Below, one piece after another: positions 1 through 64,000 of a stretch of 64,000 nucleotides of DNA. Every line of letters begins with the position of its first letter. Within the stretch, counting starts at the first letter, position 1. This stretch comes from Actinomycetospora termitidis (GTDB lineage: Bacteria > Actinomycetota > Actinomycetes > Mycobacteriales > Pseudonocardiaceae), in contig NZ_JASVWF010000005.1 of the NCBI RefSeq assembly GCF_030286555.1, positions 124,001 to 188,000 of the forward strand, written 5' to 3'. The position numbers and the translations under genes were made by a program. The notes beneath the pieces were generated by a model, which saw only the letters and a program-made list of their open reading frames with translations, had not been told where the DNA came from and did not search any database.

Positions 1-23
1 GCACCATCGTTCGGATAGACGGG

Positions 24-75
24 CCGTGGGCGCCCATCGCCAGTCCGGGGCCGCCGTGGCGGTGGGCGCCCACGG
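24..75. terminator. Long inverted repeat at left edge
   Basis: The arms 24-36 and 63-75 are perfect complements (13 bp), and pairing continues inward to about 41/58 with one mismatch. Each arm contains the self-complementary GGGCGCCC. It lies 36 bases before the pseudouridine synthase start, so it probably ends a gene left of the window. There is no T-run, as is common for terminators in very G+C-rich actinomycetes. It could also be a dispersed palindromic repeat. Confidence 0.4.
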
Positions 76-110
76 GCGGGTAGATCGAGTGGAGGGGCCC
101 TTCGCTCAGA

Positions 111-1061
111 ATGGGGTGCGTGCGTCCCCCGCCGTCCCTGCCGCCCCGCTTCGGGCTCGACCCGGCCCGGATGCGGTTGCCGGTGTCGGACGAGTGGGCG
201 ACGGTGCGCGACCACGTGGTGGGTCGAGTCCCGCTGTCGCCGGCGCAGGTGGACGCCATGTTCGCGGCCGGTCGTTTCCACGATCAGCACGGCCCGCTGC
301 CGATCGACGCGCCCTACGTCAGTGGCGGCTCGGTGTGGTTCCACCGCGACCTTCCTGACGAGGCCCCGGTGCCGTTCGCGGTCGAGGTCGCCTTCCGCGA
401 GGACCGGGTGCTCGTCGCCGACAAGCCGCACTTCCTGGCGACGATCCCGCGCGGCCGGCACGTCCGGGAGACCGCGCTCGTCCGGCTGCGGGACGAGCAC
501 GGGTTGCCCGACCTCTCCCCCGCCCACCGACTCGACCGCCCGACGGCGGGCGTGGTCCTGTTCGTGATCGCGCGCGAGGACCGCGGCACCTACCAGAACC
601 TGTTCCGCGACCGGCGGGTGTCGAAGACCTACGAGGCGATCGCGCCGTACCGGCCGGACCTCGGGACGCCGCAGGTCGTCCGGTCCCGGATCGTCAAGGA
701 GCGCGGGATCGTCACGGCGCGGGAGGTCGACGGGGAGCCGAACGCCGAGACGCTCGTGGAGGTGCTCGAGTACCGCGACGACCCGGCGCTCGGCGCGATC
801 GCCCGCTACCGCCTCACCCCGCACACCGGCCGGACCCACCAGCTGCGGCTGCACCTCTGCTCGCTCGGCGTCCCGATCCTCGGCGACACCTTCTACCCGC
901 GGGTTCGTGACGTCGGGTTGGACGACTTCCGCGCGCCGCTGCAGCTGCTCGCACGAACGCTGTCGTGGCCGGATCCGCGCACCGACGAGCCGGTCACGGT
1001 CCACTCGCGTCGACGGCTGCAGGCGTGGGACGACCCGGCGGGATGGGCGGCCGGGCCGTGA
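111..1061 (+). CDS. RluA-family RNA pseudouridine synthase
   Basis: Isomerises uridine to pseudouridine in rRNA or tRNA. The family signature HRLDRPTAG is at residues 139-147 and supplies the catalytic Asp142. A downstream TGRTHQLRLHL stretch is the second conserved RluA motif. At 316 aa it is of normal size; the first ~90 residues are divergent and I see no clear S4 domain, which fits the shorter actinobacterial RluA-like proteins. The exact target base cannot be told from sequence. The ATG at 111 follows a GGAGGGG stretch that serves as ribosome binding site. The stop codon runs directly into a palindromic repeat (1058-1112). Confidence 0.88.
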   Translation: MGCVRPPPSLPPRFGLDPARMRLPVSDEWATVRDHVVGRVPLSPAQVDAMFAAGRFHDQHGPLPIDAPYVSGGSVWFHRDLPDEAPVPFAVEVAFREDRVLVADKPHFLATIPRGRHVRETALVRLRDEHGLPDLSPAHRLDRPTAGVVLFVIAREDRGTYQNLFRDRRVSKTYEAIAPYRPDLGTPQVVRSRIVKERGIVTAREVDGEPNAETLVEVLEYRDDPALGAIARYRLTPHTGRTHQLRLHLCSLGVPILGDTFYPRVRDVGLDDFRAPLQLLARTLSWPDPRTDEPVTVHSRRRLQAWDDPAGWAAGP

Positions 1062-1112
1062 GGTCGACACCACGCAGGCCCCGGAACCTGCGTCACGTAG
1101 CTCTCGCGCCCG
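1058..1112. repeat. Dispersed palindromic element, copy 1
   Basis: An imperfect palindrome with inner arms CGCAGG and CCTGCG around CCCCGGAA. It shares the ordered words GACACC, GCAGG, CGGAACCTGCG and ACGT with elements at 27914-27973 and 42040-42099. It starts at the stop codon of the pseudouridine synthase gene and fills the gap to the next gene, so it may act as a transcript end. Confidence 0.5.
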
Positions 1113-1131
1113 CAGCGGGTACGCCGACGCC

Positions 1132-1650
1132 GTGACCGACCCGCTGATCGTCTCCGCCGTCCTCGCCCCGGACGCGCAGGCCGACCTCGACGCGCAGCGG
1201 CGCCGGTGGTTCCCCGCCGACCGCCTGCACGTCGGCGCGCACATCACGCTCTTCCACGCGCTCCCCGGCGAGCGGATCGACGAGGTGGCGGCCCTCCTCG
1301 GCGAGCTCGTCGAGCGCCCGGGGCCGGCCCTCCACGTGGGCGAGCCGTTCAAGCTCGGGCGCGGGGTGGGGTTGCGGCTGCAGTCGTCGGCGCTCGAGGG
1401 GCTGCGCGGCGCGATCGCACGGCGGTTCGAGGCCGACCTCACCGACCAGGACGCCCGGCGGTGGCGCCCGCACGTGACGATCCAGAACAAGGTCACGCCC
1501 GACGAGGCGCGGCGCACGCTCGAGACCGTCCGGGAGACGCACGTCCCCTACGACACCCACGTCGAGGCGCTCGCCCTGTGGCACTACCGTGGCGGCCCGT
1601 GGGAGGCGGCGGGCGAGTACCGGTTCGGCGGTCCGGCGTCGTCGGAGTGA
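1132..1650 (+). CDS. 2'-5' RNA ligase / 2H phosphoesterase family protein
   Basis: A 172-aa protein with the two histidine motifs that define the 2H phosphoesterase superfamily: H37-I-T in the segment HITLFH and H114-V-T in HVTIQN. Enzymes of this fold make or hydrolyse 2'-5' linkages or cyclic phosphates in RNA and nucleotides; the substrate here is unknown. The GTG at 1132 is chosen because homology to the fold begins right after it and the upstream in-frame codons lie in the palindromic repeat. The C-terminal GGPWEAAGEYRF segment resembles other actinobacterial members. The next gene follows after 64 bases on the same strand. Confidence 0.8.
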   Translation: MTDPLIVSAVLAPDAQADLDAQRRRWFPADRLHVGAHITLFHALPGERIDEVAALLGELVERPGPALHVGEPFKLGRGVGLRLQSSALEGLRGAIARRFEADLTDQDARRWRPHVTIQNKVTPDEARRTLETVRETHVPYDTHVEALALWHYRGGPWEAAGEYRFGGPASSE

Positions 1651-1714
1651 TCGGGCCGTTCGCACCCCTGGACGCTGCGAGAGTGCCGTTCGCTCCAGAA
1701 GGCGGCGGCTCCCG

Positions 1715-2755
1715 GTGAATCCGGCCGACCCCGCGGGCCCCCGCCTGCCGATCGTCGCCGCGCCCATGGCGGGCGGCCCCTCGACCCCGGCCCTGGTCGC
1801 CGCCGTCACCGCGGCCGGCGGGTACGGCTACCTCGCCGCGGGCTACCTCACCGCGGACGAACTCGCCGCCCGGATGGCCGAGCTGCGGCAACGCACCGAC
1901 GGGCCGTTCGGCGTGAACCTGTTCCTGCCCGACCCGAGCGGCCGCACCCGCCGTCGGGAAGAGGCCGTGATCGCGTACGGGCGGCGGCTCGTGCCGGAGG
2001 CGGAGGCGGTGCGGGTCGACCTCGGCGATCCCCACCCCGCCGACGATCCCGACGACGGGCCCGGGCTGGACGCCAAGCTCCGGGTGCTCGCGGCCGACCC
2101 GCCGGACACGATCAGCCTCACTTTCGGCCTCCCGGATCCCGACCGCCTCGCCGCCCTGCGGGCCACCGGCGCACGCCTGGTCGCGACCGTCACGAGCCCC
2201 GAGGAGGCGCGCGACGCCGAGCGGCTGGGCCTCGACGGCCTGGTGGTGCAGGGCACCGACGCCGGCGGTCACCGCGGCACGCACCGCGTGGTCGACGAGC
2301 CGAACGACGACGACACCCTCGACCTGCTCGTCGCGATCCGGCCACGGACGTCGCTGCCGATGATCGCCGCGGGCGGGGTGGCGGACCGCGCCGGCGTCCG
2401 GCGGGCTCTCGACGCCGGGGCGACGCAGGTCCAGCTCGGGACCGCCTTCCTGCGGACCGACGAGGCCGGCACCTCGGCCACCCACCGCGACGCCCTCGGC
2501 GACCCCACGTTCTCCGGCACCACGGTCACCCGGGCCTTCACCGGTCGCGCCGCCCGTGCGCTGACGAACCGCTTCGCCGTCGAGCACGGGCCGTCCGCGC
2601 CCGCCGCGTACCCCGAGCTGCACTACCTGACCCGGCCGATCCGCACGGCGGCGGCGAAGGCGGGCGACGCGACCCGACTGCACCTGTGGGCGGGCGTGCA
2701 TTTCCGGCGCGCGGCCGAGGGGCCTGCCTCCGAGGTGGTGCGCGGCCTGGTCTGA
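1715..2755 (+). CDS. Nitronate monooxygenase (NPD/2-nitropropane dioxygenase family)
   Basis: FMN-dependent TIM-barrel enzyme that oxidises alkyl nitronates to carbonyl compounds and nitrite. The start LPIVAAPMAGG (FMN-binding first strand), the motif QGTDAGGHRG in the middle and AAGGVADRAGVRRALDAGA near the phosphate site are all typical. At 346 aa it has normal length. The GTG at 1715 is preceded by GGCGGCGG and puts the first beta strand close to the N terminus. Physiologically such enzymes detoxify propionate 3-nitronate and related nitro compounds; the natural substrate cannot be read from sequence. The following gene is only 62 bases away but has its own strong ribosome binding site. 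Confidence 0.85.
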   Translation: MNPADPAGPRLPIVAAPMAGGPSTPALVAAVTAAGGYGYLAAGYLTADELAARMAELRQRTDGPFGVNLFLPDPSGRTRRREEAVIAYGRRLVPEAEAVRVDLGDPHPADDPDDGPGLDAKLRVLAADPPDTISLTFGLPDPDRLAALRATGARLVATVTSPEEARDAERLGLDGLVVQGTDAGGHRGTHRVVDEPNDDDTLDLLVAIRPRTSLPMIAAGGVADRAGVRRALDAGATQVQLGTAFLRTDEAGTSATHRDALGDPTFSGTTVTRAFTGRAARALTNRFAVEHGPSAPAAYPELHYLTRPIRTAAAKAGDATRLHLWAGVHFRRAAEGPASEVVRGLV

Positions 2756-2817
2756 CCGGGCGCTTCCCACGCCGGTGGATCGGGTACCAGCGGCGCGCTG
2801 AGTGGGAAGGAGGACCC

Positions 2818-3345
2818 ATGTCCGAGGGTGCCGATCCGAGCGACACCACCAAGACCGAGCGCGCGGGCCAGCGCCTCGCGGGCGCCGTCAAGAAGGCGGC
2901 CGGGAGCGTGACGGGCAACGACGCGCTGCGCGCCGAGGGCGAGCTGCAGTCCGAGCACGCCGACCGGGCCAAGGAGGCGCAGCACGCCGAGCAGGTGGCG
3001 CAGCAGAAGCGCGAGGAGGCCGAGGCCGAGGCGCGCGCCGAGGAGCTGCGGGTCGAGCGCGAGCGCCTGGCCGCCGAGGACGCCCGCGAGGAGCGCGAGG
3101 AGCGGGCCGAGGCGCAACGGCAGGCCGAGGAGGAGCGCGCGCAGGCCGAGACCGCCCGGCGGCAGCAGACGGTCTCGCAGGCGACGCGGGCGCAGGAGCA
3201 GCAGACCCACCGCGACGAGGTCGAGGCCGTGCGCGAGCGCGGCGAGGCGGAGCGCCGCGTCCGCGACGAGGAGGTCCGGGCCGAGCAGGCGCGGTCGTCC
3301 GCGCGGACGTTGGAGCAGGTCGAGCAGGTCGAGGAGGACCGATGA
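2818..3345 (+). CDS. CsbD-like head plus charged coiled-coil protein
   Basis: A 175-aa protein. Residues about 12-45 (AGAVKKAAGSVTGND, then LRAEGELQ) match the CsbD general-stress pattern. The remaining ~125 residues are an uninterrupted run of Glu, Arg, Ala and Gln that should form a long amphipathic coiled coil. There is no signal peptide or membrane segment. A very good ribosome binding site (GGAAGGAGG) precedes the ATG. The stop codon overlaps the start of the next gene (ATGA), so the two coiled-coil proteins are probably made together and may pair. Stress induction is inferred from the CsbD-like part only. Confidence 0.65.
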   Translation: MSEGADPSDTTKTERAGQRLAGAVKKAAGSVTGNDALRAEGELQSEHADRAKEAQHAEQVAQQKREEAEAEARAEELRVERERLAAEDAREEREERAEAQRQAEEERAQAETARRQQTVSQATRAQEQQTHRDEVEAVRERGEAERRVRDEEVRAEQARSSARTLEQVEQVEEDR

Positions 3346-3956
3346 GCAACCCCGTGTCGGCGGTGGCCGGCCCCGTGATCTCGCTGGGCTTCGGCGTGGC
3401 CCGGCTGCCCGTGGGCCTGCTGGCCCAGGTCACCGGCAACGGCCGGAACCCGGAGTTCGGCCCGACGCTCGCCATCGACGGCCTGGAGGCCGGCGTGCGC
3501 CAGGTGCTCGGCTCGCTGCTGGGCGACCCCGAGCTCGCCCGGCAGGGCGAGGTCAAGGACGCCCGGGTGCAGCAGCGCGCGGAGGCCGCGGAGCGCGACG
3601 AGGCCGCGGACGCCCGTCGTGACGTCGCCGACCAGCGCCTGGAGCAGCGCCGCGAGAACGACCGCAAGGCCCGCGAGCAGGCCCGCGAGCAGGAGCGCGC
3701 GCAGCACGAGAAGCTCGAGGCGCAGAAGAAGGAACGCGAGCAGCAGGCCCGCGAGCGCGAGCAGGAGCGCAAGAAGGCGGCGCAGCGCGAGGAGCAGAAG
3801 GCTCAGGAGGTCGCGGACGAGCACGCCCGCGAGGCCAGGAAGACCCGTGTGCAGGCGGAGACCGAGGCGGTCGAGGCCGAGCGGGCTGCCGCCGCGCGCA
3901 AGGCGGAGGCCCTCGGCACGGCCGAGGCGGCCGACGCCGCCCGCGAGCAGCGCTGA
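3342..3956 (+). CDS. Coiled-coil protein with hydrophobic amphipathic head
   Basis: A 204-aa protein I cannot assign to a named family. Residues 1-75 hold a hydrophobic stretch (VAGPVISLGFGVARLPVGLL) and a globular-looking segment; residues ~75-204 are a highly charged Ala/Glu/Arg/Gln/Lys helix, likely coiled coil. It overlaps the preceding CsbD-like gene by 4 bases (ATGA), which indicates translational coupling. The matching charged helices of the two products suggest a hetero-oligomer, perhaps held at the membrane by the hydrophobic head of this one. Function is unknown; a role in envelope or stress physiology is a guess from the partner. Confidence 0.6.
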   Translation: MSNPVSAVAGPVISLGFGVARLPVGLLAQVTGNGRNPEFGPTLAIDGLEAGVRQVLGSLLGDPELARQGEVKDARVQQRAEAAERDEAADARRDVADQRLEQRRENDRKAREQAREQERAQHEKLEAQKKEREQQAREREQERKKAAQREEQKAQEVADEHAREARKTRVQAETEAVEAERAAAARKAEALGTAEAADAAREQR

Positions 3957-4012
3957 GCGGACCCGTGGGGGCCGTCCCGATCGGGACGGCCCGCACGGGG
4001 TACCTCACGATC

Positions 4013-5830
4013 ATGCTGGCGATCGAGGACCACGGCGTGATCGGTGACCTGCGGACGGTCGTCCTGGTGGGCACCGACGGCAGCATCGACTTCGCGTGCC
4101 TGCCCGACTTCGATTCGCCCGCGGTGTTCTCGGCGCTGCTCACCGAGGAGGGCCCGGAGAGCGGGCGCAGCGCCTTCACCGTCCGCCCGGGCTCCGGCAC
4201 CCGCACCAAGCAGCTCTACCTGCCCGACTCCAACGTCCTCATGACGCGGTTCCTCGACGCCACGTCGGTCGCCGAGGTCGTCGACCTGATGGACCCGGAC
4301 GACGACGGCGGGACGCGCCCGCTGGTCCGGACGGTCCGGGTGGTCCGCGGCCGGCAGAGCTTCACCGTGCGCTGCGCGCCCGCCTTCGACTGGGCGCGGG
4401 TGCGGCACTCCGTGGAACTCGTCGAGGGGGTCGGGGCGGTCTTCGTCCCCGACGACGGGAGCGGGGCGCTGCTCCTACGGACCTCGGCAGAGCTGCGGGT
4501 CGCCGAGGATTCCGGCGCGACCGGGCCCGCCGTCGTCGCCGAGATCGACCTCGGCGCCGGCGAGGCCGCCGACTTCCTCCTGACCTGGCACGACGGGCCG
4601 CCGTCGCGCGGCGAGGTCGCCCCACTGGGAGAGCACGAGGCGGACCGGCGCCGGGACGCCGTGCTGACCTACTGGCAGCGGTGGCTCGCCCGGTCGAACT
4701 ACTCCGGGCGCTGGCGCGAGATGGTCCACCGCTCGGCGCTGCTGCTGAAGCTGATGGTCCACGACCCGACCGGAGCCCTCATCGCGGCACCGACGGCGGG
4801 TCTGCCCGAGCAGATCGGCGGCGAGCGCAACTGGGACTACCGCTACGCGTGGCTGCGCGACGCGGCGTTCACGTCCTACGCGCTGATGCGCCTGGGCTTC
4901 GTCGAGGAGGGCCGGGCCTTCCTGTCGTGGCTCGAGCAGCGGATGGCCGAGGCCGACGACGAGTCCGGCCTGCTGCCGGTCTACACCGTGCACGGTGCCC
5001 CGCCGCCGGACGAGGTGGAGCTGTCCCACCTGTCGGGCTACCGGGGATCGAAGCCGGTACGGATCGGCAACGCCGCGGGTGCGCAGCGCCAGCTCGACAC
5101 CTACGGCGAGGTGATGGACTCGGTCTACATCGCCAACAAGGAGACCCCGATCTCCTACGACCTCTGGACGCGGGTCCGCAGCTCGCTGGACTGGCTCGAC
5201 CGCAACCGCCACCTGCCCGACCAGGGGCTCTGGGAGTCCCGCGGTGAGCCGCAGTTCCACACCTATTCACGGGTGATGGTGTGGGTGGCGTTCGAGCGGG
5301 CGCTGCGCCTCGCGCGGCAACGCGGCCTGCCCGCGCCGGTCGAGGCCTGGGAGAAGGCGGCGGCCGAGGCCTACGAGGAGGTCCAGCGGGACTGCTGGCG
5401 CGACGACCTCGGCACCTACACGCAGCACCCCGGCAGCGACGACGTCGAGGCCGGTCTGCTCATCCTGCCGCTGGTCAAGTTCTCCGGGCCGACCGATCCG
5501 CGGTTCCTGTCCACGCTCACCCGGATCGAGAGCGACCTCGTCGTCGACTCCCTCGTGCAGCGCTACCGGCCCGACGGGTCCGACGGCCTCGACGACGAGG
5601 AGGGCACCTTCAACCTGTGCTCGTTCTGGTACGTGGAGGCGCTCACCCGGGCGGGACGCCTCGGGGCGGCCCGCAACGTGCTGGAGAAGGCGTTCACCTA
5701 CGCCAACCACGTCGGCCTGTTCGCCGAGGAGCTCTCCGCCTCGGGTGAGCAGCTGGGCAACTTCCCGCAGGCGCTCACGCACCTGGGCCTGATCAGCGCC
5801 GCGGTGAACCTGGACCGGGCGCTGGGCTGA
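4013..5830 (+). CDS. Glycoside hydrolase family 15 protein (glucoamylase/trehalase type)
   Basis: A 605-aa cytoplasmic GH15 protein. The N-terminal beta-sandwich starts with IEDHGVIGDLRTVVLVG and DGSIDFACLPDFDSP, typical of the actinobacterial subgroup that includes trehalases. The (alpha/alpha)6 barrel carries ERNWDYRYAWLRDAAFT (E271), GLWESRG (E408) and EEGTFNLCSFW (E529/E530), the regions that hold the general acid and base in GH15. Trehalose or alpha-glucan is the likely substrate; the two cannot be separated by eye. I chose ATG 4013, since family members begin here, over the GTG at 3965. Its 3' end overlaps the convergent membrane gene by 38 bases. Confidence 0.87.
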   Translation: MLAIEDHGVIGDLRTVVLVGTDGSIDFACLPDFDSPAVFSALLTEEGPESGRSAFTVRPGSGTRTKQLYLPDSNVLMTRFLDATSVAEVVDLMDPDDDGGTRPLVRTVRVVRGRQSFTVRCAPAFDWARVRHSVELVEGVGAVFVPDDGSGALLLRTSAELRVAEDSGATGPAVVAEIDLGAGEAADFLLTWHDGPPSRGEVAPLGEHEADRRRDAVLTYWQRWLARSNYSGRWREMVHRSALLLKLMVHDPTGALIAAPTAGLPEQIGGERNWDYRYAWLRDAAFTSYALMRLGFVEEGRAFLSWLEQRMAEADDESGLLPVYTVHGAPPPDEVELSHLSGYRGSKPVRIGNAAGAQRQLDTYGEVMDSVYIANKETPISYDLWTRVRSSLDWLDRNRHLPDQGLWESRGEPQFHTYSRVMVWVAFERALRLARQRGLPAPVEAWEKAAAEAYEEVQRDCWRDDLGTYTQHPGSDDVEAGLLILPLVKFSGPTDPRFLSTLTRIESDLVVDSLVQRYRPDGSDGLDDEEGTFNLCSFWYVEALTRAGRLGAARNVLEKAFTYANHVGLFAEELSASGEQLGNFPQALTHLGLISAAVNLDRALG

Positions 5831-6317
5831 GGACGCGGAACCACGCGTTCGACGCGGGCGCGAACAGCAGCACCAGGACGGCGGCGTTGAGCGCGACCCC
5901 GAGCAGCGGCACCAGCACCGTCCACCCGACGAGGCTGAACACCAGGGCGATCAGCAGGCCGACCGCGGCGAGCACCGCGAGGACGACGCGCGCCCCGCGA
6001 CCGCCGGCCCGGACCCGCCACGCCAGCAGGAGCCACCCGGCGTCCGCGAGCGCCGTGCCGCCGAGGACGACCGCCGCGGCGATCGCGCCCTCCGGCGGGT
6101 GGGTCGACACCGCGAGGAGGATCAGGGCGAACACGGCGGCGCCGGCGAGGGCCGCGACGGCCTGGGCGACCGCGACGAAGAAGACGGCGTCGACGGTGCC
6201 CGGGCGCCGGCCCGGCGGAGCACCGGCGGGCGGGACCTGGGCATGGAGTGCGGCGGCGGGCAGGACCGTGGTCGCGTCGAAGGTGGAGTGGCGGCCGGAG
6301 TACGCGGGAATCGTCAT
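5793..6317 (-). CDS. Small integral membrane protein, four predicted helices
   Basis: A 174-aa protein of unknown function. After a ~45-residue Pro/Ala-rich N terminus come four hydrophobic segments (about residues 43-68, 76-97, 107-128 and 133-153), then a short polar tail. There are no catalytic motifs. Such proteins are common in actinomycetes and usually annotated as hypothetical membrane proteins. It is transcribed towards the GH15 gene and overlaps its end by 38 bases. A perfect 7-1-7 palindrome lies 43 bases upstream of the start. Confidence 0.6.
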   Translation of the reverse strand: MTIPAYSGRHSTFDATTVLPAAALHAQVPPAGAPPGRRPGTVDAVFFVAVAQAVAALAGAAVFALILLAVSTHPPEGAIAAAVVLGGTALADAGWLLLAWRVRAGGRGARVVLAVLAAVGLLIALVFSLVGWTVLVPLLGVALNAAVLVLLFAPASNAWFRVLSPAPGPGSPRR

Positions 6318-6359
6318 GACGACGACAATGACGCTGCGTACACGGAAAGAGAAGCAAGC

Positions 6360-6374
6360 TGGCGATAATCGCCA
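6360..6374. promoter_or_regulatory. Palindrome upstream of membrane protein gene
   Basis: TGGCGAT-A-ATCGCCA is a perfect inverted repeat 43 bases upstream of the minus-strand start at 6317. It sits in a comparatively A+T-richer stretch, as expected for a promoter. It could be an operator; the regulator is unknown. Confidence 0.35.
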
Positions 6375-6439
6375 CAGGAGACTACGGACAGCGACGCGCT
6401 CGCCCGTCCCCCTCGCCGGGAACGGGCGTTCGCGTCGTC

Positions 6440-6465
6440 GATCCGGGTGCCCCCGCGCCCGGATC
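6440..6465 (-). terminator. Hairpin at end of DUF6131-like gene
   Basis: GATCCGGG (6440-6447) and CCCGGATC (6458-6465) are perfect complements with a 10-base loop. The hairpin directly follows the stop codon of the 51-aa gene on the minus strand. Confidence 0.5.
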
Positions 6466-6620
6466 TAGAAGAAGGTCTTGCGGCCGCCCACACCCCGTCC
6501 GACGGCGCCCAGGATGGTGAGGATCAGGCCGACGACCACCAGGATCCACCCGATGTAGGTCAGCACCGAGATCGGGACGATGTACCCGACGATCAGCAGA
6601 ATGATGCCGAGGATGATCAT
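6465..6620 (-). CDS. DUF6131-like small hydrophobic protein
   Basis: A 51-aa protein with two closely spaced hydrophobic segments (about residues 1-16 and 21-40, MIILGIILLIVGYI at the start) and a short basic tail ending KTFF. This matches the tiny actinobacterial membrane proteins grouped as DUF6131. A ribosome binding site (GGGAG) precedes the ATG at 6620. No function is known. It is divergent from the Nudix gene with a 147-base shared upstream region. Confidence 0.7.
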   Translation of the reverse strand: MIILGIILLIVGYIVPISVLTYIGWILVVVGLILTILGAVGRGVGGRKTFF

Positions 6621-6767
6621 GACACTCCCTCGTGTAGGTCCGGCCGGTCGGCCGGGACCTGCGAAGTACCCGAGCGTCACGTGAGGCACACACAAGGTCG
6701 ACATTTCACCGCGTCGGGTGACGGTGAAGTTGACCTTCCGTCGCGGCGTGAGACAGCCGAGGCCGAT

Positions 6768-7361
6768 GTGACTCCCGATGACTCGTGGGCCACCCACGAG
6801 GTGACGACCGTGTGGGGGGCGCGGACGACCGCCGCGGCGGACGCCGACGACGCGTCGATCCGCGTCGATCTCCACGACGTGACCGCGCCCGAGGGCGACC
6901 GGTTCGACTACCCGGTGGTGCACCTGCCGAGCGTGGGGGTGGCCCTGGTGGTGCGGGACGAGCACGTGCTCATGCTGCGGACCTACCGGTACCCGGTGAA
7001 CCGGTACGGCTGGGAGCTGCCCGGCGGCGGCGTCGACGACGGGGAGGACCCCGGGGTCGCGGCCGCGCGCGAGGCGGCGGAGGAGACCGGCTGGCGCCCG
7101 GTCGGCGAGGGACGGCCGCTGATCGCGTTCGAGCCGCTGCCCGGCGGCGTCGTGACGCGCGTGCACGTCCACCTCTGGACCGACGCCGAACCCACCGACG
7201 AACCCCTCGACCGGCACGAACCCGGCCGCGCGCAGTGGGTGGCGGTGGACGACGTGGTGCGGCTCGCCGCCGCGGGGGACCTGCTCGGCTCCGGGACGCT
7301 GGTCGGGCTGCTCCAGTACGTCGCGGAGACGGATGCGTCACGACCCCGTCGCAATTACTAG
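6768..7361 (+). CDS. Nudix hydrolase
   Basis: Hydrolyses nucleoside diphosphates linked to another group. The full Nudix box GX5EX7REXXEEXGX is at residues 87-109 (G87, E93, R101, E102, E105, E106, G108). The protein is 197 aa, in line with ADP-ribose or NDP-sugar pyrophosphatases, and the upstream YPVNRYGWELPGG context is typical of the ADP-ribose pyrophosphatase type. The GTG at 6768 is taken as start because the fold begins soon after and upstream codons lie in the divergent promoter. The stop codon TAG is part of a perfect palindrome (7359-7370) that precedes icmF. Confidence 0.85.
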   Translation: MTPDDSWATHEVTTVWGARTTAAADADDASIRVDLHDVTAPEGDRFDYPVVHLPSVGVALVVRDEHVLMLRTYRYPVNRYGWELPGGGVDDGEDPGVAAAREAAEETGWRPVGEGRPLIAFEPLPGGVVTRVHVHLWTDAEPTDEPLDRHEPGRAQWVAVDDVVRLAAAGDLLGSGTLVGLLQYVAETDASRPRRNY

Positions 7362-7370
7362 GACGTCCTA
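7359..7370. promoter_or_regulatory. Perfect 12-bp palindrome before icmF
   Basis: TAGGACGTCCTA is a perfect palindrome overlapping the Nudix stop codon and lying 57 bases upstream of the icmF ATG, in a locally A+T-rich stretch (AATTACTA...CTACTAAA). Position and symmetry suggest an operator for a dimeric regulator, or part of the icmF promoter. Confidence 0.45.
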
Positions 7371-7427
7371 CTAAAGTGGCGGGCGTACTGCTCTGCACCC
7401 CCGTCGACGACCGAGGACGATCCGCAC

Positions 7428-10400
7428 ATGGCCGAGTCCGAGCTGCACGTACCGAGCAACCCGATCCGCGTGGTGACCGCGGCCAGCCTGTTCGACGGGC
7501 ACGACGCGGCGATCAACATCATGCGCCGCATCCTGCAGCGCCAGGGTGCGGAGGTGATCCACCTCGGGCACGACCGCTCGGTCGACGACGTCGTCTCGGC
7601 GGCCGTCGAGGAGGACGCCCACGCGGTGGCGATCTCCTCCTACCAGGGCGGGCACGTCGAGTACTTCTCGTACCTGGTCGACCTGCTGCGCGAGCGCGGC
7701 GCCGGGCACGTCCGGGTGTACGGCGGAGGCGGCGGGGTGATCGTCCAGCGCGAGATCGACCAGCTGCACGCCCACGGCGTCGCGCGGATCTTCTCGCCGC
7801 AGGACGGCCAGCAGCTGGGCCTGCCCGGGATGATCAACACGATCATCCGGGAGTGCGACGAGGACCTGTCCGCCGTGGCGCCGTCGTCGTGGGACGGGTT
7901 GTTCACCGGGGAGCGCGCGGTCGTCGCGCGGGCGGTGACGATGGCCGAGGCCGGCGTCCTGCCCGACGACGTCCGCGAGCGCGTCGAGGCCGCGAACGGC
8001 GACCGCCACGTGCCGGTCCTCGGGATCACCGGCACCGGCGGGTCGGGCAAGTCGTCGCTGACCGACGAGCTCGTCCGCCGCTCGCGCATGGACCGCGAGG
8101 ACAAGCTCAAGGTCTCGGTGCTCGCCGTCGACCCGACCCGGCGCCGGGGCGGCGGGGCACTGCTCGGCGACCGGATCCGGATGAACGCCCTCGGCGGGCC
8201 GGTCGCCTTCCGGTCGCTGGCCAACCGCGGCTCCGGGACGGCGCTGCCGGAACGCCTGGCCGACGTCATCGCGGTCCTGCGGGCCTCGGGCGCCGACCTG
8301 GTGATCGTGGAGACCCCCGGCATCGGCCAGGGCGACGCCGGCATCGTCGAGTACGCCGACGTGTCGCTGTACGTCATGACCCCGGAGTTCGGGGCGGCGT
8401 CGCAGCTCGAGAAGATCGACATGCTGGACTTCGCCGACGTCGTCGCGATCAACAAGTTCGAGCGGCGCGGCGGCGACGACGCGCGGCGGGACGTGGCGCG
8501 CCAGATCGTGCGCAACCGCGACGAGTGGGGCGCGAGCTGGGAGGACATGCCGGTCTACGGCACCTCCGCCGCGACCTTCCACGACGAGGGCGTCACCGCG
8601 CTCTACGGGAAGCTCGTCGCGCTGCTCTCCGAGAAGGGCCTGGCGGAGGGTGCGGGACACCTGGAGATCCCGGACACCGCGGTCTCGACGTTCGCCGGCT
8701 CGGCCATCCCGGCCGACCGCGAGCGCTACCTGGCCGACGTCGCGGGCACCGTCCGGAGCTACCACGAGGACACCGACGCGATGGTCGCCGCCGCCCGGCG
8801 GCGCTCCGCGCTGCGCCAGGCCGCCGAGGCCCTCGGCGACCGGGACGCCGGCGAGCTGCCCGCGGTCCTCTCCGAGGCCGAGCGCGCGCTGCCCGCCGAG
8901 GCCGCCGACCTGATCGACGGCTGGGAGCGGACGAAGGAGGACTACTCCGGCGACGAGCTCGTCGTCCACGTCCGGGACAAGGAGCTGCGCACGCAGCTCA
9001 CCCGGGAGACGCTGTCCGGCTCGAAGGTCAACCGGGTGTCGCTGCCCCGGTTCACCGACGAGGCCGAGGTGCTGCGCTTCCTGCGCGCCGAGAACCTCCC
9101 CGGGCACTTCCCGTTCACCGCGGGCGTGTTCGCGTTCAAGCGCGAGGGCGAGGACCCCGCCCGCATGTTCGCCGGCGAGGGCGACGCGTTCCGCACCAAC
9201 CGGCGGTTCCACTACCTCTCCGAGGACTCGCCGGCCAAGCGCCTGTCGACGGCGTTCGACTCCGTCACGCTCTACGGCCGCGACCCGGCCACTCCCCCGG
9301 ACGTCTACGGCAAGGTGGGCACGTCCGGAGTGTCGATCGCGACGCTCGACGACATGAAGGTGCTCTACTCCGGGTTCGACCTGACCTCGCCCACGACGTC
9401 GGTGTCGATGACGATCAACGGGCCGGCCCCCACGGTGCTGGCGTTCTTCCTCAACACCGCGATCGACCAGGTCGTCGACACCTACCGCTCCGAGCACGGC
9501 GAGGAGCCCTCGGAGGAGAAGCGCGCGGAGCTCGTCGCCCATGCGGTGGCGAACGTCCGCGGCACGGTGCAGGCCGACATCCTCAAGGAGGACCAGGGCC
9601 AGAACACCTGCATCTTCTCGACCGAGTTCTCGCTGCGGATGATGGCCGACATCCAGGAGTGGTTCATCGCGCACAAGGTGCGCAACTTCTACTCGGTGTC
9701 GATCTCCGGCTATCACATCGCCGAGGCCGGGGCGAACCCCATCTCGCAGCTCGCCTTCACGCTGGCGAACGGCTTCACCTACGTCGAGTCCTACCTCGCG
9801 CGCGGCATGGACATCGACGACTTCGCGCCGAACCTGTCGTTCTTCTTCTCCAACGGCATGGACGCCGAGTACTCGGTGATCGGCCGCGTCGCCCGGCGCA
9901 TCTGGGCCGTCGCGATGCGCGAGCGCTACGGCGCGAACGAGCGCTCGCAGAAGCTCAAGTACCACGTCCAGACGTCGGGCCGGTCCCTGCACGCGCAGGA
10001 GATGCAGTTCAACGACATCCGCACGACGCTGCAGGCGCTCTGCGCGCTCTACGACAACGCGAACTCGCTGCACACCAACGCCTACGACGAGGCCGTGACG
10101 ACCCCGTCGCAGGAGTCGGTGCGCCGGGCGCTCGCGATCCAGCTGATCATCAACCGCGAGTGGGGGCTCTCGCTGAACGAGAACCCGCTGCAGGGCTCGT
10201 TCGTGATCGAGGAGCTCACCGACCTCGTCGAGGAGGCCGTGCTCACCGAGTTCGACCGGATCGCCGAGCGGGGCGGCGTGCTGGGCGCGATGGAGACCGG
10301 CTACCAGCGCGGCAAGATCCAGGACGAGTCGATGCTCTACGAGGGCCGCAAGCACGACGGCTCGCTGCCGATCGTCGGCGTGAACACCTTCCTGCCGCCT

Positions 10401-10661
10401 GCCGACGCCGAGCAGGAGGCGCCGGAGCTGGAGCTCTCCCGGGCGACCGAGGAGGAGAAGACCTCGCAGCTCCAGCGGCTCGACGACTTCCAGGCCCGCC
10501 ACCAGACCGAGTCCGCCGAGGCGATCCGTCGCCTGCAGGACGCGGCGACCAACGGCGAGAACGTGTTCACCGAGCTGATGAACGCCGCCCGGGTGTGCTC
10601 GCTGGGCCAGCTCACCGACGCGTTCTTCGAGGTGGGCGGGCAGTACCGGCGCAGTATGTGA
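7428..10661 (+). CDS. icmF: Fused isobutyryl-CoA mutase
   Basis: Adenosylcobalamin enzyme that interconverts isobutyryl-CoA and n-butyryl-CoA, fused to its own G-protein chaperone. The 1077-aa protein shows the IcmF domain order: B12-binding domain (~12-145, with DGHD at 23-26, GHDRS and SSYQGG), MeaB-like GTPase (P-loop GTGGSGKS at 202-209, NKFE in place of NKxD), a linker, then the mutase barrel (~530-1070, with YGKVGTSGVS and QTSGRSLHAQEMQFNDIRT). It works in valine and branched fatty-acid metabolism and in recycling butyryl units as polyketide precursors. Related fused mutases accept isovaleryl/pivalyl-CoA, so substrate range is open. Stand-alone transcript, ended by the hairpin at 10670-10715. 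Confidence 0.95.
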   Translation: MAESELHVPSNPIRVVTAASLFDGHDAAINIMRRILQRQGAEVIHLGHDRSVDDVVSAAVEEDAHAVAISSYQGGHVEYFSYLVDLLRERGAGHVRVYGGGGGVIVQREIDQLHAHGVARIFSPQDGQQLGLPGMINTIIRECDEDLSAVAPSSWDGLFTGERAVVARAVTMAEAGVLPDDVRERVEAANGDRHVPVLGITGTGGSGKSSLTDELVRRSRMDREDKLKVSVLAVDPTRRRGGGALLGDRIRMNALGGPVAFRSLANRGSGTALPERLADVIAVLRASGADLVIVETPGIGQGDAGIVEYADVSLYVMTPEFGAASQLEKIDMLDFADVVAINKFERRGGDDARRDVARQIVRNRDEWGASWEDMPVYGTSAATFHDEGVTALYGKLVALLSEKGLAEGAGHLEIPDTAVSTFAGSAIPADRERYLADVAGTVRSYHEDTDAMVAAARRRSALRQAAEALGDRDAGELPAVLSEAERALPAEAADLIDGWERTKEDYSGDELVVHVRDKELRTQLTRETLSGSKVNRVSLPRFTDEAEVLRFLRAENLPGHFPFTAGVFAFKREGEDPARMFAGEGDAFRTNRRFHYLSEDSPAKRLSTAFDSVTLYGRDPATPPDVYGKVGTSGVSIATLDDMKVLYSGFDLTSPTTSVSMTINGPAPTVLAFFLNTAIDQVVDTYRSEHGEEPSEEKRAELVAHAVANVRGTVQADILKEDQGQNTCIFSTEFSLRMMADIQEWFIAHKVRNFYSVSISGYHIAEAGANPISQLAFTLANGFTYVESYLARGMDIDDFAPNLSFFFSNGMDAEYSVIGRVARRIWAVAMRERYGANERSQKLKYHVQTSGRSLHAQEMQFNDIRTTLQALCALYDNANSLHTNAYDEAVTTPSQESVRRALAIQLIINREWGLSLNENPLQGSFVIEELTDLVEEAVLTEFDRIAERGGVLGAMETGYQRGKIQDESMLYEGRKHDGSLPIVGVNTFLPPADAEQEAPELELSRATEEEKTSQLQRLDDFQARHQTESAEAIRRLQDAATNGENVFTELMNAARVCSLGQLTDAFFEVGGQYRRSM

Positions 10662-10669
10662 GCGAAGCT

Positions 10670-10715
10670 CAGGTGAGCACTTCTTGTCGCCATAGCGACA
10701 AGAAGTGCTCACCTG
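10670..10715. terminator. 21-bp perfect hairpin between convergent genes
   Basis: The arms 10670-10690 and 10695-10715 are perfect complements (21 bp) with a 4-base loop (CATA). It starts 9 bases after the icmF stop and overlaps the azoreductase stop codon on the other strand. It is well placed as a bidirectional terminator. Confidence 0.7.
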
Positions 10716-11344
10716 CGAAGCCCACCGCCGATCTTCGCCGCCGCCTCGTGGGCCTCGGCCCGGTTCTGTGCGGCCAGCGGGCGCAGCTCGGCCATGGCCG
10801 GCACGACGTCGGCCAGGGTCAGCTCGGCCTCGACGACGTGGACGTCGGCGCCCCAGACGTCGGCGAGGATCCGGGTGATCCAGCCGGTGCCGTGGTCCCA
10901 GCCCTCGCGGGGCGTCCCCGGGCCGTAGCCACCGCCCCGGCTCACCACGAGGACGACCTCGGTGCCGGCCAGCGGGCTGCTGCCGGGCGCGAAGCGCGGG
11001 TCGGTGATGAGCAGGTCGACCCAGCTCTTGAGGTGCGCGGCGATGCCGAAGTTGTAGAGCGGCGACCCGATGACGACCGAGGAGGCGGCGAGGAGCTCGT
11101 CGGCGAGGGCCGCGGCCGTCGCGAGGGCGTCCCGCTGCTCGTCGGTGCGCTGGTCCTCCGGGGTCATCCCGGCGGCGGTGGCCGCCGCCCAGGTCCCGGC
11201 CGGGATCGGCTCGCGGCCGAGGTCGCGGCGGACCACTCCGGTACCGGGGTGGGACTCGACGTAGGAGCGTTCGAGGCTGTCGAGCACCTCGCGGCTCACC
11301 GACCCCTGCGTGCGGATGCTGCTGTCGATGCGGAGCAGGCTCAT
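10709..11344 (-). CDS. FMN-dependent NADH:azoreductase (AcpD/AzoR family)
   Basis: Flavodoxin-fold NAD(P)H:quinone/azo reductase that does two-electron reduction of quinones and azo compounds. The 211-aa sequence opens with LLRIDSSIR (FMN phosphate-binding loop), has GSPLYNFGIAAHLKSWVDLL (ribityl/isoalloxazine contact; PLYNF is diagnostic), and SRGGGYGPGT for the second flavin loop. The divergent MarR-family gene shares a 92-base promoter with an inverted repeat, suggesting that the reductase is induced by an electrophile or quinone through that repressor. The last codons are formed from the hairpin arm. Confidence 0.88.
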   Translation of the reverse strand: MSLLRIDSSIRTQGSVSREVLDSLERSYVESHPGTGVVRRDLGREPIPAGTWAAATAAGMTPEDQRTDEQRDALATAAALADELLAASSVVIGSPLYNFGIAAHLKSWVDLLITDPRFAPGSSPLAGTEVVLVVSRGGGYGPGTPREGWDHGTGWITRILADVWGADVHVVEAELTLADVVPAMAELRPLAAQNRAEAHEAAAKIGGGLRR

Positions 11345-11373
11345 GACTCGATCTCCTGGTGTGCGGCACGTCA

Positions 11374-11390
11374 GATGTTCTGTCGAACAG
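11374..11390. promoter_or_regulatory. Candidate MarR operator
   Basis: TGTTC-TGTC-GAACA (11376-11389) with nested CTGT-CGA-ACAG lies midway between the divergent azoreductase and MarR-family genes. The location fits autoregulation plus control of the azoreductase. Confidence 0.5.
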
Positions 11391-11436
11391 ACTATCTGTC
11401 GCACCGATTCCCTGCGCAACCGCCTATCCTGAGACG

Positions 11437-11922
11437 GTGAGCACGCCGCGGCAGGTGGAGTCGGACCTGGGCTGGGCCCTGGGCCGGGTGGCACGCGCCC
11501 ACCTGCGGACCGCGCAGACGGTGATGGGCGGGCTCCCGGGCGGCCCCCGGGGCTACCAGGTGCTGGCCGCCGTCGCCCGCGGGGAACCGGCCTCGCAGCT
11601 GGCCCTCGCGCGCAAGCTCGGCGTCGACCGCACCGTCATGACCTACCTGCTCGACGAGATCCAGGCCGCCGGCCTGATCGAGCGCCGTCCCGACCCCGCG
11701 GACCGCCGCGCCCGCCGGGTGGAGATCACCGAGGCGGGCGGGGCCCGACTCTGTGACCTCGAGCGCCGGCTGCGCGACGCCGAGGAGCACCTGCTCGCCC
11801 CGCTGCGTCCCGAGGAGCAGGACGTCCTGCGCGAACTCCTCGCCCGCCTCGCCGCGGTCGACCCGGACCAGGCCTCCGCCTGCCAGGTCGCCGCGGACCT
11901 CACGGCCTGCGAGGAGACCTAG
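11437..11922 (+). CDS. MarR-family transcriptional regulator
   Basis: A 161-aa winged-helix repressor. The HTH lies around residues 52-75 (SQLALARKLGVDRTVMTYLLDEI) followed by the wing LIERRPDPADRRARRVEITEAG, which contains the MarR-type DxRxRR wing motif. The GTG at 11437 follows a weak GAGACG; a TATCCT box upstream suggests a very short leader. Divergent from the azoreductase, its probable target. A Cys is present near the C terminus (ACEET) but I cannot say whether it senses redox state. The 3' end overlaps the convergent dehydrogenase by 4 bases. Confidence 0.88.
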   Translation: MSTPRQVESDLGWALGRVARAHLRTAQTVMGGLPGGPRGYQVLAAVARGEPASQLALARKLGVDRTVMTYLLDEIQAAGLIERRPDPADRRARRVEITEAGGARLCDLERRLRDAEEHLLAPLRPEEQDVLRELLARLAAVDPDQASACQVAADLTACEET

Positions 11923-12869
11923 GGGACGAGCACGATCCGGCCGAACACCTCGCCGGCGTCCATGCGGCGGTGCGCCACGGCGGCGTCGGCGAGCGGGAGC
12001 ACGTCGTGGACGACGGCGCTCAGGTCGCCCCGGACGACGGCGGCGAACTGCGCCGCCGTGACGGCGTTCCGGTCCGCGCGCGGGATCGTGTCCGCGGAGA
12101 AGGTGCCGAAGGTCAGGGAACGCCGGAAGTTCGCGAGCAGACCGGCGCCGAAGTCGGCCGGCGGCATGCCCGCCACCACCCCGACGACCACCATCCGGCC
12201 GTTCGGAGCGAGCCGGTCGAACCACGACGCCAGGTCGGGTCCCGCCGCGACGTCGAGAAGCACGTCGAGCTCGGTCGCACCGTCGCCCGAGCGGTCGAGG
12301 ACCTCGGTCGCGCCGAGCTCCCGGAGGCGCCGGCCGCGCTCGGGCGAGGAGGTCGTGACGGCGATCGTCCCGGCTCCCGCGGCCCGCGCCAGCTGCACGG
12401 CCGCGATCCCGATGCTGCCGGCGGCCCCTCGGATCAGCACCGACTCCGCCGCCGCCAGGTGGGCCTGCGCCAGGGCGAAGTGGGCGACCGGCCCGGAGCT
12501 GCCGAGCGCGACGGCGTCCACGCCGCCCAGACCGTCGGGCAACGGGACGACGTCCGCCACGTCCGCGACCGCCTGCTCCGCGTAGGCCCCACCGGTCCCC
12601 GTGAACGCCCACACCCGCCGTCCCACCCATGACGGGTCGACCCCGTCACCGACGGCGCCCACCGTGCCCGCGACCTCGGCCCCGGGCACGAATCCGGTCG
12701 TGAAGCCGTAGCCCCCGAGGGTGCCGCGGCGGATCACCGCGTCGACGCCGCCCACCCCGATCGCCTCCGGCGTCACCAGCACCTGGCCCGTGGCCGGCGC
12801 GGGGTCGGGACGGTCCACCAGGACGAGTCCCTCGGGCGGTCCGAACGTCTGGATCTCGATGGCCTGCAC
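11919..12869 (-). CDS. Zinc-type alcohol dehydrogenase-like / quinone oxidoreductase
   Basis: A 316-aa MDR-superfamily protein. The GroES-like N-terminal domain (IEIQTFGPPEGLVLVDRP; later FVPGAEVAGTVGAVGDGV) is followed by a Rossmann domain with GAAGSIGIAAVQLARAAG. The catalytic and structural zinc cysteines are absent, as in NADPH:quinone oxidoreductases, so it probably reduces quinones or enones with NADPH. It is divergent from a TetR-family gene with a perfect 8-4-8 operator-like repeat between them, so it is likely that regulator's target. Confidence 0.85.
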   Translation of the reverse strand: MQAIEIQTFGPPEGLVLVDRPDPAPATGQVLVTPEAIGVGGVDAVIRRGTLGGYGFTTGFVPGAEVAGTVGAVGDGVDPSWVGRRVWAFTGTGGAYAEQAVADVADVVPLPDGLGGVDAVALGSSGPVAHFALAQAHLAAAESVLIRGAAGSIGIAAVQLARAAGAGTIAVTTSSPERGRRLRELGATEVLDRSGDGATELDVLLDVAAGPDLASWFDRLAPNGRMVVVGVVAGMPPADFGAGLLANFRRSLTFGTFSADTIPRADRNAVTAAQFAAVVRGDLSAVVHDVLPLADAAVAHRRMDAGEVFGRIVLVP

Positions 12870-12882
12870 GCGGCCGGACGTT

Positions 12883-12902
12883 AACGGACGGGGGCGTCCG
12901 TT
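12883..12902. promoter_or_regulatory. TetR-type operator
   Basis: AACGGACG-GGGG-CGTCCGTT is a perfect inverted repeat (8-4-8) between the divergent dehydrogenase (start 12869) and TetR gene (start 12920). Repeat length and position are those of a TetR operator controlling both genes. Confidence 0.65.
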
Positions 12903-12919
12903 TGACTAAGGTGAGAGCG

Positions 12920-13498
12920 GTGGACGAGGAAGTGACTCGGGTGCGCCGCGCGGACGCCGTGGAGAACCGGTCCCGGCTGCTCGCGGCCGCGCGGGTCCTC
13001 TTCGCCCGGGACGGGCTGGACGTCCCGATGCGCGAGATCGCCCGCGAGGCCGGTGTCGGTCCGGCCACGCTCTACCGCCACTTCCCGACGAAGCAGGACC
13101 TGGCCACCGAGGCCTTCGCCGCCGAGATGGCGGCGTGCCGCGCGGTCGTCGACGACGGGCTCGCGGACCCGTCCGCGTGGCGCGGGCTGTGCACCGTCAT
13201 CGAGCGGCTCACCGTGCTGCACGCCCGCAACCTCGGGTTCACCGAGGCCTTCCTGGCCACCTTCCCGCACGCCGTCGACCTCCGCGCCGAACGCCGGGCC
13301 GCGCTGGACGCGGTCGCGGGTCTGGCCCGGCGGGCGCAGGCCGAGGGTGAGCTGCGCCGTGACTTCGTCCCGCAGGACCTCGTCCTCACCCTGACGGCGA
13401 CCCGCGGGCTCGACGTCATGCCCGAATCCGCGCGGCCGGCCGCGGCACGGCGGCTGGCCGACCTGCTGATCGGTGGCCTGCACGCGACCGTCGCGTGA
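12920..13498 (+). CDS. TetR/AcrR-family transcriptional regulator
   Basis: A 192-aa repressor. The N-terminal HTH domain runs from about residue 12 to 60 (RSRLLAAARVLFARDG, then MREIAREAGVGPATLYRHFP with the recognition helix), followed by an all-helical ligand domain. I prefer the GTG at 12920, which has an AAGGTGA ribosome binding site 8 bases upstream; an in-frame GTG also exists at 12911. The operator-like repeat at 12883-12902 lies just upstream, so autoregulation and control of the divergent quinone oxidoreductase are expected. The ligand is unknown. Confidence 0.88.
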   Translation: MDEEVTRVRRADAVENRSRLLAAARVLFARDGLDVPMREIAREAGVGPATLYRHFPTKQDLATEAFAAEMAACRAVVDDGLADPSAWRGLCTVIERLTVLHARNLGFTEAFLATFPHAVDLRAERRAALDAVAGLARRAQAEGELRRDFVPQDLVLTLTATRGLDVMPESARPAAARRLADLLIGGLHATVA

Positions 13499-13530
13499 GT
13501 TCCGGAGTGTGCGGTGCACCTGGGCGCGGA

Positions 13531-15056
13531 TCAGTGCACACGAGCGCGGAGCGCACCTCCGGTGCCGGTCAGGCCCACCACGAGGTCGCCGTCGTGCTCC
13601 GTCAGCCCCGCGTACGGCGCCGGGCGCTGCGCGATCGTCGAGGTCTCGACCGCGTGCGGGGGCAGCGACGCCAACGGCAGGTTCCCGACGACGGGGGTGC
13701 TCGACCGGGAGCGCGGGTCCACGCGCGTGAGCCGGCCCGCCGCGGCCTCCACGACGAACAGCGCACCGGCGTGCGCCACCAGCCCCTCGGGTCGGGCCAG
13801 GCCGGCGGCGACCACCGCGCCGTCGTGCAGGCGCACCACCTGACCCCGTGCGGAGTCGCTGACCCACACCTCGCCGTCGGCCTCGGCGAGGTCCGCCGGC
13901 CCGTCCAGGTCCGAGACGACCGGGTCGACCTCCGCCGCCCGGCCGATCCGGACGACCCGGCCCGCGCCCGACTCCGCCACCAGCAGCTCGCCGCACGCGG
14001 CCAGCACCCCGCTCGGCCGGTCGAGGCCGGAGGCGACGCGACGCCAGGCACCGTCCGGAGTGCCGACGACGGCCTCCCCGGACTCGGTGGTCGTCGCCAG
14101 CTCGTCCGCGACGACGGCGAGCCCGCGCAGCCCGTGCACGCCGACCTCGGCCGCGTGCACCCCGCCGTCGACCAGCGTGGCCAGCGTGTGGTGGTCGGCC
14201 GCGAGCAGCCGGCCACCGACCGACGCCAGGCCGAACGGCCCCACGAGCCCGGGCGGGAGGACCTGTCGTCGGGACCCGTCGGGCTCGAGCGCGACGAGAC
14301 CGCCGGTGAAGGCCCCGTCACGTACCAGGTGCCGTCCGGGCCGACGGCGAGGTTGTCCGCACCGGTCACGCCGGTCTCCACGACCTGGTCACCGTCGACG
14401 AGCACCGACCCGTCGGCGTTCGACAGCACGAGCATCCGGCCGGCCGCGTCGAACCGCACCGCCACCGGGCGGTCCAGCCCGGCGAGGAGCCGCTCCGGAG
14501 GACCGTCGTCGAGCTCCACGGCCCACACCTCGCCGCCCATCAGGTGCGGGTACACCAGCCGACCGTCGGGGCCCACCGCCATCGCGTTGCCCAGGGCGAG
14601 CCCGTGCGCCATCTCGCGCCACCGGCCGTCGGAAAGGATCTCCAGCAGCCGACCGTCCGGCGCGAGCTCGTTGACGAACAGTCGCCTGCGGTGGGTCGCG
14701 ATCCCGTCCGGCGCGACGATCCCGTCGGCGACGATCGACATCGTCCCGTCGGGCGCGCGGCGCCAGACCAGGCCGGGCGGGAGGTCGACGACGAAGCAGG
14801 AGCCGTCGTCGGCGAAGGCGAGGTCGTCGGGCGCGGTCAGCGGCCCGGACGGACCGAGCACGGGCTCGAGGACGCCCGTGTCGAGGTCCAGCGCGGAGAC
14901 GGTCCCGCCGAGGAACTGCGCGATCCACAGCCGCCCGTCGGGGCCGAACGCGAGGCCGTTCGAGGCCCACAACGGGTTCGGCGGCAGGAGGTTCTCGACG
15001 ACGACCCCGGGCGCGAGCGCCTCGGGCGTGCCGCCGACGCCGACGAAGGGCCTCAT
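13531..15056 (-). pseudogene. SMP-30/gluconolactonase-like double beta-propeller gene, frameshifted
   Basis: The first part (15056 to ~14317) encodes repeats such as WASNGLAFGPDGRLWIAQF and TAPDDLAFADDG, typical of SMP-30/NHL-type propellers. After DGTWYVTG the reading frame changes: continuation AFTGGLVALEPDG and VGPFGLASVGG lies in another frame, which runs to 13531. Adding one G to the four-base run at 14313-14316 restores a single ORF of about 508 codons with two tandem propeller halves. The start ATG overlaps the stop of the upstream monooxygenase gene (ATGA), so both are one operon; a lactonase acting on the monooxygenase product would fit. The frameshift may be real or a sequencing error. 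Confidence 0.75.
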
Positions 15057-16810
15057 CGGGACGTGAACACCTCGTCGTGGTCGCCGTGCGCGCGCCAGTC
15101 GGCCAGGACCTCGTGGAACTCGACCGGTCCCCCGCCGAACTGCTCGGACCGGCGGCGCGGGCGGCCCTCGAAGTTGTAGTAGCCGGGGGTGCACTGGGCC
15201 TGGAAGTCCTGCATGTCCACGGCACGCTCGCGGATGGTGGCCACCCAGCGGTCCTCCGCGGCGGCGGTCGGCTCGACGAGGACGTCGCCGCGCCGCTGCG
15301 CCTCGGCCACGACGCCCGCGACGTGCTCGGCCTGGACCTCCAGGACGTGCGCGAAGTTCGGGGACGCCGCGTTCTGGGTCGAGCCGAGGTGGAACAGGTT
15401 GGGGAACCCGCGGCTGACCCAGCCGTGGAAGGTGCGCAGTCCGTCGGCCCAGTACTCGGCCAGCGGCAACCCGCCCCGGCCCCGGATGTCGACGCCGGCG
15501 CGGGTGGCCGGGTCGGCCCCGAGCTCGAAGCCGGTGGCGAGGACGATCGTGTCGACCGGGTGCTCGACGCCATCGACGACGAGCCCGTCGGCGGTGAGGC
15601 GCTCCACCCCGGCACCGCGGGTGTCCAGCAGCGTGACGTTCGGCCGGTTGAACGCCTGGAGGTAGGCGTCGGAGAACGTCGGGCGCTTGCACATCTGGCG
15701 GTACCAGGGCTTGAGCGCGTCGGCGGTCCCCGGGTCGGCCACGATCTCGTCGACCCGGGCGCGGATCTCGGTCATCTTCTCGGCGTCGGCGAGCTCCACG
15801 GCGAGGGCCGGGTCCTCCCGGCCCTCGCCCGCCCGGCGTCGTCCGCGGACGGGAGCGGTGTCGGTCCAGCGGTCGTCGACGAGATCGTCGGCGGCGGCGC
15901 GACCGTCGACCAGGGCGAGGAAGTTCTCCCGCCGCGTCCGCTGCCAGCCCGGTTCCAGCGACTCCCACCAGTCGGCGTCGGTCTCGCGGTCGCCGCGCTC
16001 GTCGACCGACGACGGAGTGCGCTGGACGACGAGCAGCTGCTCCGCCGTGCGCGCGAGGTGCGGGACCACCTGGATGGCGGTGGCTCCGGTGCCGATGACG
16101 GCGACCCGGCGGTCGGCGAGCCGTTCGAGGTCGGTGCCGGTGTGGTCGTAGTCCCAACGGCTGGTGTGGAAGGTGTGGCCGCGGAAGTCGTCGATGCCCG
16201 GGATGCCGGGCAGCTTCGGACGGTTGAACGGTCCGCTGGAGATCACCACGTACCGGGCGGAGACGACGTCGCCGCGGTTCGTGCGCACGGTCCAGCGGGC
16301 CGCCTCGTCGTCCCAGGCCAGGCTCGTGACCTCGGTGCGGAACAGCGCGTCGCGGTACAGGTCGAAGCGCCGTCCGATGGCCTGCGCGTGCCGGCGGATC
16401 TCCTCGCCGGGAGCGTACTTGCGGGTCGGCATCACGCCGACCTCCTCGAGCAACGGCAGGTAGATGTAGGACTCCACGTCGCAGGCCACGCCCGGGTAGC
16501 GGTTCCAGTACCAGGTGCCGCCGAGGTCGCCCGCCGCGTCGACGACGCGGATGCGCTCCAGGCCCGCGTCGCGGAACCGGGCCGCGGCGACCAACCCGCC
16601 GAACCCGCCGCCCACGACGAGGGCGTCGACCGCGTCGGATACCGGCGCCCGGTCGTCGTCGCCGCGCACCCACGGGTCGCCGGCACCGCGGTCCGCGGCG
16701 AGCGGGGCGTACTGGTCGTTCCCGTCCGGCCGCAGGCGGCGGTCCCGCTCGGCCCGGTAGCGGGCACGCAGGGCCTCGAGGTCGATCGCCTGCTCCTGCT
16801 GCACCGTCAC
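15053..16810 (-). CDS. Flavin-binding monooxygenase (Baeyer-Villiger type)
   Basis: FAD- and NADPH-dependent oxygenase that inserts oxygen next to a ketone to give an ester or lactone. The 585-aa protein has an FAD-binding GGGFGG motif near residue 60, GGTWYWNRYPG, the Baeyer-Villiger-type fingerprint in FRGHTFHTSRWDYD, and a second Rossmann motif VIGTGATAIQV. GTG 16810 follows GGGAGCAG and begins VTVQQEQ; an ATG at 16861 is possible but would run through the operator region. It is cotranscribed with the SMP-30-like gene downstream and divergent from a mycofactocin-type alcohol dehydrogenase, suggesting an alcohol-ketone-lactone-acid route. Confidence 0.9.
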   Translation of the reverse strand: MTVQQEQAIDLEALRARYRAERDRRLRPDGNDQYAPLAADRGAGDPWVRGDDDRAPVSDAVDALVVGGGFGGLVAAARFRDAGLERIRVVDAAGDLGGTWYWNRYPGVACDVESYIYLPLLEEVGVMPTRKYAPGEEIRRHAQAIGRRFDLYRDALFRTEVTSLAWDDEAARWTVRTNRGDVVSARYVVISSGPFNRPKLPGIPGIDDFRGHTFHTSRWDYDHTGTDLERLADRRVAVIGTGATAIQVVPHLARTAEQLLVVQRTPSSVDERGDRETDADWWESLEPGWQRTRRENFLALVDGRAAADDLVDDRWTDTAPVRGRRRAGEGREDPALAVELADAEKMTEIRARVDEIVADPGTADALKPWYRQMCKRPTFSDAYLQAFNRPNVTLLDTRGAGVERLTADGLVVDGVEHPVDTIVLATGFELGADPATRAGVDIRGRGGLPLAEYWADGLRTFHGWVSRGFPNLFHLGSTQNAASPNFAHVLEVQAEHVAGVVAEAQRRGDVLVEPTAAAEDRWVATIRERAVDMQDFQAQCTPGYYNFEGRPRRRSEQFGGGPVEFHEVLADWRAHGDHDEVFTSR

Positions 16811-16849
16811 GACTGCTCCCTCTGATGGACTCGACTCCCACGGTATCTT

Positions 16850-16870
16850 TGATGGCAGCAACCGCCATCA
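16850..16870. promoter_or_regulatory. 7-7-7 inverted repeat in divergent promoter
   Basis: TGATGGC (16850-16856) and GCCATCA (16864-16870) are perfect complements separated by 7 bases. They lie between the divergent monooxygenase and SDR genes, probably an operator that controls both. No regulator gene is adjacent. Confidence 0.5.
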
Positions 16871-16903
16871 ATTGCGGGATCGGACACTCTCGAGGAGTCG
16901 GAC

Positions 16904-17719
16904 ATGGCCGGACGGGTAGCGGGCAAGGTCGCGCTGGTGACGGGCGCGGCACGCGGGCAGGGACGGGCCGACGCGGTGCGGCTCGCCGAGGAGGGCGCGG
17001 ACGTCGTCGTCGTCGACGTCTGCGGACCCCTGCCGGGGGTGGACTACGCGTCGGCCACGCCGTCCGATCTCGACGAGACCGTGGCGCTGGTGGAGAAGAC
17101 CGGGCGCCGCGCGGTGGCCGCGCAGGTGGACATCCGGGACCTCGACGCGCTGCGTGCCGCGGTCGACGAGGGGGTCGCCACGCTGGGCCGGCTCGACGTC
17201 GTCGTGGCGAACGCCGGCATCTGCATCCCGCGGACCTGGCACCGGGTGACGCCGGAGATCTTCCGCGACACCCTCGACGTCAACGTCACGGGGACGTGGA
17301 ACACGATCATGGTCGGAGCACCGCATCTCGTGGCGGCCGGCGGCGGCTCGGTGATCGTCATCAGCTCGGCGGCGGGGATGAAGGTGCAGCCGTACATGGT
17401 CCCCTACACCGCGAGCAAGTGGGCGGTGCGCGGGATGGCGAAGGCGTTCGCCGCCGAGCTCGCCCGGCACTCGATCCGCGTCAACAGCGTGCACCCCACG
17501 GGCGTGGCGACCGGCATGACCGGCGAGGCGATGCAGTCCGCGCTGGGCGAGGCGATGGCGGAGAACCCGCGGCCGGCCGCGATGTTCACCAACCTGCTCC
17601 CGGTCGACGTCACGATGCCCGAGGACGTCGCGCAGACCGTGCTGTTCCTGGCCTCCGACGAGTCCCGCTACATCACCGCCCACGAACTGGCCCCGGACGC
17701 GGGCGTCACCGAGTTCTGA
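16904..17719 (+). CDS. Mycofactocin-type SDR alcohol dehydrogenase
   Basis: A 271-aa short-chain dehydrogenase. The N terminus GRVAGKVALVTGAARGQGR has the ARGQGR form seen in the SDR subfamily tied to the redox cofactor mycofactocin, where the nicotinamide stays bound. Catalytic residues are visible: NAG (NADH stabilisation), ISSAAG (Ser) and YTASK (Tyr, Lys). It probably oxidises a secondary alcohol whose ketone would feed the divergent Baeyer-Villiger-type monooxygenase. A good ribosome binding site (CGAGGAG) precedes the ATG. The mycofactocin biosynthesis genes themselves are not in the window. The 3' end overlaps the convergent WS/DGAT gene by 14 bases. Confidence 0.85.
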   Translation: MAGRVAGKVALVTGAARGQGRADAVRLAEEGADVVVVDVCGPLPGVDYASATPSDLDETVALVEKTGRRAVAAQVDIRDLDALRAAVDEGVATLGRLDVVVANAGICIPRTWHRVTPEIFRDTLDVNVTGTWNTIMVGAPHLVAAGGGSVIVISSAAGMKVQPYMVPYTASKWAVRGMAKAFAAELARHSIRVNSVHPTGVATGMTGEAMQSALGEAMAENPRPAAMFTNLLPVDVTMPEDVAQTVLFLASDESRYITAHELAPDAGVTEF

Positions 17720-19067
17720 GCGCCGCCAGCTCCGCGTCGAGCGCCGCGGTGAAGCGGTCGACGCCCTCCTCGCCCCCGATGAGGCCGAGGTCGGCGTCGA
17801 CCCCGAGCCGGACGCGGCCCGCGTAGGACAGCACCGAGACGCCGAGTCCCAGGCGGGCGGAGCAGGGCACCCAGAACATCAGGTCGCGGACACGGACCGA
17901 CCCCAGCGAGAGCTCCTCCAGGGGCCCCGGCACGTTCGAGATGATCAGTGACCCGGCCCGGGCGTAGCGGGCGACCAGCTGCTGCGTGTGCGCCGGCGTC
18001 CCGAGTCCGGCCGCCGCGATCCCGGTGAAGCTCGCGAGGGCCTGGTTGGTGCGCTTGATCGTCGCCATCGACCGGTGCATCCGCTCGACGCGCCGCGCGC
18101 GGTCGGGCTCGTCGGTCGGCAACGGCGGCAGGACGAGCCCGAACTCGTTGCCGAGCTCGGCCGAGATCGGACGGTCCAGCGGACGCAGGTTCGTCGGCAT
18201 GACCGCGCGCAGGCGGGGCACGTCGGAGGACCCGCCGAGGAACGCACGCAGCGCCCCGGCGATCGCCCCGCACAGCACGTCGTTGACGCTGCCGCCGGAC
18301 GCCTTCCCGGCGGCCCGGACGTCGTCGAGCGGCACCGCGGAGGTCCAGCGCGCGGCCTTCGCGACGCCGGGTCGGCCCTGCAACGGGGACGGCTTCTCCC
18401 GCGGCGGGCTGGCGAGCAGGGACGCCGAGTGCCGCACGGCCCGCCCGGTCGCGCCGAGCTCCGCGAGGCCCTCGGGCGTCCCCGAGCGCTTCACCGTGGC
18501 CCACAGCGACGACGCCCGGTCCCGCACCTCGCGGCGGAAGAGCCGGACGTCGTGCACCGGCCGGGCCTCCCGGGGCGGCTCGACGTAGGCCGCCGGAGTG
18601 CGCGGATCGGACACCGGGTCGGCGAGGGCGTGGAACAGGTGGTTGAGCGCCACACCGTCGGCGAGACCGTGGTGGATCGCGACGTGCACCGCGGTCCCGT
18701 CGTAGCCGGAGATGGCCTCGATCCGCCACCACGGCCGGTCGGTCGGCAGCGGCGAGGACATCAGCTCGCCGACCCGTCGGGCCAGGGCCCGATCGTCCCC
18801 GGGTGCGGAGAGGGCCATCGTCGTCACGTGCACCGAGAGGTCGGGCGGGGCGTCGACCCAACGCGCGGGCCCGAGCGGCCCGGTCGGCCACGTCGGGCGC
18901 TGACGGAACCCCGGGTAGACGTCGACCCAGCGCTCCCGCACGCGGGTCCGCAGCACGTCGAGGTCGAGCGGCCCGTCGCAGAACAGCACGCCGTGGACCA
19001 CCATCCGGTTGGTCTCCTGCTCGAGCTGCAGCCACGCCGTGTCGATCCCGGACGCCCACCGGTCCAT
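17706..19067 (-). CDS. Wax ester synthase/diacylglycerol acyltransferase (WS/DGAT)
   Basis: Transfers fatty acyl groups from acyl-CoA to diacylglycerol or fatty alcohols, making storage triacylglycerol or wax esters. The active-site motif HHxxxDG is present as HHGLADG in the N-terminal domain, and NDVLCGAIAGALR and PTNLRP match the C-terminal WS/DGAT half. At 453 aa it has the usual actinobacterial length. The ATG at 19067 has a strong GGAGGGGGG ribosome binding site; an upstream GTG at 19142 is less likely. The protein is expected to be membrane-associated at the inner leaflet. Confidence 0.9.
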   Translation of the reverse strand: MDRWASGIDTAWLQLEQETNRMVVHGVLFCDGPLDLDVLRTRVRERWVDVYPGFRQRPTWPTGPLGPARWVDAPPDLSVHVTTMALSAPGDDRALARRVGELMSSPLPTDRPWWRIEAISGYDGTAVHVAIHHGLADGVALNHLFHALADPVSDPRTPAAYVEPPREARPVHDVRLFRREVRDRASSLWATVKRSGTPEGLAELGATGRAVRHSASLLASPPREKPSPLQGRPGVAKAARWTSAVPLDDVRAAGKASGGSVNDVLCGAIAGALRAFLGGSSDVPRLRAVMPTNLRPLDRPISAELGNEFGLVLPPLPTDEPDRARRVERMHRSMATIKRTNQALASFTGIAAAGLGTPAHTQQLVARYARAGSLIISNVPGPLEELSLGSVRVRDLMFWVPCSARLGLGVSVLSYAGRVRLGVDADLGLIGGEEGVDRFTAALDAELAALRTR

Positions 19068-19150
19068 CGCGCGCCCCCCTCCGAGGTGTGAGGTACGCAC
19101 GGTACCGGGTGACGGTCCGCCCGCCGTCCGCACCCGGCACACTGGAGACC

Positions 19151-19945
19151 ATGAGCAGCTCCGTCGACGACCAGGGCACCACGGTCGAGGTGCCGGACAA
19201 GGTCCGCCGCGTGGTCAGCCTCGTCCCCTCGCTCACCGAGGCCATCGGGGTCACCGAGCCGGCGCTGCTCGTGGGGGTGACCGACTGGTGCACCCACCCG
19301 GTCGACCTCGACGAGGTCGCCCTCGCTCCCCCGGCGCGCGTCCGCGGCACGAAGAACCCGGACCTCGACGCGATCGTCGCGCTCGGGCCCGACCTCGTCG
19401 TCGCGAACGACGAGGAGAACAAGCCCGAGCACATCGCGGCGCTCCGCGAGGCCGGGCTCGCCGTCTACGTCACCGACGTCCGCACCGTCGACGGCGCGTT
19501 CACCAGCCTCGACGGCATGCTCGCGGCCTGCGGGCTGGAACGCCCGGCGTGGCTCGAGGGCGCCGAGAAGGCGTGGTCGGAGATCGGGCGGGTTCCCGAC
19601 GACGAGCGCCGGACGGCTCTGGTCCCGATCTGGCGCAAGCCGTGGATGGCGGTCGGGTGCGACACCTTCGCGGGGGCGGTGCTCGACCGGCTCGGAGTCG
19701 ACAACGTCCTCGCCGACGGCGGCCCGAAGGCCGAGCGCTACCCCCGCTTCGACCCGGCGGACCTCCCGCCGCACGACCTCGTCGTCCTGCCCGACGAGCC
19801 CTACCGGTTCACCGCGGACGACGGCCCCGAGGCGTTCGACGCACCGTCCGCCCTGGTCAGCGGGCGTCTGCTCACCTGGTACGGGCCGAGCCTGCTCGAG
19901 GCCGCGACGACGCTGCCCGGGGCACTGCGGCTGCCCGTCAGCTGA
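19151..19945 (+). CDS. Helical-backbone metal receptor (BtuF-like), cytoplasmic form
   Basis: A 264-aa protein of the cobalamin/siderophore-binding fold: VVSLVPSLTEAI at the start, ARVRGTKNPDLDAIVALGPDLVVANDEEN across the first lobe, and GCDTFAGAVLDRLGVDNVLAD in the second lobe. It has no signal peptide or lipobox, and no permease or ATPase gene is nearby, so it is not an obvious ABC binding protein. Such soluble orphan members are seen in actinobacteria; the ligand is unknown (a corrinoid is one possibility). It is divergent from the WS/DGAT gene and overlaps the convergent hydrolase by 8 bases. Confidence 0.78.
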   Translation: MSSSVDDQGTTVEVPDKVRRVVSLVPSLTEAIGVTEPALLVGVTDWCTHPVDLDEVALAPPARVRGTKNPDLDAIVALGPDLVVANDEENKPEHIAALREAGLAVYVTDVRTVDGAFTSLDGMLAACGLERPAWLEGAEKAWSEIGRVPDDERRTALVPIWRKPWMAVGCDTFAGAVLDRLGVDNVLADGGPKAERYPRFDPADLPPHDLVVLPDEPYRFTADDGPEAFDAPSALVSGRLLTWYGPSLLEAATTLPGALRLPVS

Positions 19946-20837
19946 ACGCCCGGCGCAGCGCCGCCACCGTCTCGGCGGCCTGCCGCCGCGACACCTCCGC
20001 CGCGAGGATCGCCGAGCGGTGGAACGTGCCCGGGAACAGGTGCAGCTCGACGCTCACCCCGGCCGTCAGCAGTGCCGTGGCGTAGGCGAGGCCCTCGTCG
20101 CGCAGCGGGTCGTTCTCGTAGACCGCGACGTGGGCTGGTGGCAGGCCGGCGAGGTCGGTGGCGCGGGCGGGAGCGGCGTACACCGGCACGTCCCCGTCCA
20201 GGCCGGAGAGGTAGTGCCGCCAGCTCAGCTCGGCGTCCGGGCGGCTCCAGAGCGGGGTGTCGACGAAGGCCCGCATCGACGGGGTGCTTAGCCGGTCGTC
20301 GACCTCGGGGGCGTCGAGCACCTGGAAGCACACCGCCGGCCCGCCCCGGTCGCGGCCGAGCAGCGTCAGCGCCGCGGCCAGTCCCCCGCCGGCGCTCATC
20401 CCGTAGAGGGCCACGCGCGCGGGGTCGACGTCCGGGCGGCCGGCGAGCCAGGCCAGGGCGGCTGCGCAGTCGTCCAGGGCGGCCGGATAAGGGTGTTCCG
20501 GGGCGAGCCGGTAGTCCGGGACGACGACGACCGCGCCGAGTTCCGTGGCGAGCGTCGCGGCCTGGGCGGCGGACATGTCGGCAGCGCCCATGACGAAGCC
20601 GCCGCCGTGCAGGAGCAGCACGCCCGGCGCCGGCCCGGTCCCGGGCGGCCGCGCGACCAGCACCCGCACCGACCCGCCGTCGGGACCGGGGACCGTCTCC
20701 TCCTCCACGGCGCCCGGCGGCGGCTCCGGCGCGCGGGCCGCGAGCTCCCGCATCCGCTCGCGCGCCGCCCCGAGATCGGCGATGTGCAGGTCGGGCAGCG
20801 CCGGCAGCGCTGCCGCCAGCTCCGGGTCCCAGGCCAT
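19938..20837 (-). CDS. Alpha/beta hydrolase, hormone-sensitive lipase (HSL) family esterase
   Basis: A 299-aa carboxylesterase. The oxyanion-hole motif HGGGF sits in LLHGGGFVMG, the nucleophile elbow is GMSAGG (Ser), and a late YENDPLRDEG / LFPGTFHRS region provides Asp and His. This is the classical HSL triad order. The substrate is probably a short acyl or aryl ester. The gene follows an SDR gene by 10 bases on the same strand and is likely in one transcript with it and with glutaminase further upstream. Confidence 0.87.
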   Translation of the reverse strand: MAWDPELAAALPALPDLHIADLGAARERMRELAARAPEPPPGAVEEETVPGPDGGSVRVLVARPPGTGPAPGVLLLHGGGFVMGAADMSAAQAATLATELGAVVVVPDYRLAPEHPYPAALDDCAAALAWLAGRPDVDPARVALYGMSAGGGLAAALTLLGRDRGGPAVCFQVLDAPEVDDRLSTPSMRAFVDTPLWSRPDAELSWRHYLSGLDGDVPVYAAPARATDLAGLPPAHVAVYENDPLRDEGLAYATALLTAGVSVELHLFPGTFHRSAILAAEVSRRQAAETVAALRRAFS

Positions 20838-20847
20838 CGGGGGCTCC

Positions 20848-21609
20848 TCAGCTCGTGAGCAGGCCGCCCTCCACGGGCAGCGTGATGCCGGTGACGTAGG
20901 ACCCGGCGTCGGACACCAGGAAGATCAGGGCCGCGGCGAGCTCCTCGGGGTCGCCGATCCGGCGCGCGAGCACCCGCGGGAGCTGGGACTCGAGGTAGCC
21001 GTCCTGGTAGCTGTCGGTCATCTCCGAGGTGAAGAAGCCCGGGGCCAGCGCGTTCACGCGGATGCCCTTGCGCGGCGTCCACTGCTGCGCGAGGTCGCGC
21101 GTGAGCCCGATCAGGCCGGCCTTGGACGCGGAGTACGCCGCCTGCGGCAGACCCGCCGTCGTGAGCCCGAGGACGGAGGAGACGTTGACGATCGAGCTGC
21201 CCTCGCCCATCACCCTCGCCGCGGCCTGGGCCATCCAGTAGCAGCCGTTGAGGTTGACGTCGATCACCTCGCGGAACTGCTCCGGGGTCTCCTTCGTCGC
21301 CGGCACCGCAGTGCCGACGCCGGCGTTGTTGACCAGGACGTCGACCCGCCCGAACTCGCTCGTCGCGGCGTCGATCAGCGCCGTGCAGTCCTCCGGGGAG
21401 GCCACGTCGGTGCGCACGGCGAGCGCCCGGCGACCGGCCTTCTCGACGGCGGCCCGGGTCTCGTCGAGCTTCTCGACGCGCCGCGCGCCGAGCACGACGT
21501 CGGCGCCGGCCTCCGCGAGGGTCCGGGCGAACACCGCCCCGAGTCCGGAGGAGGCGCCGGTCACCACGGCGACGCGGTCGTCGAGACGGAAACGATCGAG
21601 GATGCCCAC
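20848..21609 (-). CDS. SDR-family oxidoreductase
   Basis: A 253-aa classical short-chain dehydrogenase with cofactor motif TGASSGLG, NNAG, catalytic Ser in VNVSSVLG and YSASK (Tyr, Lys). An Arg pair after strand beta2 (GARRVEKL) hints at NADP(H) preference. The GTG at 21609 begins VGILDRFRLDDRVAVVTG. Located 10 bases before the esterase gene and 31 bases after the glutaminase gene, so the three probably form an operon. Substrate unknown. Confidence 0.85.
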   Translation of the reverse strand: MGILDRFRLDDRVAVVTGASSGLGAVFARTLAEAGADVVLGARRVEKLDETRAAVEKAGRRALAVRTDVASPEDCTALIDAATSEFGRVDVLVNNAGVGTAVPATKETPEQFREVIDVNLNGCYWMAQAAARVMGEGSSIVNVSSVLGLTTAGLPQAAYSASKAGLIGLTRDLAQQWTPRKGIRVNALAPGFFTSEMTDSYQDGYLESQLPRVLARRIGDPEELAAALIFLVSDAGSYVTGITLPVEGGLLTS

Positions 21610-21640
21610 GCGGGGCACCGTATCCAGTCCCGGGCGCGGG

Positions 21641-22771
21641 CTACACCGTGGCCGCGCCCTCGATCGCGACCGGGACGACCCCGTCGTCGGGAAGATCGTC
21701 CCGCGGCTCGGGATCCAGGGCGCCCGGTTCCGGCTCGGGTTCGGGCTCCGGCCACACGCGGCCGCCGAGGCGCCCGAGCTGGGTCTCCGCCGGATCCGCG
21801 AAGATGTGCAGCCCGAAGCGGTCGGAGAGCTCGCGGAAGACGTTGATCCCCCGCACCGAGTTGCCGTGCTGGTCGAGCCCGGGCGAGAACACCGAGAGCC
21901 CGACCTGGTTCGGGATCGCCGCCATGATCCCGCCGGAGACACCGCTCTTCGCCGGGATGCCGACGTCGTTGGCCCACTGGCCGGCGGCGTCGTACATGCC
22001 GCAGGTGAACATCACGCCGATCACGTCACGGACGTAGGTGCGCGCCATGGCCCGCTCGCCGGTCCGCGGGTTCTCCCCGCCGTTGGCCAGCGTCGCCCCC
22101 ATCTCGGAGAGTTCCGCCGCGGTGACGTGCACCGAGCAGGCCGACAGGTAGACCCGCAGGATGTCCTCGACCTCGCCGACGAGCATGCCGAGGGAGCGCA
22201 TGTAGTAGCTGATGCCGAGGTTGCGGTCGGCGTCGGCGAGCATCGCGTCCAGCAGTTCCTGGTCGACCTCGAGCTCGGGGTTGCCCGCGTAGATCCGCAT
22301 CCGCTCGAGCAGGCGGGCGACCTTCTCGTCGACGTCGGCACCCCCGAGGATGTCCGCGGCGACGAGGGCGCCGGCGTTGACCATCGGGTTGTGCGGCCGG
22401 CGGTTGGTCTCGTCGAACTCCAGGGCGTTGAAGGGGTCGCCGCTGGGCTCGACCCCGACCCGGGTCAGCGTCGCCTCGCGTCCGTTGTCCTCCAGCGCGA
22501 GCGCGTAGGTGAACACCTTGGAGATCGACTGCAGCGGGAACCGGTGGTCGCAGTCGCCCACCGCCCACTGCGTGCCGTCGACGTGGGTGCCCGCCAGGGC
22601 GAACAGGTCCCGCTGGGCGATCGCCTCCGGCGGGTAGTAGGTCACGACGTCGGAGTGACCCAGGCGAGCCTGGCGTTCCAGCAGCTGCTCGAGCTGCTCC
22701 CGGGCACGCCGCTTCTCCTGCTCGGTGAGCGTCTCTTCCCACGACACGACGCGCATGATGACGTGCCGCAT
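21641..22771 (-). CDS. glsA: Glutaminase
   Basis: Hydrolyses L-glutamine to glutamate and ammonia. The serine-dependent beta-lactamase-like fold is shown by QSISKVFTYAL (SxxK nucleophile motif), HNPMVNAGAL, and GIPAKSGVSGGI. The 376-aa protein is longer than E. coli glutaminases because of a C-terminal acidic, Pro/Glu-rich tail (WPEPEPEPEPG) of about 40 residues, encoded by a small tandem repeat near 21728-21755. Start could also be the ATG at 22756. The promoter is shared with the divergent F420 oxidoreductase gene. Confidence 0.92.
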   Translation of the reverse strand: MRHVIMRVVSWEETLTEQEKRRAREQLEQLLERQARLGHSDVVTYYPPEAIAQRDLFALAGTHVDGTQWAVGDCDHRFPLQSISKVFTYALALEDNGREATLTRVGVEPSGDPFNALEFDETNRRPHNPMVNAGALVAADILGGADVDEKVARLLERMRIYAGNPELEVDQELLDAMLADADRNLGISYYMRSLGMLVGEVEDILRVYLSACSVHVTAAELSEMGATLANGGENPRTGERAMARTYVRDVIGVMFTCGMYDAAGQWANDVGIPAKSGVSGGIMAAIPNQVGLSVFSPGLDQHGNSVRGINVFRELSDRFGLHIFADPAETQLGRLGGRVWPEPEPEPEPGALDPEPRDDLPDDGVVPVAIEGAATV

Positions 22772-22803
22772 GGGTGATCGGCACTGCGGGGAACCCCCGG
22801 GAC

Positions 22804-23646
22804 GTGCAGCACGGCATCATGATGTTCCCGACGGACTACGCCATCGACCCGGCCACGCTGGCCAAGGAGGTCGAGGACCGCGGCTTCGACTCGCTGTGGT
22901 TCCCCGAGCACTCGCACATCCCGGTCTCGCGTGAGTCGCCCTACCCGGGCGGCGGCGACCTGCCGCGGATGTACGTCCACACCTACGACCCGTTCGTCGC
23001 GCTCTCCTGGGCGGCGGCCGCGACGACGACGCTGAAGGTCGCCACCGGCATCTGCCTGCTGATCCAGCGCGACCCGATCCACACCGCCAAGGAGGTCGCC
23101 TCGCTCGACCGGCTCTCCGGCGGCCGCTTCCTGTTCGGCATCGGCGGCGGCTGGAACCGCGAGGAGATGGCGGACCACGGCACGAACCCGAAGACCCGCA
23201 TGCGCCGCCTCGGCGAGCAGGTCGAGGCGATGAAGGCGCTGTGGACGCAGGAGGAGGCGGAGTTCGACGGCGAGTTCGTGCAGTTCGAGCGGTCCTGGGC
23301 CTGGCCGAAGCCCGTGACGCAGCCGCACCCGCCGGTCATCGTCGGTGGCATGGGGCCGACCGTCGAGGACCGCATCCTGGAGTTCGGCGACGAGTGGCTC
23401 CCGCAGCGCGTCGGGCCGGACAACGTCGAGGAGTTCATCGACCGCGCCGAGAAGCTGCAGCAGCGGGCCGCCGACGCCGGCCGGGGCCGGATCCCGATGT
23501 CGCTGTTCGGCGCGGAGACCTCCGACGAGGCCGCGGACGCCTACCGCCGGGCCGGGCTCGACCGCGCGATCTACGGCGTCTCGAGCTCCGACCGCGACAC
23601 CGTTCTCAAGGAGCTCGACGAGCTCGCCCCCCTCGTGTCGCGCTGA
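22804..23646 (+). CDS. LLM-class F420-dependent oxidoreductase
   Basis: Luciferase-like TIM-barrel enzyme expected to use coenzyme F420. The 280-aa sequence has AKEVEDRGFDSLWFPEHSH at the N terminus, ATGICLLIQRDPIHTAKEVA, then GRFLFGIGGGWNREEM, all typical of the TIGR03619-like F420 group. I chose GTG 22804 (VQHGIMMF) since related proteins begin there; GTG 22774 would add 10 residues. The stop codon overlaps the next start (TGATG), coupling it to an F420-type PPOX protein, which supports F420 use. Substrate unknown. Confidence 0.85.
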   Translation: MQHGIMMFPTDYAIDPATLAKEVEDRGFDSLWFPEHSHIPVSRESPYPGGGDLPRMYVHTYDPFVALSWAAAATTTLKVATGICLLIQRDPIHTAKEVASLDRLSGGRFLFGIGGGWNREEMADHGTNPKTRMRRLGEQVEAMKALWTQEEAEFDGEFVQFERSWAWPKPVTQPHPPVIVGGMGPTVEDRILEFGDEWLPQRVGPDNVEEFIDRAEKLQQRAADAGRGRIPMSLFGAETSDEAADAYRRAGLDRAIYGVSSSDRDTVLKELDELAPLVSR

Positions 23647-24059
23647 TGCCGACCCTCGATCCGGACGACGCGCGCCGCCGGTTCGCGACGGCGCGCGTCG
23701 CCCGGCTCGGGACGGTCTCCGCCGCCGGACGGCCGCACCTCGTCCCGGTCGTCTTCGCGGCGGTGGACGACCGGGTGCTGATCGCCGTCGACCAGAAGCC
23801 GAAGCGCAGCCGCGACCTGAAGCGGCTGCGCAACATCGAGGCGAACCCCGCGGTGTCCCTGCTGGTCGACGAGTACTCCGACGACTGGTCGGCGCTGTGG
23901 TGGGTGCGGGTCGACGGGACGGCGACCATCCGGACGGACATCCTCGACGAGGCCCGTGTCGCGCTCGCCGCGCGCTACCCGCAGCACGCGGCGGACCCGC
24001 CCGAGGGCCCGGTGATCGAGGTGACGGCCACCCGGTGGTCCGGGTGGTCCGCGTCCTGA
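23646..24059 (+). CDS. PPOX-class F420-dependent oxidoreductase
   Basis: A 137-aa split-barrel flavin/deazaflavin reductase. ARLGTVSAAGRPHLVPVVF and KPKRSRDLKRLRNIEANP match the TIGR03668-type F420 PPOX family (basic cluster for the F420 phosphate tail). Start ATG overlaps the LLM gene stop by one base. Together they form a two-gene F420 unit, ended by a hairpin at 24067-24086. Substrate is unknown; family members reduce biliverdin or other conjugated compounds. Confidence 0.85.
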   Translation: MPTLDPDDARRRFATARVARLGTVSAAGRPHLVPVVFAAVDDRVLIAVDQKPKRSRDLKRLRNIEANPAVSLLVDEYSDDWSALWWVRVDGTATIRTDILDEARVALAARYPQHAADPPEGPVIEVTATRWSGWSAS

Positions 24060-24066
24060 CGGACTC

Positions 24067-24086
24067 ACCCCGCGCGACTGCGGGGT
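24067..24086 (+). terminator. Hairpin after F420 gene pair
   Basis: ACCCCGC (24067-24073) and GCGGGGT (24080-24086) are perfect complements with a 6-base loop, 8 bases past the stop codon at 24059. Confidence 0.55.
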
Positions 24087-24213
24087 CCCCGACTGCTCCG
24101 TCCGTGCGGGCGATCATCCCTCGGACGAGCACGCGACGCCGACACAGGGCATCTCTTCGTGGGTGATCGGGCATGTGGAGTGCCAGAACCGCGGATGTCT
24201 GCACGATGGAGTG

Positions 24214-25146
24214 ATGAGCGCCGCCGCCCTGGTCACCCTCGGTGTGCTCGGGCTCCTCGCTCTCGCTGCGGCCGTCGTCCTCGTGCGGCGTCGGGGACCC
24301 GGGGGCTCGCACCGAGCTCCCGCGCCTCCCGTCCGTCTCCCCCTCGTCCAGGCCGCCGTGGCGGCCGTGGCCGTGGGCGGCACCGCCTGGGCCGTGACGA
24401 CGATCGCCGGCACGGGCGCATTCCCGCAGGCACCCGAGGGGCCGCGGGTCCTCCCGACCGTCGGGGCGTCCCCGCGACCGGTCGTGCCCGATGCCGGGGC
24501 CGCCGCTCGCCCGGTACCGGCGGCGCCGGGGCCCGTCGTGCCGGTGGTCCTCGCCCCCGTCGAGTCGCCCGCCCGCATGGTGGTCGCCACCCCGGTCGTC
24601 CGCACCGTGCGGACGACCTCCGATCACGCCGTCGACGTGGACCGGCTCGTGCCCTGGGTGGACCGGTCGGCGCTGGCCCCCGAGACGATCTCGTGGCCTG
24701 ACCGTCCGGTGCCGTCGCTCCCCGTTCTGCCGGTGCCGTCGCTCCCGCATCTGCCGGGTCCGCTCCTGCCCCACTCCCCGAGGTTGCCGACCCTCCCCCA
24801 CGGGCCGGACGTGCCGGGGCTCCCGTCCGTGCCGGGCCCGCGGCCGACGGGAACGCCGACGACTCCACCGACCACCTCACCGACGGGTACCTCGGCGCCG
24901 GAGCCGACCCGTACCCCGACCACCCGACCGACCTCGGCGGCTCCGAAGCCGTCGAGGACGCCGCGGCCGACGAAGCCGTCGAAGCCGTCGAAGCCGTCGA
25001 AGACTTCGAAGCCGTCGGAGCCCTCGAAGCCGTCGGAGCCGTCGGCGGGCCCCGAGCGCGATCCGCGGCCCACGAGCGGGCGGGGAGAGGACCGCCCGCA
25101 GGAGGACCGTCCCCGCGACGACGGTGACCGCGGCTCGTCCGGGTGA
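24214..25146 (+). CDS. Membrane-anchored proline-rich repeat protein
   Basis: A 310-aa protein of unknown function. Two hydrophobic segments near the N terminus (about residues 1-25 and 45-62) are followed by an extended Pro/Thr/Val region and then a tandem KPSKPSEPS-type low-complexity stretch (encoded by 24972-25047) and a charged Arg/Asp tail. Low complexity and Pro spacing suggest an exposed, cell-wall-spanning stalk. ATG 24214 follows GATGGAGTG; a GTG at 24163 is possible. The 3' end lies 3 bases from the convergent DUF3099 gene. Confidence 0.6.
   Translation: MSAAALVTLGVLGLLALAAAVVLVRRRGPGGSHRAPAPPVRLPLVQAAVAAVAVGGTAWAVTTIAGTGAFPQAPEGPRVLPTVGASPRPVVPDAGAAARPVPAAPGPVVPVVLAPVESPARMVVATPVVRTVRTTSDHAVDVDRLVPWVDRSALAPETISWPDRPVPSLPVLPVPSLPHLPGPLLPHSPRLPTLPHGPDVPGLPSVPGPRPTGTPTTPPTTSPTGTSAPEPTRTPTTRPTSAAPKPSRTPRPTKPSKPSKPSKTSKPSEPSKPSEPSAGPERDPRPTSGRGEDRPQEDRPRDDGDRGSSG
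24972..25047 (+). repeat. In-frame 9-base tandem repeat
   Basis: Imperfect copies of CCGTCGAAG or CCGTCGGAG in tandem encode Pro-Ser-Lys/Glu triplets in the Pro-rich protein. Such repeats readily change copy number. Confidence 0.7.
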
Positions 25147-25149
25147 CCG

Positions 25150-25503
25150 TCAGGCCACGCGGTCGTCCGGCATGTCGACGACCTCGTGGGTCGCCGGTCC
25201 GAGCGCGCGGGTGGTCGAGCCGAGCTGCGGGTCGTCGGGCCGGTAGCGGGACGGCTTCTCGGCCTTGCGTGGCGGTGCGTCGTTGGCGATGAGCACCGCG
25301 ATCCACGGCAGCGGGACCGACGCGACGATGAGGGCCACCGCCACCCAGGTCCACCCGAGGGCGATGCCGAACACGCCGGCGAGCACGAGGCACGGGATGC
25401 GCAGGGCCATGATCAGTGAGTAGCGCTTGCGGCGGGCGGCGAACTCCTCCTCGAAGGAGACCGCAGCACCGGTGATGAGGACAGGGGTGTCCTGGTGTCG
25501 CAC
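25150..25503 (-). CDS. DUF3099 membrane protein
   Basis: A 117-aa actinobacterial protein with the DUF3099 pattern: N-terminal VLITGAAVSFEEEFAARRKRY, a basic RxxRY segment, then two transmembrane helices (about residues 30-50 and 53-72) with PLPWIAVLIAN between and after. The C terminus is soluble and ends DMPDDRVA. Function is unknown. A small hairpin (25517-25534, CCGGGC/GCCCGG) sits just upstream of the start and may affect translation. Confidence 0.8.
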   Translation of the reverse strand: MRHQDTPVLITGAAVSFEEEFAARRKRYSLIMALRIPCLVLAGVFGIALGWTWVAVALIVASVPLPWIAVLIANDAPPRKAEKPSRYRPDDPQLGSTTRALGPATHEVVDMPDDRVA

Positions 25504-25646
25504 AGTCGTGCTCCTCCCCGGGCGCCGTTGCCCGGTTCCAGCCGCCTCGCGCCCCCTCTCGAGGGACGGTGTCGGAGCGGCATCGGAATCAACACCGCGC
25601 GGTCACGGCCCCATCCGCGGGCGAGCGGGCGACGACGTGGTGTCGG

Positions 25647-26864
25647 TCATGCCGCCACGAGCGTCTCGGCGACCTCGGCGCGCACCCGCTCCCGGCGGGC
25701 GTGGACCTGCAGGCCCCCGCTGACCAGCAGCACCGCGAGCCCGGCGACGGCGAGCACGGCCCCGACGAACGCCGGCGCCAGCAGCCCGTAGCCCGCCGCG
25801 ATGACGATCCCGCCGAGCCAGGCGCCCAGGGAGTTCGCGACGTTGGACGCGGACTGGATGGCGGCCGAGGCCATGGTCGGGGCCTCCCCGACGATGTCCA
25901 TGATGCGGGTCTGGATGGCCGGGCCGAGGGCCAGCGAGAACATCCCGGCCCCGAACAGGGACGCGACGGCGAGCCACGGGGTCCCGACCGTCATCGGGAA
26001 GGTCACGAGCACGACCGCCAGCGCCACGAGGCACCCGCACAGCGTCTTGAGCGGCGCCCGGTCGGCCAGGCGCCCGCCGACCACCGACCCGGCGGTCATC
26101 CCGAGCCCGACGACGGCCAGCAGCAGCGTCACGGTCGCCGGCGAGAACCCGCCGACCTCGGTGAGCATCGGCGTCACGTACGAGTAGCAGGCGAACATCG
26201 CGCCGAAGCCGAACACGACGGCGCCGAGCGAGAGCAGCACCTGCGGGTGGCGCAGCGCGACGACCTCGGTCCGCAGCGCGGCACGGCCGCCGCCGCTCGG
26301 CGCGGCCTCGGGCACGAACGCCCACACCGCGGCGACGGCGAGCACGCCGATGACACCGACAGCGGCGAACGTCGCCCGCCACCCCAGCGCCTGGCCGAGC
26401 AGGGTGCCCAGCGGCACCCCGGCCACGTTGGCGATCGTCAGGCCGAGAAACACCCGTGCGACGGCCGTGGCCCGGCGGTCTCGCGCGACCATCGTGGCGG
26501 CGGCGACCGAGGCGGCCCCGAAGAACGCCCCGTGCGGCAGACCGGTGAGGAACCGGATGACCAGCAGCGAACCCATCTCGGGCGCGATCGCGGACAACAG
26601 GTTCCCGACGGCGAACGTGCCCATGAGGGCCGTCAGCACCTGCCGTCGGGAGAACTTCACGCCCGCGCCGGCGAGCAGCGGGGCGCCCACGACGACGCCG
26701 AGGGCGTAGGCGGAGATCAGGTGGCCGGCCTCGGACACGGACACCCCGAGCCCGGCGGCCACCTCGGGCAGCAGGCCCATGATCACGAACTCGGTGGTCC
26801 CGATGCCGAAGGTGCCGACGGCGAGGGCGAACAGCGCGAGCCCTGCGGAAGGACGACGGATCAC
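25647..26864 (-). CDS. MFS transporter, DHA1 (arabinose-efflux-like) family
   Basis: A 405-aa proton-coupled efflux pump with 12 predicted helices. The start GIGTTEFVIMGLLPEVA and the GRLADRAPLK loop between helices match the AraJ/YdhP-like drug:H+ antiporters. GTG 26864 is the likely start. The divergent LysR gene at 26985 shares a 120-base promoter with it, so the pump is probably its target. Substrate could be a sugar, purine or drug. Confidence 0.87.
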   Translation of the reverse strand: MIRRPSAGLALFALAVGTFGIGTTEFVIMGLLPEVAAGLGVSVSEAGHLISAYALGVVVGAPLLAGAGVKFSRRQVLTALMGTFAVGNLLSAIAPEMGSLLVIRFLTGLPHGAFFGAASVAAATMVARDRRATAVARVFLGLTIANVAGVPLGTLLGQALGWRATFAAVGVIGVLAVAAVWAFVPEAAPSGGGRAALRTEVVALRHPQVLLSLGAVVFGFGAMFACYSYVTPMLTEVGGFSPATVTLLLAVVGLGMTAGSVVGGRLADRAPLKTLCGCLVALAVVLVTFPMTVGTPWLAVASLFGAGMFSLALGPAIQTRIMDIVGEAPTMASAAIQSASNVANSLGAWLGGIVIAAGYGLLAPAFVGAVLAVAGLAVLLVSGGLQVHARRERVRAEVAETLVAA

Positions 26865-26958
26865 GGCGGCTTCTCCAACGGGATCGATCCAGCAACGACG
26901 CCGACCAGGGTTGGAGCGTTCTCGCCATAAGTCGAAGAACCAACGCACGACTCTGCAT

Positions 26959-26969
26959 AAGCTGAGCTT
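26959..26969. promoter_or_regulatory. Palindrome near LysR promoter
   Basis: AAGCT-G-AGCTT is a perfect inverted repeat just upstream of a TATCCT -10-like box, 16 bases before the LysR start. Two CATAAG words lie in the same region (the second abuts the palindrome). Probable autoregulatory or activation site. Confidence 0.4.
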
Positions 26970-26984
26970 GTCTATCCTGGTCAC

Positions 26985-27890
26985 GTGCCGACGCTGCGAC
27001 AGCTGGAGTCCTTCCTCACGGTCGTCGACGAGGGCTCGTTCACACGGGCGGCCGGGGTCCTGGGTGTCTCGCAGCCCGGGCTGTCGCAGCAGATCGCCGC
27101 GCTCGAGGCCGATCTGGGTGCGTCGCTGTTCAGCCGATTGCCGCGGTCGGTGACGCTGACCCCCACGGGACGGGCGCTGCTCCCGCACGCCCGCGCCGCC
27201 GTCGACGCCGCCGCGCGGGGCACGAGCGCGGCCCGGGCCGTCGTCGGGACGGGCGCCGGGGAGCTGCGGATCGCGACCGTCTACTCGACCGGGCTCGGCG
27301 TCCTCCCGCCCGTCCTCACGGCCTGGCGCGCGGAACATCCGGACGTGACGGTGCGGCTGCTGGAGCACCGCACCACGGACGCGATGACGACGGCGATGGC
27401 GTCCGGGCAGGCCGACGTCGCCGTCGGGCCGAACCCGCCCGGGTGGCGCGGTCGGGTCCGCGTGCTCGGGGCGGAGGAGCTCGTGGTGCTGCTGCCGCCG
27501 GAGGGGCCGGTCGACGTCCGGGGGCACGAGATCGCGCTGGAGCGGCTCGCGGACGTGGCGTGGGTGCAGTACGCACCGAGCCACGGGCTCGCCGAGGAGC
27601 TGGACCGGGCCGCACGCGACGCCGGGTTCCGCCCCCGCGCCGCGGTCCGCACCGAACAGACCGCGATGGCCCCGCTGCTGGTCGACGCCGGGCTCGGGCC
27701 GGCCCTCGTCCCGGCGGGCATCGTCCCGGCGTCGTTCGCGGGGCGTATCGCCCGGCCGGTCCCCGCGATCACCCGCGAGCTCGCCGCGACCACCGGCCCG
27801 GATCCCGACGCGCTCACCTCACGCTTCGTCGCCCTGCTCGCCCGCCGGGCGGTCCTCATGCCCCCGCACGTCGCCGCGCACCTGGGGTGA
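26985..27890 (+). CDS. LysR-family transcriptional regulator
   Basis: A 301-aa regulator. The N-terminal HTH is clear (LRQLESFLTVVDEGSFTRAAGVLGVSQPGLSQQIAALEADLG written here in part: SFTRAAGVLGVSQPGLSQQI), followed by LFSRLPRSVTLTPTGRALLPHA and a two-lobe effector domain. It should sense a small molecule and activate or repress the divergent MFS pump. The GTG start at 26985 leaves a leader of only a few bases after the likely -10 box. Confidence 0.9.
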   Translation: MPTLRQLESFLTVVDEGSFTRAAGVLGVSQPGLSQQIAALEADLGASLFSRLPRSVTLTPTGRALLPHARAAVDAAARGTSAARAVVGTGAGELRIATVYSTGLGVLPPVLTAWRAEHPDVTVRLLEHRTTDAMTTAMASGQADVAVGPNPPGWRGRVRVLGAEELVVLLPPEGPVDVRGHEIALERLADVAWVQYAPSHGLAEELDRAARDAGFRPRAAVRTEQTAMAPLLVDAGLGPALVPAGIVPASFAGRIARPVPAITRELAATTGPDPDALTSRFVALLARRAVLMPPHVAAHLG

Positions 27891-27913
27891 GTGACGACGA
27901 GTCCGACCCACGC

Positions 27914-27973
27914 GGCGAGTGCGACACCGCGCATGTTCCGGGACCCGTCCACCTGCGCCACGTCGCACTCGCC
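27914..27973. repeat. Dispersed palindromic element, copy 2
   Basis: The outer arms GGCGAGTGCGAC (27914-27925) and GTCGCACTCGCC (27962-27973) are perfect complements (12 bp). Sequence between them shares GACACC, GCA-GTTC and CCTGCG-CACGTCG with the elements at 1058 and 42040. It lies 24 bases after the LysR stop codon. Confidence 0.55.
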
Positions 27974-28026
27974 GGAGGTCCGCGGGGCCGGTCGCCCCGT
28001 GCTCGCGTCCCGCACGGCCGGACCGC

Positions 28027-28100
28027 GACCATGATCAGCAGTTCGGGAGCGACACGCGCAAGATCTGATGCGACTCGCCCCCGAAGTCCCGATCATGGTC
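28027..28100. repeat. Long imperfect inverted repeat
   Basis: GACCATGATC (28027-28036) pairs perfectly with GATCATGGTC (28091-28100). Pairing resumes inward over TTCGGGAGCGA against its partner with one mismatch, giving arms of about 26 bases around a 22-base loop. It is 90 bases upstream of the SDR start, in the ~300-base gap after the LysR gene (27891-28188), which otherwise holds only palindrome copy 2 and a short CCGACA repeat. Confidence 0.5.
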
Positions 28101-28188
28101 CGCCGACACCGAACACCCCGACACCGACACCGACCCGGACGCGCCGCGGCGACGCGTGGCGGACCTCTGCGCGGGGAAGGCAGCGCGC

Positions 28189-28977
28189 ATGGACCTCGGA
28201 CTGGGTGGAGCGCGCGCGATCGTCACCGGGGCATCGCGTGGGATCGGGCTGGCGTGCGCGCAGGCGCTCGCGGCGGAGGGCGCCCGGGTGGCGTTGGTGG
28301 CGCGGTCGGCGGACGACCTGGAGACCGCCGCGGCCACGGTCGGCAGCGAGACCCTCGCGATCGTCGCCGACACCACCGACGACGCGGCCGTCCGCGCGAT
28401 GGTGGACCGGGTGGTCGAGGCGTGGGGCGGGGTGGACGTGCTGGTCAACGCGGCGGCGCGGCCGGCGGGCGGGTCGCCGGTCCCGAAGCTCACCGAGCTC
28501 ACCGACGACGCCGTGCACAGCGAGTTCGACACCAAGGTGATGGGCTACCTGCGGACCGCCCGGGCGGTGGCGCCGTCGATGATCGCGCAGGGCGCCGGGC
28601 GGATCGTCAACATCAGCGGGCTGAACGCCCGCCGGACCGGGTCGATCGCCGGCACGATCCGCAACGTCGCGGTCGCCGCCCTGACCGCGAACCTCGCCGA
28701 CGAGCTCGGCCCGCACGGCATCAACGCGACGTGCGTCCATCCGGGTATCACCGACACCGAGCGGACGCCGGGCATGCTCGCGGACATCGCGGCGCAGCGC
28801 GGGATCAGCGAGGCGCAGGCGCGGGAGTCGCTGGAGTCGACGACGAGCCTGCGGCGGGTGATCACCGCGGCCGAGGTGGCGGACGTCGTGACGTTCCTGG
28901 CCTCGCCTCGCGCGGTCGCCGTCACCGGGGACTCGCTCGGCGCGGGCGGCGGGCAGCCGGGGGTCGTGCACTACTAG
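28189..28977 (+). CDS. SDR-fold protein lacking the catalytic Tyr and Lys
   Basis: A 262-aa protein with the SDR cofactor motif TGASRGIG and the family layout (VNAAARPAGG in place of NNAG, then NISGLNARRTGS). Where YxxxK is expected the sequence reads TIRNVAVAALTANLADEL, so both the catalytic Tyr and Lys are missing. Ser of the triad may remain. It may be a non-classical SDR with another mechanism or a binding protein. The ATG at 28189 has a GGGAAGG ribosome binding site; GTG 28156 is an alternative. Followed by a strong terminator hairpin. Confidence 0.78.
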   Translation: MDLGLGGARAIVTGASRGIGLACAQALAAEGARVALVARSADDLETAAATVGSETLAIVADTTDDAAVRAMVDRVVEAWGGVDVLVNAAARPAGGSPVPKLTELTDDAVHSEFDTKVMGYLRTARAVAPSMIAQGAGRIVNISGLNARRTGSIAGTIRNVAVAALTANLADELGPHGINATCVHPGITDTERTPGMLADIAAQRGISEAQARESLESTTSLRRVITAAEVADVVTFLASPRAVAVTGDSLGAGGGQPGVVHY

Positions 28978-28989
28978 GTCCGGACACGC

Positions 28990-29030
28990 CACGACGGCGC
29001 CATCCGCGTGACTGGGATGGCGCCGTCGTG
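28990..29030 (+). terminator. 16-bp hairpin after SDR gene
   Basis: The arms 28990-29005 and 29015-29030 are perfect complements (16 bp) with a 9-base loop, starting 13 bases after the SDR stop codon. Confidence 0.75.
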
Positions 29031-29542
29031 GTCTTCGAAGGAACGTTCGGTATCGGGACCCGCCCCGGCAACTGCTCGGGTATCGCGGCTCACCGCTCGT
29101 GGGTCTGCGCTCTCTCGGCGTGCCGCGCCGTGCCTCACGGGCTACGGGCGGCCTCTGTCCTCTGAGCGGCACGAGCCGGTCCGGTGCGGGATGCTCCCTG
29201 CGATCAAACGATCACCTGCCTCCTCGTCGGAACGTCGGTCGTGCCGCTGTGAGTCGATCCACGGGTGCTCTGAGGTGGTCTTGTACCCTGTGATCGGGAC
29301 CACATCGACGTGATTGACGGTACTCGCCGAGCCCGCGCTGTCAACGCCGTCGTTCGCCCGCCGTTCGGGCGTCGTTCACGCTGCGTCGGTCACTCACACG
29401 CACGTTCCCGCAGCTCCACGCGTTGCGGGCCTTGCTCTTCCCGACGACGGGTGGTCCGGCCGGGGCGGACCCATCTTCGGGAACGGGCCGTGACGAGGAG
29501 GACCACCTTGTCGGGGCGGCGCCGCATTGCGAACCTCGGCGG
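29031..29542. other. About 510 bases without a supported gene
   Basis: Codon bias is weak in all frames and the short open frames here lack family features. The stretch holds a small GCCCG-CGGGC hairpin (about 29358-29372) and probably the promoter of the aldoxime dehydratase gene, but I see no convincing -35/-10 pair. Confidence 0.4.
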
Positions 29543-30592
29543 GTGAGCTGGTCGATCTCGTACCCGCGCGTCCTGCCCGAGCGCCGTCCGCCGGGCCACG
29601 AGCCGCGGGCCCCGCGCTGGACCCTCGTCCTCGATGCCCCGACCTCCCTGCTCACGGCCGACTACCTCGCCGTGCAGCTGCCGGAGCGCGGCGGGCCCGC
29701 CGAGGAGGAGTTCCTCGAGCTCGTGCGGGCGAGCGCCGTCGGCCCCGAGTCGACCGAGCTGCTCGTCGCGACCGGCCCCGAGGGCACCGTCGAGCTGATC
29801 CACCTGGCGTACTTCACCGACCCGACGGCCCACGAGCGCTGGCTGCACGACGCCCCGCTGCCGACCTGGTTCGACCGGCTCGACCCGCGCACCGTCACCG
29901 TGGGCGCCTGGCACGAGGTGCTCCAGTGCCACCCCGACCGCTTCGAGACGATCTACTCCGACCCCCGCTGGACCTTCGGCTTCGGCAGCTGCGCCGGGAC
30001 CGAGCGCGAGCCCATGACGACGAACGGCTACTTCGGCGCCGCCCGCGACCGGTTCCCGGTCTCCGCGATCGACCCGCTCGAGGCCGTCGGGAAGCAGGTC
30101 CGGCGGAGCGACGTGGACTCGCGCGGGCGCCGGCTGCGCGTGGAGTCCGGACACGACACCGCCGTCATCCGCTCCGGGCAGTTCTGGGAGCCGGCCGAGG
30201 GCGAGCAGCTGGTCGACTACGAGCACAACCTGCAGTCGAAGCTGCTCACCGGCATGGACCACCTGCGCGAGCACCCGACCGACACCGGCACGCTCTCGCT
30301 GCGCATCCTCACCTCGCTCGATGCGGCCTCGCTGGCCCCGCGCCGGGAGACCTCCGTGCTCGGCTACTTCCACTCGCTCGGCGAGCTCGAGGAGTGGGCC
30401 GCGAGCCACCACACGCACCTGGCGATCTACGAGCACGCGATCGAGGCCAAGCGCCACTGGGGCGACGCGCGGTCCGTGGTGACCTGGCACGAGGTGGTGG
30501 TGCTGCCGCGCAGCGCCCGGTTCGAGTACGTCAACTGCGTCCCGACGACGGGTCTGCTCCCGTTCGCGCCGACGCTGCTCACGGTGTCGTGA
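29543..30592 (+). CDS. oxd: Phenylacetaldoxime dehydratase family protein (aldoxime dehydratase)
   Basis: Heme enzyme that dehydrates aldoximes to nitriles. The 349-aa length is that of characterised Oxd enzymes. Residues matching the known heme pocket are present: THLAIY with proximal His at 292, Arg in the AARDR segment (168-170), Ser in IRSGQ (211), and His in TWHEV (316). The C-terminal FEYVNCVPTTGLLPF is also conserved. The GTG at 29543 is the start that gives the usual N terminus. Oxd genes normally sit beside nitrilase or nitrile hydratase genes; none is here. The end overlaps a frameshifted gene on the other strand by 14 bases. Confidence 0.9.
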   Translation: MSWSISYPRVLPERRPPGHEPRAPRWTLVLDAPTSLLTADYLAVQLPERGGPAEEEFLELVRASAVGPESTELLVATGPEGTVELIHLAYFTDPTAHERWLHDAPLPTWFDRLDPRTVTVGAWHEVLQCHPDRFETIYSDPRWTFGFGSCAGTEREPMTTNGYFGAARDRFPVSAIDPLEAVGKQVRRSDVDSRGRRLRVESGHDTAVIRSGQFWEPAEGEQLVDYEHNLQSKLLTGMDHLREHPTDTGTLSLRILTSLDAASLAPRRETSVLGYFHSLGELEEWAASHHTHLAIYEHAIEAKRHWGDARSVVTWHEVVVLPRSARFEYVNCVPTTGLLPFAPTLLTVS

Positions 30593-31402
30593 AGACCTCC
30601 GCGAGCCACTGCCGGTAGGTACGCGCCGGGTGCCCGGTGCGGCGCTCGACGTCGGCGGTGACGGGCGCGGGCACGCCGTCGGTCTCGCGCCAGTAGCGGA
30701 GGAGCGAGTCCACCACGCCCGCCGGGGCGTGCCGCGCCATCTGCTCGCGGGCGACGTCCGGGTCGACGGTCCGTACCTCGATCGTCCGTCCGAGGTGCCC
30801 GGCGATCAGCCCGATCTGCTCGCGCATGGTGAGCGACTCCGGGCCGGTGAGGTGCGGCGAGTCGTCGGCGGGCTCGCCGAGCAGCGCGGTCACGGCGACG
30901 TCGGCGATGTCGCGCTCGTCGATCGGCGCCGTGGCCGCGTCCGGGAACGGGAGTTCGACGACCCCCGCGGCGATCCCCGGGACCACTGCCCGGTGTTGCC
31001 GGCGAACGCGCCCGGCCGCAGCGCGGTGACCGGGAGTCCCGCGCCGCGCAGAGCGGCCTCGGCGTCCGCGTGGTGGGCCGCGATCCCACCGGGTTCGGGG
31101 TCGGACTCGGTGAGCACCGACTCCGAGGAGAGCAGGACCGCGTGCCGCACGCCGGCGGTCGCGGCGGCGCGGGCGAAGGCGGTGAGGTCGCCGGTGACGT
31201 AGACGAACACCCGGTCGACCCCGTCGAGAGCCGGCCCGAACGACGACGGGTCGGCCAGGTCGAGCCGGACCCGGCCACCCCCGTCGTCGGGAATCTGCCC
31301 GGGGTCGCGGCCCGCCGCGCGGACATCGGCGCCGGCGCCGAGCAGCCCGGCACGGACGTGGGACCCGACGGCGCCGCGAGCACCGGTCACGAGGACGGTC
31401 AT
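30579..31402 (-). pseudogene. NmrA-like NAD(P)-binding protein gene, frameshifted
   Basis: The N-terminal part (31402 to ~30979) reads MTVLVTGARGAVGSHVRAGLL with the GxxGxxG fingerprint and continues to NTGQWS. The natural continuation GIAAGVVELPFPDA and ERDIADVAVTALLGEP lies in another frame running to 30579. One extra base in the CCCC run at 30975-30978 would restore a ~275-codon atypical SDR (SDR_a / NmrA type). Either a true frameshift or a sequencing error in a homopolymer. Family members reduce quinones or act as redox sensors; substrate unknown. Confidence 0.72.
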
Positions 31403-31425
31403 GGGTCCACTGTGCTCCTCGGCGA

Positions 31426-32433
31426 TCACCGCGGCAGTGACAGCCGGGCGAGGACGGCGCGGTGGTCGGTGCCGGGGACGTCGAGCACCTCGCCGCCCTG
31501 CACCCCGACACCCCCGCCGGCGAGGACGTGGTCGATCTGCACGCCGAACCAGCGTGGGAGATCGGTCGGGTAGGTGCCGGTCGTCCCGGCGCCGACGGAC
31601 TCCAGCGCGTCCACGCAGCCCTCGGTCGCGGCCCGGAAGGCGCTGTGGTCGGTGGTGGCGTTGAGGTCACCGGCCACGACGACGGGCGCATCGCCCCGGC
31701 AGGGTGGCGCGACCAGCGCGGCGAGGTCCTGCTGCCAGAGCCCGACCCGGGACGGCGGGTAGGGCGCCGCGGTGTGCACCGCGACCACGCGCAGGCCGGG
31801 CCAGCTCAGGTCGAGGGTGCCGTAGAGCGTGCTCGGCACGGTCACGACCCGGGGCTCCGGTGCGGCGGGGCCGAGCAGCACGGTGGTCGACGCCGCGTCC
31901 CGCGGGGAGTCCGTCCGGGCGCTCCAGCTCCGGTACCCCGGGAGCCCCGGCGCGAGCGCGGCCCGGTAGGGCTCCCCCGCCTCGAGGAGCACGACGACGT
32001 CCGGTCGCCGGTCGCGGACCAGGGCGGTCAGCGCGGGGACGTCGGCCCGGCCCTGGTCGACGTTCAGCACCAGCACGCTGGTCCCCGGCCCGGGTGGCGC
32101 CGGCTCGTCGGCCAGCAGGCGGCTCCCGACGATGCCCGCGGCGCTCAGCGCGACGACCGCCGCCGCGACCATCGCGGCGAACCCGAACGCGAACAGCTGC
32201 GGACGACGCTCGTCGAGCGGCGGCTTCCCCCGACGACCGCGCATCACCAGCACGCCCGCGAGGCGCCCGACGAACACCGACCCGGTGATCACCACGAGCA
32301 GCATCGGTGTCAGCGCGGCGAGCTGCACGAACGGCGTGACCCCGTCCAGCCCGACGTACCCCGGGAGCAGCACCGCGAGCGCCACGGCCGCGCCCAGGAC
32401 GACGCCGAGCACGGCGGGCAGGGGGCGGCGCAC
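31426..32433 (-). CDS. Membrane-anchored endonuclease/exonuclease/phosphatase (EEP) family protein
   Basis: A 335-aa protein. Three N-terminal hydrophobic helices (about residues 5-25, 35-60, 82-105) precede an extracytoplasmic EEP domain with VLVLNVDQGRAD, VLLEAGEPYR (metal-binding Glu), VAGDLNATTDH and PGTDHRAV (catalytic Asp/Asn/His). The usual substrates are phosphodiesters of nucleic acids or phospholipids; here the domain should face outside. GTG 32433 is the start. Gap to the NmrA-like gene is 23 bases. Confidence 0.82.
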   Translation of the reverse strand: MRRPLPAVLGVVLGAAVALAVLLPGYVGLDGVTPFVQLAALTPMLLVVITGSVFVGRLAGVLVMRGRRGKPPLDERRPQLFAFGFAAMVAAAVVALSAAGIVGSRLLADEPAPPGPGTSVLVLNVDQGRADVPALTALVRDRRPDVVVLLEAGEPYRAALAPGLPGYRSWSARTDSPRDAASTTVLLGPAAPEPRVVTVPSTLYGTLDLSWPGLRVVAVHTAAPYPPSRVGLWQQDLAALVAPPCRGDAPVVVAGDLNATTDHSAFRAATEGCVDALESVGAGTTGTYPTDLPRWFGVQIDHVLAGGGVGVQGGEVLDVPGTDHRAVLARLSLPR

Positions 32434-32487
32434 CCGCTGATCGTCGCAGTCGGCCGTGGTCCCCGGCGCGGCCGTACCGCCCGCGGG

Positions 32488-33291
32488 TCAGGTCCCGCAG
32501 ACGAGCACCCCGGTCACGGAGCCGGGGTAGGCGCCCGGCGCCCCCAGCTCCGCGAACCAGGCGTCGACCCGCTCGCGGTCGAGGCGCCCGTCCGCCACCG
32601 CGTCCTCGACCGGCCCGCGCACGGCCTGCGCCCAGACGGGCGGCGGGATCGTCATGGCGTACGGGGTCTGGTCGACGACGAGGACGCCGGCGTCGGTGAG
32701 CAGCGGCCCGAGCGTCCGCCCCATCCGGTCCTGGCCGACCGTCCCGCAGACGACCTCGAGCACCTCGTCGGCGATCTTCGCGTCGCCGCCCAGCACCATG
32801 GAGGCGTAGTCCAGCTCGAACAGGGCCACCCGTCCGCCGGGCCGCCGCACGCGGGCGATCTCACTGATCACGTCCACGGGGTCGTCGACGTACATCAGGA
32901 CCCGCTCGGCGTAGACGGCGTCGACGGAGTCGTCGTCCAGCGGCAGCGCCTCCCCCGCGCCCGGGAGCCAGCGCACGGCGTCCCCGTGCGTGGCGCCGGC
33001 CTGCTCGATCATGCGTGGACGGTCGACCCCGACGACGGGTCCGTCCGCCCCGGCCGCGGCGCGCTCGGCCGCGATCGCGGCCGCGTGGGTGCCGACGCCG
33101 CAGCCGACGTCGAGCACGGTCTCGCCCGCGGCCGGCGCGAGGTGGGCGCGCAGGCGGCTCCGGTACGCGGCGATCGCCGGGACCGTCTCGGCCGCCCGGA
33201 GGAACTCCACGGCCGGGCGCGACGACGGGACGCGCTCCACGTCGTGGAACGCTCGGTGGATGTCCGCTCCACGCTCCGTCACCCCGACCAT
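32488..33291 (-). CDS. Class I SAM-dependent methyltransferase
   Basis: A 267-aa methyltransferase with motif I VLDVGCGVGTHAAAIA, an acidic residue after strand 2 (VVGVDRPR), and motif IV around DDDSVDAVYAERVLMYV. The fold resembles the UbiE/COQ5-like small-molecule methyltransferases. Substrate unknown. It lies between two membrane-associated hydrolase genes on the same strand with gaps of 54 and 24 bases. Confidence 0.85.
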   Translation of the reverse strand: MVGVTERGADIHRAFHDVERVPSSRPAVEFLRAAETVPAIAAYRSRLRAHLAPAAGETVLDVGCGVGTHAAAIAAERAAAGADGPVVGVDRPRMIEQAGATHGDAVRWLPGAGEALPLDDDSVDAVYAERVLMYVDDPVDVISEIARVRRPGGRVALFELDYASMVLGGDAKIADEVLEVVCGTVGQDRMGRTLGPLLTDAGVLVVDQTPYAMTIPPPVWAQAVRGPVEDAVADGRLDRERVDAWFAELGAPGAYPGSVTGVLVCGT

Positions 33292-33315
33292 GCAACGCGA
33301 CGGACGGACCGGACG

Positions 33316-34482
33316 TCAGCGCCCGGACGGGTCACGCCCGGACGAGATCTGCTCGCGGACGAACGCGAGGACCGCCGGCCGCACGATCTGCGCGCCCGGT
33401 GAGCCGTACGGGTGGTCGAAGACGTGGTCGGCGTACGGCACCTGGACCAGCCGACCGGGCACGCCCGCCGCCCGGAGCGCGGCGTCGTAGCCGCGGACGA
33501 GGTCGGCGCGGATGAAGTTGTCGGCCGCGCCGAGCAGCAGCAGGGTCGGCGGGAGGCGCGGGTCGACGAGGTCACCGGGTGAGGCGGCACGCGTGAGTCC
33601 GACGTTCGCGGACGTCGGGCCGCCGAACACCGCGTCCTGCAGCCCGGGCGCGATCTGCCGCATGTCGACCACCGGGTAGAAGGCGACGGTGCCCCGAGGC
33701 GGCGGGCCGGCGGCCCCGGGCGGCAGGGAGGAGTGCGGGGTCCCGACGAGGGCGGCGGTCGTCGACAGCGCGAGGGTCGCCCCCGCGGACTGCCCACCGA
33801 GCACGACGGCGTCCGGGTCGAGTCCGTGCGCCCCGCCCGGTCCGCGCACCCACGCGAGCGCGCGGGCGACGTCGTGCCGCTGGGCCTCGCCGAGGGTCGC
33901 GCCGGGCAGGGGCGCATCAGCCGGCAGGCGGTACCGCACCGCGACGACCGCCAGCCCCTGGTCCGCGTACCACCGGTTGGCTCGCGCCCGGTCGGCGGAC
34001 GTCCCACGCACCCAGCTGCCGCCGTGCACCCACACCATGACGGGGTGCGGGCCGGGTCCCGACGGCAGGTACACGGCCAGGTCCAGCCCGGGGAGGTACT
34101 CGACCGTGAGGTCGGGCGGGGCACCGCGCTGGTCGACCGCGGTGAGGGTGAGCTCCCAGTCGATCCGCACCCCGGCGGCCCGGGCGGCGGCGGCCTGGGT
34201 GCCCAGGACCACGAGGGTGCCGACGAGGACGAGGGCGGCCAGGACCGCGATCACCCCGCCGAACCGCAGCATGCCCAGACCGATCAGCCCCGCGGCCGCC
34301 GCCACCCCCACGACCGCCGCCAGCGCCGCGTGCAGCGGGTACTGCCCGGACACGAACGAGCCGAGGAACCCGATCACCGGCACCCGGGGCGCGAACGCGC
34401 CGCCGACCACCACGGCCAGCGCCACGACCAGGAGCACACCGACGATCCCGAGGGCGACACGACCGACGACCAGGAGGATCAC
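33316..34482 (-). CDS. Membrane-anchored alpha/beta hydrolase (esterase/lipase)
   Basis: A 388-aa protein. The first ~100 residues form three or four transmembrane helices, followed by an HSL-like catalytic domain: WVHGGSWVRG (oxyanion hole), LGGQSAGATLAL (Ser nucleophile in GQSAG), LLGAADNFIRADL (Asp) and YADHVFDH (His). It probably acts on lipid or polymer esters at the membrane. A short inverted repeat (GTGTCAG/CTGACAC, about 34528-34556) is found upstream of the start. Confidence 0.84.
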   Translation of the reverse strand: MILLVVGRVALGIVGVLLVVALAVVVGGAFAPRVPVIGFLGSFVSGQYPLHAALAAVVGVAAAAGLIGLGMLRFGGVIAVLAALVLVGTLVVLGTQAAAARAAGVRIDWELTLTAVDQRGAPPDLTVEYLPGLDLAVYLPSGPGPHPVMVWVHGGSWVRGTSADRARANRWYADQGLAVVAVRYRLPADAPLPGATLGEAQRHDVARALAWVRGPGGAHGLDPDAVVLGGQSAGATLALSTTAALVGTPHSSLPPGAAGPPPRGTVAFYPVVDMRQIAPGLQDAVFGGPTSANVGLTRAASPGDLVDPRLPPTLLLLGAADNFIRADLVRGYDAALRAAGVPGRLVQVPYADHVFDHPYGSPGAQIVRPAVLAFVREQISSGRDPSGR

Positions 34483-34576
34483 GGGATCATGTTCGTCGAG
34501 CGGGCGCCCTCCGGTGCGGCCCCCCGGGTGTCAGCGCGGGCACACCCCTGACACGTGCGAGCGGCGCCGCCGACGC

Positions 34577-34605
34577 CTCGACGAGGACCCGCGCCCCTCG
34601 TCGAG
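34577..34605 (-). terminator. 9-11-9 hairpin
   Basis: CTCGACGAG (34577-34585) and CTCGTCGAG (34597-34605) are perfect complements. The hairpin follows the minus-strand gene ending at 34664 and precedes the hydrolase gene, so it is probably the terminator of the former. Confidence 0.5.
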
Positions 34606-34663
34606 AAGCACACCAGGCACCCCTGCGGGTCCGCCGACGTGCGTCATGTCCCTCTCGCGCGGG

Positions 34664-35446
34664 TCACACGACCCGAGCGGGACGCTCCTGCCGCCGGAGC
34701 GTCCGTCCGGCGACGAGCCGGCGCACCACGGCAGCGACCACGATCACCGCCGCGACCACGGCCGCGACGACGACGGCCCCCGGCCGCCCGGCGACGACGA
34801 TCCCGCCCAGCGCCCACAGCACCGACAGCGCGAACGCGACCGGCGCCGGACCCGCCGTCGCGACCGCCGCGGCGATCAGCCCGGTCACGACGAGCATCAC
34901 CACGCCGAGCACCGTCGCGACGCCCCCGGTCCCCGGCAGCCCGGCCCACACCCCGGTCGCCGCGGTGCCCACGACCGTCGCCACGCTGACCCACCCGGCG
35001 TAGAAGGCGACCGGGACGTGCACGAGCCAGAGGCCCGCACCCGTCGTCGGGAAGGAGTTCAGGCGCGCGAGGACGACGGCGAGGCAGACGAGCAGGGCGA
35101 TGATCGCGATCTCGGCGACCCCGGGCAGGACCTGCGAGAACAGCAGGATCCACGCCATGTTGGCGACGGCCGCGCCGACCAGCCACCACCCCGTCGCGCG
35201 GTGCTCGGGACGTGCCCGCTGCGACGGCAGGGCCTGGAACACCGCGAGGACGAGCACCCCGAGGTAGATGAGGCCCCAGATGGCGAAGGCGCCGCCGGCG
35301 GGGACGATCGGGGTCTCGAACGCGGCGGACACCTCCCCGATCGGCGTGCCGAACGCCCCCGAGCCACCGATCGAACCGACGATGAACTGCGCGACCGCCG
35401 TCACCAGCACCGCACTGCTGCGGACGACGTCCGATGTCTTGGTCAC
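34664..35446 (-). CDS. TspO/MBR-like multi-pass membrane protein
   Basis: A 260-aa membrane protein with seven or eight predicted helices. The segment AGGAFAIWGLIYLGVLVLAV and the later NMAWILLF and AFYAGW pieces resemble the tryptophan-rich sensory/TspO-like family, but overall similarity is weak by eye and the protein is longer than true TspO (~160 aa). A binding role for tetrapyrroles is therefore only a possibility. GTG 35446 is the likely start. The upstream region (49 bases) is shared with a divergent gene. Confidence 0.5.
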   Translation of the reverse strand: MTKTSDVVRSSAVLVTAVAQFIVGSIGGSGAFGTPIGEVSAAFETPIVPAGGAFAIWGLIYLGVLVLAVFQALPSQRARPEHRATGWWLVGAAVANMAWILLFSQVLPGVAEIAIIALLVCLAVVLARLNSFPTTGAGLWLVHVPVAFYAGWVSVATVVGTAATGVWAGLPGTGGVATVLGVVMLVVTGLIAAAVATAGPAPVAFALSVLWALGGIVVAGRPGAVVVAAVVAAVIVVAAVVRRLVAGRTLRRQERPARVV

Positions 35447-35494
35447 CAAGAGAACATGCCCGGGCTGCACCGGGACGAAACCGGCAGGGGTGGG

Positions 35495-36346
35495 ATGCTG
35501 GACGGTGTGTCGGGGTTCTTCCGAGCGGGTCGGCAGCCACGGTGGCTGCTCCCGGCCGCGCTGGGCACCGTGGTGCTGCTGGCGCTGGTCCTGCTGATCG
35601 TCGTGATCACCGGTACCGGGCCCGCCGCGCGCCCCACCTGCACCGTGACCGCCCCGGCGAACTCGCCCGGGCTGCGCACGAGCTGGAGCGGCTCGCCGGA
35701 GCAGATGGACAACGCGGCCACCATCGCCGGGGTGGGCCGCCGGCTCGGCGCGCCGGACCGGGCGATCACCATCGCGCTGGCCACCGCGATCCAGGAGTCG
35801 ACGCTCGCGAACCTGCGCGGGGGCGACCGGGACTCCGTGGGCCTGTTCCAGCAGCGTCCCAGCCAGGGCTGGGGCAGCGTGGACGAGCTGACCGACACCG
35901 TGACCTCGTCGACGAAGTTCTACGAGGCGCTGCTCGCGACGCCGGGCTGGGCGGGGATGGACGTCACCGAGGCCGCCCAGCGGGTGCAGCGCAGCGGGTT
36001 CCCCGAGGCGTACGCCGACCACGAGCCCGAGGCGCGCACGCTCGCCGTCGCCTTCCTCGGCCAGAACCCGGGCGGCCTCACCTGCACCGACCTCGACCTG
36101 TCCGAGCCGCCCGCGGACACCGTCGCCGGGCTCGCGCGCGCGGAGCTCGGCAGCGCCCGGCTCTCCGGCGAGCAGACCGCGGAGAACGGGTGGGCGATCG
36201 CGTCCTGGCTGGTCGCGCACTCGACCCGCCTGGCCGTCGACCGGGTCGCCTACGACGGGCGCACGTGGACCGCGGACTCCGGAGCCTGGGAGCAGACCGG
36301 CGCGGCCGACGGCACGCTGTCGCTGCACCGCGTCGGCGATCCCTGA
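35495..36346 (+). CDS. Secreted/membrane-anchored lysozyme-fold protein
   Basis: A 283-aa protein with an N-terminal signal-anchor helix (about residues 16-40) and an extracytoplasmic domain with the pattern ATAIQESTLANL and GDRDSVGLFQQRPSQGWG. The Glu in QES and the GLFQQRPSQGWG motif occur in actinobacterial proteins related to lytic transglycosylases, so peptidoglycan binding or cleavage is plausible. A Cys pair (PTCTV and LTCTD) may form a disulphide. ATG 35495 has an AGGGG ribosome binding site. Transcribed in the same direction as the molybdoenzyme gene, 32 bases upstream of it. Confidence 0.72.
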   Translation: MLDGVSGFFRAGRQPRWLLPAALGTVVLLALVLLIVVITGTGPAARPTCTVTAPANSPGLRTSWSGSPEQMDNAATIAGVGRRLGAPDRAITIALATAIQESTLANLRGGDRDSVGLFQQRPSQGWGSVDELTDTVTSSTKFYEALLATPGWAGMDVTEAAQRVQRSGFPEAYADHEPEARTLAVAFLGQNPGGLTCTDLDLSEPPADTVAGLARAELGSARLSGEQTAENGWAIASWLVAHSTRLAVDRVAYDGRTWTADSGAWEQTGAADGTLSLHRVGDP

Positions 36347-36378
36347 GGTTGTCGGACCCCCGGGCTACCGTCGTCGTC

Positions 36379-38619
36379 ATGAGCCGGACCGCATCCCACT
36401 GGGGCGTCTACGACGTCGACGCGGACGGGTCCGTCCGCGGCATGCCCGAGGACCCGCACCCGTCACCGCTGGTGCGCGGGCTGCCGGAGCTGGTGGGGTC
36501 GGACCTGCGGGTCGACCGGCCACACGTCCGCGAGGGCTGGTTGCGGCGGCGCACGCGGGAGGGCCGCGGGGCGGAGCGGTTCGTGCCGGTCGGGTGGGAC
36601 ACCGCGCTCGAGCTGGTCGCCGACGAACTGACCCGGGTCCGCGAGCGGCACGGCAACGAGGGCATCTACGGCGGGTGCTACGGCTGGGCCAGCGCCGGCC
36701 GGCTCCACCACGCGCCCAGCACCCTCAAACGCTTCCTCGCCGGGTTCGGCGGCTACGTCGACAAGGTCGGCAACCACAGCTTCGGCGCCGCGCTGGCGGT
36801 GATGCCGCACGTGGTCGGCCGGTCCGACATCCCGAACCTCACGCCGACGTGGCCGGAGGTCGTCGAGCACACCGAGCTCGTCGTGATGTTCGGCGGGGCG
36901 CACCTGAAGAACACCGCGGTCGACCCGGGCGGCGCGCTCGAGCACACGGGCGCCGACTGGTTCGCGCGGGCGCACGCGGCCGGGGTCCGGTTCGTGAACG
37001 TCAGCCCGTCGCGCGAGGACCTGACGGCGTCCGTCGACCCCGAGTGGCTCCCGGTCCGTCCCGGCACCGACGTGGCCCTGATGCTCGGGCTCGCGCACAC
37101 CCTGCTCGAGGACGGCCGGGCCGACCGGGAGTTCCTCGCGCGGTACTGCGACGGCTGGGAGTCCTTCGAGCGCTACCTGCACGGCCACGACGCGGACTGG
37201 GCCGCCGGCATCACCGGGATCGCGGCCGAGCGGATCCGCGACCTCGCCCGGCGCATGGCCGCGCACCGCACTCTGGTGACCACGAGCTGGTCGGTGCAGC
37301 GTGCACAGCACGGCGAGCAGCCGCCGTGGATGACGGTCGCCCTCGCCGCTGTGCTCGGCGGGATCGGGCTGCCGGGCCAGGGGTTCGGGCTCGGCTTCGG
37401 CAGCATCCGCGGGAACGTGGTGCCGCGGACCGAGCCGGTCCCGCGACCGACCCTGCCGCTGGGGAAGAACCCGGTCGACATCGCGATCCCGGTCGGGCGG
37501 TTCGCCGACCTGCTGCTGCACCCCGGCGAGGAGCTGGAGTACGCGGGTGGCCGGATCCCGCTGCCCGACGTGCGGCTCGTCTACTCCGCCGGCGGCAACC
37601 CGTTCCACCACAACGCGAACCTCAACCGGCTCCTGGAGGGCTGGCGGCGCCTGGACACCGTGATCGTGCACGAGCAGTTCTGGAACCCGCCCGCCGTGTT
37701 CGCCGACATCGTGCTCCCGGCGACCACCACGCTGGAGCGCAACGACGTCCTGGCCACGGAGTTCGCCCCGGAGTGGCGCGCGATGTACCGGGTGCGCCCG
37801 CCGCACGCGCAGGCCCGCAACGACCTCGACGTGTTCGCCGAGCTCGCCGACCGGCTCGGGTTCGGGCCGGACTACCACGAGGGCCGCGACGAGATGGGCT
37901 GGCTGCGCCACCTCTACGACGTCGCCGCCGACCGCGCGCGTGAGCAGGGGTACGAGCCGCCGGACTTCGACGGGTTCTGGACGACGGGTCGGGTCACCTT
38001 CCCCGCGCCGGCCTCGCCCCCGGTGTTCTCGGCCTTCCGGGCCGACCCGGTCGCGCACCCGTTGGCGACCCCGTCGGGCCGCATCCAGATCACCTCGCCG
38101 ACCGTCGCCGGACTCGGCTACGACGACCAGCCCGGCCACCCGGTCTGGCACGAGCCCGGCGAATGGCTCGGCGCCGCGGGGCCGACCGCACTGCACCTGC
38201 TCTCCAACCAGCCCGCGGCCCGCCTGCACAGCCAGCTCGACCCGTCGTCGGGCAGCCGGGCGACGAAGGTGGACGGGCGGGAGCCGCTGCGCATCGCCCG
38301 GGTCGACGCCGAGGCCCGCGGGATCGCCGACGGCGACACCGTCCGGGTCTCCAACGCGCGCGGCGCCTTCTACGCCGGCGCCCGCGTGACCGACGACCTC
38401 GTGCCCGGGGTCCTGTCGATCTCCACCGGCGCCTGGTACGACCCGGCCGAGCCCGGCACGCCCGGGTCACCGGACAAGCACGGCAGCCCGAACGTCGTCA
38501 CCGCCGACTCCGGCTCGTCGCGCCTCGGGCAGGCGCCGGTGGCGCAGACGGTGCTGGTGGAGGTCGAGAAGGTGATCGACGCGCCTCCGGTGACCGCGTT
38601 CGCGGGCGCCCGGGTCTAG
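36379..38619 (+). CDS. Molybdopterin oxidoreductase, biotin/TMAO/S-oxide reductase type
   Basis: A 746-aa Mo-bis-MGD enzyme of the DMSO reductase family. YGGCYGWASAGRLHHAPSTLKR carries the Ser ligand to Mo (YGWASAG); VVMFGGAHLKNT, YSAGGNPFHHNANLNR and LPATTTLERND are further cofactor-binding motifs. There is no N-terminal CxxCxxxC cluster motif and no Tat signal, so it is a cytoplasmic BisC-like reductase acting on biotin sulfoxide, methionine sulfoxide or related S-/N-oxides. The ATG at 36379 overlaps no other gene. The last 4 bases overlap the convergent permease gene. Confidence 0.9.
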   Translation: MSRTASHWGVYDVDADGSVRGMPEDPHPSPLVRGLPELVGSDLRVDRPHVREGWLRRRTREGRGAERFVPVGWDTALELVADELTRVRERHGNEGIYGGCYGWASAGRLHHAPSTLKRFLAGFGGYVDKVGNHSFGAALAVMPHVVGRSDIPNLTPTWPEVVEHTELVVMFGGAHLKNTAVDPGGALEHTGADWFARAHAAGVRFVNVSPSREDLTASVDPEWLPVRPGTDVALMLGLAHTLLEDGRADREFLARYCDGWESFERYLHGHDADWAAGITGIAAERIRDLARRMAAHRTLVTTSWSVQRAQHGEQPPWMTVALAAVLGGIGLPGQGFGLGFGSIRGNVVPRTEPVPRPTLPLGKNPVDIAIPVGRFADLLLHPGEELEYAGGRIPLPDVRLVYSAGGNPFHHNANLNRLLEGWRRLDTVIVHEQFWNPPAVFADIVLPATTTLERNDVLATEFAPEWRAMYRVRPPHAQARNDLDVFAELADRLGFGPDYHEGRDEMGWLRHLYDVAADRAREQGYEPPDFDGFWTTGRVTFPAPASPPVFSAFRADPVAHPLATPSGRIQITSPTVAGLGYDDQPGHPVWHEPGEWLGAAGPTALHLLSNQPAARLHSQLDPSSGSRATKVDGREPLRIARVDAEARGIADGDTVRVSNARGAFYAGARVTDDLVPGVLSISTGAWYDPAEPGTPGSPDKHGSPNVVTADSGSSRLGQAPVAQTVLVEVEKVIDAPPVTAFAGARV

Positions 38620-40259
38620 GGCAGCATCCAGCCGAGGACGGGGGTCGACTGCAGGAACACCAGCACCGCCATCCCCACCAGGAAGACCAGGCTCCACGGC
38701 AGGACGCGCCGGAAGATCTCGCCCTCGCGGCCGGCCATGCCCACGGCGGACGCCGCGATCGCGAGGTTCTGCGGCGAGATCATCTTGCCCAGGACGCCGC
38801 CGGACGTGTTCGCCGCCGCGAGCAGCACCGGGTCCAGCCCGCTGCGCTCGGCCGCGGCCACCTGCAGCGCGCCGAACAGCGAGTTCGACGACGTGTCCGA
38901 GCCGGTCACGGCCACGCCCAGCCAGCCCAGGACCGGCGACAGGACGGCGAAGAACCCGCCGGTCGCCGCGAGCCACTGGCCGATCGTGATCGTCTGCCCG
39001 GACAGGTTCATGACGTAGGCCAGGGCCAGGACCGCCATGACGGTGACGATCGCGCCCCGCAGCTCGGACAGGGTCTGCCCGTACGCGCTCACCGCGAGAC
39101 GCGGTCCGATGCGCAGCACGAGCATCGTCAGCAGCCCGGCGATGAGCAGGATCGAGCCCGCCGAGGCGAGCCAGTTCAGGGTGAAGCTGGTGGACGAGAC
39201 CTGGCTCCCCGATGGCGCGCGCACGTCCAGCCCGGGCCAGCGGAACTTGGCCGTGGTCGCGTCGAGCGCCGCCTTCACCGGCGGGATCTGCTGGATCGAG
39301 AACAGCGCGATGATGATCACGTAGGGCAGGTAGGCGAGGACGGTGTCGCGGGTGGAGTCGCGCGGCTCCGGCTCCCGCTCCGCCGCCGTCTCCGGCCCCT
39401 CGGGGCCGGTCCCCCCGCCTGCAGTGACCGGGACACGGGTCGACGCGGTGCTCCGGCGCGACCGCACGGCCAGCACGACGGCACCGGCGCAGAGCAGCGA
39501 GGCGACGATGTCGGTCAGCGGCACGGACAGGAAGTTCGACGTGAGGAACTGCGCGACCGCGAACGTCAGTCCGCCGACCAGGGCGACGCCCCACGTCTCG
39601 CGCAGGCCGCGCATCCCGTCGACGAGGGCCACGAGCACGAGCGGCACGAACACCGCGAGCACCGGCGTCTGCCGCCCGACGACCGCCCCGAGGACGTCCT
39701 CGGGGAGCCCGGTGACCTGGGCGAGCGTGGTGATGGGCACCGCGATCGCCCCGAACGCGACCGGCGCGGTGTTGGCGACCAGCGCGACGACCGCGGCCTT
39801 GAGCGGCGGGAAGTTCAGCGCCATCAGCATGACGGTGCAGATGGCCACCGGGGCGCCGAAGCCGGCCAGCGCCTCGAGCAGCGCCCCGAACGCGAACGCG
39901 ATGATGACCGCCTGCACGCGCTGGTCGTCCGACACCGAACTGAACGAGCGGCGCAGCACGTCGAAGTGCCCCGTGCGCACCGTCATGCGGTAGATCCACA
40001 GCGCGTTGATGACGATCCAGAGGATCGGGAAGAAGCCGAACACCGCGCCCTCGGTGCCGGCCAGGAGCGCCTGCCCGACCGGCATCGCGTACACGAGGAC
40101 CGCCACCAGCAGCGACACCACGAGCGCGACGATCGAGGCGAGCCACGCGCGCACGCGCAGCCCGCCGAGCAGGACGAACAGCACCAGCAGGGGCAGGGCC
40201 GCCACCAGCGAGCTCCAGGCCAGCGAACCGAGCACCGGCGCGTACTGCTGCACGTACAT
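38616..40259 (-). CDS. lctP: L-lactate permease (LctP family)
   Basis: A 547-aa, ~12-14-helix lactate/glycolate:H+ symporter. Family motifs are clear: GALLEALAGFGAPVAI, ALNFPPLKAAVVALVANTAPVAFGA, VLSPVLGWLGVAVTGSDTSSN and SGGVLGKMISPQNLAIA. A ribosome binding site (GAGGAG) precedes the ATG at 40259. No lactate dehydrogenase is adjacent. It points away from the divergent POT transporter gene, from which it is separated by 135 bases. Confidence 0.93.
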   Translation of the reverse strand: MYVQQYAPVLGSLAWSSLVAALPLLVLFVLLGGLRVRAWLASIVALVVSLLVAVLVYAMPVGQALLAGTEGAVFGFFPILWIVINALWIYRMTVRTGHFDVLRRSFSSVSDDQRVQAVIIAFAFGALLEALAGFGAPVAICTVMLMALNFPPLKAAVVALVANTAPVAFGAIAVPITTLAQVTGLPEDVLGAVVGRQTPVLAVFVPLVLVALVDGMRGLRETWGVALVGGLTFAVAQFLTSNFLSVPLTDIVASLLCAGAVVLAVRSRRSTASTRVPVTAGGGTGPEGPETAAEREPEPRDSTRDTVLAYLPYVIIIALFSIQQIPPVKAALDATTAKFRWPGLDVRAPSGSQVSSTSFTLNWLASAGSILLIAGLLTMLVLRIGPRLAVSAYGQTLSELRGAIVTVMAVLALAYVMNLSGQTITIGQWLAATGGFFAVLSPVLGWLGVAVTGSDTSSNSLFGALQVAAAERSGLDPVLLAAANTSGGVLGKMISPQNLAIAASAVGMAGREGEIFRRVLPWSLVFLVGMAVLVFLQSTPVLGWMLP

Positions 40260-40394
40260 GGTCGGTGACTCCTCGTCGTCGGGGTGACCGGGGTCATACC
40301 CTGTTCGAGGAGGAGACAGCCACCCGAAACTCACTTGACGGAATTCGGGCCCTCCACTGGTGCGGACCTCTCAGGTGAGTCACAGTGTCCGTCC

Positions 40395-41921
40395 GTGACC
40401 ACCACCCCCGGTAACCCCGACGACCCGCGGGCGGACGATCCCGCCGCGTCGGGCGTGACGACGGCCGACCCCGGCCAGGACTTCTCCACCGACCGCCGCT
40501 TCTTCGGCCACCCGCTGGCCCTGGCGAACCTGTTCTCCGTGGAGCTGTGGGAGCGCTTCAGCTTCTACGGCATGCAGGCCGTCATGGCCTACTACCTCTA
40601 CTACTCGCTGGCCGAGGGCGGGCTGGGCCTGCCCGAGGAGGCCGCGACCAGCATCATCGGCGCCTACGGCGGGATGGTGTACCTCGCCAGCGTCGGCGGG
40701 GCGTGGGTCGCCGACCGCCTCCTCGGCGCCGAACGCACACTGTTCTTCTCCGCCTGCGCGGTGATGCTCGGGCACATCGCGCTCGCCGTCATCCCGGGGC
40801 TCGGCGGGGTCGTCGTCGGCCTGCTCCTCGTGGCGCTGGGCTCCGGCGGGGTGAAGACCGCGGCGACCGCGGTGGTGGGCTCGCTCTACCGCCGCGACGA
40901 CCCGCGCGCCGACGCCGGGTTCTCGATCTTCTACATGGGCGTGAACATCGGCGCGCTGGTCGGGCCGTTGCTCACCGGACTGGTGCAGACCACGGTCGGG
41001 TTCCACTGGGCCTTCGGGCTCGCGGCCGTCGGCATGGCCCTCGGTCTCGGCATCTACGTGACCGGCCGGAAGAACCTGCCGGACTCGGCCGCCGTCGTCC
41101 CGAACCCGTTGCCCGCGGGTGCCTGGCAGCGCCCGGTCGGGATCGTCGTCGGCGTCGTGGTCGTGGTCGTGCTGCTGTTCGTGCTCGGCGTGCTCACCGC
41201 GGAGAACCTGTCGACCGCGGTGGCGATCGTGGTGGCGCTGATCTCGATCGCGCTGTTCGCGCTGCTCCTGTCCAGCCCGCGGGTGACGGCGGACGAGCGC
41301 TCGCGGGTGCGGTCGTTCATCCCGATGTGGCTGGCCAGCGTGGTGTTCTGGTCGCTGTTCCAGCAGCAGTTCACCGTCGTCACGATCTACACCGATCAGC
41401 GCCTGGACCGGGTGATCGGCGGGTGGGAGTTCCCGATCGCGTGGGTCAACTCCCTCGAGCCGTTCTTCGTCATCGTGCTGGCACCGCTGTTCGCGGTGCT
41501 GTGGACGAAGCTGGGTGACCGCGCCCCGTCGACCCCGGTCAAGTTCGCCCTCGGCGCCGGTGGCATGGGCGTGGCGTTCCTGCTCTTCCTGCCGTGGGCC
41601 GGGGGCACCGGACCGACGACGCCCGTGCTCGCCATCGTGCTGATCATGCTGGTGTTCGCCCTCGCGGAGATGAACCTCTCCCCCGTGGGGCTGTCGCTGT
41701 CGACGCGTATCGGCCCGGAGCTGTTCCGGTCGCAGACGGTGGCGCTGTTCTACCTGTCGGTCTCGCTCGGCTCGGCGCTCGCGGGCACGATGGCCGGCTT
41801 CTACGACCCGTCGACGGAGGGCACCTACTTCTCCGTCATCGGGATCGCGGCGCTGGTGCTCGGCGGTGTGCTGGTCGCGCTGTCGCCGTGGGTGCGCCGG
41901 GCGATGCGCGGGGTGCGCTGA
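40395..41921 (+). CDS. POT/PTR-family peptide:H+ symporter
   Basis: A 508-aa oligopeptide transporter. The ExxER motif is in VELWERFSFYGMQAV, the PTR2 signature in FSIFYMGVNIGALVGPLLTG, and YYLYYS follows helix 1 as in DtpT-like proteins. About 12-14 helices, with a soluble 35-residue N terminus. GTG 40395 is chosen; the preceding 60 bases hold the promoter. The gene ends at a 20-bp perfect hairpin followed by a tandem repeat. Confidence 0.92.
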   Translation: MTTTPGNPDDPRADDPAASGVTTADPGQDFSTDRRFFGHPLALANLFSVELWERFSFYGMQAVMAYYLYYSLAEGGLGLPEEAATSIIGAYGGMVYLASVGGAWVADRLLGAERTLFFSACAVMLGHIALAVIPGLGGVVVGLLLVALGSGGVKTAATAVVGSLYRRDDPRADAGFSIFYMGVNIGALVGPLLTGLVQTTVGFHWAFGLAAVGMALGLGIYVTGRKNLPDSAAVVPNPLPAGAWQRPVGIVVGVVVVVVLLFVLGVLTAENLSTAVAIVVALISIALFALLLSSPRVTADERSRVRSFIPMWLASVVFWSLFQQQFTVVTIYTDQRLDRVIGGWEFPIAWVNSLEPFFVIVLAPLFAVLWTKLGDRAPSTPVKFALGAGGMGVAFLLFLPWAGGTGPTTPVLAIVLIMLVFALAEMNLSPVGLSLSTRIGPELFRSQTVALFYLSVSLGSALAGTMAGFYDPSTEGTYFSVIGIAALVLGGVLVALSPWVRRAMRGVR

Positions 41922-41935
41922 CGGCGGTCCCGCAC

Positions 41936-41978
41936 CGTGCCGGGGATCCGCTTCCACCGGAAGCGGATCCCCGGCACG
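41936..41978. terminator. 20-bp perfect hairpin after POT gene
   Basis: The arms 41936-41955 and 41959-41978 are perfect complements (20 bp) with a 3-base loop, 14 bases after the stop codon. Convergent genes on both sides suggest bidirectional termination. Confidence 0.7.
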
Positions 41979-41981
41979 GGC

Positions 41982-42037
41982 ACGCCGGGACGCCGGGACG
42001 CCGGGACGCCGGGACGCCGGGACGCCGGGACGCCGGG
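41982..42037. repeat. Seven perfect copies of an 8-base tandem repeat
   Basis: ACGCCGGG is repeated exactly seven times head-to-tail, directly after the hairpin arm that ends GGCACGGGC. The repeat is non-coding, between convergent genes. Perfect copies suggest a recent or ongoing slippage locus. Confidence 0.9.
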
Positions 42038-42039
42038 AC

Positions 42040-42099
42040 GCGAGTGCGACACCATGCAGGTTCGCGCCCCCCGGAACCTGCGTGACGTCGACCTCGCGG
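42040..42099. repeat. Dispersed palindromic element, copy 3
   Basis: Inner arms GCAGGTTC (42056-42063) and GAACCTGC (42074-42081) are perfect; outer parts GCGAGTGCGAC and GTCGACCTCGC are partly complementary. The same ordered words appear in the elements at 1058 and 27914. It lies next to the end of the metallopeptidase gene. Confidence 0.55.
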
Positions 42100-42106
42100 G
42101 CCGGCG

Positions 42107-43126
42107 CTACAGCGCGTTCGTCGCGAAGGTGTCGCAGCGGGTCGGGTCGCCGCCGGTGAACCCGGTGGTGAGCCAGCGCTTGCGCTGCTCCGAGGAGCCG
42201 TGGGTGAACGAGTCCGGGTTCACGGTCCCGCCGCCGAGCTTGCCCTGGATGTAGTCGTCGCCGATGCGCTGCGCGGCGTCGACGGCCGAGTCCAGGTCAG
42301 CCTGGTTGATGTCCTGGAAGAACGCCGGACGTCCGCCGACGGGCTGGCTGGCGTGGTTCATCCACACCCCGGCGTAGCAGTCGGCCTGCAGCTCGAGGCG
42401 CACGGAGTCGGACGTCGCACCCTGGCGGGAGCGCACCTTCGCCTCCGTGCCGAGCTGCGCCTGGACGTGGTGGCCGTACTCGTGGGCGAGCACGTAGGCG
42501 TTCACCAGCGGGCCGCCCTGGGCGCCGAACTGCTGCTGCAGCTGGTCGTAGAAGGTCAGGTCGATGTAGACGAGGTTGTCGCCCGGGCAGTAGAACGGCC
42601 CGGCGCTGGAGTCGGCCGAGCCGCAGGCGGTCCGCACGCCGCCGGAGAAGAACACCGTGTCGACGCGTTGGTAGGTGGGCTGGGCGCCGCGCACCACCGA
42701 GGCCGCCCGGGCGTAGCCGCCGCCCGCCCAGTAGGCCTGGATCGAGTTGATGTCGGCGACGATCGCGCAGTCCAGCTTGGCGTTCGCGTCGGCACCGGTC
42801 CGGCACTCGCTCGCGAGGTCACCCGTGCCGACCTGCGCCGGCCCGCCCGGGTCGCCGAACCCGCCGGCCACGTTCGTCGTCGTGCCGCCCCCGCCGCCGA
42901 GGAACTGCACCGCGAGGAAGGCGATGACGGCGAGGACGATCACGCCGAGGCTCGCCTTGCCGCCGCGACCCCGCAGGAGCATCCCGATGATCAACGCGAC
43001 GAGACCGCCACCACCACCGCCGCCTCCGAAGCCACCTCCGAGGCCGCCACCACCGGAGGAGCCCCCGGATCCCCGCTGGTCGGTGACCTCGGACGCGTCG
43101 AGCTGGGCGTCGTCGTCGTAGCGCAT
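42107..43126 (-). CDS. Neutral zinc metallopeptidase (YpfJ-like)
   Basis: A 339-aa membrane-anchored peptidase. Residues ~19-41 are a Gly-rich linker, followed by a transmembrane helix (about 58-76) and an extracytoplasmic catalytic domain with HEYGHH (zinc ligands H215 and H219, catalytic E216) and a downstream ELQADCYAGVW motif (third ligand Glu). Cys pairs (ACGS, FYCPGD) may form disulphides. Substrate unknown; family members are common in actinobacteria. ATG 43126 follows GGAGGAACG, a good ribosome binding site. Confidence 0.9.
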   Translation of the reverse strand: MRYDDDAQLDASEVTDQRGSGGSSGGGGLGGGFGGGGGGGGLVALIIGMLLRGRGGKASLGVIVLAVIAFLAVQFLGGGGGTTTNVAGGFGDPGGPAQVGTGDLASECRTGADANAKLDCAIVADINSIQAYWAGGGYARAASVVRGAQPTYQRVDTVFFSGGVRTACGSADSSAGPFYCPGDNLVYIDLTFYDQLQQQFGAQGGPLVNAYVLAHEYGHHVQAQLGTEAKVRSRQGATSDSVRLELQADCYAGVWMNHASQPVGGRPAFFQDINQADLDSAVDAAQRIGDDYIQGKLGGGTVNPDSFTHGSSEQRKRWLTTGFTGGDPTRCDTFATNAL

Positions 43127-43198
43127 GCGTCGTTCCTCCGGCGGTGTCGGTACCCGACGATCCTGGCGCGATCACCGGCCGACCGGAAGTCGGCCCCC

Positions 43199-43336
43199 TC
43201 AGGACCGGTACCGCTTGCGCCCGTTCCACACCTGTCGCTGGTCGAACCGGGCCCGCCGCACCTCGGCCCAGCTCCGGCCCAGGAAGAACCCCACCACCAC
43301 GCCGCCCCCGGCGATCAACATCCACGACTCGATCAC
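43199..43336 (-). CDS. Small single-helix membrane protein
   Basis: A possible 45-aa protein: hydrophobic N-terminal helix (WMLIAGGGVVVGFFLG, residues 5-20) and a basic cytoplasmic tail ending GRKRYRS. The start is taken as GTG 43336 after a G-rich sequence. Composition is that of a real small membrane protein but no family is recognised. Confidence 0.45.
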   Translation of the reverse strand: MIESWMLIAGGGVVVGFFLGRSWAEVRRARFDQRQVWNGRKRYRS

Positions 43337-43434
43337 GCCCGTGCCCCCCGTTCCCCCGGAACGACAAGTAGCACGGATGTTCGACCTGGCGAGAGGAATG
43401 ACGGCGTTCCGCCCTCGAGGTTGGGACGGTCGGC

Positions 43435-44898
43435 TCAGCCCCCGGCGCCCGGACGGCCCCCGACGGCGGGTGTGGTCGGCACCGCCGCGGGCGTGGCCGT
43501 GTCGATCGACGGCGGGGCGGTCGTGGTGGCGGCGCCCGGGCTCACCGGAGCCGTCGTCGCGGCGGTCGTGGGCGCCGTCGTCGGGGTCGCGGAGGCCGGA
43601 GCCGAGGTGGCCGGGGTGGTGGCCGCGGGAGCCGCGGCAGGAGCCGCCGTCGGGACCGGAGGGGCCGACAGCGAGCCCTGCCGGGCCGGCACGGACTGCG
43701 GCACGACCGCGGCGGGCAGCGCGGCGCCGGCTGCGAGCGGCGCAAGCCGGGTCGTCATCAGCTCCACGCGGTAGGTGGTGAACTGCGACATCGTGAACCA
43801 GATGTCGGGTCCGTCGTTCCAGCGCGGGGTGACGTAGGGCGCGTAGGCCTGCGGGAAGTCCTTCGTCGTCGTGACGACCTGGGCCGGGGTCCACGGGCCC
43901 GTGGGCGCCGGGGCGGTGCGCAGGACGACCTCGCCGGTGTCGTCGACCAGGTACATCATGATCCACTGCTTGTAGAAGCTGTTCCAGCGCACGGAGAGCT
44001 CGCCCACCGGGCCCTTCACGACGGGGGCCGCGTTCGCCTCGCCGGCCACCCACGCCGTGCCGTTCCAGTAGCGGTAGGCGGCGGTGTCGGTGAGCCGGTC
44101 CGCCGGGACCTTCGCGAGCGACAGGTCGCCGTAGCGGCCGCCGGGGATGCCGTACACGTAGATCTCGGAGCCGGGCGTCGTGCCGGGGGCCACGGGCGCC
44201 TTGGGGTCGTCCGGGCCGCCCGGCCGCACGTACGCGACCTGCCCGAACTTCGAGTCCGCGGCCCAGCGCGCACCGGAGTCGGTCCAGGTGGTGCCGCCGT
44301 CGGTGGAGGTGACGATCCCGGAGCCGGTGAGCCGCCAGTGCCCGGGGGTGTCGAAGCTCTTCACCGACATGTACTGCAGGTTCATCGTGGTGTTCTTCGC
44401 GCCGGTGGCGATGCCGTAGGTCGGGATGACCGTCTCCTGGATCCCCTTGCGCTTCTGCGAGGGGATCAGTTCCTTCGCGTGCCCGGCGCGGTCGGTGATC
44501 ATCCCGCGGAAGGGCAGGCCCTTCGCCGGGGACGCCGGCGGGTCGATCGAGGCGATGACGTTGGAGCGCCAGTCGGTGTGGGCGACGGAGAAGAAGTCCT
44601 TCGCCGGGGGCGCGCCGAACGTGTCGCCGAAGGTCATCGCCATCTGCGGGCCGACCATGAACATGTGGCCGAGGTCGGTCCCCTCGACGCCGTACCGTGC
44701 GCCCGTGTCGTTGATCGACCCGGCGCCGACGAGATCCGCGACCTTGGCGGTCGACGCCCGCGCCACCGCCCAGGAGCCCGCGTCCCCCGGAGCGGCGACC
44801 GCGGCCGTGCCGACCGTGAACCCGATCAGGGCGACCAGACCCGCCGTCAGGACCGCGAGGCCGCGCCGGGAACGCCGCTGGGGGCGTGACTGCTCCAT
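43435..44898 (-). CDS. Secreted DUF4185 domain protein
   Basis: A 487-aa exported protein. Residues 1-~38 are a signal peptide (basic start QRRSRRG, hydrophobic LAVLTAGLVALIGFTV, cleavage after AVA). The main domain (~45-350) resembles DUF4185, a five-bladed propeller related to glycosyl hydrolases: GHMFMVGPQMAMTFGDTFG, SVRWNSFYKQWIMMYL and PYVTPRWNDG. The C-terminal ~90 residues are Ala/Thr/Pro-rich, probably a wall-spanning or glycosylated tail. Related mycobacterial proteins cut arabinan or bind polysaccharides; activity here is not proven. ATG 44898 chosen because it precedes the signal peptide; the longer frame upstream is unlikely. Confidence 0.82.
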   Translation of the reverse strand: MEQSRPQRRSRRGLAVLTAGLVALIGFTVGTAAVAAPGDAGSWAVARASTAKVADLVGAGSINDTGARYGVEGTDLGHMFMVGPQMAMTFGDTFGAPPAKDFFSVAHTDWRSNVIASIDPPASPAKGLPFRGMITDRAGHAKELIPSQKRKGIQETVIPTYGIATGAKNTTMNLQYMSVKSFDTPGHWRLTGSGIVTSTDGGTTWTDSGARWAADSKFGQVAYVRPGGPDDPKAPVAPGTTPGSEIYVYGIPGGRYGDLSLAKVPADRLTDTAAYRYWNGTAWVAGEANAAPVVKGPVGELSVRWNSFYKQWIMMYLVDDTGEVVLRTAPAPTGPWTPAQVVTTTKDFPQAYAPYVTPRWNDGPDIWFTMSQFTTYRVELMTTRLAPLAAGAALPAAVVPQSVPARQGSLSAPPVPTAAPAAAPAATTPATSAPASATPTTAPTTAATTAPVSPGAATTTAPPSIDTATPAAVPTTPAVGGRPGAGG

Positions 44899-45048
44899 GC
44901 GGCCGCACGCTAGGAATCGGGGTTGCCCCGGACGGCCCACGCCACGCGCCGTCACCCACAGGTGTCCCAGCAACCACCCGGGCGCTGTCGGACCCCTCGG
45001 GCATGATCACGGGACGCGCCCGACCACCCCGTCCGAGGAGTACCGAAC

Positions 45049-46233
45049 GTGCCGGAGATCGACAGCCGGGCCCTCGCGGCCCTCGTGCGGCCGGGGGCGC
45101 GGATCGCGCTCGCGGACGGGACGGGCACCCCGCAGGCGGCCTTCGCAGCCCTGGGTGACGTGGCGCGGGAGCGCGGCGGGGTGCGGCTGGTGCTCGGCTG
45201 GATGCCGGCGGTCCCGGAGGGTCTCGATCTCGCGGCATTCGCCGACGCCCGCACCGTCATGCCCGGGTGGGGCCTGCGTGCCGGGGTGGCGGGCGGCCTG
45301 GTGCGCTCCGTCCCGGCGCGGCTCTCGGCCGTCCCCGCGCTGGTCGCCGGGCCGCTGAGGCCGGACCTGCTGGTCGTGGCCGCGGTGCCCGGCCCCGACG
45401 GGTTGTCCCTGGGCAGCGAGGTGTCGTGGGTGCGCGCGGCGGTCGAGGCGGGGGTGCCGATCGCAGCAGTCGTCGACGACGCCCTCCCCCGCGCCGCGGC
45501 CGGGCCACCGTTGCCGGAGGCCCGCACGACGGTGATCGGCCGGGTCCGGCGCGGGCCGGCGGTCGTCCCCGTGGCGCCCGAGCCGAGCCCCGAGCACCGG
45601 CGCATCGGCGAGCTGGTGGCCGGGCTCCTCCCCGACGACGCCCGCGTCCAGTGGGCGCCGGGCCAGCTCGGCCAGGCGGTGGTGCGGGCGATCCTCGAGC
45701 GGGGCCGGCCCGTGCACGCCGACTCCGGCCTGCTCGGGGACCCCGTGGTCGACCTGGACGAGGCCGGGCTCCTCGCATCGACACCGGTCGCGACCTACCT
45801 CGTGGGCACCCCCCGGCTCTACGACTGGGCGGACGCGCAGGGCCGGGCCGGCCGGCCGGTGGTGCACGGCGTGGAGGTCACGCACGACCAGGCGCGCCTC
45901 GCCGCCGACCCGCCCCTGGTCGCCGTGAACACCGCGGTCGAGATCGACGCCGACGGGCAGGTCAACGTCGAGGGCACCGCGTCCGCGCTGGTGGGCGGGA
46001 TCGGCGGGCACCCCGACTACGCCGCAGCGGCGACGCGGTCGGGCCGGGGCCTGTCGGTGGTCGCCCTCGCCAGCACCCACCGCGGGCGGCCGACGATGGT
46101 CGAGCGCCTCTCGCGCCCGGTGACGACGGCGAGCCACGACGTCGACGTGGTGGTCACCGAGCACGGCACGGCCGACCTGCGCGGGCTCGACCGGGACGAG
46201 CGGCGGGCGGCGCTCGCGCGGCTGTGGGTGTGA
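45049..46233 (+). CDS. Acetyl-CoA hydrolase/CoA-transferase family protein
   Basis: A 394-aa type I CoA-transferase-like enzyme. The active-site region VNTAVEIDADGQVNVEGT supplies the catalytic Glu (in VEID), and GIGGHPDYAAAATRSGRGLSV is the CoA-contacting segment typical of the 4-hydroxybutyrate/acetyl-CoA transferase group. It would move CoA between acetate and another acid or hydrolyse acyl-CoA. The ribosome binding site is CGAGGAG before GTG/ATG at 45049. Divergent from the DUF4185 gene across a 150-base gap in which I see no clear operator. Confidence 0.83.
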   Translation: MPEIDSRALAALVRPGARIALADGTGTPQAAFAALGDVARERGGVRLVLGWMPAVPEGLDLAAFADARTVMPGWGLRAGVAGGLVRSVPARLSAVPALVAGPLRPDLLVVAAVPGPDGLSLGSEVSWVRAAVEAGVPIAAVVDDALPRAAAGPPLPEARTTVIGRVRRGPAVVPVAPEPSPEHRRIGELVAGLLPDDARVQWAPGQLGQAVVRAILERGRPVHADSGLLGDPVVDLDEAGLLASTPVATYLVGTPRLYDWADAQGRAGRPVVHGVEVTHDQARLAADPPLVAVNTAVEIDADGQVNVEGTASALVGGIGGHPDYAAAATRSGRGLSVVALASTHRGRPTMVERLSRPVTTASHDVDVVVTEHGTADLRGLDRDERRAALARLWV

Positions 46234-46298
46234 AGATCGGGTGACGGCGACCCACGATCACGGCGACACCGGGGTGAACGGCGGGTAGCGTCACCGCA

Positions 46299-46637
46299 AT
46301 GGCCGACCGCGTGCTGACCAGCGTCCCGACGGGTCCGGAGGCGGCGCCCGCCCTGCCGCCGGAGAAGCACGGGGACCCGCTGCACGCCCCCGACCTGCTG
46401 GCCGCGCTCGACCGCGGGGACGACGCGGCGGTGCGCGCGTGGATCGCCGCGCACGTCCCCGAGCCGGAGAGCCTCCTGCTCTACGGCCTGTTCGTCGGCG
46501 CCGGGGTGCTCGGGCTGATGGAGTGGCCGGCGGTGCTGCTCTCCTGCCTGGGGCAGCTCGTGGTCGACCGCCGCTTCGGCGGGGTGGAGAACCTGGCCGC
46601 GCAGCTCCGCGCCCGCCTGGACGCCCGCACGGTCTGA
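46299..46637 (+). CDS. Hypothetical protein, 112 aa
   Basis: Unassigned. The protein has a soluble N-terminal half and a moderately hydrophobic segment (about residues 60-88, LLLYGLFVGAGVLGLMEWPAVLL) that could be a membrane helix or a buried helix pair, then a helical basic end. Codon use is like that of neighbours, supporting a real gene. It ends 16 bases before the convergent csoR gene. Confidence 0.6.
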   Translation: MADRVLTSVPTGPEAAPALPPEKHGDPLHAPDLLAALDRGDDAAVRAWIAAHVPEPESLLLYGLFVGAGVLGLMEWPAVLLSCLGQLVVDRRFGGVENLAAQLRARLDARTV

Positions 46638-46653
46638 CCCGCCGCCGGGAACG

Positions 46654-46947
46654 TCAGGACCGCACGAGCCGGGCAATCGCGGCGGACGCCTCCGCGACCT
46701 TCTCCTTCGCCTCCTGGTCCCCGGCCTTGGCCGCGTCGACCACGCAGGTGCCCATGTGCTCCTCGAGCAGGGCCAGGGCGAGGTTCTGCAGCGCGCCCGT
46801 GACCGCGCTGACCTGCGTGAGGACGTCGATGCAGTACTGGTCGGACTCCACCATCCGCGCGATGCCGCGCACCTGGCCCTCGACCCGCTTGAGGCGCCGC
46901 AGGTGCGCGTCCTTGTGCTCGGAGTAGCCGTGCTGGTGCTCGCTCAC
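46654..46947 (-). CDS. csoR: Copper-sensing repressor CsoR family
   Basis: A 97-aa all-helical DUF156 repressor that releases DNA when it binds Cu(I). The three ligands of the CsoR type are present: C39 (in QYCIDVL), H64 and C68 (in EEHMGTCV). The N terminus is His-rich (MSEHQHGYSEH), and the basic helix HLRRLKRVEGQVRGI is the DNA-contact surface. It is divergent from copA; two inverted repeats resembling CsoR operators lie between. FrmR/RcnR relatives have a His at the first ligand region, so Cu(I) is the best guess here. Confidence 0.92.
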   Translation of the reverse strand: MSEHQHGYSEHKDAHLRRLKRVEGQVRGIARMVESDQYCIDVLTQVSAVTGALQNLALALLEEHMGTCVVDAAKAGDQEAKEKVAEASAAIARLVRS

Positions 46948-46956
46948 GGGTGCGAT

Positions 46957-46975
46957 GATACCGGGGCGGGGTATC
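46957..46975. promoter_or_regulatory. CsoR operator 1
   Basis: GATACC (46957-46962) and GGTATC (46970-46975) flank a G/C core, in the usual form of CsoR-family operators (ATACC-G/C run-GGTAT). It lies 10 bases upstream of csoR, consistent with autorepression. Confidence 0.7.
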
Positions 46976-46985
46976 CCGGTCCCGT

Positions 46986-47014
46986 TTGACGCGCATACCC
47001 CAGGGGGGTATCAC
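46986..47014 (+). promoter_or_regulatory. copA promoter
   Basis: A -35 box TTGACG (46986-46991) and a -10 box TATCAC (47009-47014) with a 17-base spacer. Operator 2 (46995-47011) covers the spacer and the start of the -10 box. Only about 8 bases separate the -10 box from the copA ATG, so the transcript is leaderless or nearly so. Confidence 0.55.
46995..47011. promoter_or_regulatory. CsoR operator 2
   Basis: ATACCCC-AGG-GGGGTAT is a perfect 7-3-7 inverted repeat overlapping the copA promoter spacer and -10 box. A repressor bound here would block RNA polymerase directly. Confidence 0.75.
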
Positions 47015-47021
47015 TGCACCC

Positions 47022-49223
47022 ATGGCGACGACCACCGACGCGCCCACGAGCACCGAGCTCGCCATCACCGGAATGACCTGCGCCTCGTGCGCCATGCGCA
47101 TCGAGAAGAAGCTCAACCGGCTCGAGGGCGTCACCGCGACGGTCAACTACGCCACGGAGAACGCGCACGTCCGCCACTCCCCCGACGTCTCGGCGCAGAC
47201 CCTCGTCGCCACGGTCGAGGGTCTGGGCTACGGCGCGACCCCGCCGTCGGCCGACCGGTCGGGCGACGGCGACGACGACGGCGACGCGGAGACCGACGAG
47301 CTCCGCCACCGGTTGCTGGTCAGCCTCGTGCTCACGGTGCCGGTCGTCGCCCTCGCGATGGTCCCGGCGTGGCAGTTCGCGGACTGGCAGTGGATCTCGC
47401 TCGTCCTCGCCGCGCCGGTCGTGCTCTGGGGCGGGTGGCGGTTCCACCGGGCGGCCGCGCTCAACCTGCGCCACGGCACCGCCACCATGGACACGCTGAT
47501 CTCGCTCGGGACCCTGGCCGCCCTCGCCTGGTCGGTGTGGGCGCTGCTGTTCGGCGACGCCGGGATGCCGGGGATGACGCACGAGCTGTCCTTCACGAGC
47601 GACCCGGGCGACGCGATCTACCTGGAGACCGCAGCCGCCGTCACGACGTTCGTGCTGGCGGGGCGGTTCTTCGAGGCACGGGCCAAGCGGCGGGCCGGAG
47701 CCGCGTTGCGTGCGCTGCTCGACCTCGGCGCGAAGGACGTCGCGCTGCTCGTGGACGGGACCGAGCAGCGGGTGCCGGCGGAGCGGCTCGTCGTCGGGAA
47801 CGAGTTCGTGGTCCGGCCGGGCGAGCGCATCGCGACCGACGGTGAGGTCGTCTCGGGGGTCGGCGCGGTCGACGCGAGCACGGTGACCGGCGAGTCGGTG
47901 CCGGTCGAGGTCGCGCCCGGGTCCGCGGTGATCGGTGGATGCGTCGCCGTGGGGTCGCGGCTGGTGGTGCGTGCGACGAGGGTCGGGGCCGACACCCAGC
48001 TCGCCCGGATCGCGCAGCGCGTGGCCGACGCGCAGAACGGCAAGGCCGACATCCAGCGCCTCGCCGACCGGGTCTCCGGGGTGTTCGTGCCGATCGTCGT
48101 CGCGGTCGCCGTGCTGACGTTCGTGGCGTGGCTCGTGCTGGCGGGCGACGTGAGCGGGGCCTTCACCGCCGCCGTCGCCGTGCTCATCATCGCCTGCCCG
48201 TGCGCGCTGGGGCTCGCGACCCCGACGGCGCTGATGGTCGGGACCGGACGCGGCGCGCAGCTCGGCATCCTGCTGCGTGGCCCGGAGGTGTTGGAGTCGA
48301 CCCGGCGCGTCGACACCGTGGTCCTGGACAAGACCGGCACCCTGACCACCGGGGAGATGCGCGTGGTCGGCGAGGTGGACGGGACCGCCCTGCGGTTCGC
48401 CGCCGCGGTCGAGGACGGCTCCACGCACCCGATCGCGCGGGCGATCGCCGAGGCGGGACGTCGCCGCGGGCCGCTGCCGGCGGTGGACGACGCACGCACG
48501 ATCGACGGGCTGGGGGTGAGCGGGACCGTGGAGGGCCACTCCATGCTCGTCGGTCGCCCGGTGCTGCTCGCCGAGCGCGGTCTGGAGCTGTCCGCGCAGC
48601 TGCGCGCCGACCTCGAGGCGGCGCAGGCCGACGGGGCCACCGCCGTCGTCGTGGGCTGGGACGGCGCGGCGCGGGCGGTGCTCGCGGTGGCCGACACCGT
48701 CCGGGAGACCTCCGCGGACGCGGTCGCGGCGCTGCGCGCCCTCGGCGTGCGTCCGGTCCTGCTGACCGGCGATCACGAGACCGCGGCTCGCGCCGTCGCC
48801 GCGCAGGTGGGGATCGACGACGTCCGCGCCGGGGTGCTGCCCGAGCAGAAGGCCGACGCGGTCGCGGAGCTGCAGGCGCAGGGGCACGCCGTCGCGATGG
48901 TGGGCGACGGCGTGAACGACGCGGCCGCGCTCGCCCGCGCCGATCTCGGGCTCGCCATGGGCACGGGCACCGACGTCGCGATCGAGGCGGGCGACGTGAC
49001 CCTGGTCCGCGAGGACCTCCGGGCGGTCCCGGACGCCCTGCGCCTCGCCCGCCGGACGCTCGGCACGATCCGGGGCAACCTGTTCTGGGCGTTCGCCTAC
49101 AACGTCGCGGCCATCCCGCTGGCGGCGTTCGGACTGCTCAACCCCATGGTCGCCGGCGCGGCCATGGCGTTCTCCAGCGTCTTCGTGGTGGGCAACAGCC
49201 TGCGGCTGCGACGGTTCTCGTGA
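47022..49223 (+). CDS. copA: Copper-exporting P1B-type ATPase
   Basis: A 733-aa Cu(I) export ATPase. One N-terminal heavy-metal domain (GMTCASC, C20/C23), eight expected helices with the CPC metal site (C392-P-C394), the phosphorylation motif DKTGTLT (D436), the HP motif (THPIARA) and GDGVND. This is the P1B-1 Cu(I) subtype. The ATG at 47022 is right behind the operator-covered promoter; an in-frame upstream ACG/TTG region lies in the promoter and is rejected. Its stop overlaps the nuoA start (GTGA), so copper export and a complex I-like module are on one transcript. Confidence 0.94.
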   Translation: MATTTDAPTSTELAITGMTCASCAMRIEKKLNRLEGVTATVNYATENAHVRHSPDVSAQTLVATVEGLGYGATPPSADRSGDGDDDGDAETDELRHRLLVSLVLTVPVVALAMVPAWQFADWQWISLVLAAPVVLWGGWRFHRAAALNLRHGTATMDTLISLGTLAALAWSVWALLFGDAGMPGMTHELSFTSDPGDAIYLETAAAVTTFVLAGRFFEARAKRRAGAALRALLDLGAKDVALLVDGTEQRVPAERLVVGNEFVVRPGERIATDGEVVSGVGAVDASTVTGESVPVEVAPGSAVIGGCVAVGSRLVVRATRVGADTQLARIAQRVADAQNGKADIQRLADRVSGVFVPIVVAVAVLTFVAWLVLAGDVSGAFTAAVAVLIIACPCALGLATPTALMVGTGRGAQLGILLRGPEVLESTRRVDTVVLDKTGTLTTGEMRVVGEVDGTALRFAAAVEDGSTHPIARAIAEAGRRRGPLPAVDDARTIDGLGVSGTVEGHSMLVGRPVLLAERGLELSAQLRADLEAAQADGATAVVVGWDGAARAVLAVADTVRETSADAVAALRALGVRPVLLTGDHETAARAVAAQVGIDDVRAGVLPEQKADAVAELQAQGHAVAMVGDGVNDAAALARADLGLAMGTGTDVAIEAGDVTLVREDLRAVPDALRLARRTLGTIRGNLFWAFAYNVAAIPLAAFGLLNPMVAGAAMAFSSVFVVGNSLRLRRFS

Positions 49224-49579
49224 CGGGATTCGTCGCGCTCGCGGTGGTCGCCGGCGCCGCCCTGGTCGGGGTGGGGCTGGTGGTGGCCGGGTCGTGGCTG
49301 GTGCGGGTCGTGGCCGGGACGCGGCGTCCGCTGGTGGCCGCGCCGCACGTCGGCGGGATGCCGGTGGTCGAGCACGCGGTGTCCCGCTGGCACGTCCGGT
49401 GGCCGACCCTCGCCCTGGTGTTCCTGGCCTTCGACATGGAGATGCTCTTCATGTACCCGTGGACGCTGGTCGTGGCCCGGTCGGGCCCGGCGGCGGCGGT
49501 CGAGATGTTCGTGTTCCTCGGGATCCTGCTGGTGGGCGTGGGCTACGCGTGGCGCGAGGGCGCGTTCCGGTGGTCCTGA
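49220..49579 (+). CDS. nuoA: NADH-quinone oxidoreductase subunit A-like
   Basis: A 119-aa membrane subunit with three helices. ALVFLAFDMEMLFMYPW is the NuoA signature (acidic residues of helix 2). In complex I NuoA holds the quinone channel together with NuoH and NuoJ. GTG 49220 overlaps the copA stop codon by 4 bases. The next gene starts inside its last codons. It is the first gene of a module that lacks the NADH-oxidising arm. Confidence 0.88.
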   Translation: MTGFVALAVVAGAALVGVGLVVAGSWLVRVVAGTRRPLVAAPHVGGMPVVEHAVSRWHVRWPTLALVFLAFDMEMLFMYPWTLVVARSGPAAAVEMFVFLGILLVGVGYAWREGAFRWS

Positions 49580-50613
49580 GGCGCCTCGCGGCCCGCCGCC
49601 CCCACGTGCTGACGATCGCGCCCGCCCCGGTCTCCCCCGACGACCTGCCGCTGCGGCTCGCCGTCGAGGTCGAGCTCGCCCGCCGTCGCTGGCCGTCCGC
49701 GACCTCGCCCGCCGACACCGACGTCCTGCTCGTGCTCGGCACGCCGGGCCCGCGCCTCGCGCAGGTCGTGCGGGCGGTGTGGGCGACGGTGCCGGCGCCA
49801 CGGGTGGCGGTCGGGGTGACGACGCCGGGTGCGGTCCGGTCGGTGCTCGACGATGCGGCGGCGCGGCTGGCGGGGCGGGGCGGCGATACGACGTCCGATT
49901 GTGCCGTCCAGCGTCAGCATGGCCGCACTGCTGACACCGGAGTGGGCGACCGAGCCGACACCGGAGTGGCCGACGCGCAGATGGCCGACCTCGCCTTCTA
50001 CGACCGCGACGGGCTCGCCCTGGACGCCGTGCACGTCGCGCTCGGCCCGGTGCTGCCGCACTGGCCCGCCGGGCTCGTGGTGCACGCGACGCTGGCCGGG
50101 GACCTGGTCACCGACGCGCGGGCCGAGGTCCTCGACGTGCCCGCCACCGTCGGACCCGGCAGCCGCGGGCGTTCGCCGCTGGGCCCCGACCGCACCCGGC
50201 TCGACATCCTCACGCGCGTGCTCGGGCTCCTGGGCGCCGACCACCTCGCCGCCCGGGCGCGGGACCTGCGCGACCACGACCCGGAGCCCGGCGAACTCAC
50301 CACCTTCGGCCGCCGCCTCGCCCGGCACCGCCCGCTGCGCTGGGCCACCCGCGACATCGCCCTGGTCGGCGGGCCGGTCGAGGAGCGCACCGTCGAGCAG
50401 CGGGTCCTCGCGCTCGCGCGCGCCCTCGGCGGCAGCCTGGCACCGCCCGTGCGGCCGACGCCGGAGAAGGCCACCCAGGCGATGATCGGCCTCGAGCTCG
50501 GGGCCGCCCGCCTGGCCCTCGCCGCGATGGACCCGGACACGACGCTCGGCGCGGGTCCGGTCGCCGCGTACGCCCCGCCCCAGGGGGAGGTGACCCATCA
50601 CCACCATCACTGA
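49570..50613 (+). CDS. Degenerate NuoB/NuoD-like fusion protein
   Basis: A 347-aa soluble protein. Residues ~10-103 (HVLTIAPAPVSPDDLPLRL; DVLLVLGTPGPRLAQVVRAV) look like the core of NuoB, but none of the four Cys that bind cluster N2 is present: the only Cys is C111. Residues ~144-347 start VALGPVLPHWPAGLVVHATL, which lines up with the NuoD N-terminal strand region LGPxHP..; the quinone-site His/Tyr motif is absent. Residues ~104-137 are a polar linker with a palindrome in its DNA. The C terminus ends in five His codons (THHHHH). Predicted role: cap on the membrane arm that no longer carries an Fe-S cluster. Confidence 0.55.
   Translation: MVLRRLAARRPHVLTIAPAPVSPDDLPLRLAVEVELARRRWPSATSPADTDVLLVLGTPGPRLAQVVRAVWATVPAPRVAVGVTTPGAVRSVLDDAAARLAGRGGDTTSDCAVQRQHGRTADTGVGDRADTGVADAQMADLAFYDRDGLALDAVHVALGPVLPHWPAGLVVHATLAGDLVTDARAEVLDVPATVGPGSRGRSPLGPDRTRLDILTRVLGLLGADHLAARARDLRDHDPEPGELTTFGRRLARHRPLRWATRDIALVGGPVEERTVEQRVLALARALGGSLAPPVRPTPEKATQAMIGLELGAARLALAAMDPDTTLGAGPVAAYAPPQGEVTHHHHH
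49870..49985 (+). repeat. Palindrome and direct repeats inside the NuoB/D-like linker
   Basis: GTCAGCA (49913-49919) and TGCTGAC (49929-49935) are a perfect 7-9-7 inverted repeat, and GACACCGGAGTGG occurs twice nearby (about 49933 and 49959). The local composition is less G+C-rich than the flanks. This is in-frame and encodes the Asp/Thr-rich linker. Confidence 0.5.
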
Positions 50614-50653
50614 GCTCGTCGTCCTCGCGCCGGCGCTGGTCGTCGTCGCCGGG

Positions 50654-51511
50654 ATGGCGGCGGGCGCGGGCGCCGTCACCGCCGGGGACCACCCGGCCAC
50701 CCCCGTCGTCGAGACCCTCCGCCTGCTCGCGAAGCAGCGCCGCCGCACCCCGGCCGACGACCCCGCGCTCGCCCGGATCGGCCTCACCGTCCTGCCGGTG
50801 GCCGCCGTCCTCGCGCTCGCGGTGGTCCCGCTCGGGGACACCGCCCCGGTCGACCTCGACGTCGGCGTCGTGTGGTTCAACGCCATGGAGGTCCTCGCCT
50901 GGTTCGCGGTGTGGGTCGCCGGGTGGGGGCCGAACGCCGTGACGAGCCTGGCCGGTGGCTACCGGATGCTGCCGCTGGGGCTGGCCTACGAGCTCCCGCA
51001 CATGCTCGCGATCATCACCCCCGCGATCGCCGCCGGGTCGCTCGCGCCGGCCACGATCGCCGCCGCCCAGCACGACCTCTGGTACGCGGTGTGGATGCCC
51101 GCGGCCTTCGTGCTCTACCTGGTGTCGGTCGCGGCCATGGCGTTCTGGGGTCCGTTCGCCGCTCCCCTGGGTCGTGACCTCGCCGGCGGCGCCGTGGCCG
51201 AGCACGCCGGGCTGGGCCGCCTGCTGCTGCACGCGGGCCGCTGGATGCTCCTGACGGCGGGTGCGGCGATGGCCGTCCCGCTGTTCCTCGGCGGCGGCGC
51301 TCCCCCGCCGATCACCGGGCCGGACCCGTTCCCCGGTCTGCCTGCGCTGTGGTTCGCCGTCAAGCTCGTCGTCGTGATCGGCCTGCTCCTGGCCGCGCGC
51401 CGGGTGGTGCCGATGCTGCGCACGGCCCGGTTCGTCACCCTCGCCTGGACGGTCCTCATCCCCCTCGCCGTCGCCCAGGCCCTCGTCGTGACGGTGGTGG
51501 TGCTGACGTGA
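50654..51511 (+). CDS. nuoH: NADH-quinone oxidoreductase subunit H-like
   Basis: A 285-aa membrane protein with seven or eight helices. AGWGPNAVTSLAGGYRMLPLGLAYELP matches the NuoH helix around the conserved Glu, so family assignment is good. The canonical acidic loop (E..NR.PFDL.E.ESEL) is replaced by FWGPFAAPLGRDLAGGAVAEH, so the quinone-channel Glu/Asp cluster is mostly lost. Start is uncertain: 50654 is the first ATG, yet the in-frame codons back to 50594 encode a hydrophobic stretch with no ATG, GTG or TTG; a rare start codon may be used, since ATG 50654 cuts helix 1. Confidence 0.8.
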   Translation: MAAGAGAVTAGDHPATPVVETLRLLAKQRRRTPADDPALARIGLTVLPVAAVLALAVVPLGDTAPVDLDVGVVWFNAMEVLAWFAVWVAGWGPNAVTSLAGGYRMLPLGLAYELPHMLAIITPAIAAGSLAPATIAAAQHDLWYAVWMPAAFVLYLVSVAAMAFWGPFAAPLGRDLAGGAVAEHAGLGRLLLHAGRWMLLTAGAAMAVPLFLGGGAPPPITGPDPFPGLPALWFAVKLVVVIGLLLAARRVVPMLRTARFVTLAWTVLIPLAVAQALVVTVVVLT

Positions 51512-51990
51512 TCGCCCTGGTGGGCGCCCTCGGCGTCGTCGCCGTCGGCACCGGCCTGCTCGTGTTCACCGTGAACTCGATGGCCCGCGCGACGTTCCTG
51601 CTGCTGGCCTCGTTCGTCGCGGTCGCGGTGCTGCTGATCGCGTTCGGCCTGGGCTACCTCGGGACGGTGATCGTCCTGATGATGACGATCGAGATGATGA
51701 TCATGGCGGTCTTCATGGTCATGCTGATGATGAACCCGGCCGGGCTGATGCCGATGACCATGGTCCACAACCGGTGGGGCTCCTGGGCGATCGCGCTGGT
51801 CGTGTTCGGCCTCCTCGCCGCGGGCGCCTGGCTGGTGCCGTTCCCGACGACCGGTCGCGCGGCCCAGGACCCGACCGTCGCCCTCGGCGACGCGCTCATG
51901 GGCCCGCAGATGCTCACCATGATGACGCTGGGCCTGGCGCTGCTGGCGACGATCGTCGGGACGGTGGCCGTGGCGGTGAGCCGCCGGTGA
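51508..51990 (+). CDS. nuoJ: NADH-quinone oxidoreductase subunit J-like, methionine-rich
   Basis: A 160-aa, five-helix subunit. NuoJ-like topology with YLGTVIVLMMTIEMMIMAV, where 12 Met occur in 29 residues (about residues 55-83, extending to MNPAGLMPMTM). In complex I helix 3 of NuoJ is a mobile element linking the quinone site to the proton pumps. GTG 51508 overlaps nuoH by 4 bases. The high Met content could be structural, but in a copper operon Cu(I) contact by Met thioethers is worth testing. Confidence 0.82.
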   Translation: MIALVGALGVVAVGTGLLVFTVNSMARATFLLLASFVAVAVLLIAFGLGYLGTVIVLMMTIEMMIMAVFMVMLMMNPAGLMPMTMVHNRWGSWAIALVVFGLLAAGAWLVPFPTTGRAAQDPTVALGDALMGPQMLTMMTLGLALLATIVGTVAVAVSRR

Positions 51991-52298
51991 CCGAGCTGGT
52001 GCTGCGCATCGCGTTGACCGTGGCCGCCGCCCTCGTCGCGACGGGGCTCTACGGCGCCCTGTCGCAGCAGTCGATCGTCATGATCATGATGGGCCTGGAG
52101 CTCGTCGTGAACGGCCTGATCCTCGGTGCCGGGGCGTTCTGGTGGGCTGGGGGCGGCGGCACGGACGCGAGCGTGCTCGTCGTCGTGCTGGTCACCGTGA
52201 TGGCGGTCGAGATGGCGTTGGGCTTCGCCGTCGCGCTCGCGCTCTACCGGGCCCGGCAGGTCGACCTCACCGACGACGCCGCGGAGCTCGCCGGATGA
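51987..52298 (+). CDS. nuoK: NADH-quinone oxidoreductase subunit K-like
   Basis: A 103-aa, three-helix subunit. IVMIMMGLELVVNGLIL carries the conserved membrane Glu of helix 2, and EMALGFAVALALYR that of helix 3, so the proton-conducting Glu pair is kept. GTG 51987 overlaps nuoJ by 4 bases and the stop overlaps nuoL by 4 bases. Confidence 0.9.
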   Translation: MTELVLRIALTVAAALVATGLYGALSQQSIVMIMMGLELVVNGLILGAGAFWWAGGGGTDASVLVVVLVTVMAVEMALGFAVALALYRARQVDLTDDAAELAG

Positions 52299-54160
52299 CC
52301 CTCCTGCTCGCCCTGCTGCTCGCCGTCCCCGTCCTCGCGGGCCTCGTGCTGCTCACGGCGTTCCCCCGCGCGACCGGGGCGCCGATCGTGGCCGCCGGGC
52401 TCGTCGCGGCGGTGGTGTCCGCCGTGCTCGCGGTCGAGCTCGCGACCGCGGTCGGCACGCGCGCGACCCCGATGCTCGTGGTCCCCCTGCTCGGCCCCGT
52501 CACGTTCACCTACGCCGTCGACGGCCTCGCGGCGGTCCTCGTCGTGACGGTCACGGTGATCGGCGCGCTCGTCCTGCTCGCGGCCGCCGGGGAGCAGCGG
52601 CTGCGGCGCGGCCGCTTCGTCGGGATGGTGCTGGTCTTCCTCGGCGCCATGCTCGCGACCGTCACCGCCGCGACCCTCCCCGCCCTGCTCGCGCCGTGGG
52701 AGGTCATGGGCGCGGCGAGCTGGGCGCTGATCGCGTTCGACCGGCGCGACCCCGCCGTGGGGCCCGCCGCCGGCCGCGCCTTCCTGACGACGAGGACGAC
52801 CGACCTCGGCCTCTACGTCGCCACCGGCGCGGCCCTCGCCGCCGGCGTCCCCGGGCTCGGTCTCGCCTTCCTGACGGCGGGTGACCCGGCCTGGCAGGGC
52901 CTGATCGCCGCCGGGATCGTGCTCGCCGCGCTCGGCAAGTCCGCGCAGCTGCCGTTCTCCGCGTGGCTCTCCGGCGCGATGCTGGGCCCGAGCCCGGTGT
53001 CGGCCCTGCTGCACTCCGCGACCATGGTCGCCGCCGGCGCCGTGCTGCTCCTGCGGGCCGGGCCGCTGCTCGCCGCGACCGGGTGGGCGGCGACGCTCGT
53101 GGCCTGGGTCGGGGCTCTGACCGCGGTCGTGCTCGGGCTGATCGGCGCGTGCCAGCGCGACCTCAAACAGCTGCTCGCCGCGTCGACCTGCGCGCAGGTG
53201 GGGCTGATGGTCCTGGGCGCCGGGGTGGGCGCACTCAGCGGGGCCGCCGGCCTCCTCGTGGCGCACGCGGCGGTCAAGGCCCTGCTGTTCCTCGCCGCCG
53301 GCGGGTGGCTCGCCGTGCTCCGGACCCGCGCGCTGCCCGCGCTGCGCGGCGCCGCCCGCCGTCATCCCGCCGTCGGTATCCCGTTCACGGTCGGGGCGGT
53401 CGCGCTCGCCGGGGTCCCGCCGCTGTCGCTGTGGTGGACCAAGGACGCCGTGCTCGTCGGCATCCCGCTCGGCGACGGGCTGCTGACCGTCGCCGGCCTG
53501 CTCGCCACCGCGCTCTCGGCGGTCGGCGCGACGCGCGCCGCGTGGTTCGTGTGGCGCCCGGTGCGGTCCCCGTCGATCCGCCGGGGTCCCGACCGCGCCC
53601 GCCGCCGCGTGCCGCTCGCGATCACCCTGGCCCTCGCGGCGCTGACGGTGCCGGCCGCGGCGCTGGGCGGGATCGCGGTGGCGGTCGGGCTCGTGCCACG
53701 AGCGGACGCGGGTGAGCTCGTGACGACGGGAGTGGTCGTCGTGTTCGCCGCCGCGGCGACGTGGGCGTTGCACAGCCGCCCGCTGCAGGTCAGGTCGCCG
53801 GTGTGGGGCCGGGCCGCGGGCGTCGCGCGGCGTTGGCTGGGGCTGGGACTCCTCGGACCCGCCGTCGGGAAGCCCGTGACGGCCCTCGCCCGGCTGACCG
53901 AGCGCGCGGACGCGACGCTCGGGCAGGCCCTGCCGCGGGCGGTGGCCGCCGTCCCGGCGCTGGCCCGCGGCGTCGAACGCCGGGGCGAGCAGCCCCTCGC
54001 AGCCGCCGTCGGGGCGCTCGCGGCGGGAGTGCGGCGCCTGGGTGACCTCGCGCGGCGCCCGCAGACCGGACAGCAGCACCAGTACTACGCCCAGGGGGTG
54101 ATCGCGATCGGGACGCTGGGGGCGCTCGCCGCCGTCGTGGTGTGGGCGGGGGTGCGCTGA
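52295..54160 (+). CDS. nuoL: NADH-quinone oxidoreductase subunit L-like (antiporter subunit)
   Basis: A 621-aa proton-pumping subunit with about 16 helices. The channel residues of the Mrp/NuoL family are kept: Glu in APWEVMGAASW (helix 5), Lys in LGKSAQLPFSAWL (helix 7), His in LLHSATMV, Lys in RDLKQLLAASTCAQVG. The C-terminal ~120 residues contain a long amphipathic section and QTGQQHQYYAQGV before the last helix, as in the lateral-helix region of NuoL. It should be able to translocate protons. Confidence 0.92.
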   Translation: MTLLLALLLAVPVLAGLVLLTAFPRATGAPIVAAGLVAAVVSAVLAVELATAVGTRATPMLVVPLLGPVTFTYAVDGLAAVLVVTVTVIGALVLLAAAGEQRLRRGRFVGMVLVFLGAMLATVTAATLPALLAPWEVMGAASWALIAFDRRDPAVGPAAGRAFLTTRTTDLGLYVATGAALAAGVPGLGLAFLTAGDPAWQGLIAAGIVLAALGKSAQLPFSAWLSGAMLGPSPVSALLHSATMVAAGAVLLLRAGPLLAATGWAATLVAWVGALTAVVLGLIGACQRDLKQLLAASTCAQVGLMVLGAGVGALSGAAGLLVAHAAVKALLFLAAGGWLAVLRTRALPALRGAARRHPAVGIPFTVGAVALAGVPPLSLWWTKDAVLVGIPLGDGLLTVAGLLATALSAVGATRAAWFVWRPVRSPSIRRGPDRARRRVPLAITLALAALTVPAAALGGIAVAVGLVPRADAGELVTTGVVVVFAAAATWALHSRPLQVRSPVWGRAAGVARRWLGLGLLGPAVGKPVTALARLTERADATLGQALPRAVAAVPALARGVERRGEQPLAAAVGALAAGVRRLGDLARRPQTGQQHQYYAQGVIAIGTLGALAAVVVWAGVR

Positions 54161-54161
54161 G

Positions 54162-55706
54162 GTGCTGACCGTGATGTGGGTCGCGCCGCTGGCCGTGGCC
54201 CTGCTGCTCGTGCCGGTGACCCGCCGCGAGGTGCTGCTCGGCGCGTGGACGGGGCTCGCGCTGCTCGAGGTGGTGCTCGCGGTCGTCGCGTGGACGTCGG
54301 TGGGGGTCGGCTATGCCCACGAGGTCGCCGTGCCGTGGATCCCGGCGTTCGGGGTCGGCTACCATCTGGGGCTCGACGGGATCTCGGCGCCGCTGGTCGC
54401 GATGACGACGCTGGTGTTCCTCGCGGTGGCGCTGTACTCGCTGCGCCACGACCCGGCGGGGGACGGCGACACCGACGAGCGCCGCACCCGGGGCTACGTG
54501 CTGCTGTTCCTCGGGCTCGAGGCCGTGTCGGTCGGGGTGTTCACCGCACTCGACCTGGTGCTGTTCTTCGTGTTCTTCGACGTCTCGATCGTGCTGATGT
54601 ACTTCGTGATCGCGGGGTGGGGTTCCGGCGCGCGGGCGAGGAGCGCGCTGCAGTTCTTCCTGTACACGTTCGTCGGGTCGCTGGTGATGCTCCTCGGGTT
54701 CCTGTCGCTGGCCGTCGCCGTACCGCAGATCACCTTCGACATCCCGACGCTCGCCGCCACGAACCCGCTGGCGGACCGCGGCGTCGCGGGGATGCTGACG
54801 CTCGCGGCGATCGGGATCGGCCTGGCGATCAAGACCCCGGTGTGGCCGCTGCACACCTGGCTCCCGCCCGCCCACACCGACGCCCCCGCCGGAGGATCGG
54901 CCGTCCTGGCGGCGGTGCTGCTGAAGATGGGGACCTACGGCTTCGTCCGGATCGCGCTGCCGCTGCTGCCCGGTCCGTGGCGCGGGGCGGCGCTCGTCGC
55001 GGTGGTCCTGGGCGTGGTCTCGGTGCTGTCGGGTGCGCTCGTGGCCCTCGCCCAGCGGGATCTCAAGCGGCTCGTCGCCTACACCTCGGTGAACCACATG
55101 GGCTACGTGCTGCTGGCGCTGGGTGCCGCCGGGTACGCGGCCGCCGGGTCCGAGGCGCGGGTCCTCGCCGTCACCGGGGCGACGGTGCAGATGGTGAGCC
55201 ACGGCCTGGTCACCGGAGCGCTGTTCCTGCTGGCCGGGACGCTGCGCGAGCGCGGCGGCACGTCGGTGATCGGCGCCTGGTCCGGTCTCGCGGGGCCGAT
55301 GCCGCGGTTCTCCTGGACGTTCGCCGTGGCGGCGTTCGCCTCGCTGGGCCTGCCCGGGCTCTCCGGCTTCGTCGCCGAGTTCTCCATGCTCGCCGGGTCG
55401 CTGCCCGCGGTTCCGGTGGCGACGGTCCTCGCGGCGCTGGGCCTCGCGATCACCGCCGGGCTGTTCCTGCGGGCGGTGCAGTCGATGCTGCTCGGGGACC
55501 GCCACCTGCCTGCGGCTGCGGAGCGTCCGCCGATCCGGAGCACCGGGGTCTTCCGCCGACCGGTCTCCCCCGACCTGCGCGTCGCCGAGACGACGGCGGT
55601 CGGGCTCCTGCTGGCGGCGTCGCTCGCGATCGGGATCGCCCCCGCCCTCGTCACGACGACGATCGCGCCCGCCGCGACCTCGGTGGTGGACCTGGTGTCG
55701 CGGTGA
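54162..55706 (+). CDS. nuoM: NADH-quinone oxidoreductase subunit M-like (antiporter subunit)
   Basis: A 514-aa, ~14-helix subunit. Helix 5 reads FFVFFDVSIVLMYFVI, where canonical NuoM has Glu (FFEA..): here Asp, so acidity is kept. Helix 7 has IKTPVWPLHTWLPPAHTDAP with the conserved Lys and His, and RDLKRLVAYTSVNHMGYV the helix 8 Lys. GTG 54162 starts one base after the nuoL stop. Expected to pump protons. Confidence 0.92.
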   Translation: MLTVMWVAPLAVALLLVPVTRREVLLGAWTGLALLEVVLAVVAWTSVGVGYAHEVAVPWIPAFGVGYHLGLDGISAPLVAMTTLVFLAVALYSLRHDPAGDGDTDERRTRGYVLLFLGLEAVSVGVFTALDLVLFFVFFDVSIVLMYFVIAGWGSGARARSALQFFLYTFVGSLVMLLGFLSLAVAVPQITFDIPTLAATNPLADRGVAGMLTLAAIGIGLAIKTPVWPLHTWLPPAHTDAPAGGSAVLAAVLLKMGTYGFVRIALPLLPGPWRGAALVAVVLGVVSVLSGALVALAQRDLKRLVAYTSVNHMGYVLLALGAAGYAAAGSEARVLAVTGATVQMVSHGLVTGALFLLAGTLRERGGTSVIGAWSGLAGPMPRFSWTFAVAAFASLGLPGLSGFVAEFSMLAGSLPAVPVATVLAALGLAITAGLFLRAVQSMLLGDRHLPAAAERPPIRSTGVFRRPVSPDLRVAETTAVGLLLAASLAIGIAPALVTTTIAPAATSVVDLVSR

Positions 55707-57088
55707 CGCGCGACCTGCTCGCCCTCGCCCCGGAGGCGCTGCTCGCGCTCGGGGCGGTGCTGGGGCTCGCGGTCGGGACGTGGCTGCCGCCCGGGCGGGA
55801 GGGCGCGGTCCGCGGCATCGGGGTGGTCGCCGCGCTGGCCGCGGGGGTCGTGGCGGTGGCCGCACCGGTCGCGGGCCCGGCCTTCGGCGGGACGTTCGCC
55901 GTGGACGGCGCGACCGCGGCGGTGCGGGTGATCGTGGCGGGTGCGGTCGTCGTGACGCTGGTGCTGGCCGGGGACCCGTCCGCCCTCGGCGGGACGCCCG
56001 ACCGGGCGAGCCCGACGAGCGCGCGGGTGGACACCGCGTTCGCCGTGCTGCTCCAGCTGTCCGCGGTCGGCGCGATGCTGCTCGGCGGGGCGACCGACCT
56101 GCTGCTGCTCGCGTCCGCCGTGCTGCTCGCCGGGCTGCCGCTGGCGGCGCTGGCCGGGCTCGCGCGCGACGGGCGCTCGACGGAGGCCGCGCTCAAGTAC
56201 TTCCTGTCCTCGGCGCTGTTCGGTCTGCTCGCGCTGGCCGGGACGACGCTGCTGCTCGGGCTGGCGGGTGCCACCGCCTACCCGGCGCTCGCCGGGCTCA
56301 CGGGGCCCGCACCCGCCGTCGGGATAGTGCTGGTGCTGGCCGGGCTGCTCATGACGGCGGGGGCCGTGCCCGCGCACTTCTGGGTGCCGGACGCGGTCGA
56401 CGGCACCTCCCCCGTCACCGGGGCGGTGCTCACCACCACGGCCAAGGTGGGCGCGCTCGTCGCGCTGTGGCGGCTCGCCCTGGCCGTCCCCGGTGTGCCC
56501 GTGCCGCTGCTGCTCGCGATCGTCGCGGTCGGCTCCATGTCCCTCGGCAATCTGGCCGCGTTCGCCCAGACCTCGCTGCGCCGGCTGCTCGCCTACTCGA
56601 CGGTCAGCCAGGTCGGCTACCTGCTGGTGCCGGTCGTGGTCGCCCGGGAGACCGCGCTGGCACTCCCGGCCCTGCTCGGCTACCTGGCGGCCTACGTCGT
56701 CACGAACCTCGCGGTCTTCGCGGTGCTCGCCGCCCGCCCGCAGGCGCTGGAGATCGGCGACCAGCGGGGCCTGGCGCGCCGCCACCCCGGGCTCGCGGTG
56801 GCGCTGGCGGTGGGGCTGCTCGGGCTGGTCGGGACGCCGCCGACGGTCGTGTTCGCGGGGAAGCTCGCGGGCTTCACGGCCGCGCTCGACGGCGGGTGGG
56901 CCTGGCTGGCGGGCGTCGCGGTGCTGAACTCGATCGCGAGCCTCTTCTACTACCTGCGCTGGATCGCCCCGGTGTTCTCCGCGGGCGACCCGGTGCTGCG
57001 CGACCCGGTCGCGCCGCGGGCCCGGGCGGTCGCGGTGGTGCTCTCGGCGGTGTCGCTCGTGGGCACGGTCGCCGCCGTCGTCTCGTAG
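55703..57088 (+). CDS. nuoN: NADH-quinone oxidoreductase subunit N-like, altered channel
   Basis: A 461-aa, ~13-14-helix subunit recognised by STEAALKYFLSSAL and LLAYSTVSQVGYLL. Unlike NuoL and NuoM it lacks two key residues: canonical GLELQSL is ASAVLLAGLPL here (helix 5 Glu lost), and the helix 7 Lys in LLFKLGAVPFHFW is Thr (LLMTAGAVPAHFW). The helix 8 Lys is Arg (SLRRLLAYS). It may therefore be a structural subunit. GTG 55703 overlaps nuoM by 4 bases. The end overlaps the convergent VC0807-like gene by 139 bases. Confidence 0.9.
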   Translation: MTRDLLALAPEALLALGAVLGLAVGTWLPPGREGAVRGIGVVAALAAGVVAVAAPVAGPAFGGTFAVDGATAAVRVIVAGAVVVTLVLAGDPSALGGTPDRASPTSARVDTAFAVLLQLSAVGAMLLGGATDLLLLASAVLLAGLPLAALAGLARDGRSTEAALKYFLSSALFGLLALAGTTLLLGLAGATAYPALAGLTGPAPAVGIVLVLAGLLMTAGAVPAHFWVPDAVDGTSPVTGAVLTTTAKVGALVALWRLALAVPGVPVPLLLAIVAVGSMSLGNLAAFAQTSLRRLLAYSTVSQVGYLLVPVVVARETALALPALLGYLAAYVVTNLAVFAVLAARPQALEIGDQRGLARRHPGLAVALAVGLLGLVGTPPTVVFAGKLAGFTAALDGGWAWLAGVAVLNSIASLFYYLRWIAPVFSAGDPVLRDPVAPRARAVAVVLSAVSLVGTVAAVVS

Positions 57089-57684
57089 GAGCCGGCCGCC
57101 CACTGCGTCCACGCGACGAGCGCGAGGATCGTCAGGGCACCGAGCAGCGGGACGACCAGGGCGGCGGGCTCCAGCGGCAGCGTGACGGCCAGCAGCACGC
57201 GCACCGCCGCCTCGGCGAGCAGCACCGTGCCCCACGTCGCGGTCATCCTCCGGTGCAGCGTGCGGAACGCCGGCGAGGAGTCCCACCGGGCCGCCCACGC
57301 GTCCGGGTCCCCGCCCAGCCCCCGGCGGACGTGGTAGATCGCGGGCCGTCGGGCGAGCAACGTGACCAGGAAGACGACCCCCAGGCACGCCGTGACGACC
57401 GCGTCCTTGGCCAGGACGACGCGGGCGTCGCCGGTGACGAGGGCCGCGAGGACGCCGAGGGCGAACTTCCCGCACAGCAGCAGCGGGAGTGCCCCGAGCA
57501 CCCCGGTGCGCAGCCGCACGATCCCGGCCCGCACCAGGGCCACGCCCCCGGCCGCCGCGAGGGCCGCCACGGCGGACCACCCGGCGGCCGAGAGGGCGAG
57601 GTAACAGACGAAGGGCAGGGCCACGTCCCAGCCCAGCGACGCGACGACGGTCGCCCACGTGGTCCGCGTGGCCCCGCCGCTCAC
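56950..57684 (-). CDS. VC0807-family-like integral membrane protein
   Basis: A 244-aa, six-helix protein that resembles VC0807/septation-protein-A-like membrane proteins: WDVALPFVCYLAL at the start, LLARRPAIYHVRRGL in the middle and LPLEPAALVVPLLGALTILALVAWTQW at the end. The C-terminal 40 residues are polar Ser/Thr-rich and their codons overlap the 3' end of nuoN. GTG 57684 overlaps the ACP stop (GTGA), tying this gene to the PKS operon. A second gene with the same C-terminal helix pattern begins at the other end of the cluster (63867). Role unknown; export or membrane scaffold for the PKS is possible. Confidence 0.72.
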   Translation of the reverse strand: MSGGATRTTWATVVASLGWDVALPFVCYLALSAAGWSAVAALAAAGGVALVRAGIVRLRTGVLGALPLLLCGKFALGVLAALVTGDARVVLAKDAVVTACLGVVFLVTLLARRPAIYHVRRGLGGDPDAWAARWDSSPAFRTLHRRMTATWGTVLLAEAAVRVLLAVTLPLEPAALVVPLLGALTILALVAWTQWAAGSYETTAATVPTSDTAESTTATARARGATGSRSTGSPAENTGAIQRR

Positions 57685-57932
57685 GCGACCAGCTCGCGGT
57701 TCAGGACGACGAGCAGGTCCGCCGGGTTCGTGGCGGCGGCGACCACGTCGTCGGGCAGGGACACGCCCCAGCGCGCCTGGACGAGGGTGAGGGTCTCGAG
57801 CACCGCCAGGGAGTCGTACCCGAGGTCGGCGAACGGCGTGGACATGAACGCCTCGGGGTCGAGCGTGACGTCCGGGGGGCCGCCCGCGTCCGAGAGCAGG
57901 GCGGCGAGTTCGGGTCCGGTGAGGCTGCGCAT
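57681..57932 (-). CDS. Type II PKS acyl carrier protein
   Basis: An 83-aa carrier protein with the phosphopantetheine site Ser41 in DLGYDSLAVLE, the form found in type II polyketide ACPs. It carries the growing chain for the adjacent ketosynthase pair. Overlaps the VC0807-like gene by 4 bases and follows the chain-length factor gene by 21 bases. Confidence 0.92.
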   Translation of the reverse strand: MRSLTGPELAALLSDAGGPPDVTLDPEAFMSTPFADLGYDSLAVLETLTLVQARWGVSLPDDVVAAATNPADLLVVLNRELVA

Positions 57933-57953
57933 GGTGGTTCTCCTTCTCGTGCT

Positions 57954-59159
57954 TCAGGGACGGGTGACGACGACGGCGGCGTTGAAGCCGCCCTGGCCTC
58001 GGGCCAGGACCAGGGCCGCGTCGTGCTCGACCTCGCGCGCCCCGCCGACGACGAGGTCGAGGCCGAGATCGGGACGCGGGGCGGTGACGTTCGGGGTCGG
58101 GGGGACGACGGCGTCGCGCAGGCCGAGCAGGGCCGTCGCCACGTCCAGCGGGCCGCCGCCGGAGGAGAGTCGGCCGACGCCGGCCTTCGGCGCGGTGACC
58201 GGGACCCGGTTCGCGCCGAACACGTCCCGGAGCGCGGCCGCCTCCTGCTCGTCGAGCTCGGGGGTGCCGGCGGCGTCGGCGTAGACGACGCCCACGTCGG
58301 ACGGCTCGAGCCCGGCGTCGGCCAGGGCACCGACGACGGCGCGGCGCAGCCCCGGCTCGCGTCGCGGGTCGCGCGGGTCGAAGGTGGCCGCGTAGCCCGC
58401 GACGGTGCCGTACGGCCGGGTGACGCCGCGGGCGGCGGCCGCGGCGGCCTCCTCGACCACGAGCAGGGCGCCCCCCTCCCCGACCACGTGCCCGCCTGCG
58501 GCCGCGTCGAACGGGAGGAAGGCCCGCGCCGAGTCGTCGGAGGTGCTGACCCGCCCGGAGGTGCCGGTGGCGACCCAGCCCCACGGGCACAGCGACGCGT
58601 CGACCGCGCCGCTCACGACGAGCGCGGCCGGCCCGCGCAGCAGCCGCCGCGCCTGCCCGAGCACGTCGAGCCCGCCCGCCTGCTCGGCCACGAGGACCCC
58701 GCTGGGTCCGCGCATGCCGTGCCGGATGGAGATCTGGCCGGTGTTCACCGCGTAGAACCAGGCGAACGACTGGTAGGCGCTCACCTGGTGCGGTCCGTGG
58801 CCCCAGAGCTTCTGCAGCTCGCGCTGGCCGAACTCGAACCCGCCGGACGAGCAGGCCGTCGCGACGCTCATCGCGTACTCCGGCTGCTCCGCGGGTTCCA
58901 GCACGGCGTCCGCGAGGGCCCACTCGGCGGCCACGAGCGCGAGCCGGGTCATGTGGTCGGTCTGGGCGAGGAGCCGGCGCGGGACCAGGGCCGCGACGTC
59001 GAGGTCGATCTCCCCGGCGAGCCGGTGCGGGTACCCCGTCGCGTCGAAACGGGTCGGCGGGGCGAGCGCGCTGCGGCCCGCCAGGGTCGCCGCCCAGTAC
59101 GTCTCGACGCCCGCGCCGGTGGGGGCGAGGACGCCCAGGCCGGTGACGACGGCGGTCAT
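57954..59159 (-). CDS. Type II PKS chain-length factor (ketosynthase beta)
   Basis: A 401-aa ketosynthase homolog with Gln160 in [12 protein letters not shown] where ketosynthases have the active-site Cys, the hallmark of KS-beta/CLF. It forms a heterodimer with KS-alpha, starts chains by malonyl-ACP decarboxylation and sets chain length. ATG 59159 overlaps the KS-alpha stop by 4 bases, as in most type II clusters. The cavity residues that would predict chain length cannot be aligned by eye. Confidence 0.93.
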
Positions 59160-60427
59160 CCGAGCACCCCCTCGCGGGTCACGACCACCGCGCTCTGGAA
59201 GCCGCCGAAGCCGCTGCCGACGCTCAGGACGACGTCGAGGTCGGCGGGGCGGGCCTCCCGCGGGACGTAGTCGAGGTCGCACTGCGGGTCGGGCACCGCG
59301 TAGTTCGCGGTCGGCGGGACGACACCGCGATCGACCGCGAGGGCGCACGCCGCGAGCTCCAGCGACCCGATCGCACCGAGCGAGTGGCCGATCATCGACT
59401 TGATCGAGCTCATCGGGGTGCGCCGCGCGTGCTCGCCCAGGCTGCGCTTCACCGCGGCGGTCTCGTGCCGGTCGTTCTGCACCGTGCCCGACCCGTGCGC
59501 GTTGACGTGGTCGACCCGCTCGGGGTCGAGCTTGGCGTCGGCGAGCGCCGCGTCGATCGCGACGGACATCTCCCGTCCGTCGGCGCGCAGCCCGGTCATG
59601 TGGAAGGCGTTGCAGCGCGACGCGTGGGCGGCGAGCTCGGCGACGATGGTCGCGCCCCGGGCGCGGGCGGCGTCGAGCTCCTCGAGGACGAACATCGCCG
59701 CGCCCTCCCCCAGCACGAACCCGTCGCGGGTGCCGTCGAACGGCCGGGAGGCGGTGGCCGGATCGTCGTTGCGGGCGGTGGTGGCCTTGATGGCGTCGAA
59801 GCAGGCCACCGTGATCGGCGAGATGGGCGCATCCGTGGCGCCGGCGAGCATGACGTCGGCGGAGCCCTCCGCGATCAGGGCGGCGGCGTGCCCGACCGCG
59901 TCGAGCCCGCTCGTGCAGCCCGCCGAGAGCATGGCCACCGGCCCCTCGACCCCGAACCGGCCCGCGACCTCGGCGGAGATCGAGCTCGGGACGAAGTAGT
60001 CGAACAGGCGGGCGGGCGCACGGGTGTGGTCGACCAGCCAGCGCGATCCGCCCTCGCTGACCACCGCGTACTCCCGGTCGAGGCCCATGGTGGCCCCGAC
60101 CGCGCTGCCGACCGTGACCCCCCAGCGGTGGGCGCGGTCGTCCGGGTCGGTCGGCGCGATGCCGCTGTGGGCGAGGGCCTCCCGTGCGGCGACGACGGCG
60201 AACTGGGCGGAACGGTCGAGCTCGACGGCCTCGCGGGCGTCGAAGCCGTGCCGGGCGGGGTCGAAGTCGGCCTCGGCCGCCACCCGCGAGCGGAAGGGGG
60301 TGGGGTCGAAGAAGGAGATGGTCCGGGTGGCCGTGCGTCCGGCGGTGAGCAGGTCCCAGAACGGTTCGACGCCGATACCGCCCGGGGCGACGACCCCGAT
60401 GCCGGTGATGGCGACACGTCTTCCCAT
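59156..60427 (-). CDS. Type II PKS ketosynthase alpha
   Basis: A 423-aa condensing enzyme with the full catalytic set: C171 in [14 protein letters not shown]311 in [16 protein letters not shown]343 and H348 in [15 protein letters not shown]. These are the forms of aromatic type II KS-alpha. It elongates the ACP-bound chain with malonyl units together with the CLF. Ribosome binding site GGAGGATT precedes the ATG at 60427. No cyclase or ketoreductase gene lies within the window. Confidence 0.94.
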
Positions 60428-60447
60428 GGCGAATCCTCCGGTCGTCC

Positions 60448-61908
60448 TCAGGCGCACAGGGCGAGCGAGTGCAGGCAGGTCAGCAGGCTGCGGGCCTGCA
60501 CGTTCAGGTAGTGGCTGTGCCGGACCAGCTCGGAGAGCTGCGCGAGGGTCACCCAGCGGTGACCGGGTCCGGTGACGAGGTCCGGGTCGTCCCCGGTCTC
60601 CTCGACGACCACGTAGCGGGTGCGGGTGTGGTGGAAGCGCCCGCCCTCCTCGCTCATCACGGTGTCGAAGCGCAGGCGGTCCGGGTCGGCCGCGAGGACC
60701 CGGTCCAGGTACGCGGGGCGCTGCGAGGCCGGCCGGTGCGCGTAGTTCTCCGGCGTGCACTGCACGGTGGGGGCGAGCTCGACGGCGTCGACGAACCCCG
60801 GTTCGGTGCGCAGGGCGGCCAGGACGTGCAGGACCCCGCCGATGCGGCGGACCACGAAGGCGACCAGGCCCGTGCCGTGGGCCGCGAACATCGGCTGGGA
60901 CCAGCGGGCGACCTCGCGGCCCCGGGCGACGACGTCGACCCCGACCACCGAGAAGTAGGCCCCGTCGTCGTGGACGATCGCGCCGTCGCGGCGCGACCAG
61001 CCCTGGAGCGTGTGCAGCGGGACGCGGCCGACGTCGACGTCGGTCTCGGTGCGCGCGACGGTGAGGTCGCTCAGCAGGTCGGCGGTCCGGTGGACCCCGC
61101 CGCTCTCCCCGAGCATGGAACGCAGCAGCGCGGCCCGGAAGTCGTCCGGACGTCCGGCCCCGGCCGGCCGCAGCGCCCCGCCGGCCAGCGGCAGGCACGA
61201 CAGGACGGTCCGGGTGTCCATGTTGACGACGTCGGTGACCGCGAGGGCCCGGTGGACCTCCGCGAGGGTGCACCACCGGAAGCCGGGCCGGGCGGGCACG
61301 GCCTCCGGCCCCCCGGGGACCTCGACGACGACGTTGCGGTTGCGCTTGCGCAGGAACCAGGAGCCCTGCTCGGACTGCCGGACGTCGACCACGGTTCGGG
61401 CGCCGGGCACGGTCCCGAGGAAGTACTCCAGGTAGGGCACGGCGCGACCGCCGTGGGCACGCTGGTAGTTGCTGCGGGTCGCCTGGACCGTGGGCGAGAG
61501 CTGGTGGCCGACCGGGTTGCCCGGCTCCACCTTGGCCTGCATCAACAGGTGGAGCACCCCGCCGATCCGGGTCGCGAGGATGCCCAGGACGCCGACCTCG
61601 GGCTGCCGGATGATCGGCTGCTGCCAGTGCTCCACCGGGGCACCGGGCACCTGGACGTCCAGGCCCTCCACGGCGAAGAAGCGCCCCGAGCGGTGGTGGA
61701 TGCGGCCGCCGACGGGGTCGTCGGTCCACCCCTCGAGGGCCGCGAGGTCGGCGCGGTGCACCGTCATGGCGGCGTGCCGGTCGTGGTCGGCGAGCCAGCC
61801 GAGGAGCGCGGCCCCGCCGTCGGGGACCTCCGCGGCGGCCGACGCGGCGAGCAGGCCGGTGAGCTCCTGGTCGTCGGCCGGCGCCAGGCCGGGGGCGAGC
61901 ACGGTCAT
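60448..61908 (-). CDS. NDP-hexose 2,3-dehydratase family protein
   Basis: A 486-aa protein built from two homologous halves (about residues 35-245 and 265-480), as in the TylX3/EvaA-type 2,3-dehydratases that begin 2,6-dideoxysugar formation. Repeated motifs: [19 protein letters not shown] / [17 protein letters not shown], then [21 protein letters not shown] / [21 protein letters not shown], and [12 protein letters not shown] / [15 protein letters not shown] 61908 is chosen. It lies 20 bases upstream of KS-alpha, suggesting the polyketide carries a deoxysugar. The other sugar genes are not in the window. Confidence 0.88.
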
Positions 61909-62024
61909 GTCGGCTCCCTGGGATGCGGTGGTGGTGACGAGGTGGGGGTGGTGCCGGGACCGACCCTCCGGCGCGACGCTCGACGGTCGCGCAAGGACCG
62001 GTGGGCGAGGTGCTCGACGCCGGC

Positions 62025-62819
62025 TCAGCGCCGGGCGAGCGCCCGCATCGCGGCGGTCGCGAACACGAGCGTCACCGCCGCGGACCAGGCCAGGGTCGCG
62101 AGCAGCGGCGGCCCGAGCGGCGTCGTCCCGGTGAGCAGGGAGCGCAGGGTGTCGTTGGCCGCGGTGACCGGGTTGAGCGCGACCCAGGCCCGCAGCGGGC
62201 CGGGCATCGTGTCCAGCGGCACGAGCGCATTGCTGGTGAACGTGATCGGGAGGACGAGCACGAACCCGAACACCTGGACCTTCTCCGGGTCGCGGGCCAG
62301 CACCCCGATCCACACCGGGATCCAGGAGAACGCGAGCGTGAACACGACCAGGACCGCCGCGGCCCCGAGGAGCGCCGCCGGACCGGCGTCGGGCCGGAAG
62401 CCCAGCACGAACCCGACGACGAGCAGCACCGCGAACGACCACAGCTGGCGCACCACGTCCGCGAGCAGGCGTCCGGCGAGCGGCGCGGAGCGGGCGATCG
62501 GCATGCTGCGGAACCGGTCGTGCAGCCCCTGGCGCAGGTCGGTCGCGAGCCCGATCGCCGCATAGATCGACAGGAAGAGCGCGTTCTGCACGACGAGCCC
62601 GCCGAACGCGAAGTCGAGGTAGGCGCCCGGGCTGCCCGCGATCGCCCCGCCGAAGACGTAGGTGAACAGCAGGGTGAACATCACCGGCTGCACGGACAGG
62701 TCGAGCAGTTCGGTCGGCTTGTGCCGGATCTGGAGCAGGCTGCGCCAGGCCATCGTCATCGCCTGCCGCAGCGCGGTCAGCGGCCCGACGGACCGGGTCG
62801 GCGTCGAGGTGAGGATCAT
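62025..62819 (-). CDS. drrB: ABC-2 type permease, DrrB-like
   Basis: A 264-aa membrane component with six helices, matching the daunorubicin-exporter permease family: [17 protein letters not shown] near helix 2, [31 protein letters not shown] on the cytoplasmic coupling side and [22 protein letters not shown] before the last helix. It forms a transporter with the overlapping ATPase gene (4-base overlap) and likely exports the polyketide and gives self-resistance. Confidence 0.9.
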
Positions 62820-63796
62820 GCGGGGCTCCCGGTCCGGGTGGCGGTGCGGGGGGTCGGGTCGACCCGCGACGGCGTGTCGACCAGGGACAGGAAGACCTCG
62901 TCGAGGCTCGCCCGGCGCAGGCTCACCTCGGCCAGGTGCACGCCGGCCTCGTCGAGGCGGCGCAGCACGGCGGGCAGCACGTCGGGGTCGGAGACCGTGG
63001 CCCGCACCGCCCCGTCGACGACGGTGACCTCGCCGCGGGCCAGGTCGCGGGCCGTCGTGGCGACGACGTCGAGGCGGTCGGCGAGGACCGGACGCAGCTC
63101 GAGCGCGGAGCCGCCCAGGCTCGCCTTGAGGCCGTCCGGGGTCCCCGCGGCCACGACGCGCCCCCGGTCGAGGACGACGACGTCGTCGGCGAGCCGGTCG
63201 GCCTCCTCCAGGTACTGCGTGGTGAGCAGGACCGTGGTGCCGCCGTCGACCAGCCCGCGGACCGCCGCCCACAGCTCCACCCGGCTCGCCGGGTCGAGGC
63301 CGGTGGTCGGCTCGTCCAGGAAGAGCACCCGGGGTCGGCCCACCAGGCTGGCGGCGAGGTCCAACCGGCGGCGCATGCCCCCGGAGTAGGTGGCGGCGGG
63401 GCGGGTGGCGGCGTCGACGAGGCCGAATTCCGCGAGCAGTTCCGCGGCCCGGGCCCGGGCCGCGCGGCGCGCGAGGCCGAGCAGGCGGCCGACGAGCACG
63501 AGGTTCTCGGTGCCCGTGAGGGTCTCGTCGACCCCCGCGTACTGGCCGGTCAGTCCGATCAGCCCGCGGACCTCGTGGGCCCGGGCGACCACGTCCAGAC
63601 CGCCGACCCGGGCGTGCCCGGCGTCCGGGCGCAGCAGGGTGCCGAGGATCCGGACGGCGGTCGTCTTGCCCGCGCCGTTCGGGCCGAGGAGCGCGAGGAC
63701 GCTCCCGGCCGGGACGCGCAGGTCGATGCCGGCGAGTCCGACGTTCCCCCGGAACTGCTTGACGAGGCCCTCGGCCTCGATCGCGTTGTCGTCCAC
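62816..63796 (-). CDS. drrA: ABC transporter ATP-binding protein, DrrA-like
   Basis: A 326-aa ATPase with Walker A LGPNGAGKTT, signature YSGGMRRRLDLA, Walker B VLFLDEPTTGLDP, and the C-terminal domain of the daunorubicin-resistance subfamily. It powers the DrrB-like permease encoded by the overlapping next gene. A palindromic region precedes the start (63801-63838), consistent with regulation by a TetR-type repressor or a short promoter. Confidence 0.92.
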   Translation of the reverse strand: MDDNAIEAEGLVKQFRGNVGLAGIDLRVPAGSVLALLGPNGAGKTTAVRILGTLLRPDAGHARVGGLDVVARAHEVRGLIGLTGQYAGVDETLTGTENLVLVGRLLGLARRAARARAAELLAEFGLVDAATRPAATYSGGMRRRLDLAASLVGRPRVLFLDEPTTGLDPASRVELWAAVRGLVDGGTTVLLTTQYLEEADRLADDVVVLDRGRVVAAGTPDGLKASLGGSALELRPVLADRLDVVATTARDLARGEVTVVDGAVRATVSDPDVLPAVLRRLDEAGVHLAEVSLRRASLDEVFLSLVDTPSRVDPTPRTATRTGSPA

Positions 63797-63800
63797 GATC

Positions 63801-63838
63801 AGGAGCCTGACACGTCAGAGCGCAGGTGTCAGGCTCCT
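63801..63838. promoter_or_regulatory. Inverted repeat upstream of drrA
   Basis: AGGAGCCTGACAC (63801-63813) and GTGTCAGGCTCCT (63826-63838) are perfect complements (13 bp) with a 12-base loop. Nested in it CTGAC-AC-GTCAG (63806-63817) is a perfect short palindrome. It lies between drrA and the gene upstream of it, so it may be an operator, a terminator of the upstream gene, or both. Confidence 0.5.
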
Positions 63839-63866
63839 TGTTCTGGTCCTCGAGCCGTCCTCGAGA

Positions 63867-64000
63867 TCAGCCCTCGGGATCGACCGGGCTGCGGCGCCCG
63901 TACCACTGCGTCCAGGCGACCAGCAGGATGATCGCGAGGGCGGCCATCGCCTGGCTGAGCAGCGCGGCCACCTCGATCGGCAGCGTGTAGATCACCAGGA
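63867..64000 (-). CDS. VC0807-like membrane protein, 3' end only
   Basis: The last ~44 codons of a gene that runs off the right edge. The visible sequence LPIEVAALLSQAMAALAI and LVAWTQWYGRRSP parallels the last helix of the protein at 56950-57684 (LPLEPAALVVP... LVAWTQW). It is therefore a paralog that heads the same operon as drrAB. Start and length are unknown. Confidence 0.6.
   Translation of the reverse strand, partial: LVIYTLPIEVAALLSQAMAALAIILLVAWTQWYGRRSPVDPEG

Follow-up and report, generated by a model that had tools for sequence, protein, structure and literature searches.

What are genes for complex I-like membrane subunits doing behind a copper repressor and a copper-translocating ATPase? 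The question is raised by one tight unit, read from the sequence at positions 46654-57088 of a 64-kb stretch of DNA (the window, meaning the whole stretch analysed), which consists of csoR, a CsoR-type operator, copA and nuoA-"BD"-H-J-K-L-M-N. Annotations call the genes of this module NADH-quinone oxidoreductase subunits or 'heavy metal-binding domain-containing protein', and a search of the open-access PMC literature by title and start of abstract returned no description of it. Here, we combine gene order, operator searches, alignments and structural models from related loci, and lean towards a non-redox, proton-driven complex for Cu(I) handling or export that is built from complex I parts.

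Loci and alignments

Methionine-containing NuoJ patterns retrieved the 80 named loci, and a NuoJ profile the phylum loci; as that selection acted on NuoJ, we give methionine conservation first for loci that were found through BD. The 29-NuoJ set comprises the window plus 28 others, two short NuoJ proteins being excluded. A1 holds 19 of the 29 extracted BD proteins, A3 used 77 of 79, and A4 (NuoJ rows) has 58 of 80. The sets overlap, with six groups of loci sharing an identical NuoJ (104 of 111 distinct; for example L035/L123, L037/L093 and L046/L055), and P values overstate independence, given the relatedness of the loci and the presence of some in two sets. Among 12 stretches of actinomycete plasmids, L057 and L060 yielded no NuoJ, so the module is incomplete there.

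Organisation of the locus

The features of the unit are as follows:

46654..46947, minus strand: csoR, Cu(I)-sensing repressor, 97 aa, GTG start (PF02583, E 3.5e-29)
46996..47010, no strand assigned: predicted CsoR-type operator TACCCCAGGGGGGTA, csoR-copA intergenic
47022..49223, plus strand: copA, Cu(I)-type P1B ATPase, 733 aa (TIGR01511, copper-translocating P-type ATPase)
49220..49579, plus strand: nuoA-like subunit, GTG start (PF00507, E 3.3e-21; FDxE motif retained)
49570..50613, plus strand: 'BD', degenerate NuoB-NuoD fusion (no FeS or quinone ligands; C-terminus HHHHH)
50597..51511, plus strand: nuoH-like subunit (PF00146, E 1.3e-38; start uncertain, ATC 50597 or ATG 50654)
51508..51990, plus strand: nuoJ-like subunit, methionine-rich (PF00499, E 3.4e-12)
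51987..52298, plus strand: nuoK-like subunit (PF00420, E 1.3e-10; two membrane Glu retained)
52295..54160, plus strand: nuoL-like antiporter subunit (PF00361, E 2.4e-39)
54162..55706, plus strand: nuoM-like antiporter subunit (PF00361, E 2.4e-56; TIGR01972, 421 bits against a cut-off of 264)
55703..57088, plus strand: nuoN-like antiporter subunit (PF00361, E 7.4e-40)

Pfam matches in the window cover CsoR, CopA and NuoA, H, J, K, L, M and N. CopA also scores above the NCBIfam cut-off for TIGR01511 (520 against 397 bits), and its translation shows a CPC motif and an HMA CxxC.

Four bases (GTGA) are common to the copA stop and the GTG start of nuoA, and the junctions downstream of nuoA are overlaps of 4 to 17 bases, with the exception of nuoL-nuoM, which has one spare base. 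The 17-base BD-nuoH overlap rests on the ATC start at 50597, as the nuoH frame has no ATG, GTG or TTG before 50654. Coordinates and strands uphold an earlier, sequence-only reading of this DNA, which had described csoR as divergent from copA, a 4-base copA-nuoA overlap and a nuoA-BD-H-J-K-L-M-N series with overlaps or near-zero gaps. Its claim that C, E, F, G and I are missing also holds: translations and Pfam gave none of the five downstream of copA as far as the nuoN stop, and such frames were read only in a separate canonical region of the genome, which yields B, C, D, E, F, G and I and also holds a second NuoH. A consensus scan gave no promoter-like site within the unit, but as it also missed the csoR-copA promoter it is insensitive here; the same scan placed a single terminator-like site in nuoM, against a chance expectation of 0.9.

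Predicted copper control

The window CsoR is the sole CsoR-family match in the 6.56-Mb assembly. Its best NCBIfam match is copper-sensing RicR (144 bits, under that model's cut-off of 175), and it has Cys-His-Cys residues (in QYC and EEHMGTC) that match the copper ligands of CsoR. Within the window, the palindrome TACCCCN3GGGGTA occurs only at 46996-47010, with 0.006 occurrences expected from base composition. PMC3902906 gives the CsoR site of Streptomyces lividans as a G-tract pseudopalindrome, TAC-X9-GTA, and the site in the window matches that Streptomyces-derived consensus.

Other loci have this kind of operator ahead of nuoA. In the 400 bp that precede nuoA, palindromes numbered six across 20 loci (0.04 expected) and 14 across 79 loci (0.65 expected), and 31 loci without a copper gene had five there with at most one mismatch (0.04 expected). 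Among 20 family genomes, which were hand-picked for spread from 74 matching genomes after initial neighbourhood data had been seen and which included five of the eight loci with csoR beside nuoA in those data, eight had a CsoR gene no more than 10 kb from the module (0.16 expected), against 0/23 for the canonical nuoH control; extra lower-scoring NuoH copies, present in six of the 20 genomes, were excluded from both counts.

Copper control of the module, as predicted from these sequence features, is well supported. CsoR control of copA together with the nuo genes, as foreseen in the sequence-only reading, is favoured by the operator, the sole CsoR gene and the overlapping genes.

A fusion protein stripped of redox ligands

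BD from the window has no Pfam match, and its NCBIfam matches are to NuoB and weak (best E 0.0019). A profile of 19 family members recovered NuoB chains as its first PDB matches (best E 4.2e-6), and the AlphaFold model (pLDDT 83.7) had NuoB chains as its top Foldseek matches (E 0.023, prob 1.0), with weak structural matches to the MbhJ, MBS and FHL small subunits. Deep relatives match both NuoD and HMBD families.

In all 11 aligned BD proteins (L054 being partial in its NuoB half), the N2-cluster cysteines of canonical NuoB (Cys 37, 38, 103 and 132) have no counterpart, and the quinone-site histidines of NuoD GPQHPSTHG are replaced, for example by GPFFPGLPA or GPVLPHWPA. A CC pair occurs in only two of 112 BD proteins. 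We reject an NADH- or quinone-linked proton pump on the strength of these lost ligands. A role in maintaining proton motive force, suggested in the sequence-only reading, is likewise unsupported, because the protein that would contact the electron donor has neither N2 cysteines nor quinone histidines.

The genome does possess a canonical subunit set elsewhere, to whose peripheral arm the module might dock as an alternative membrane arm for NADH-driven proton pumping under copper stress. We regard this as highly improbable: BD has no N2 ligands or NuoD histidines with which to receive and pass on electrons, the quinone loop of NuoH is altered and the module occurs on plasmids as a unit.

Relatives of BD have metal-binding features where the halves join. 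The Rubrobacter-type and alphaproteobacterial proteins examined carry one to five CusB-type heavy-metal-binding domains between the NuoB and NuoD halves; HMBD (PF19335) scored above cut-off in 6/6 Rubrobacter-type proteins, NuoD (PF00346) did so in five of these and just below in the sixth, and the Sulfitobacter faviae protein matched the CusB model (E 7.4e-15, under the whole-protein cut-off). Most actinomycete BD proteins have a His-rich linker in place of these domains: 79 of 112 contain at least six His in 40 aa, and none of the 112 actinomycete-type proteins has an HMBD-like motif. The window BD is His-poor, with a maximum of five His in 40 residues, those five being its last residues, and no HMBD was found in it.

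A methionine-rich NuoJ and the membrane subunits

Two segments of NuoJ stand out by column conservation:

51679..51732, plus strand: codons for NuoJ Met58-Met75, methionine-rich helix 3
51748..51768, plus strand: codons for NuoJ Met81-His87, Met/His segment after helix 3

M58, M59, M63, M66, M70, M74 and M75 are present in 29/29 NuoJ proteins from loci found through BD, as are M83 and M85, while M81 is present in 28. Among 18 further NuoJ proteins (Rubrobacter-type, other deep and alphaproteobacterial), all seven helix-3 methionines occur in 17 and six in the remaining one; M81 is missing from most deep relatives, and H87 is invariant across 58 alignment rows and the 18 further proteins. The methionine-rich helix 3 that the window NuoJ shares with its family is conserved in two phyla (Actinomycetota and Alphaproteobacteria), whereas the genome's canonical NuoJ lacks it. 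Methionine makes up 9.8% of NuoJ and 8.4% of NuoK, against 3.8% and 5.1% in the canonical subunits. The NuoJ AlphaFold model (pLDDT 77.7) matches NuoJ chains. Same-face clustering of the seven helix-3 methionines does not exceed chance (P 0.14), five of the seven falling within 40 degrees.

Proton-channel Glu and Lys residues of L, M and K are mostly retained in alignment, and NuoL keeps its WE, GK, HAxxK and KD motifs. The helix-5 Glu of NuoN is gone in the family consensus, and the window NuoN also lacks one Lys. The canonical quinone-loop motif ETNRAPFDLPEAESEL is altered in module NuoH by alignment. In a NuoH tree, 22 module rows lie on one side of a branch with support of 96/91, apart from hydrogenase-4 NuoH, a single long-branched sequence of unsure placement.

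Could the complex instead be a copper-induced monovalent-cation/proton antiporter, moving Na+ or K+ as Mrp does to restore ionic balance or membrane potential under copper stress, with the Met/His features only sensing or tolerating copper? We give this some, though limited, weight. The antiporter-like subunits are retained together with NuoJ and NuoK, which correspond to MrpA-C and MrpC and so to homologues of the Mrp Na+ path (PMC7419157), and CsoR linkage tells only when the complex is made. However, methionines are concentrated in precisely these cation-path subunits and the BD of relatives has HMBD repeats, so that a soft metal fits better than Na+.

Distribution and copper neighbours

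BD matches in 74 of 297 family genomes rule out a module unique to the source genome. The family is widespread in Actinomycetota, often plasmid-borne, and occurs on plasmids of Alphaproteobacteria. NuoA, H, J, K, L, M and N are found in 20/20 family loci, and gene order is the same in most of the 80 named loci (A 79, BD 79, H 79, J 80, K 80, L 80, M 78, N 77). In one plasmid variant, nuoA and nuoH have no BD between them and a His/Met-rich insert directly follows NuoJ helix 3. A decaying complex I remnant, functionless and carried along with copA, would account for a diverged BD with no Pfam match in the window, but is scarcely credible given eight genes in the same order in most named loci and on alphaproteobacterial plasmids, with conserved residue patterns.

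The sequence-only reading had raised the case of a copA-nuoA adjacency confined to this genome. We found copA directly upstream of nuoA on the same strand in seven loci of the same genus (window included) and one of another genus, as well as in Curtobacterium and in three of the 80 named loci, all Streptomyces. Commoner is csoR or its operator beside nuoA with no copA between; copA at the front is one of several arrangements of the module. Chance proximity to copA is ruled out by linkage repeated across genera. On a Rubrobacter tropicus plasmid, genes for a P-type ATPase, CsoR and a copper ion binding protein run in a single direction with nuoA-BD-H-J-K-L-M-N.

Within about 10 kb, none of csoR, copA, copZ, multicopper oxidase or DUF305 was found in 31 of the 80 named loci, and the same five were unmatched in 10/20 family, 5/12 actinomycete plasmid and 4/18 phylum loci; an alphaproteobacterial plasmid stretch (Paracoccus sediminicola) has no copper gene by annotation. 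The flanks of the 31 copper-gene-free loci have few gene families in common.

Multicopper oxidase genes occur in 13/80 and DUF305 genes in 28/80 named loci, and the Arthrobacter FB24 locus encodes a sulfocyanin-like protein. These neighbours would suit delivery rather than export, with Cu(I) handed to periplasmic multicopper oxidases, sulfocyanin or DUF305 proteins. We consider this unlikely, as control of the CsoR type implies a role when copper is in excess and the neighbours CopA and CopZ belong to detoxification. Delivery and export of copper can coexist.

Discussion

The module shares the NuoA, H, J, K, L, M, N order of respiratory complex I (the 14-subunit NDH-1 and the 11-subunit Fpo/Ndh), its mostly retained proton-channel residues and, in BD, NuoB and NuoD ancestry. 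Unlike complex I, its cluster has no NuoC, E, F, G or I, no N2 cysteines or NuoD quinone histidines and an altered quinone loop, but does have a methionine-rich NuoJ and, in relatives, metal-binding insertions in BD. Mrp cation/proton antiporters (MrpA-G) similarly combine membrane subunits of the complex I type and have no redox arm; however, the module adds NuoA, NuoH, BD and three antiporter-like subunits, its NuoJ is rich in methionine and many loci lie among copper genes. Membrane-bound [NiFe] hydrogenases, MBS and hydrogenase-4 have small and large subunits that are counterparts of NuoB and NuoD, but BD lacks their FeS cysteines; on this and the NuoH tree grouping, we reject a hydrogenase-like module. 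CsoR, the operator type and CopZ/CopA neighbours are shared with CsoR-CopZ-CopA efflux operons, in which our open-access literature search met no complex I-like genes, and the HMBD in the BD of relatives is of the CusB type.

With the electron-handling parts gone and metal-binding features gained in relatives, this complex I relative of a soil-type bacterium probably helps to move copper rather than respire. The metal-binding domains or His-rich linkers of relatives and the methionine-rich NuoJ, both overlooked in the sequence-only reading, point to the metal itself as substrate. That reading's CsoR control and its alternative of an antiporter coupled to metal export gain support, while its proton-motive-force role does not.

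From gene order, operator, redox-ligand loss, the metal-binding domains of relatives, the NuoJ methionines and the mostly retained proton-channel residues, we infer subunit assembly, Cu(I) as the transported ion, its direction and its coupling to protons. NuoA, the degenerate B-D fusion, H, J and K would form a membrane complex with antiporter-like L, M and N that has no redox role. CsoR would sense excess Cu(I), leading to production of the complex together with CopA. BD, through the heavy-metal-binding domains or His-rich linker of most relatives, would collect cytosolic Cu(I) and pass it into a methionine-rich path at NuoJ helix 3, in the J/K/H/A end where the related Mrp antiporter carries Na+, and inward proton flow through L, M and N would drive Cu(I) outward.

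Cu(I) transport by the module is, on this sequence evidence, slightly favoured. Counting against Cu(I) export are the copper-gene-free loci (31/80), the His-poor window BD without an HMBD, the helix-3 face test (P 0.14) and the residue losses in NuoN. We judge the chances evenly balanced for the fuller proposal: a pump for Cu(I), possibly Ag(I), driven by proton motive force on a complex I chassis, in which copper-collecting domains replace the redox core, a methionine-rich route replaces the E-channel/cation path, and plasmids have spread the system between phyla.

The coupling mechanism of complex I is debated, partly because redox chemistry is inseparable from ion movement; a natural relative that lacks redox ligands and has both a candidate substrate and a candidate binding place would allow a direct test of coupling. 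If the proposal is true, copper export would have a further route in addition to P1B ATPases and RND systems, the complex I chassis would have a third role after redox pumping and Na+/H+ antiport, and copper handling in actinomycetes and marine Alphaproteobacteria would include a multi-subunit, plasmid-borne system.

Gene layout in the window

Coordinates read from the sequence bear out the gene order proposed in the sequence-only reading, in which csoR faces copA, followed by nuoA, a degenerate NuoB/NuoD-like fusion (BD), nuoH, J, K, L, M and N (the set from nuoA to nuoN is called the module below).

Genes of the csoR-copA-nuo cluster
46654-46947, minus strand: csoR, divergent from copA
47022-49223, plus strand: copA, its stop codon sharing four bases with the GTG start of nuoA
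ending at 57088, plus strand: module (nuoA-BD-nuoH-J-K-L-M-N), each junction overlapping or with a one-base gap, given an ATC start of nuoH at 50597

Pfam identifies every gene of this cluster except BD. The nuoH frame (window 50597-50654) offers no ATG, GTG or TTG overlapping the BD stop; a possible start is the ATC at 50597, which would be unusual. A scan for sigma-70 promoters and simple intrinsic terminators gave no promoter-like site and one terminator-like site, at chance level; it also missed the csoR-copA promoter. Elsewhere this genome encodes another, canonical NuoH, beside which B, C, D, E, F, G and I frames were read, so the module adds to complex I and does not replace it. Directly downstream of the module (57681-60430, minus strand), a reading by eye suggests an acyl carrier protein gene and two ketosynthase-like genes of a type II polyketide cluster.

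Ancestry of BD and loss of the redox core

Against the PDB, a profile of 19 BD proteins matched roughly 40 residues of NuoB chains (best E 4.2e-6), and 12 of the 19, taken singly, matched the NuoB family model at E up to 0.1. For the AlphaFold model of the window BD (pLDDT 83.7, pTM 0.81), the best Foldseek hits were NuoB chains, with probability 1.0 and an E of only 0.023 (no hit reached 0.001), and a few NuoD-type chains ranked lower. NuoD (PF00346) scores above cut-off in five of six Rubrobacter-type BD, deep relatives of the actinomycete type found in the window (best E among the six 5.8e-20).

In an alignment of 11 BD proteins to the NuoB and NuoD of this genome, none of the four NuoB cysteines and neither of the two NuoD histidines has a counterpart (the protein from homologous locus L054 has an incomplete NuoB half), and the NuoH quinone loop is absent from the consensus of 108 actinomycete-type sequences. 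The membrane Glu/Lys of NuoL, M and K and the Asp/Glu of NuoA, whose functional roles we take as given, are mostly retained; NuoN shows losses.

Metal-binding features of BD, NuoJ and NuoK

All six Rubrobacter-type BD carry the heavy-metal-binding domain PF19335 between their NuoB and NuoD halves (E 6e-13 to 9e-23), with one copy of the metal-binding motif in five and two in Rubrobacter tropicus, while five alphaproteobacterial plasmid BD have two to five copies plus His-rich runs, that of Sulfitobacter faviae also matching the copper/silver protein CusB (7.4e-15). In the plasmid BD of S. faviae (L180) and Paracoccus sediminicola (L181), several heavy-metal-binding repeats are nearly identical and His-Glu-Gly runs occur too, a pattern that suggests recent expansion of the repeats. 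The motif occurs in none of 112 actinomycete-type BD proteins; at least six His within 40 residues are found in 79 of these 112, compared with 3 among 666 proteins encoded elsewhere in the module. The window BD lies at the His-poor end of this range, with at most five His per 40 residues and a C-terminal HHHHH.

Methionine makes up 9.8% of the module NuoJ against 3.8% of this genome's canonical NuoJ, and 8.4% against 5.1% for NuoK. All 29 NuoJ compared, the window's and 28 reached via BD, have Met at window positions 25, 58, 59, 63, 66, 70, 74, 75, 83, 85, 131, 135 and 138, at none of which the canonical NuoJ has Met. All seven Met of helix 3 recur in 17 of 18 further NuoJ (six from named Rubrobacter and alphaproteobacterial plasmids via BD, 12 via the NuoJ profile), and six in the remaining one. 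Five of these Met fall within 40 degrees on a single helix face; joint clustering of all seven on one face was not beyond chance (P 0.14).

A Rhodopseudomonas sp. BAL398 plasmid (L189:8405-15763) lacks a BD gene between nuoA and nuoH and has a DUF305 gene just upstream; its NuoJ bears a long His/Met-rich insert directly after helix 3 and keeps the Met pattern in part. Stretches of nuoA, H, J and K matching those of L189 occur on a Methylobacterium aquaticum plasmid (L188, about 8669-11020). Judged from a positive-inside pattern read by eye and from a NuoJ topology that we assume here, the Met/His segment after helix 3 of the window's module NuoJ would face the cytosol. The BD-bearing and L189-type designs place a metal-binding-like segment at the same end.

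Distribution and phylogeny

BD matches occur in 74 of 297 genomes of the host's family (21 of 46 genera), and the NuoJ profile (E 1e-15) has matches in 35 of 396 genomes sampled across the phylum (22 of 237 genera). A NuoJ pattern scan with one genome per species gave at least 404 confirmed relatives, the best 80 of which, termed named loci, contain A in 79, BD in 79, H in 79, J in 80, K in 80, L in 80, M in 78 and N in 77, several loci being cut by contig ends. BD also matches 16 plasmid records from nine actinomycete genera, six of the 16 from Mycobacterium; 12 actinomycete plasmid stretches were examined, two of them incomplete. The Rubrobacter-type BD query matched 31 plasmid records; among the 20 listed records, 12 align over two thirds or more of the query, come from Rubrobacter, Paracoccus, Sulfitobacter, Roseovarius, Nitratireductor and Thioclava and have BD annotated as heavy metal-binding domain-containing protein, the others being mostly short-stretch matches.

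In the NuoH tree, one branch (96/91) parts 22 module sequences from six complex I-type and one hydrogenase-4 NuoH. Because alphaproteobacterial module sequences sit beside Rubrobacter (some rows are long-branched and unsure in placement), the tree suggests transfer of the module between phyla. Some plasmid-labelled records of Enterobacteria and Acinetobacter, such as CP137936.1 (L185, where nuoG and nuoI adjoin), also contain nuoH and may be chromosome fragments.

Copper genes and CsoR-type operators

At least one copper neighbour (csoR, copA, copZ, multicopper oxidase or DUF305, scored in fetched stretches of about 10 kb each side, contig permitting) accompanies the module at 10 of 20 family, 7 of 12 plasmid, 14 of 18 phylum and 49 of the 80 named loci (best 80 of at least 404). 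None was found within these flanks at the other 31 of the best 80, which counts against a copper link; the flanks of those 31 have few gene families in common. CsoR-family matches number 54 across the 20 family genomes, eight of which have one within 10 kb of the module against 0.16 expected; in the control, none lay as close to any of 23 canonical nuoH of the same genomes.

In Rubrobacter tropicus, genes for a P-type ATPase, CsoR and a copper ion binding protein lead straight into nuoA; further examples are Curtobacterium, Arthrobacter FB24 with a multicopper oxidase, a sulfocyanin-like protein and DUF305, and Pseudonocardia autotrophica with an HMA protein, an ATPase and a CsoR-type regulator. 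The copA-nuoA adjacency first noticed in the window extends beyond one genome, copA lying just 5' of nuoA on the same strand at seven same-genus loci including the window and, outside the genus, at L023 (a locus of another genus), in Curtobacterium and at three of the best 80 of at least 404 relatives, all three Streptomyces. A His-rich protein of about 300 aa that looks secreted and has no Pfam match (L143:6377-7294 and relatives) occurs at 18 of the 80 named loci, and a BNR-repeat, lipoprotein-like family (L102:17620-18501 and relatives), which may be the one annotated as F510_1955 in Arthrobacter FB24, at 17; all 18 and all 17 have a copper gene match.

The window's csoR is the sole CsoR-family match in the 6.56-Mb assembly. 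Its product scores highest against the copper sensor RicR, below the RicR cut-off, and has the Cys-His-Cys set known from Cu(I) CsoR. The palindrome TACCCCAGGGGGGTA (46996-47010), the only one of its kind in the window, separates csoR from copA. A study of Streptomyces lividans describes the CsoR operator as a G-tract pseudopalindrome, TAC-X9-GTA (PMC3902906). Such palindromes within 400 bp upstream of nuoA number 6 (5 loci) against 0.04 expected at 20 family loci, 3 against 0.01 at 10 plasmid loci, 14 (12 loci) against 0.65 at 79 named loci (from the best 80 of at least 404) and 2 against 0.04 at 18 phylum loci. Expectations derive from how densely such palindromes occur in the remainder of these stretches; the sets overlap in part and comprise loci related to each other. 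Other loci have a CsoR-type site between csoR and nuoA, with no copA there, or immediately ahead of a nuoA that has no adjoining csoR. The 31 named loci lacking a nearby copper gene include five with an operator-like site (at most one mismatch) against 0.04 expected.

Proposed mechanism

Titles and abstract openings in the open-access literature other than bioRxiv described no complex I module that is linked to copper or free of cofactors. Precedent for a non-redox use of complex I parts comes from the Mrp antiporter, for which one account relates MrpA-C to NuoJ by homology, equates MrpC with NuoK and places the Na+ exit path at the E-channel of complex I (PMC7419157). Mrp moves Na+, and the simplest model would have the module use the same chassis for Cu(I) instead; we infer its assembly, ion, direction and coupling alike. 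BD would collect cytosolic Cu(I), NuoJ would serve as its conduit, L, M and N would give proton-driven coupling, and CsoR would switch the module on together with CopA. In the window's clade, where copA precedes the module and BD has few metal-binding features, the collecting role may, speculatively, have passed to CopA or another donor.
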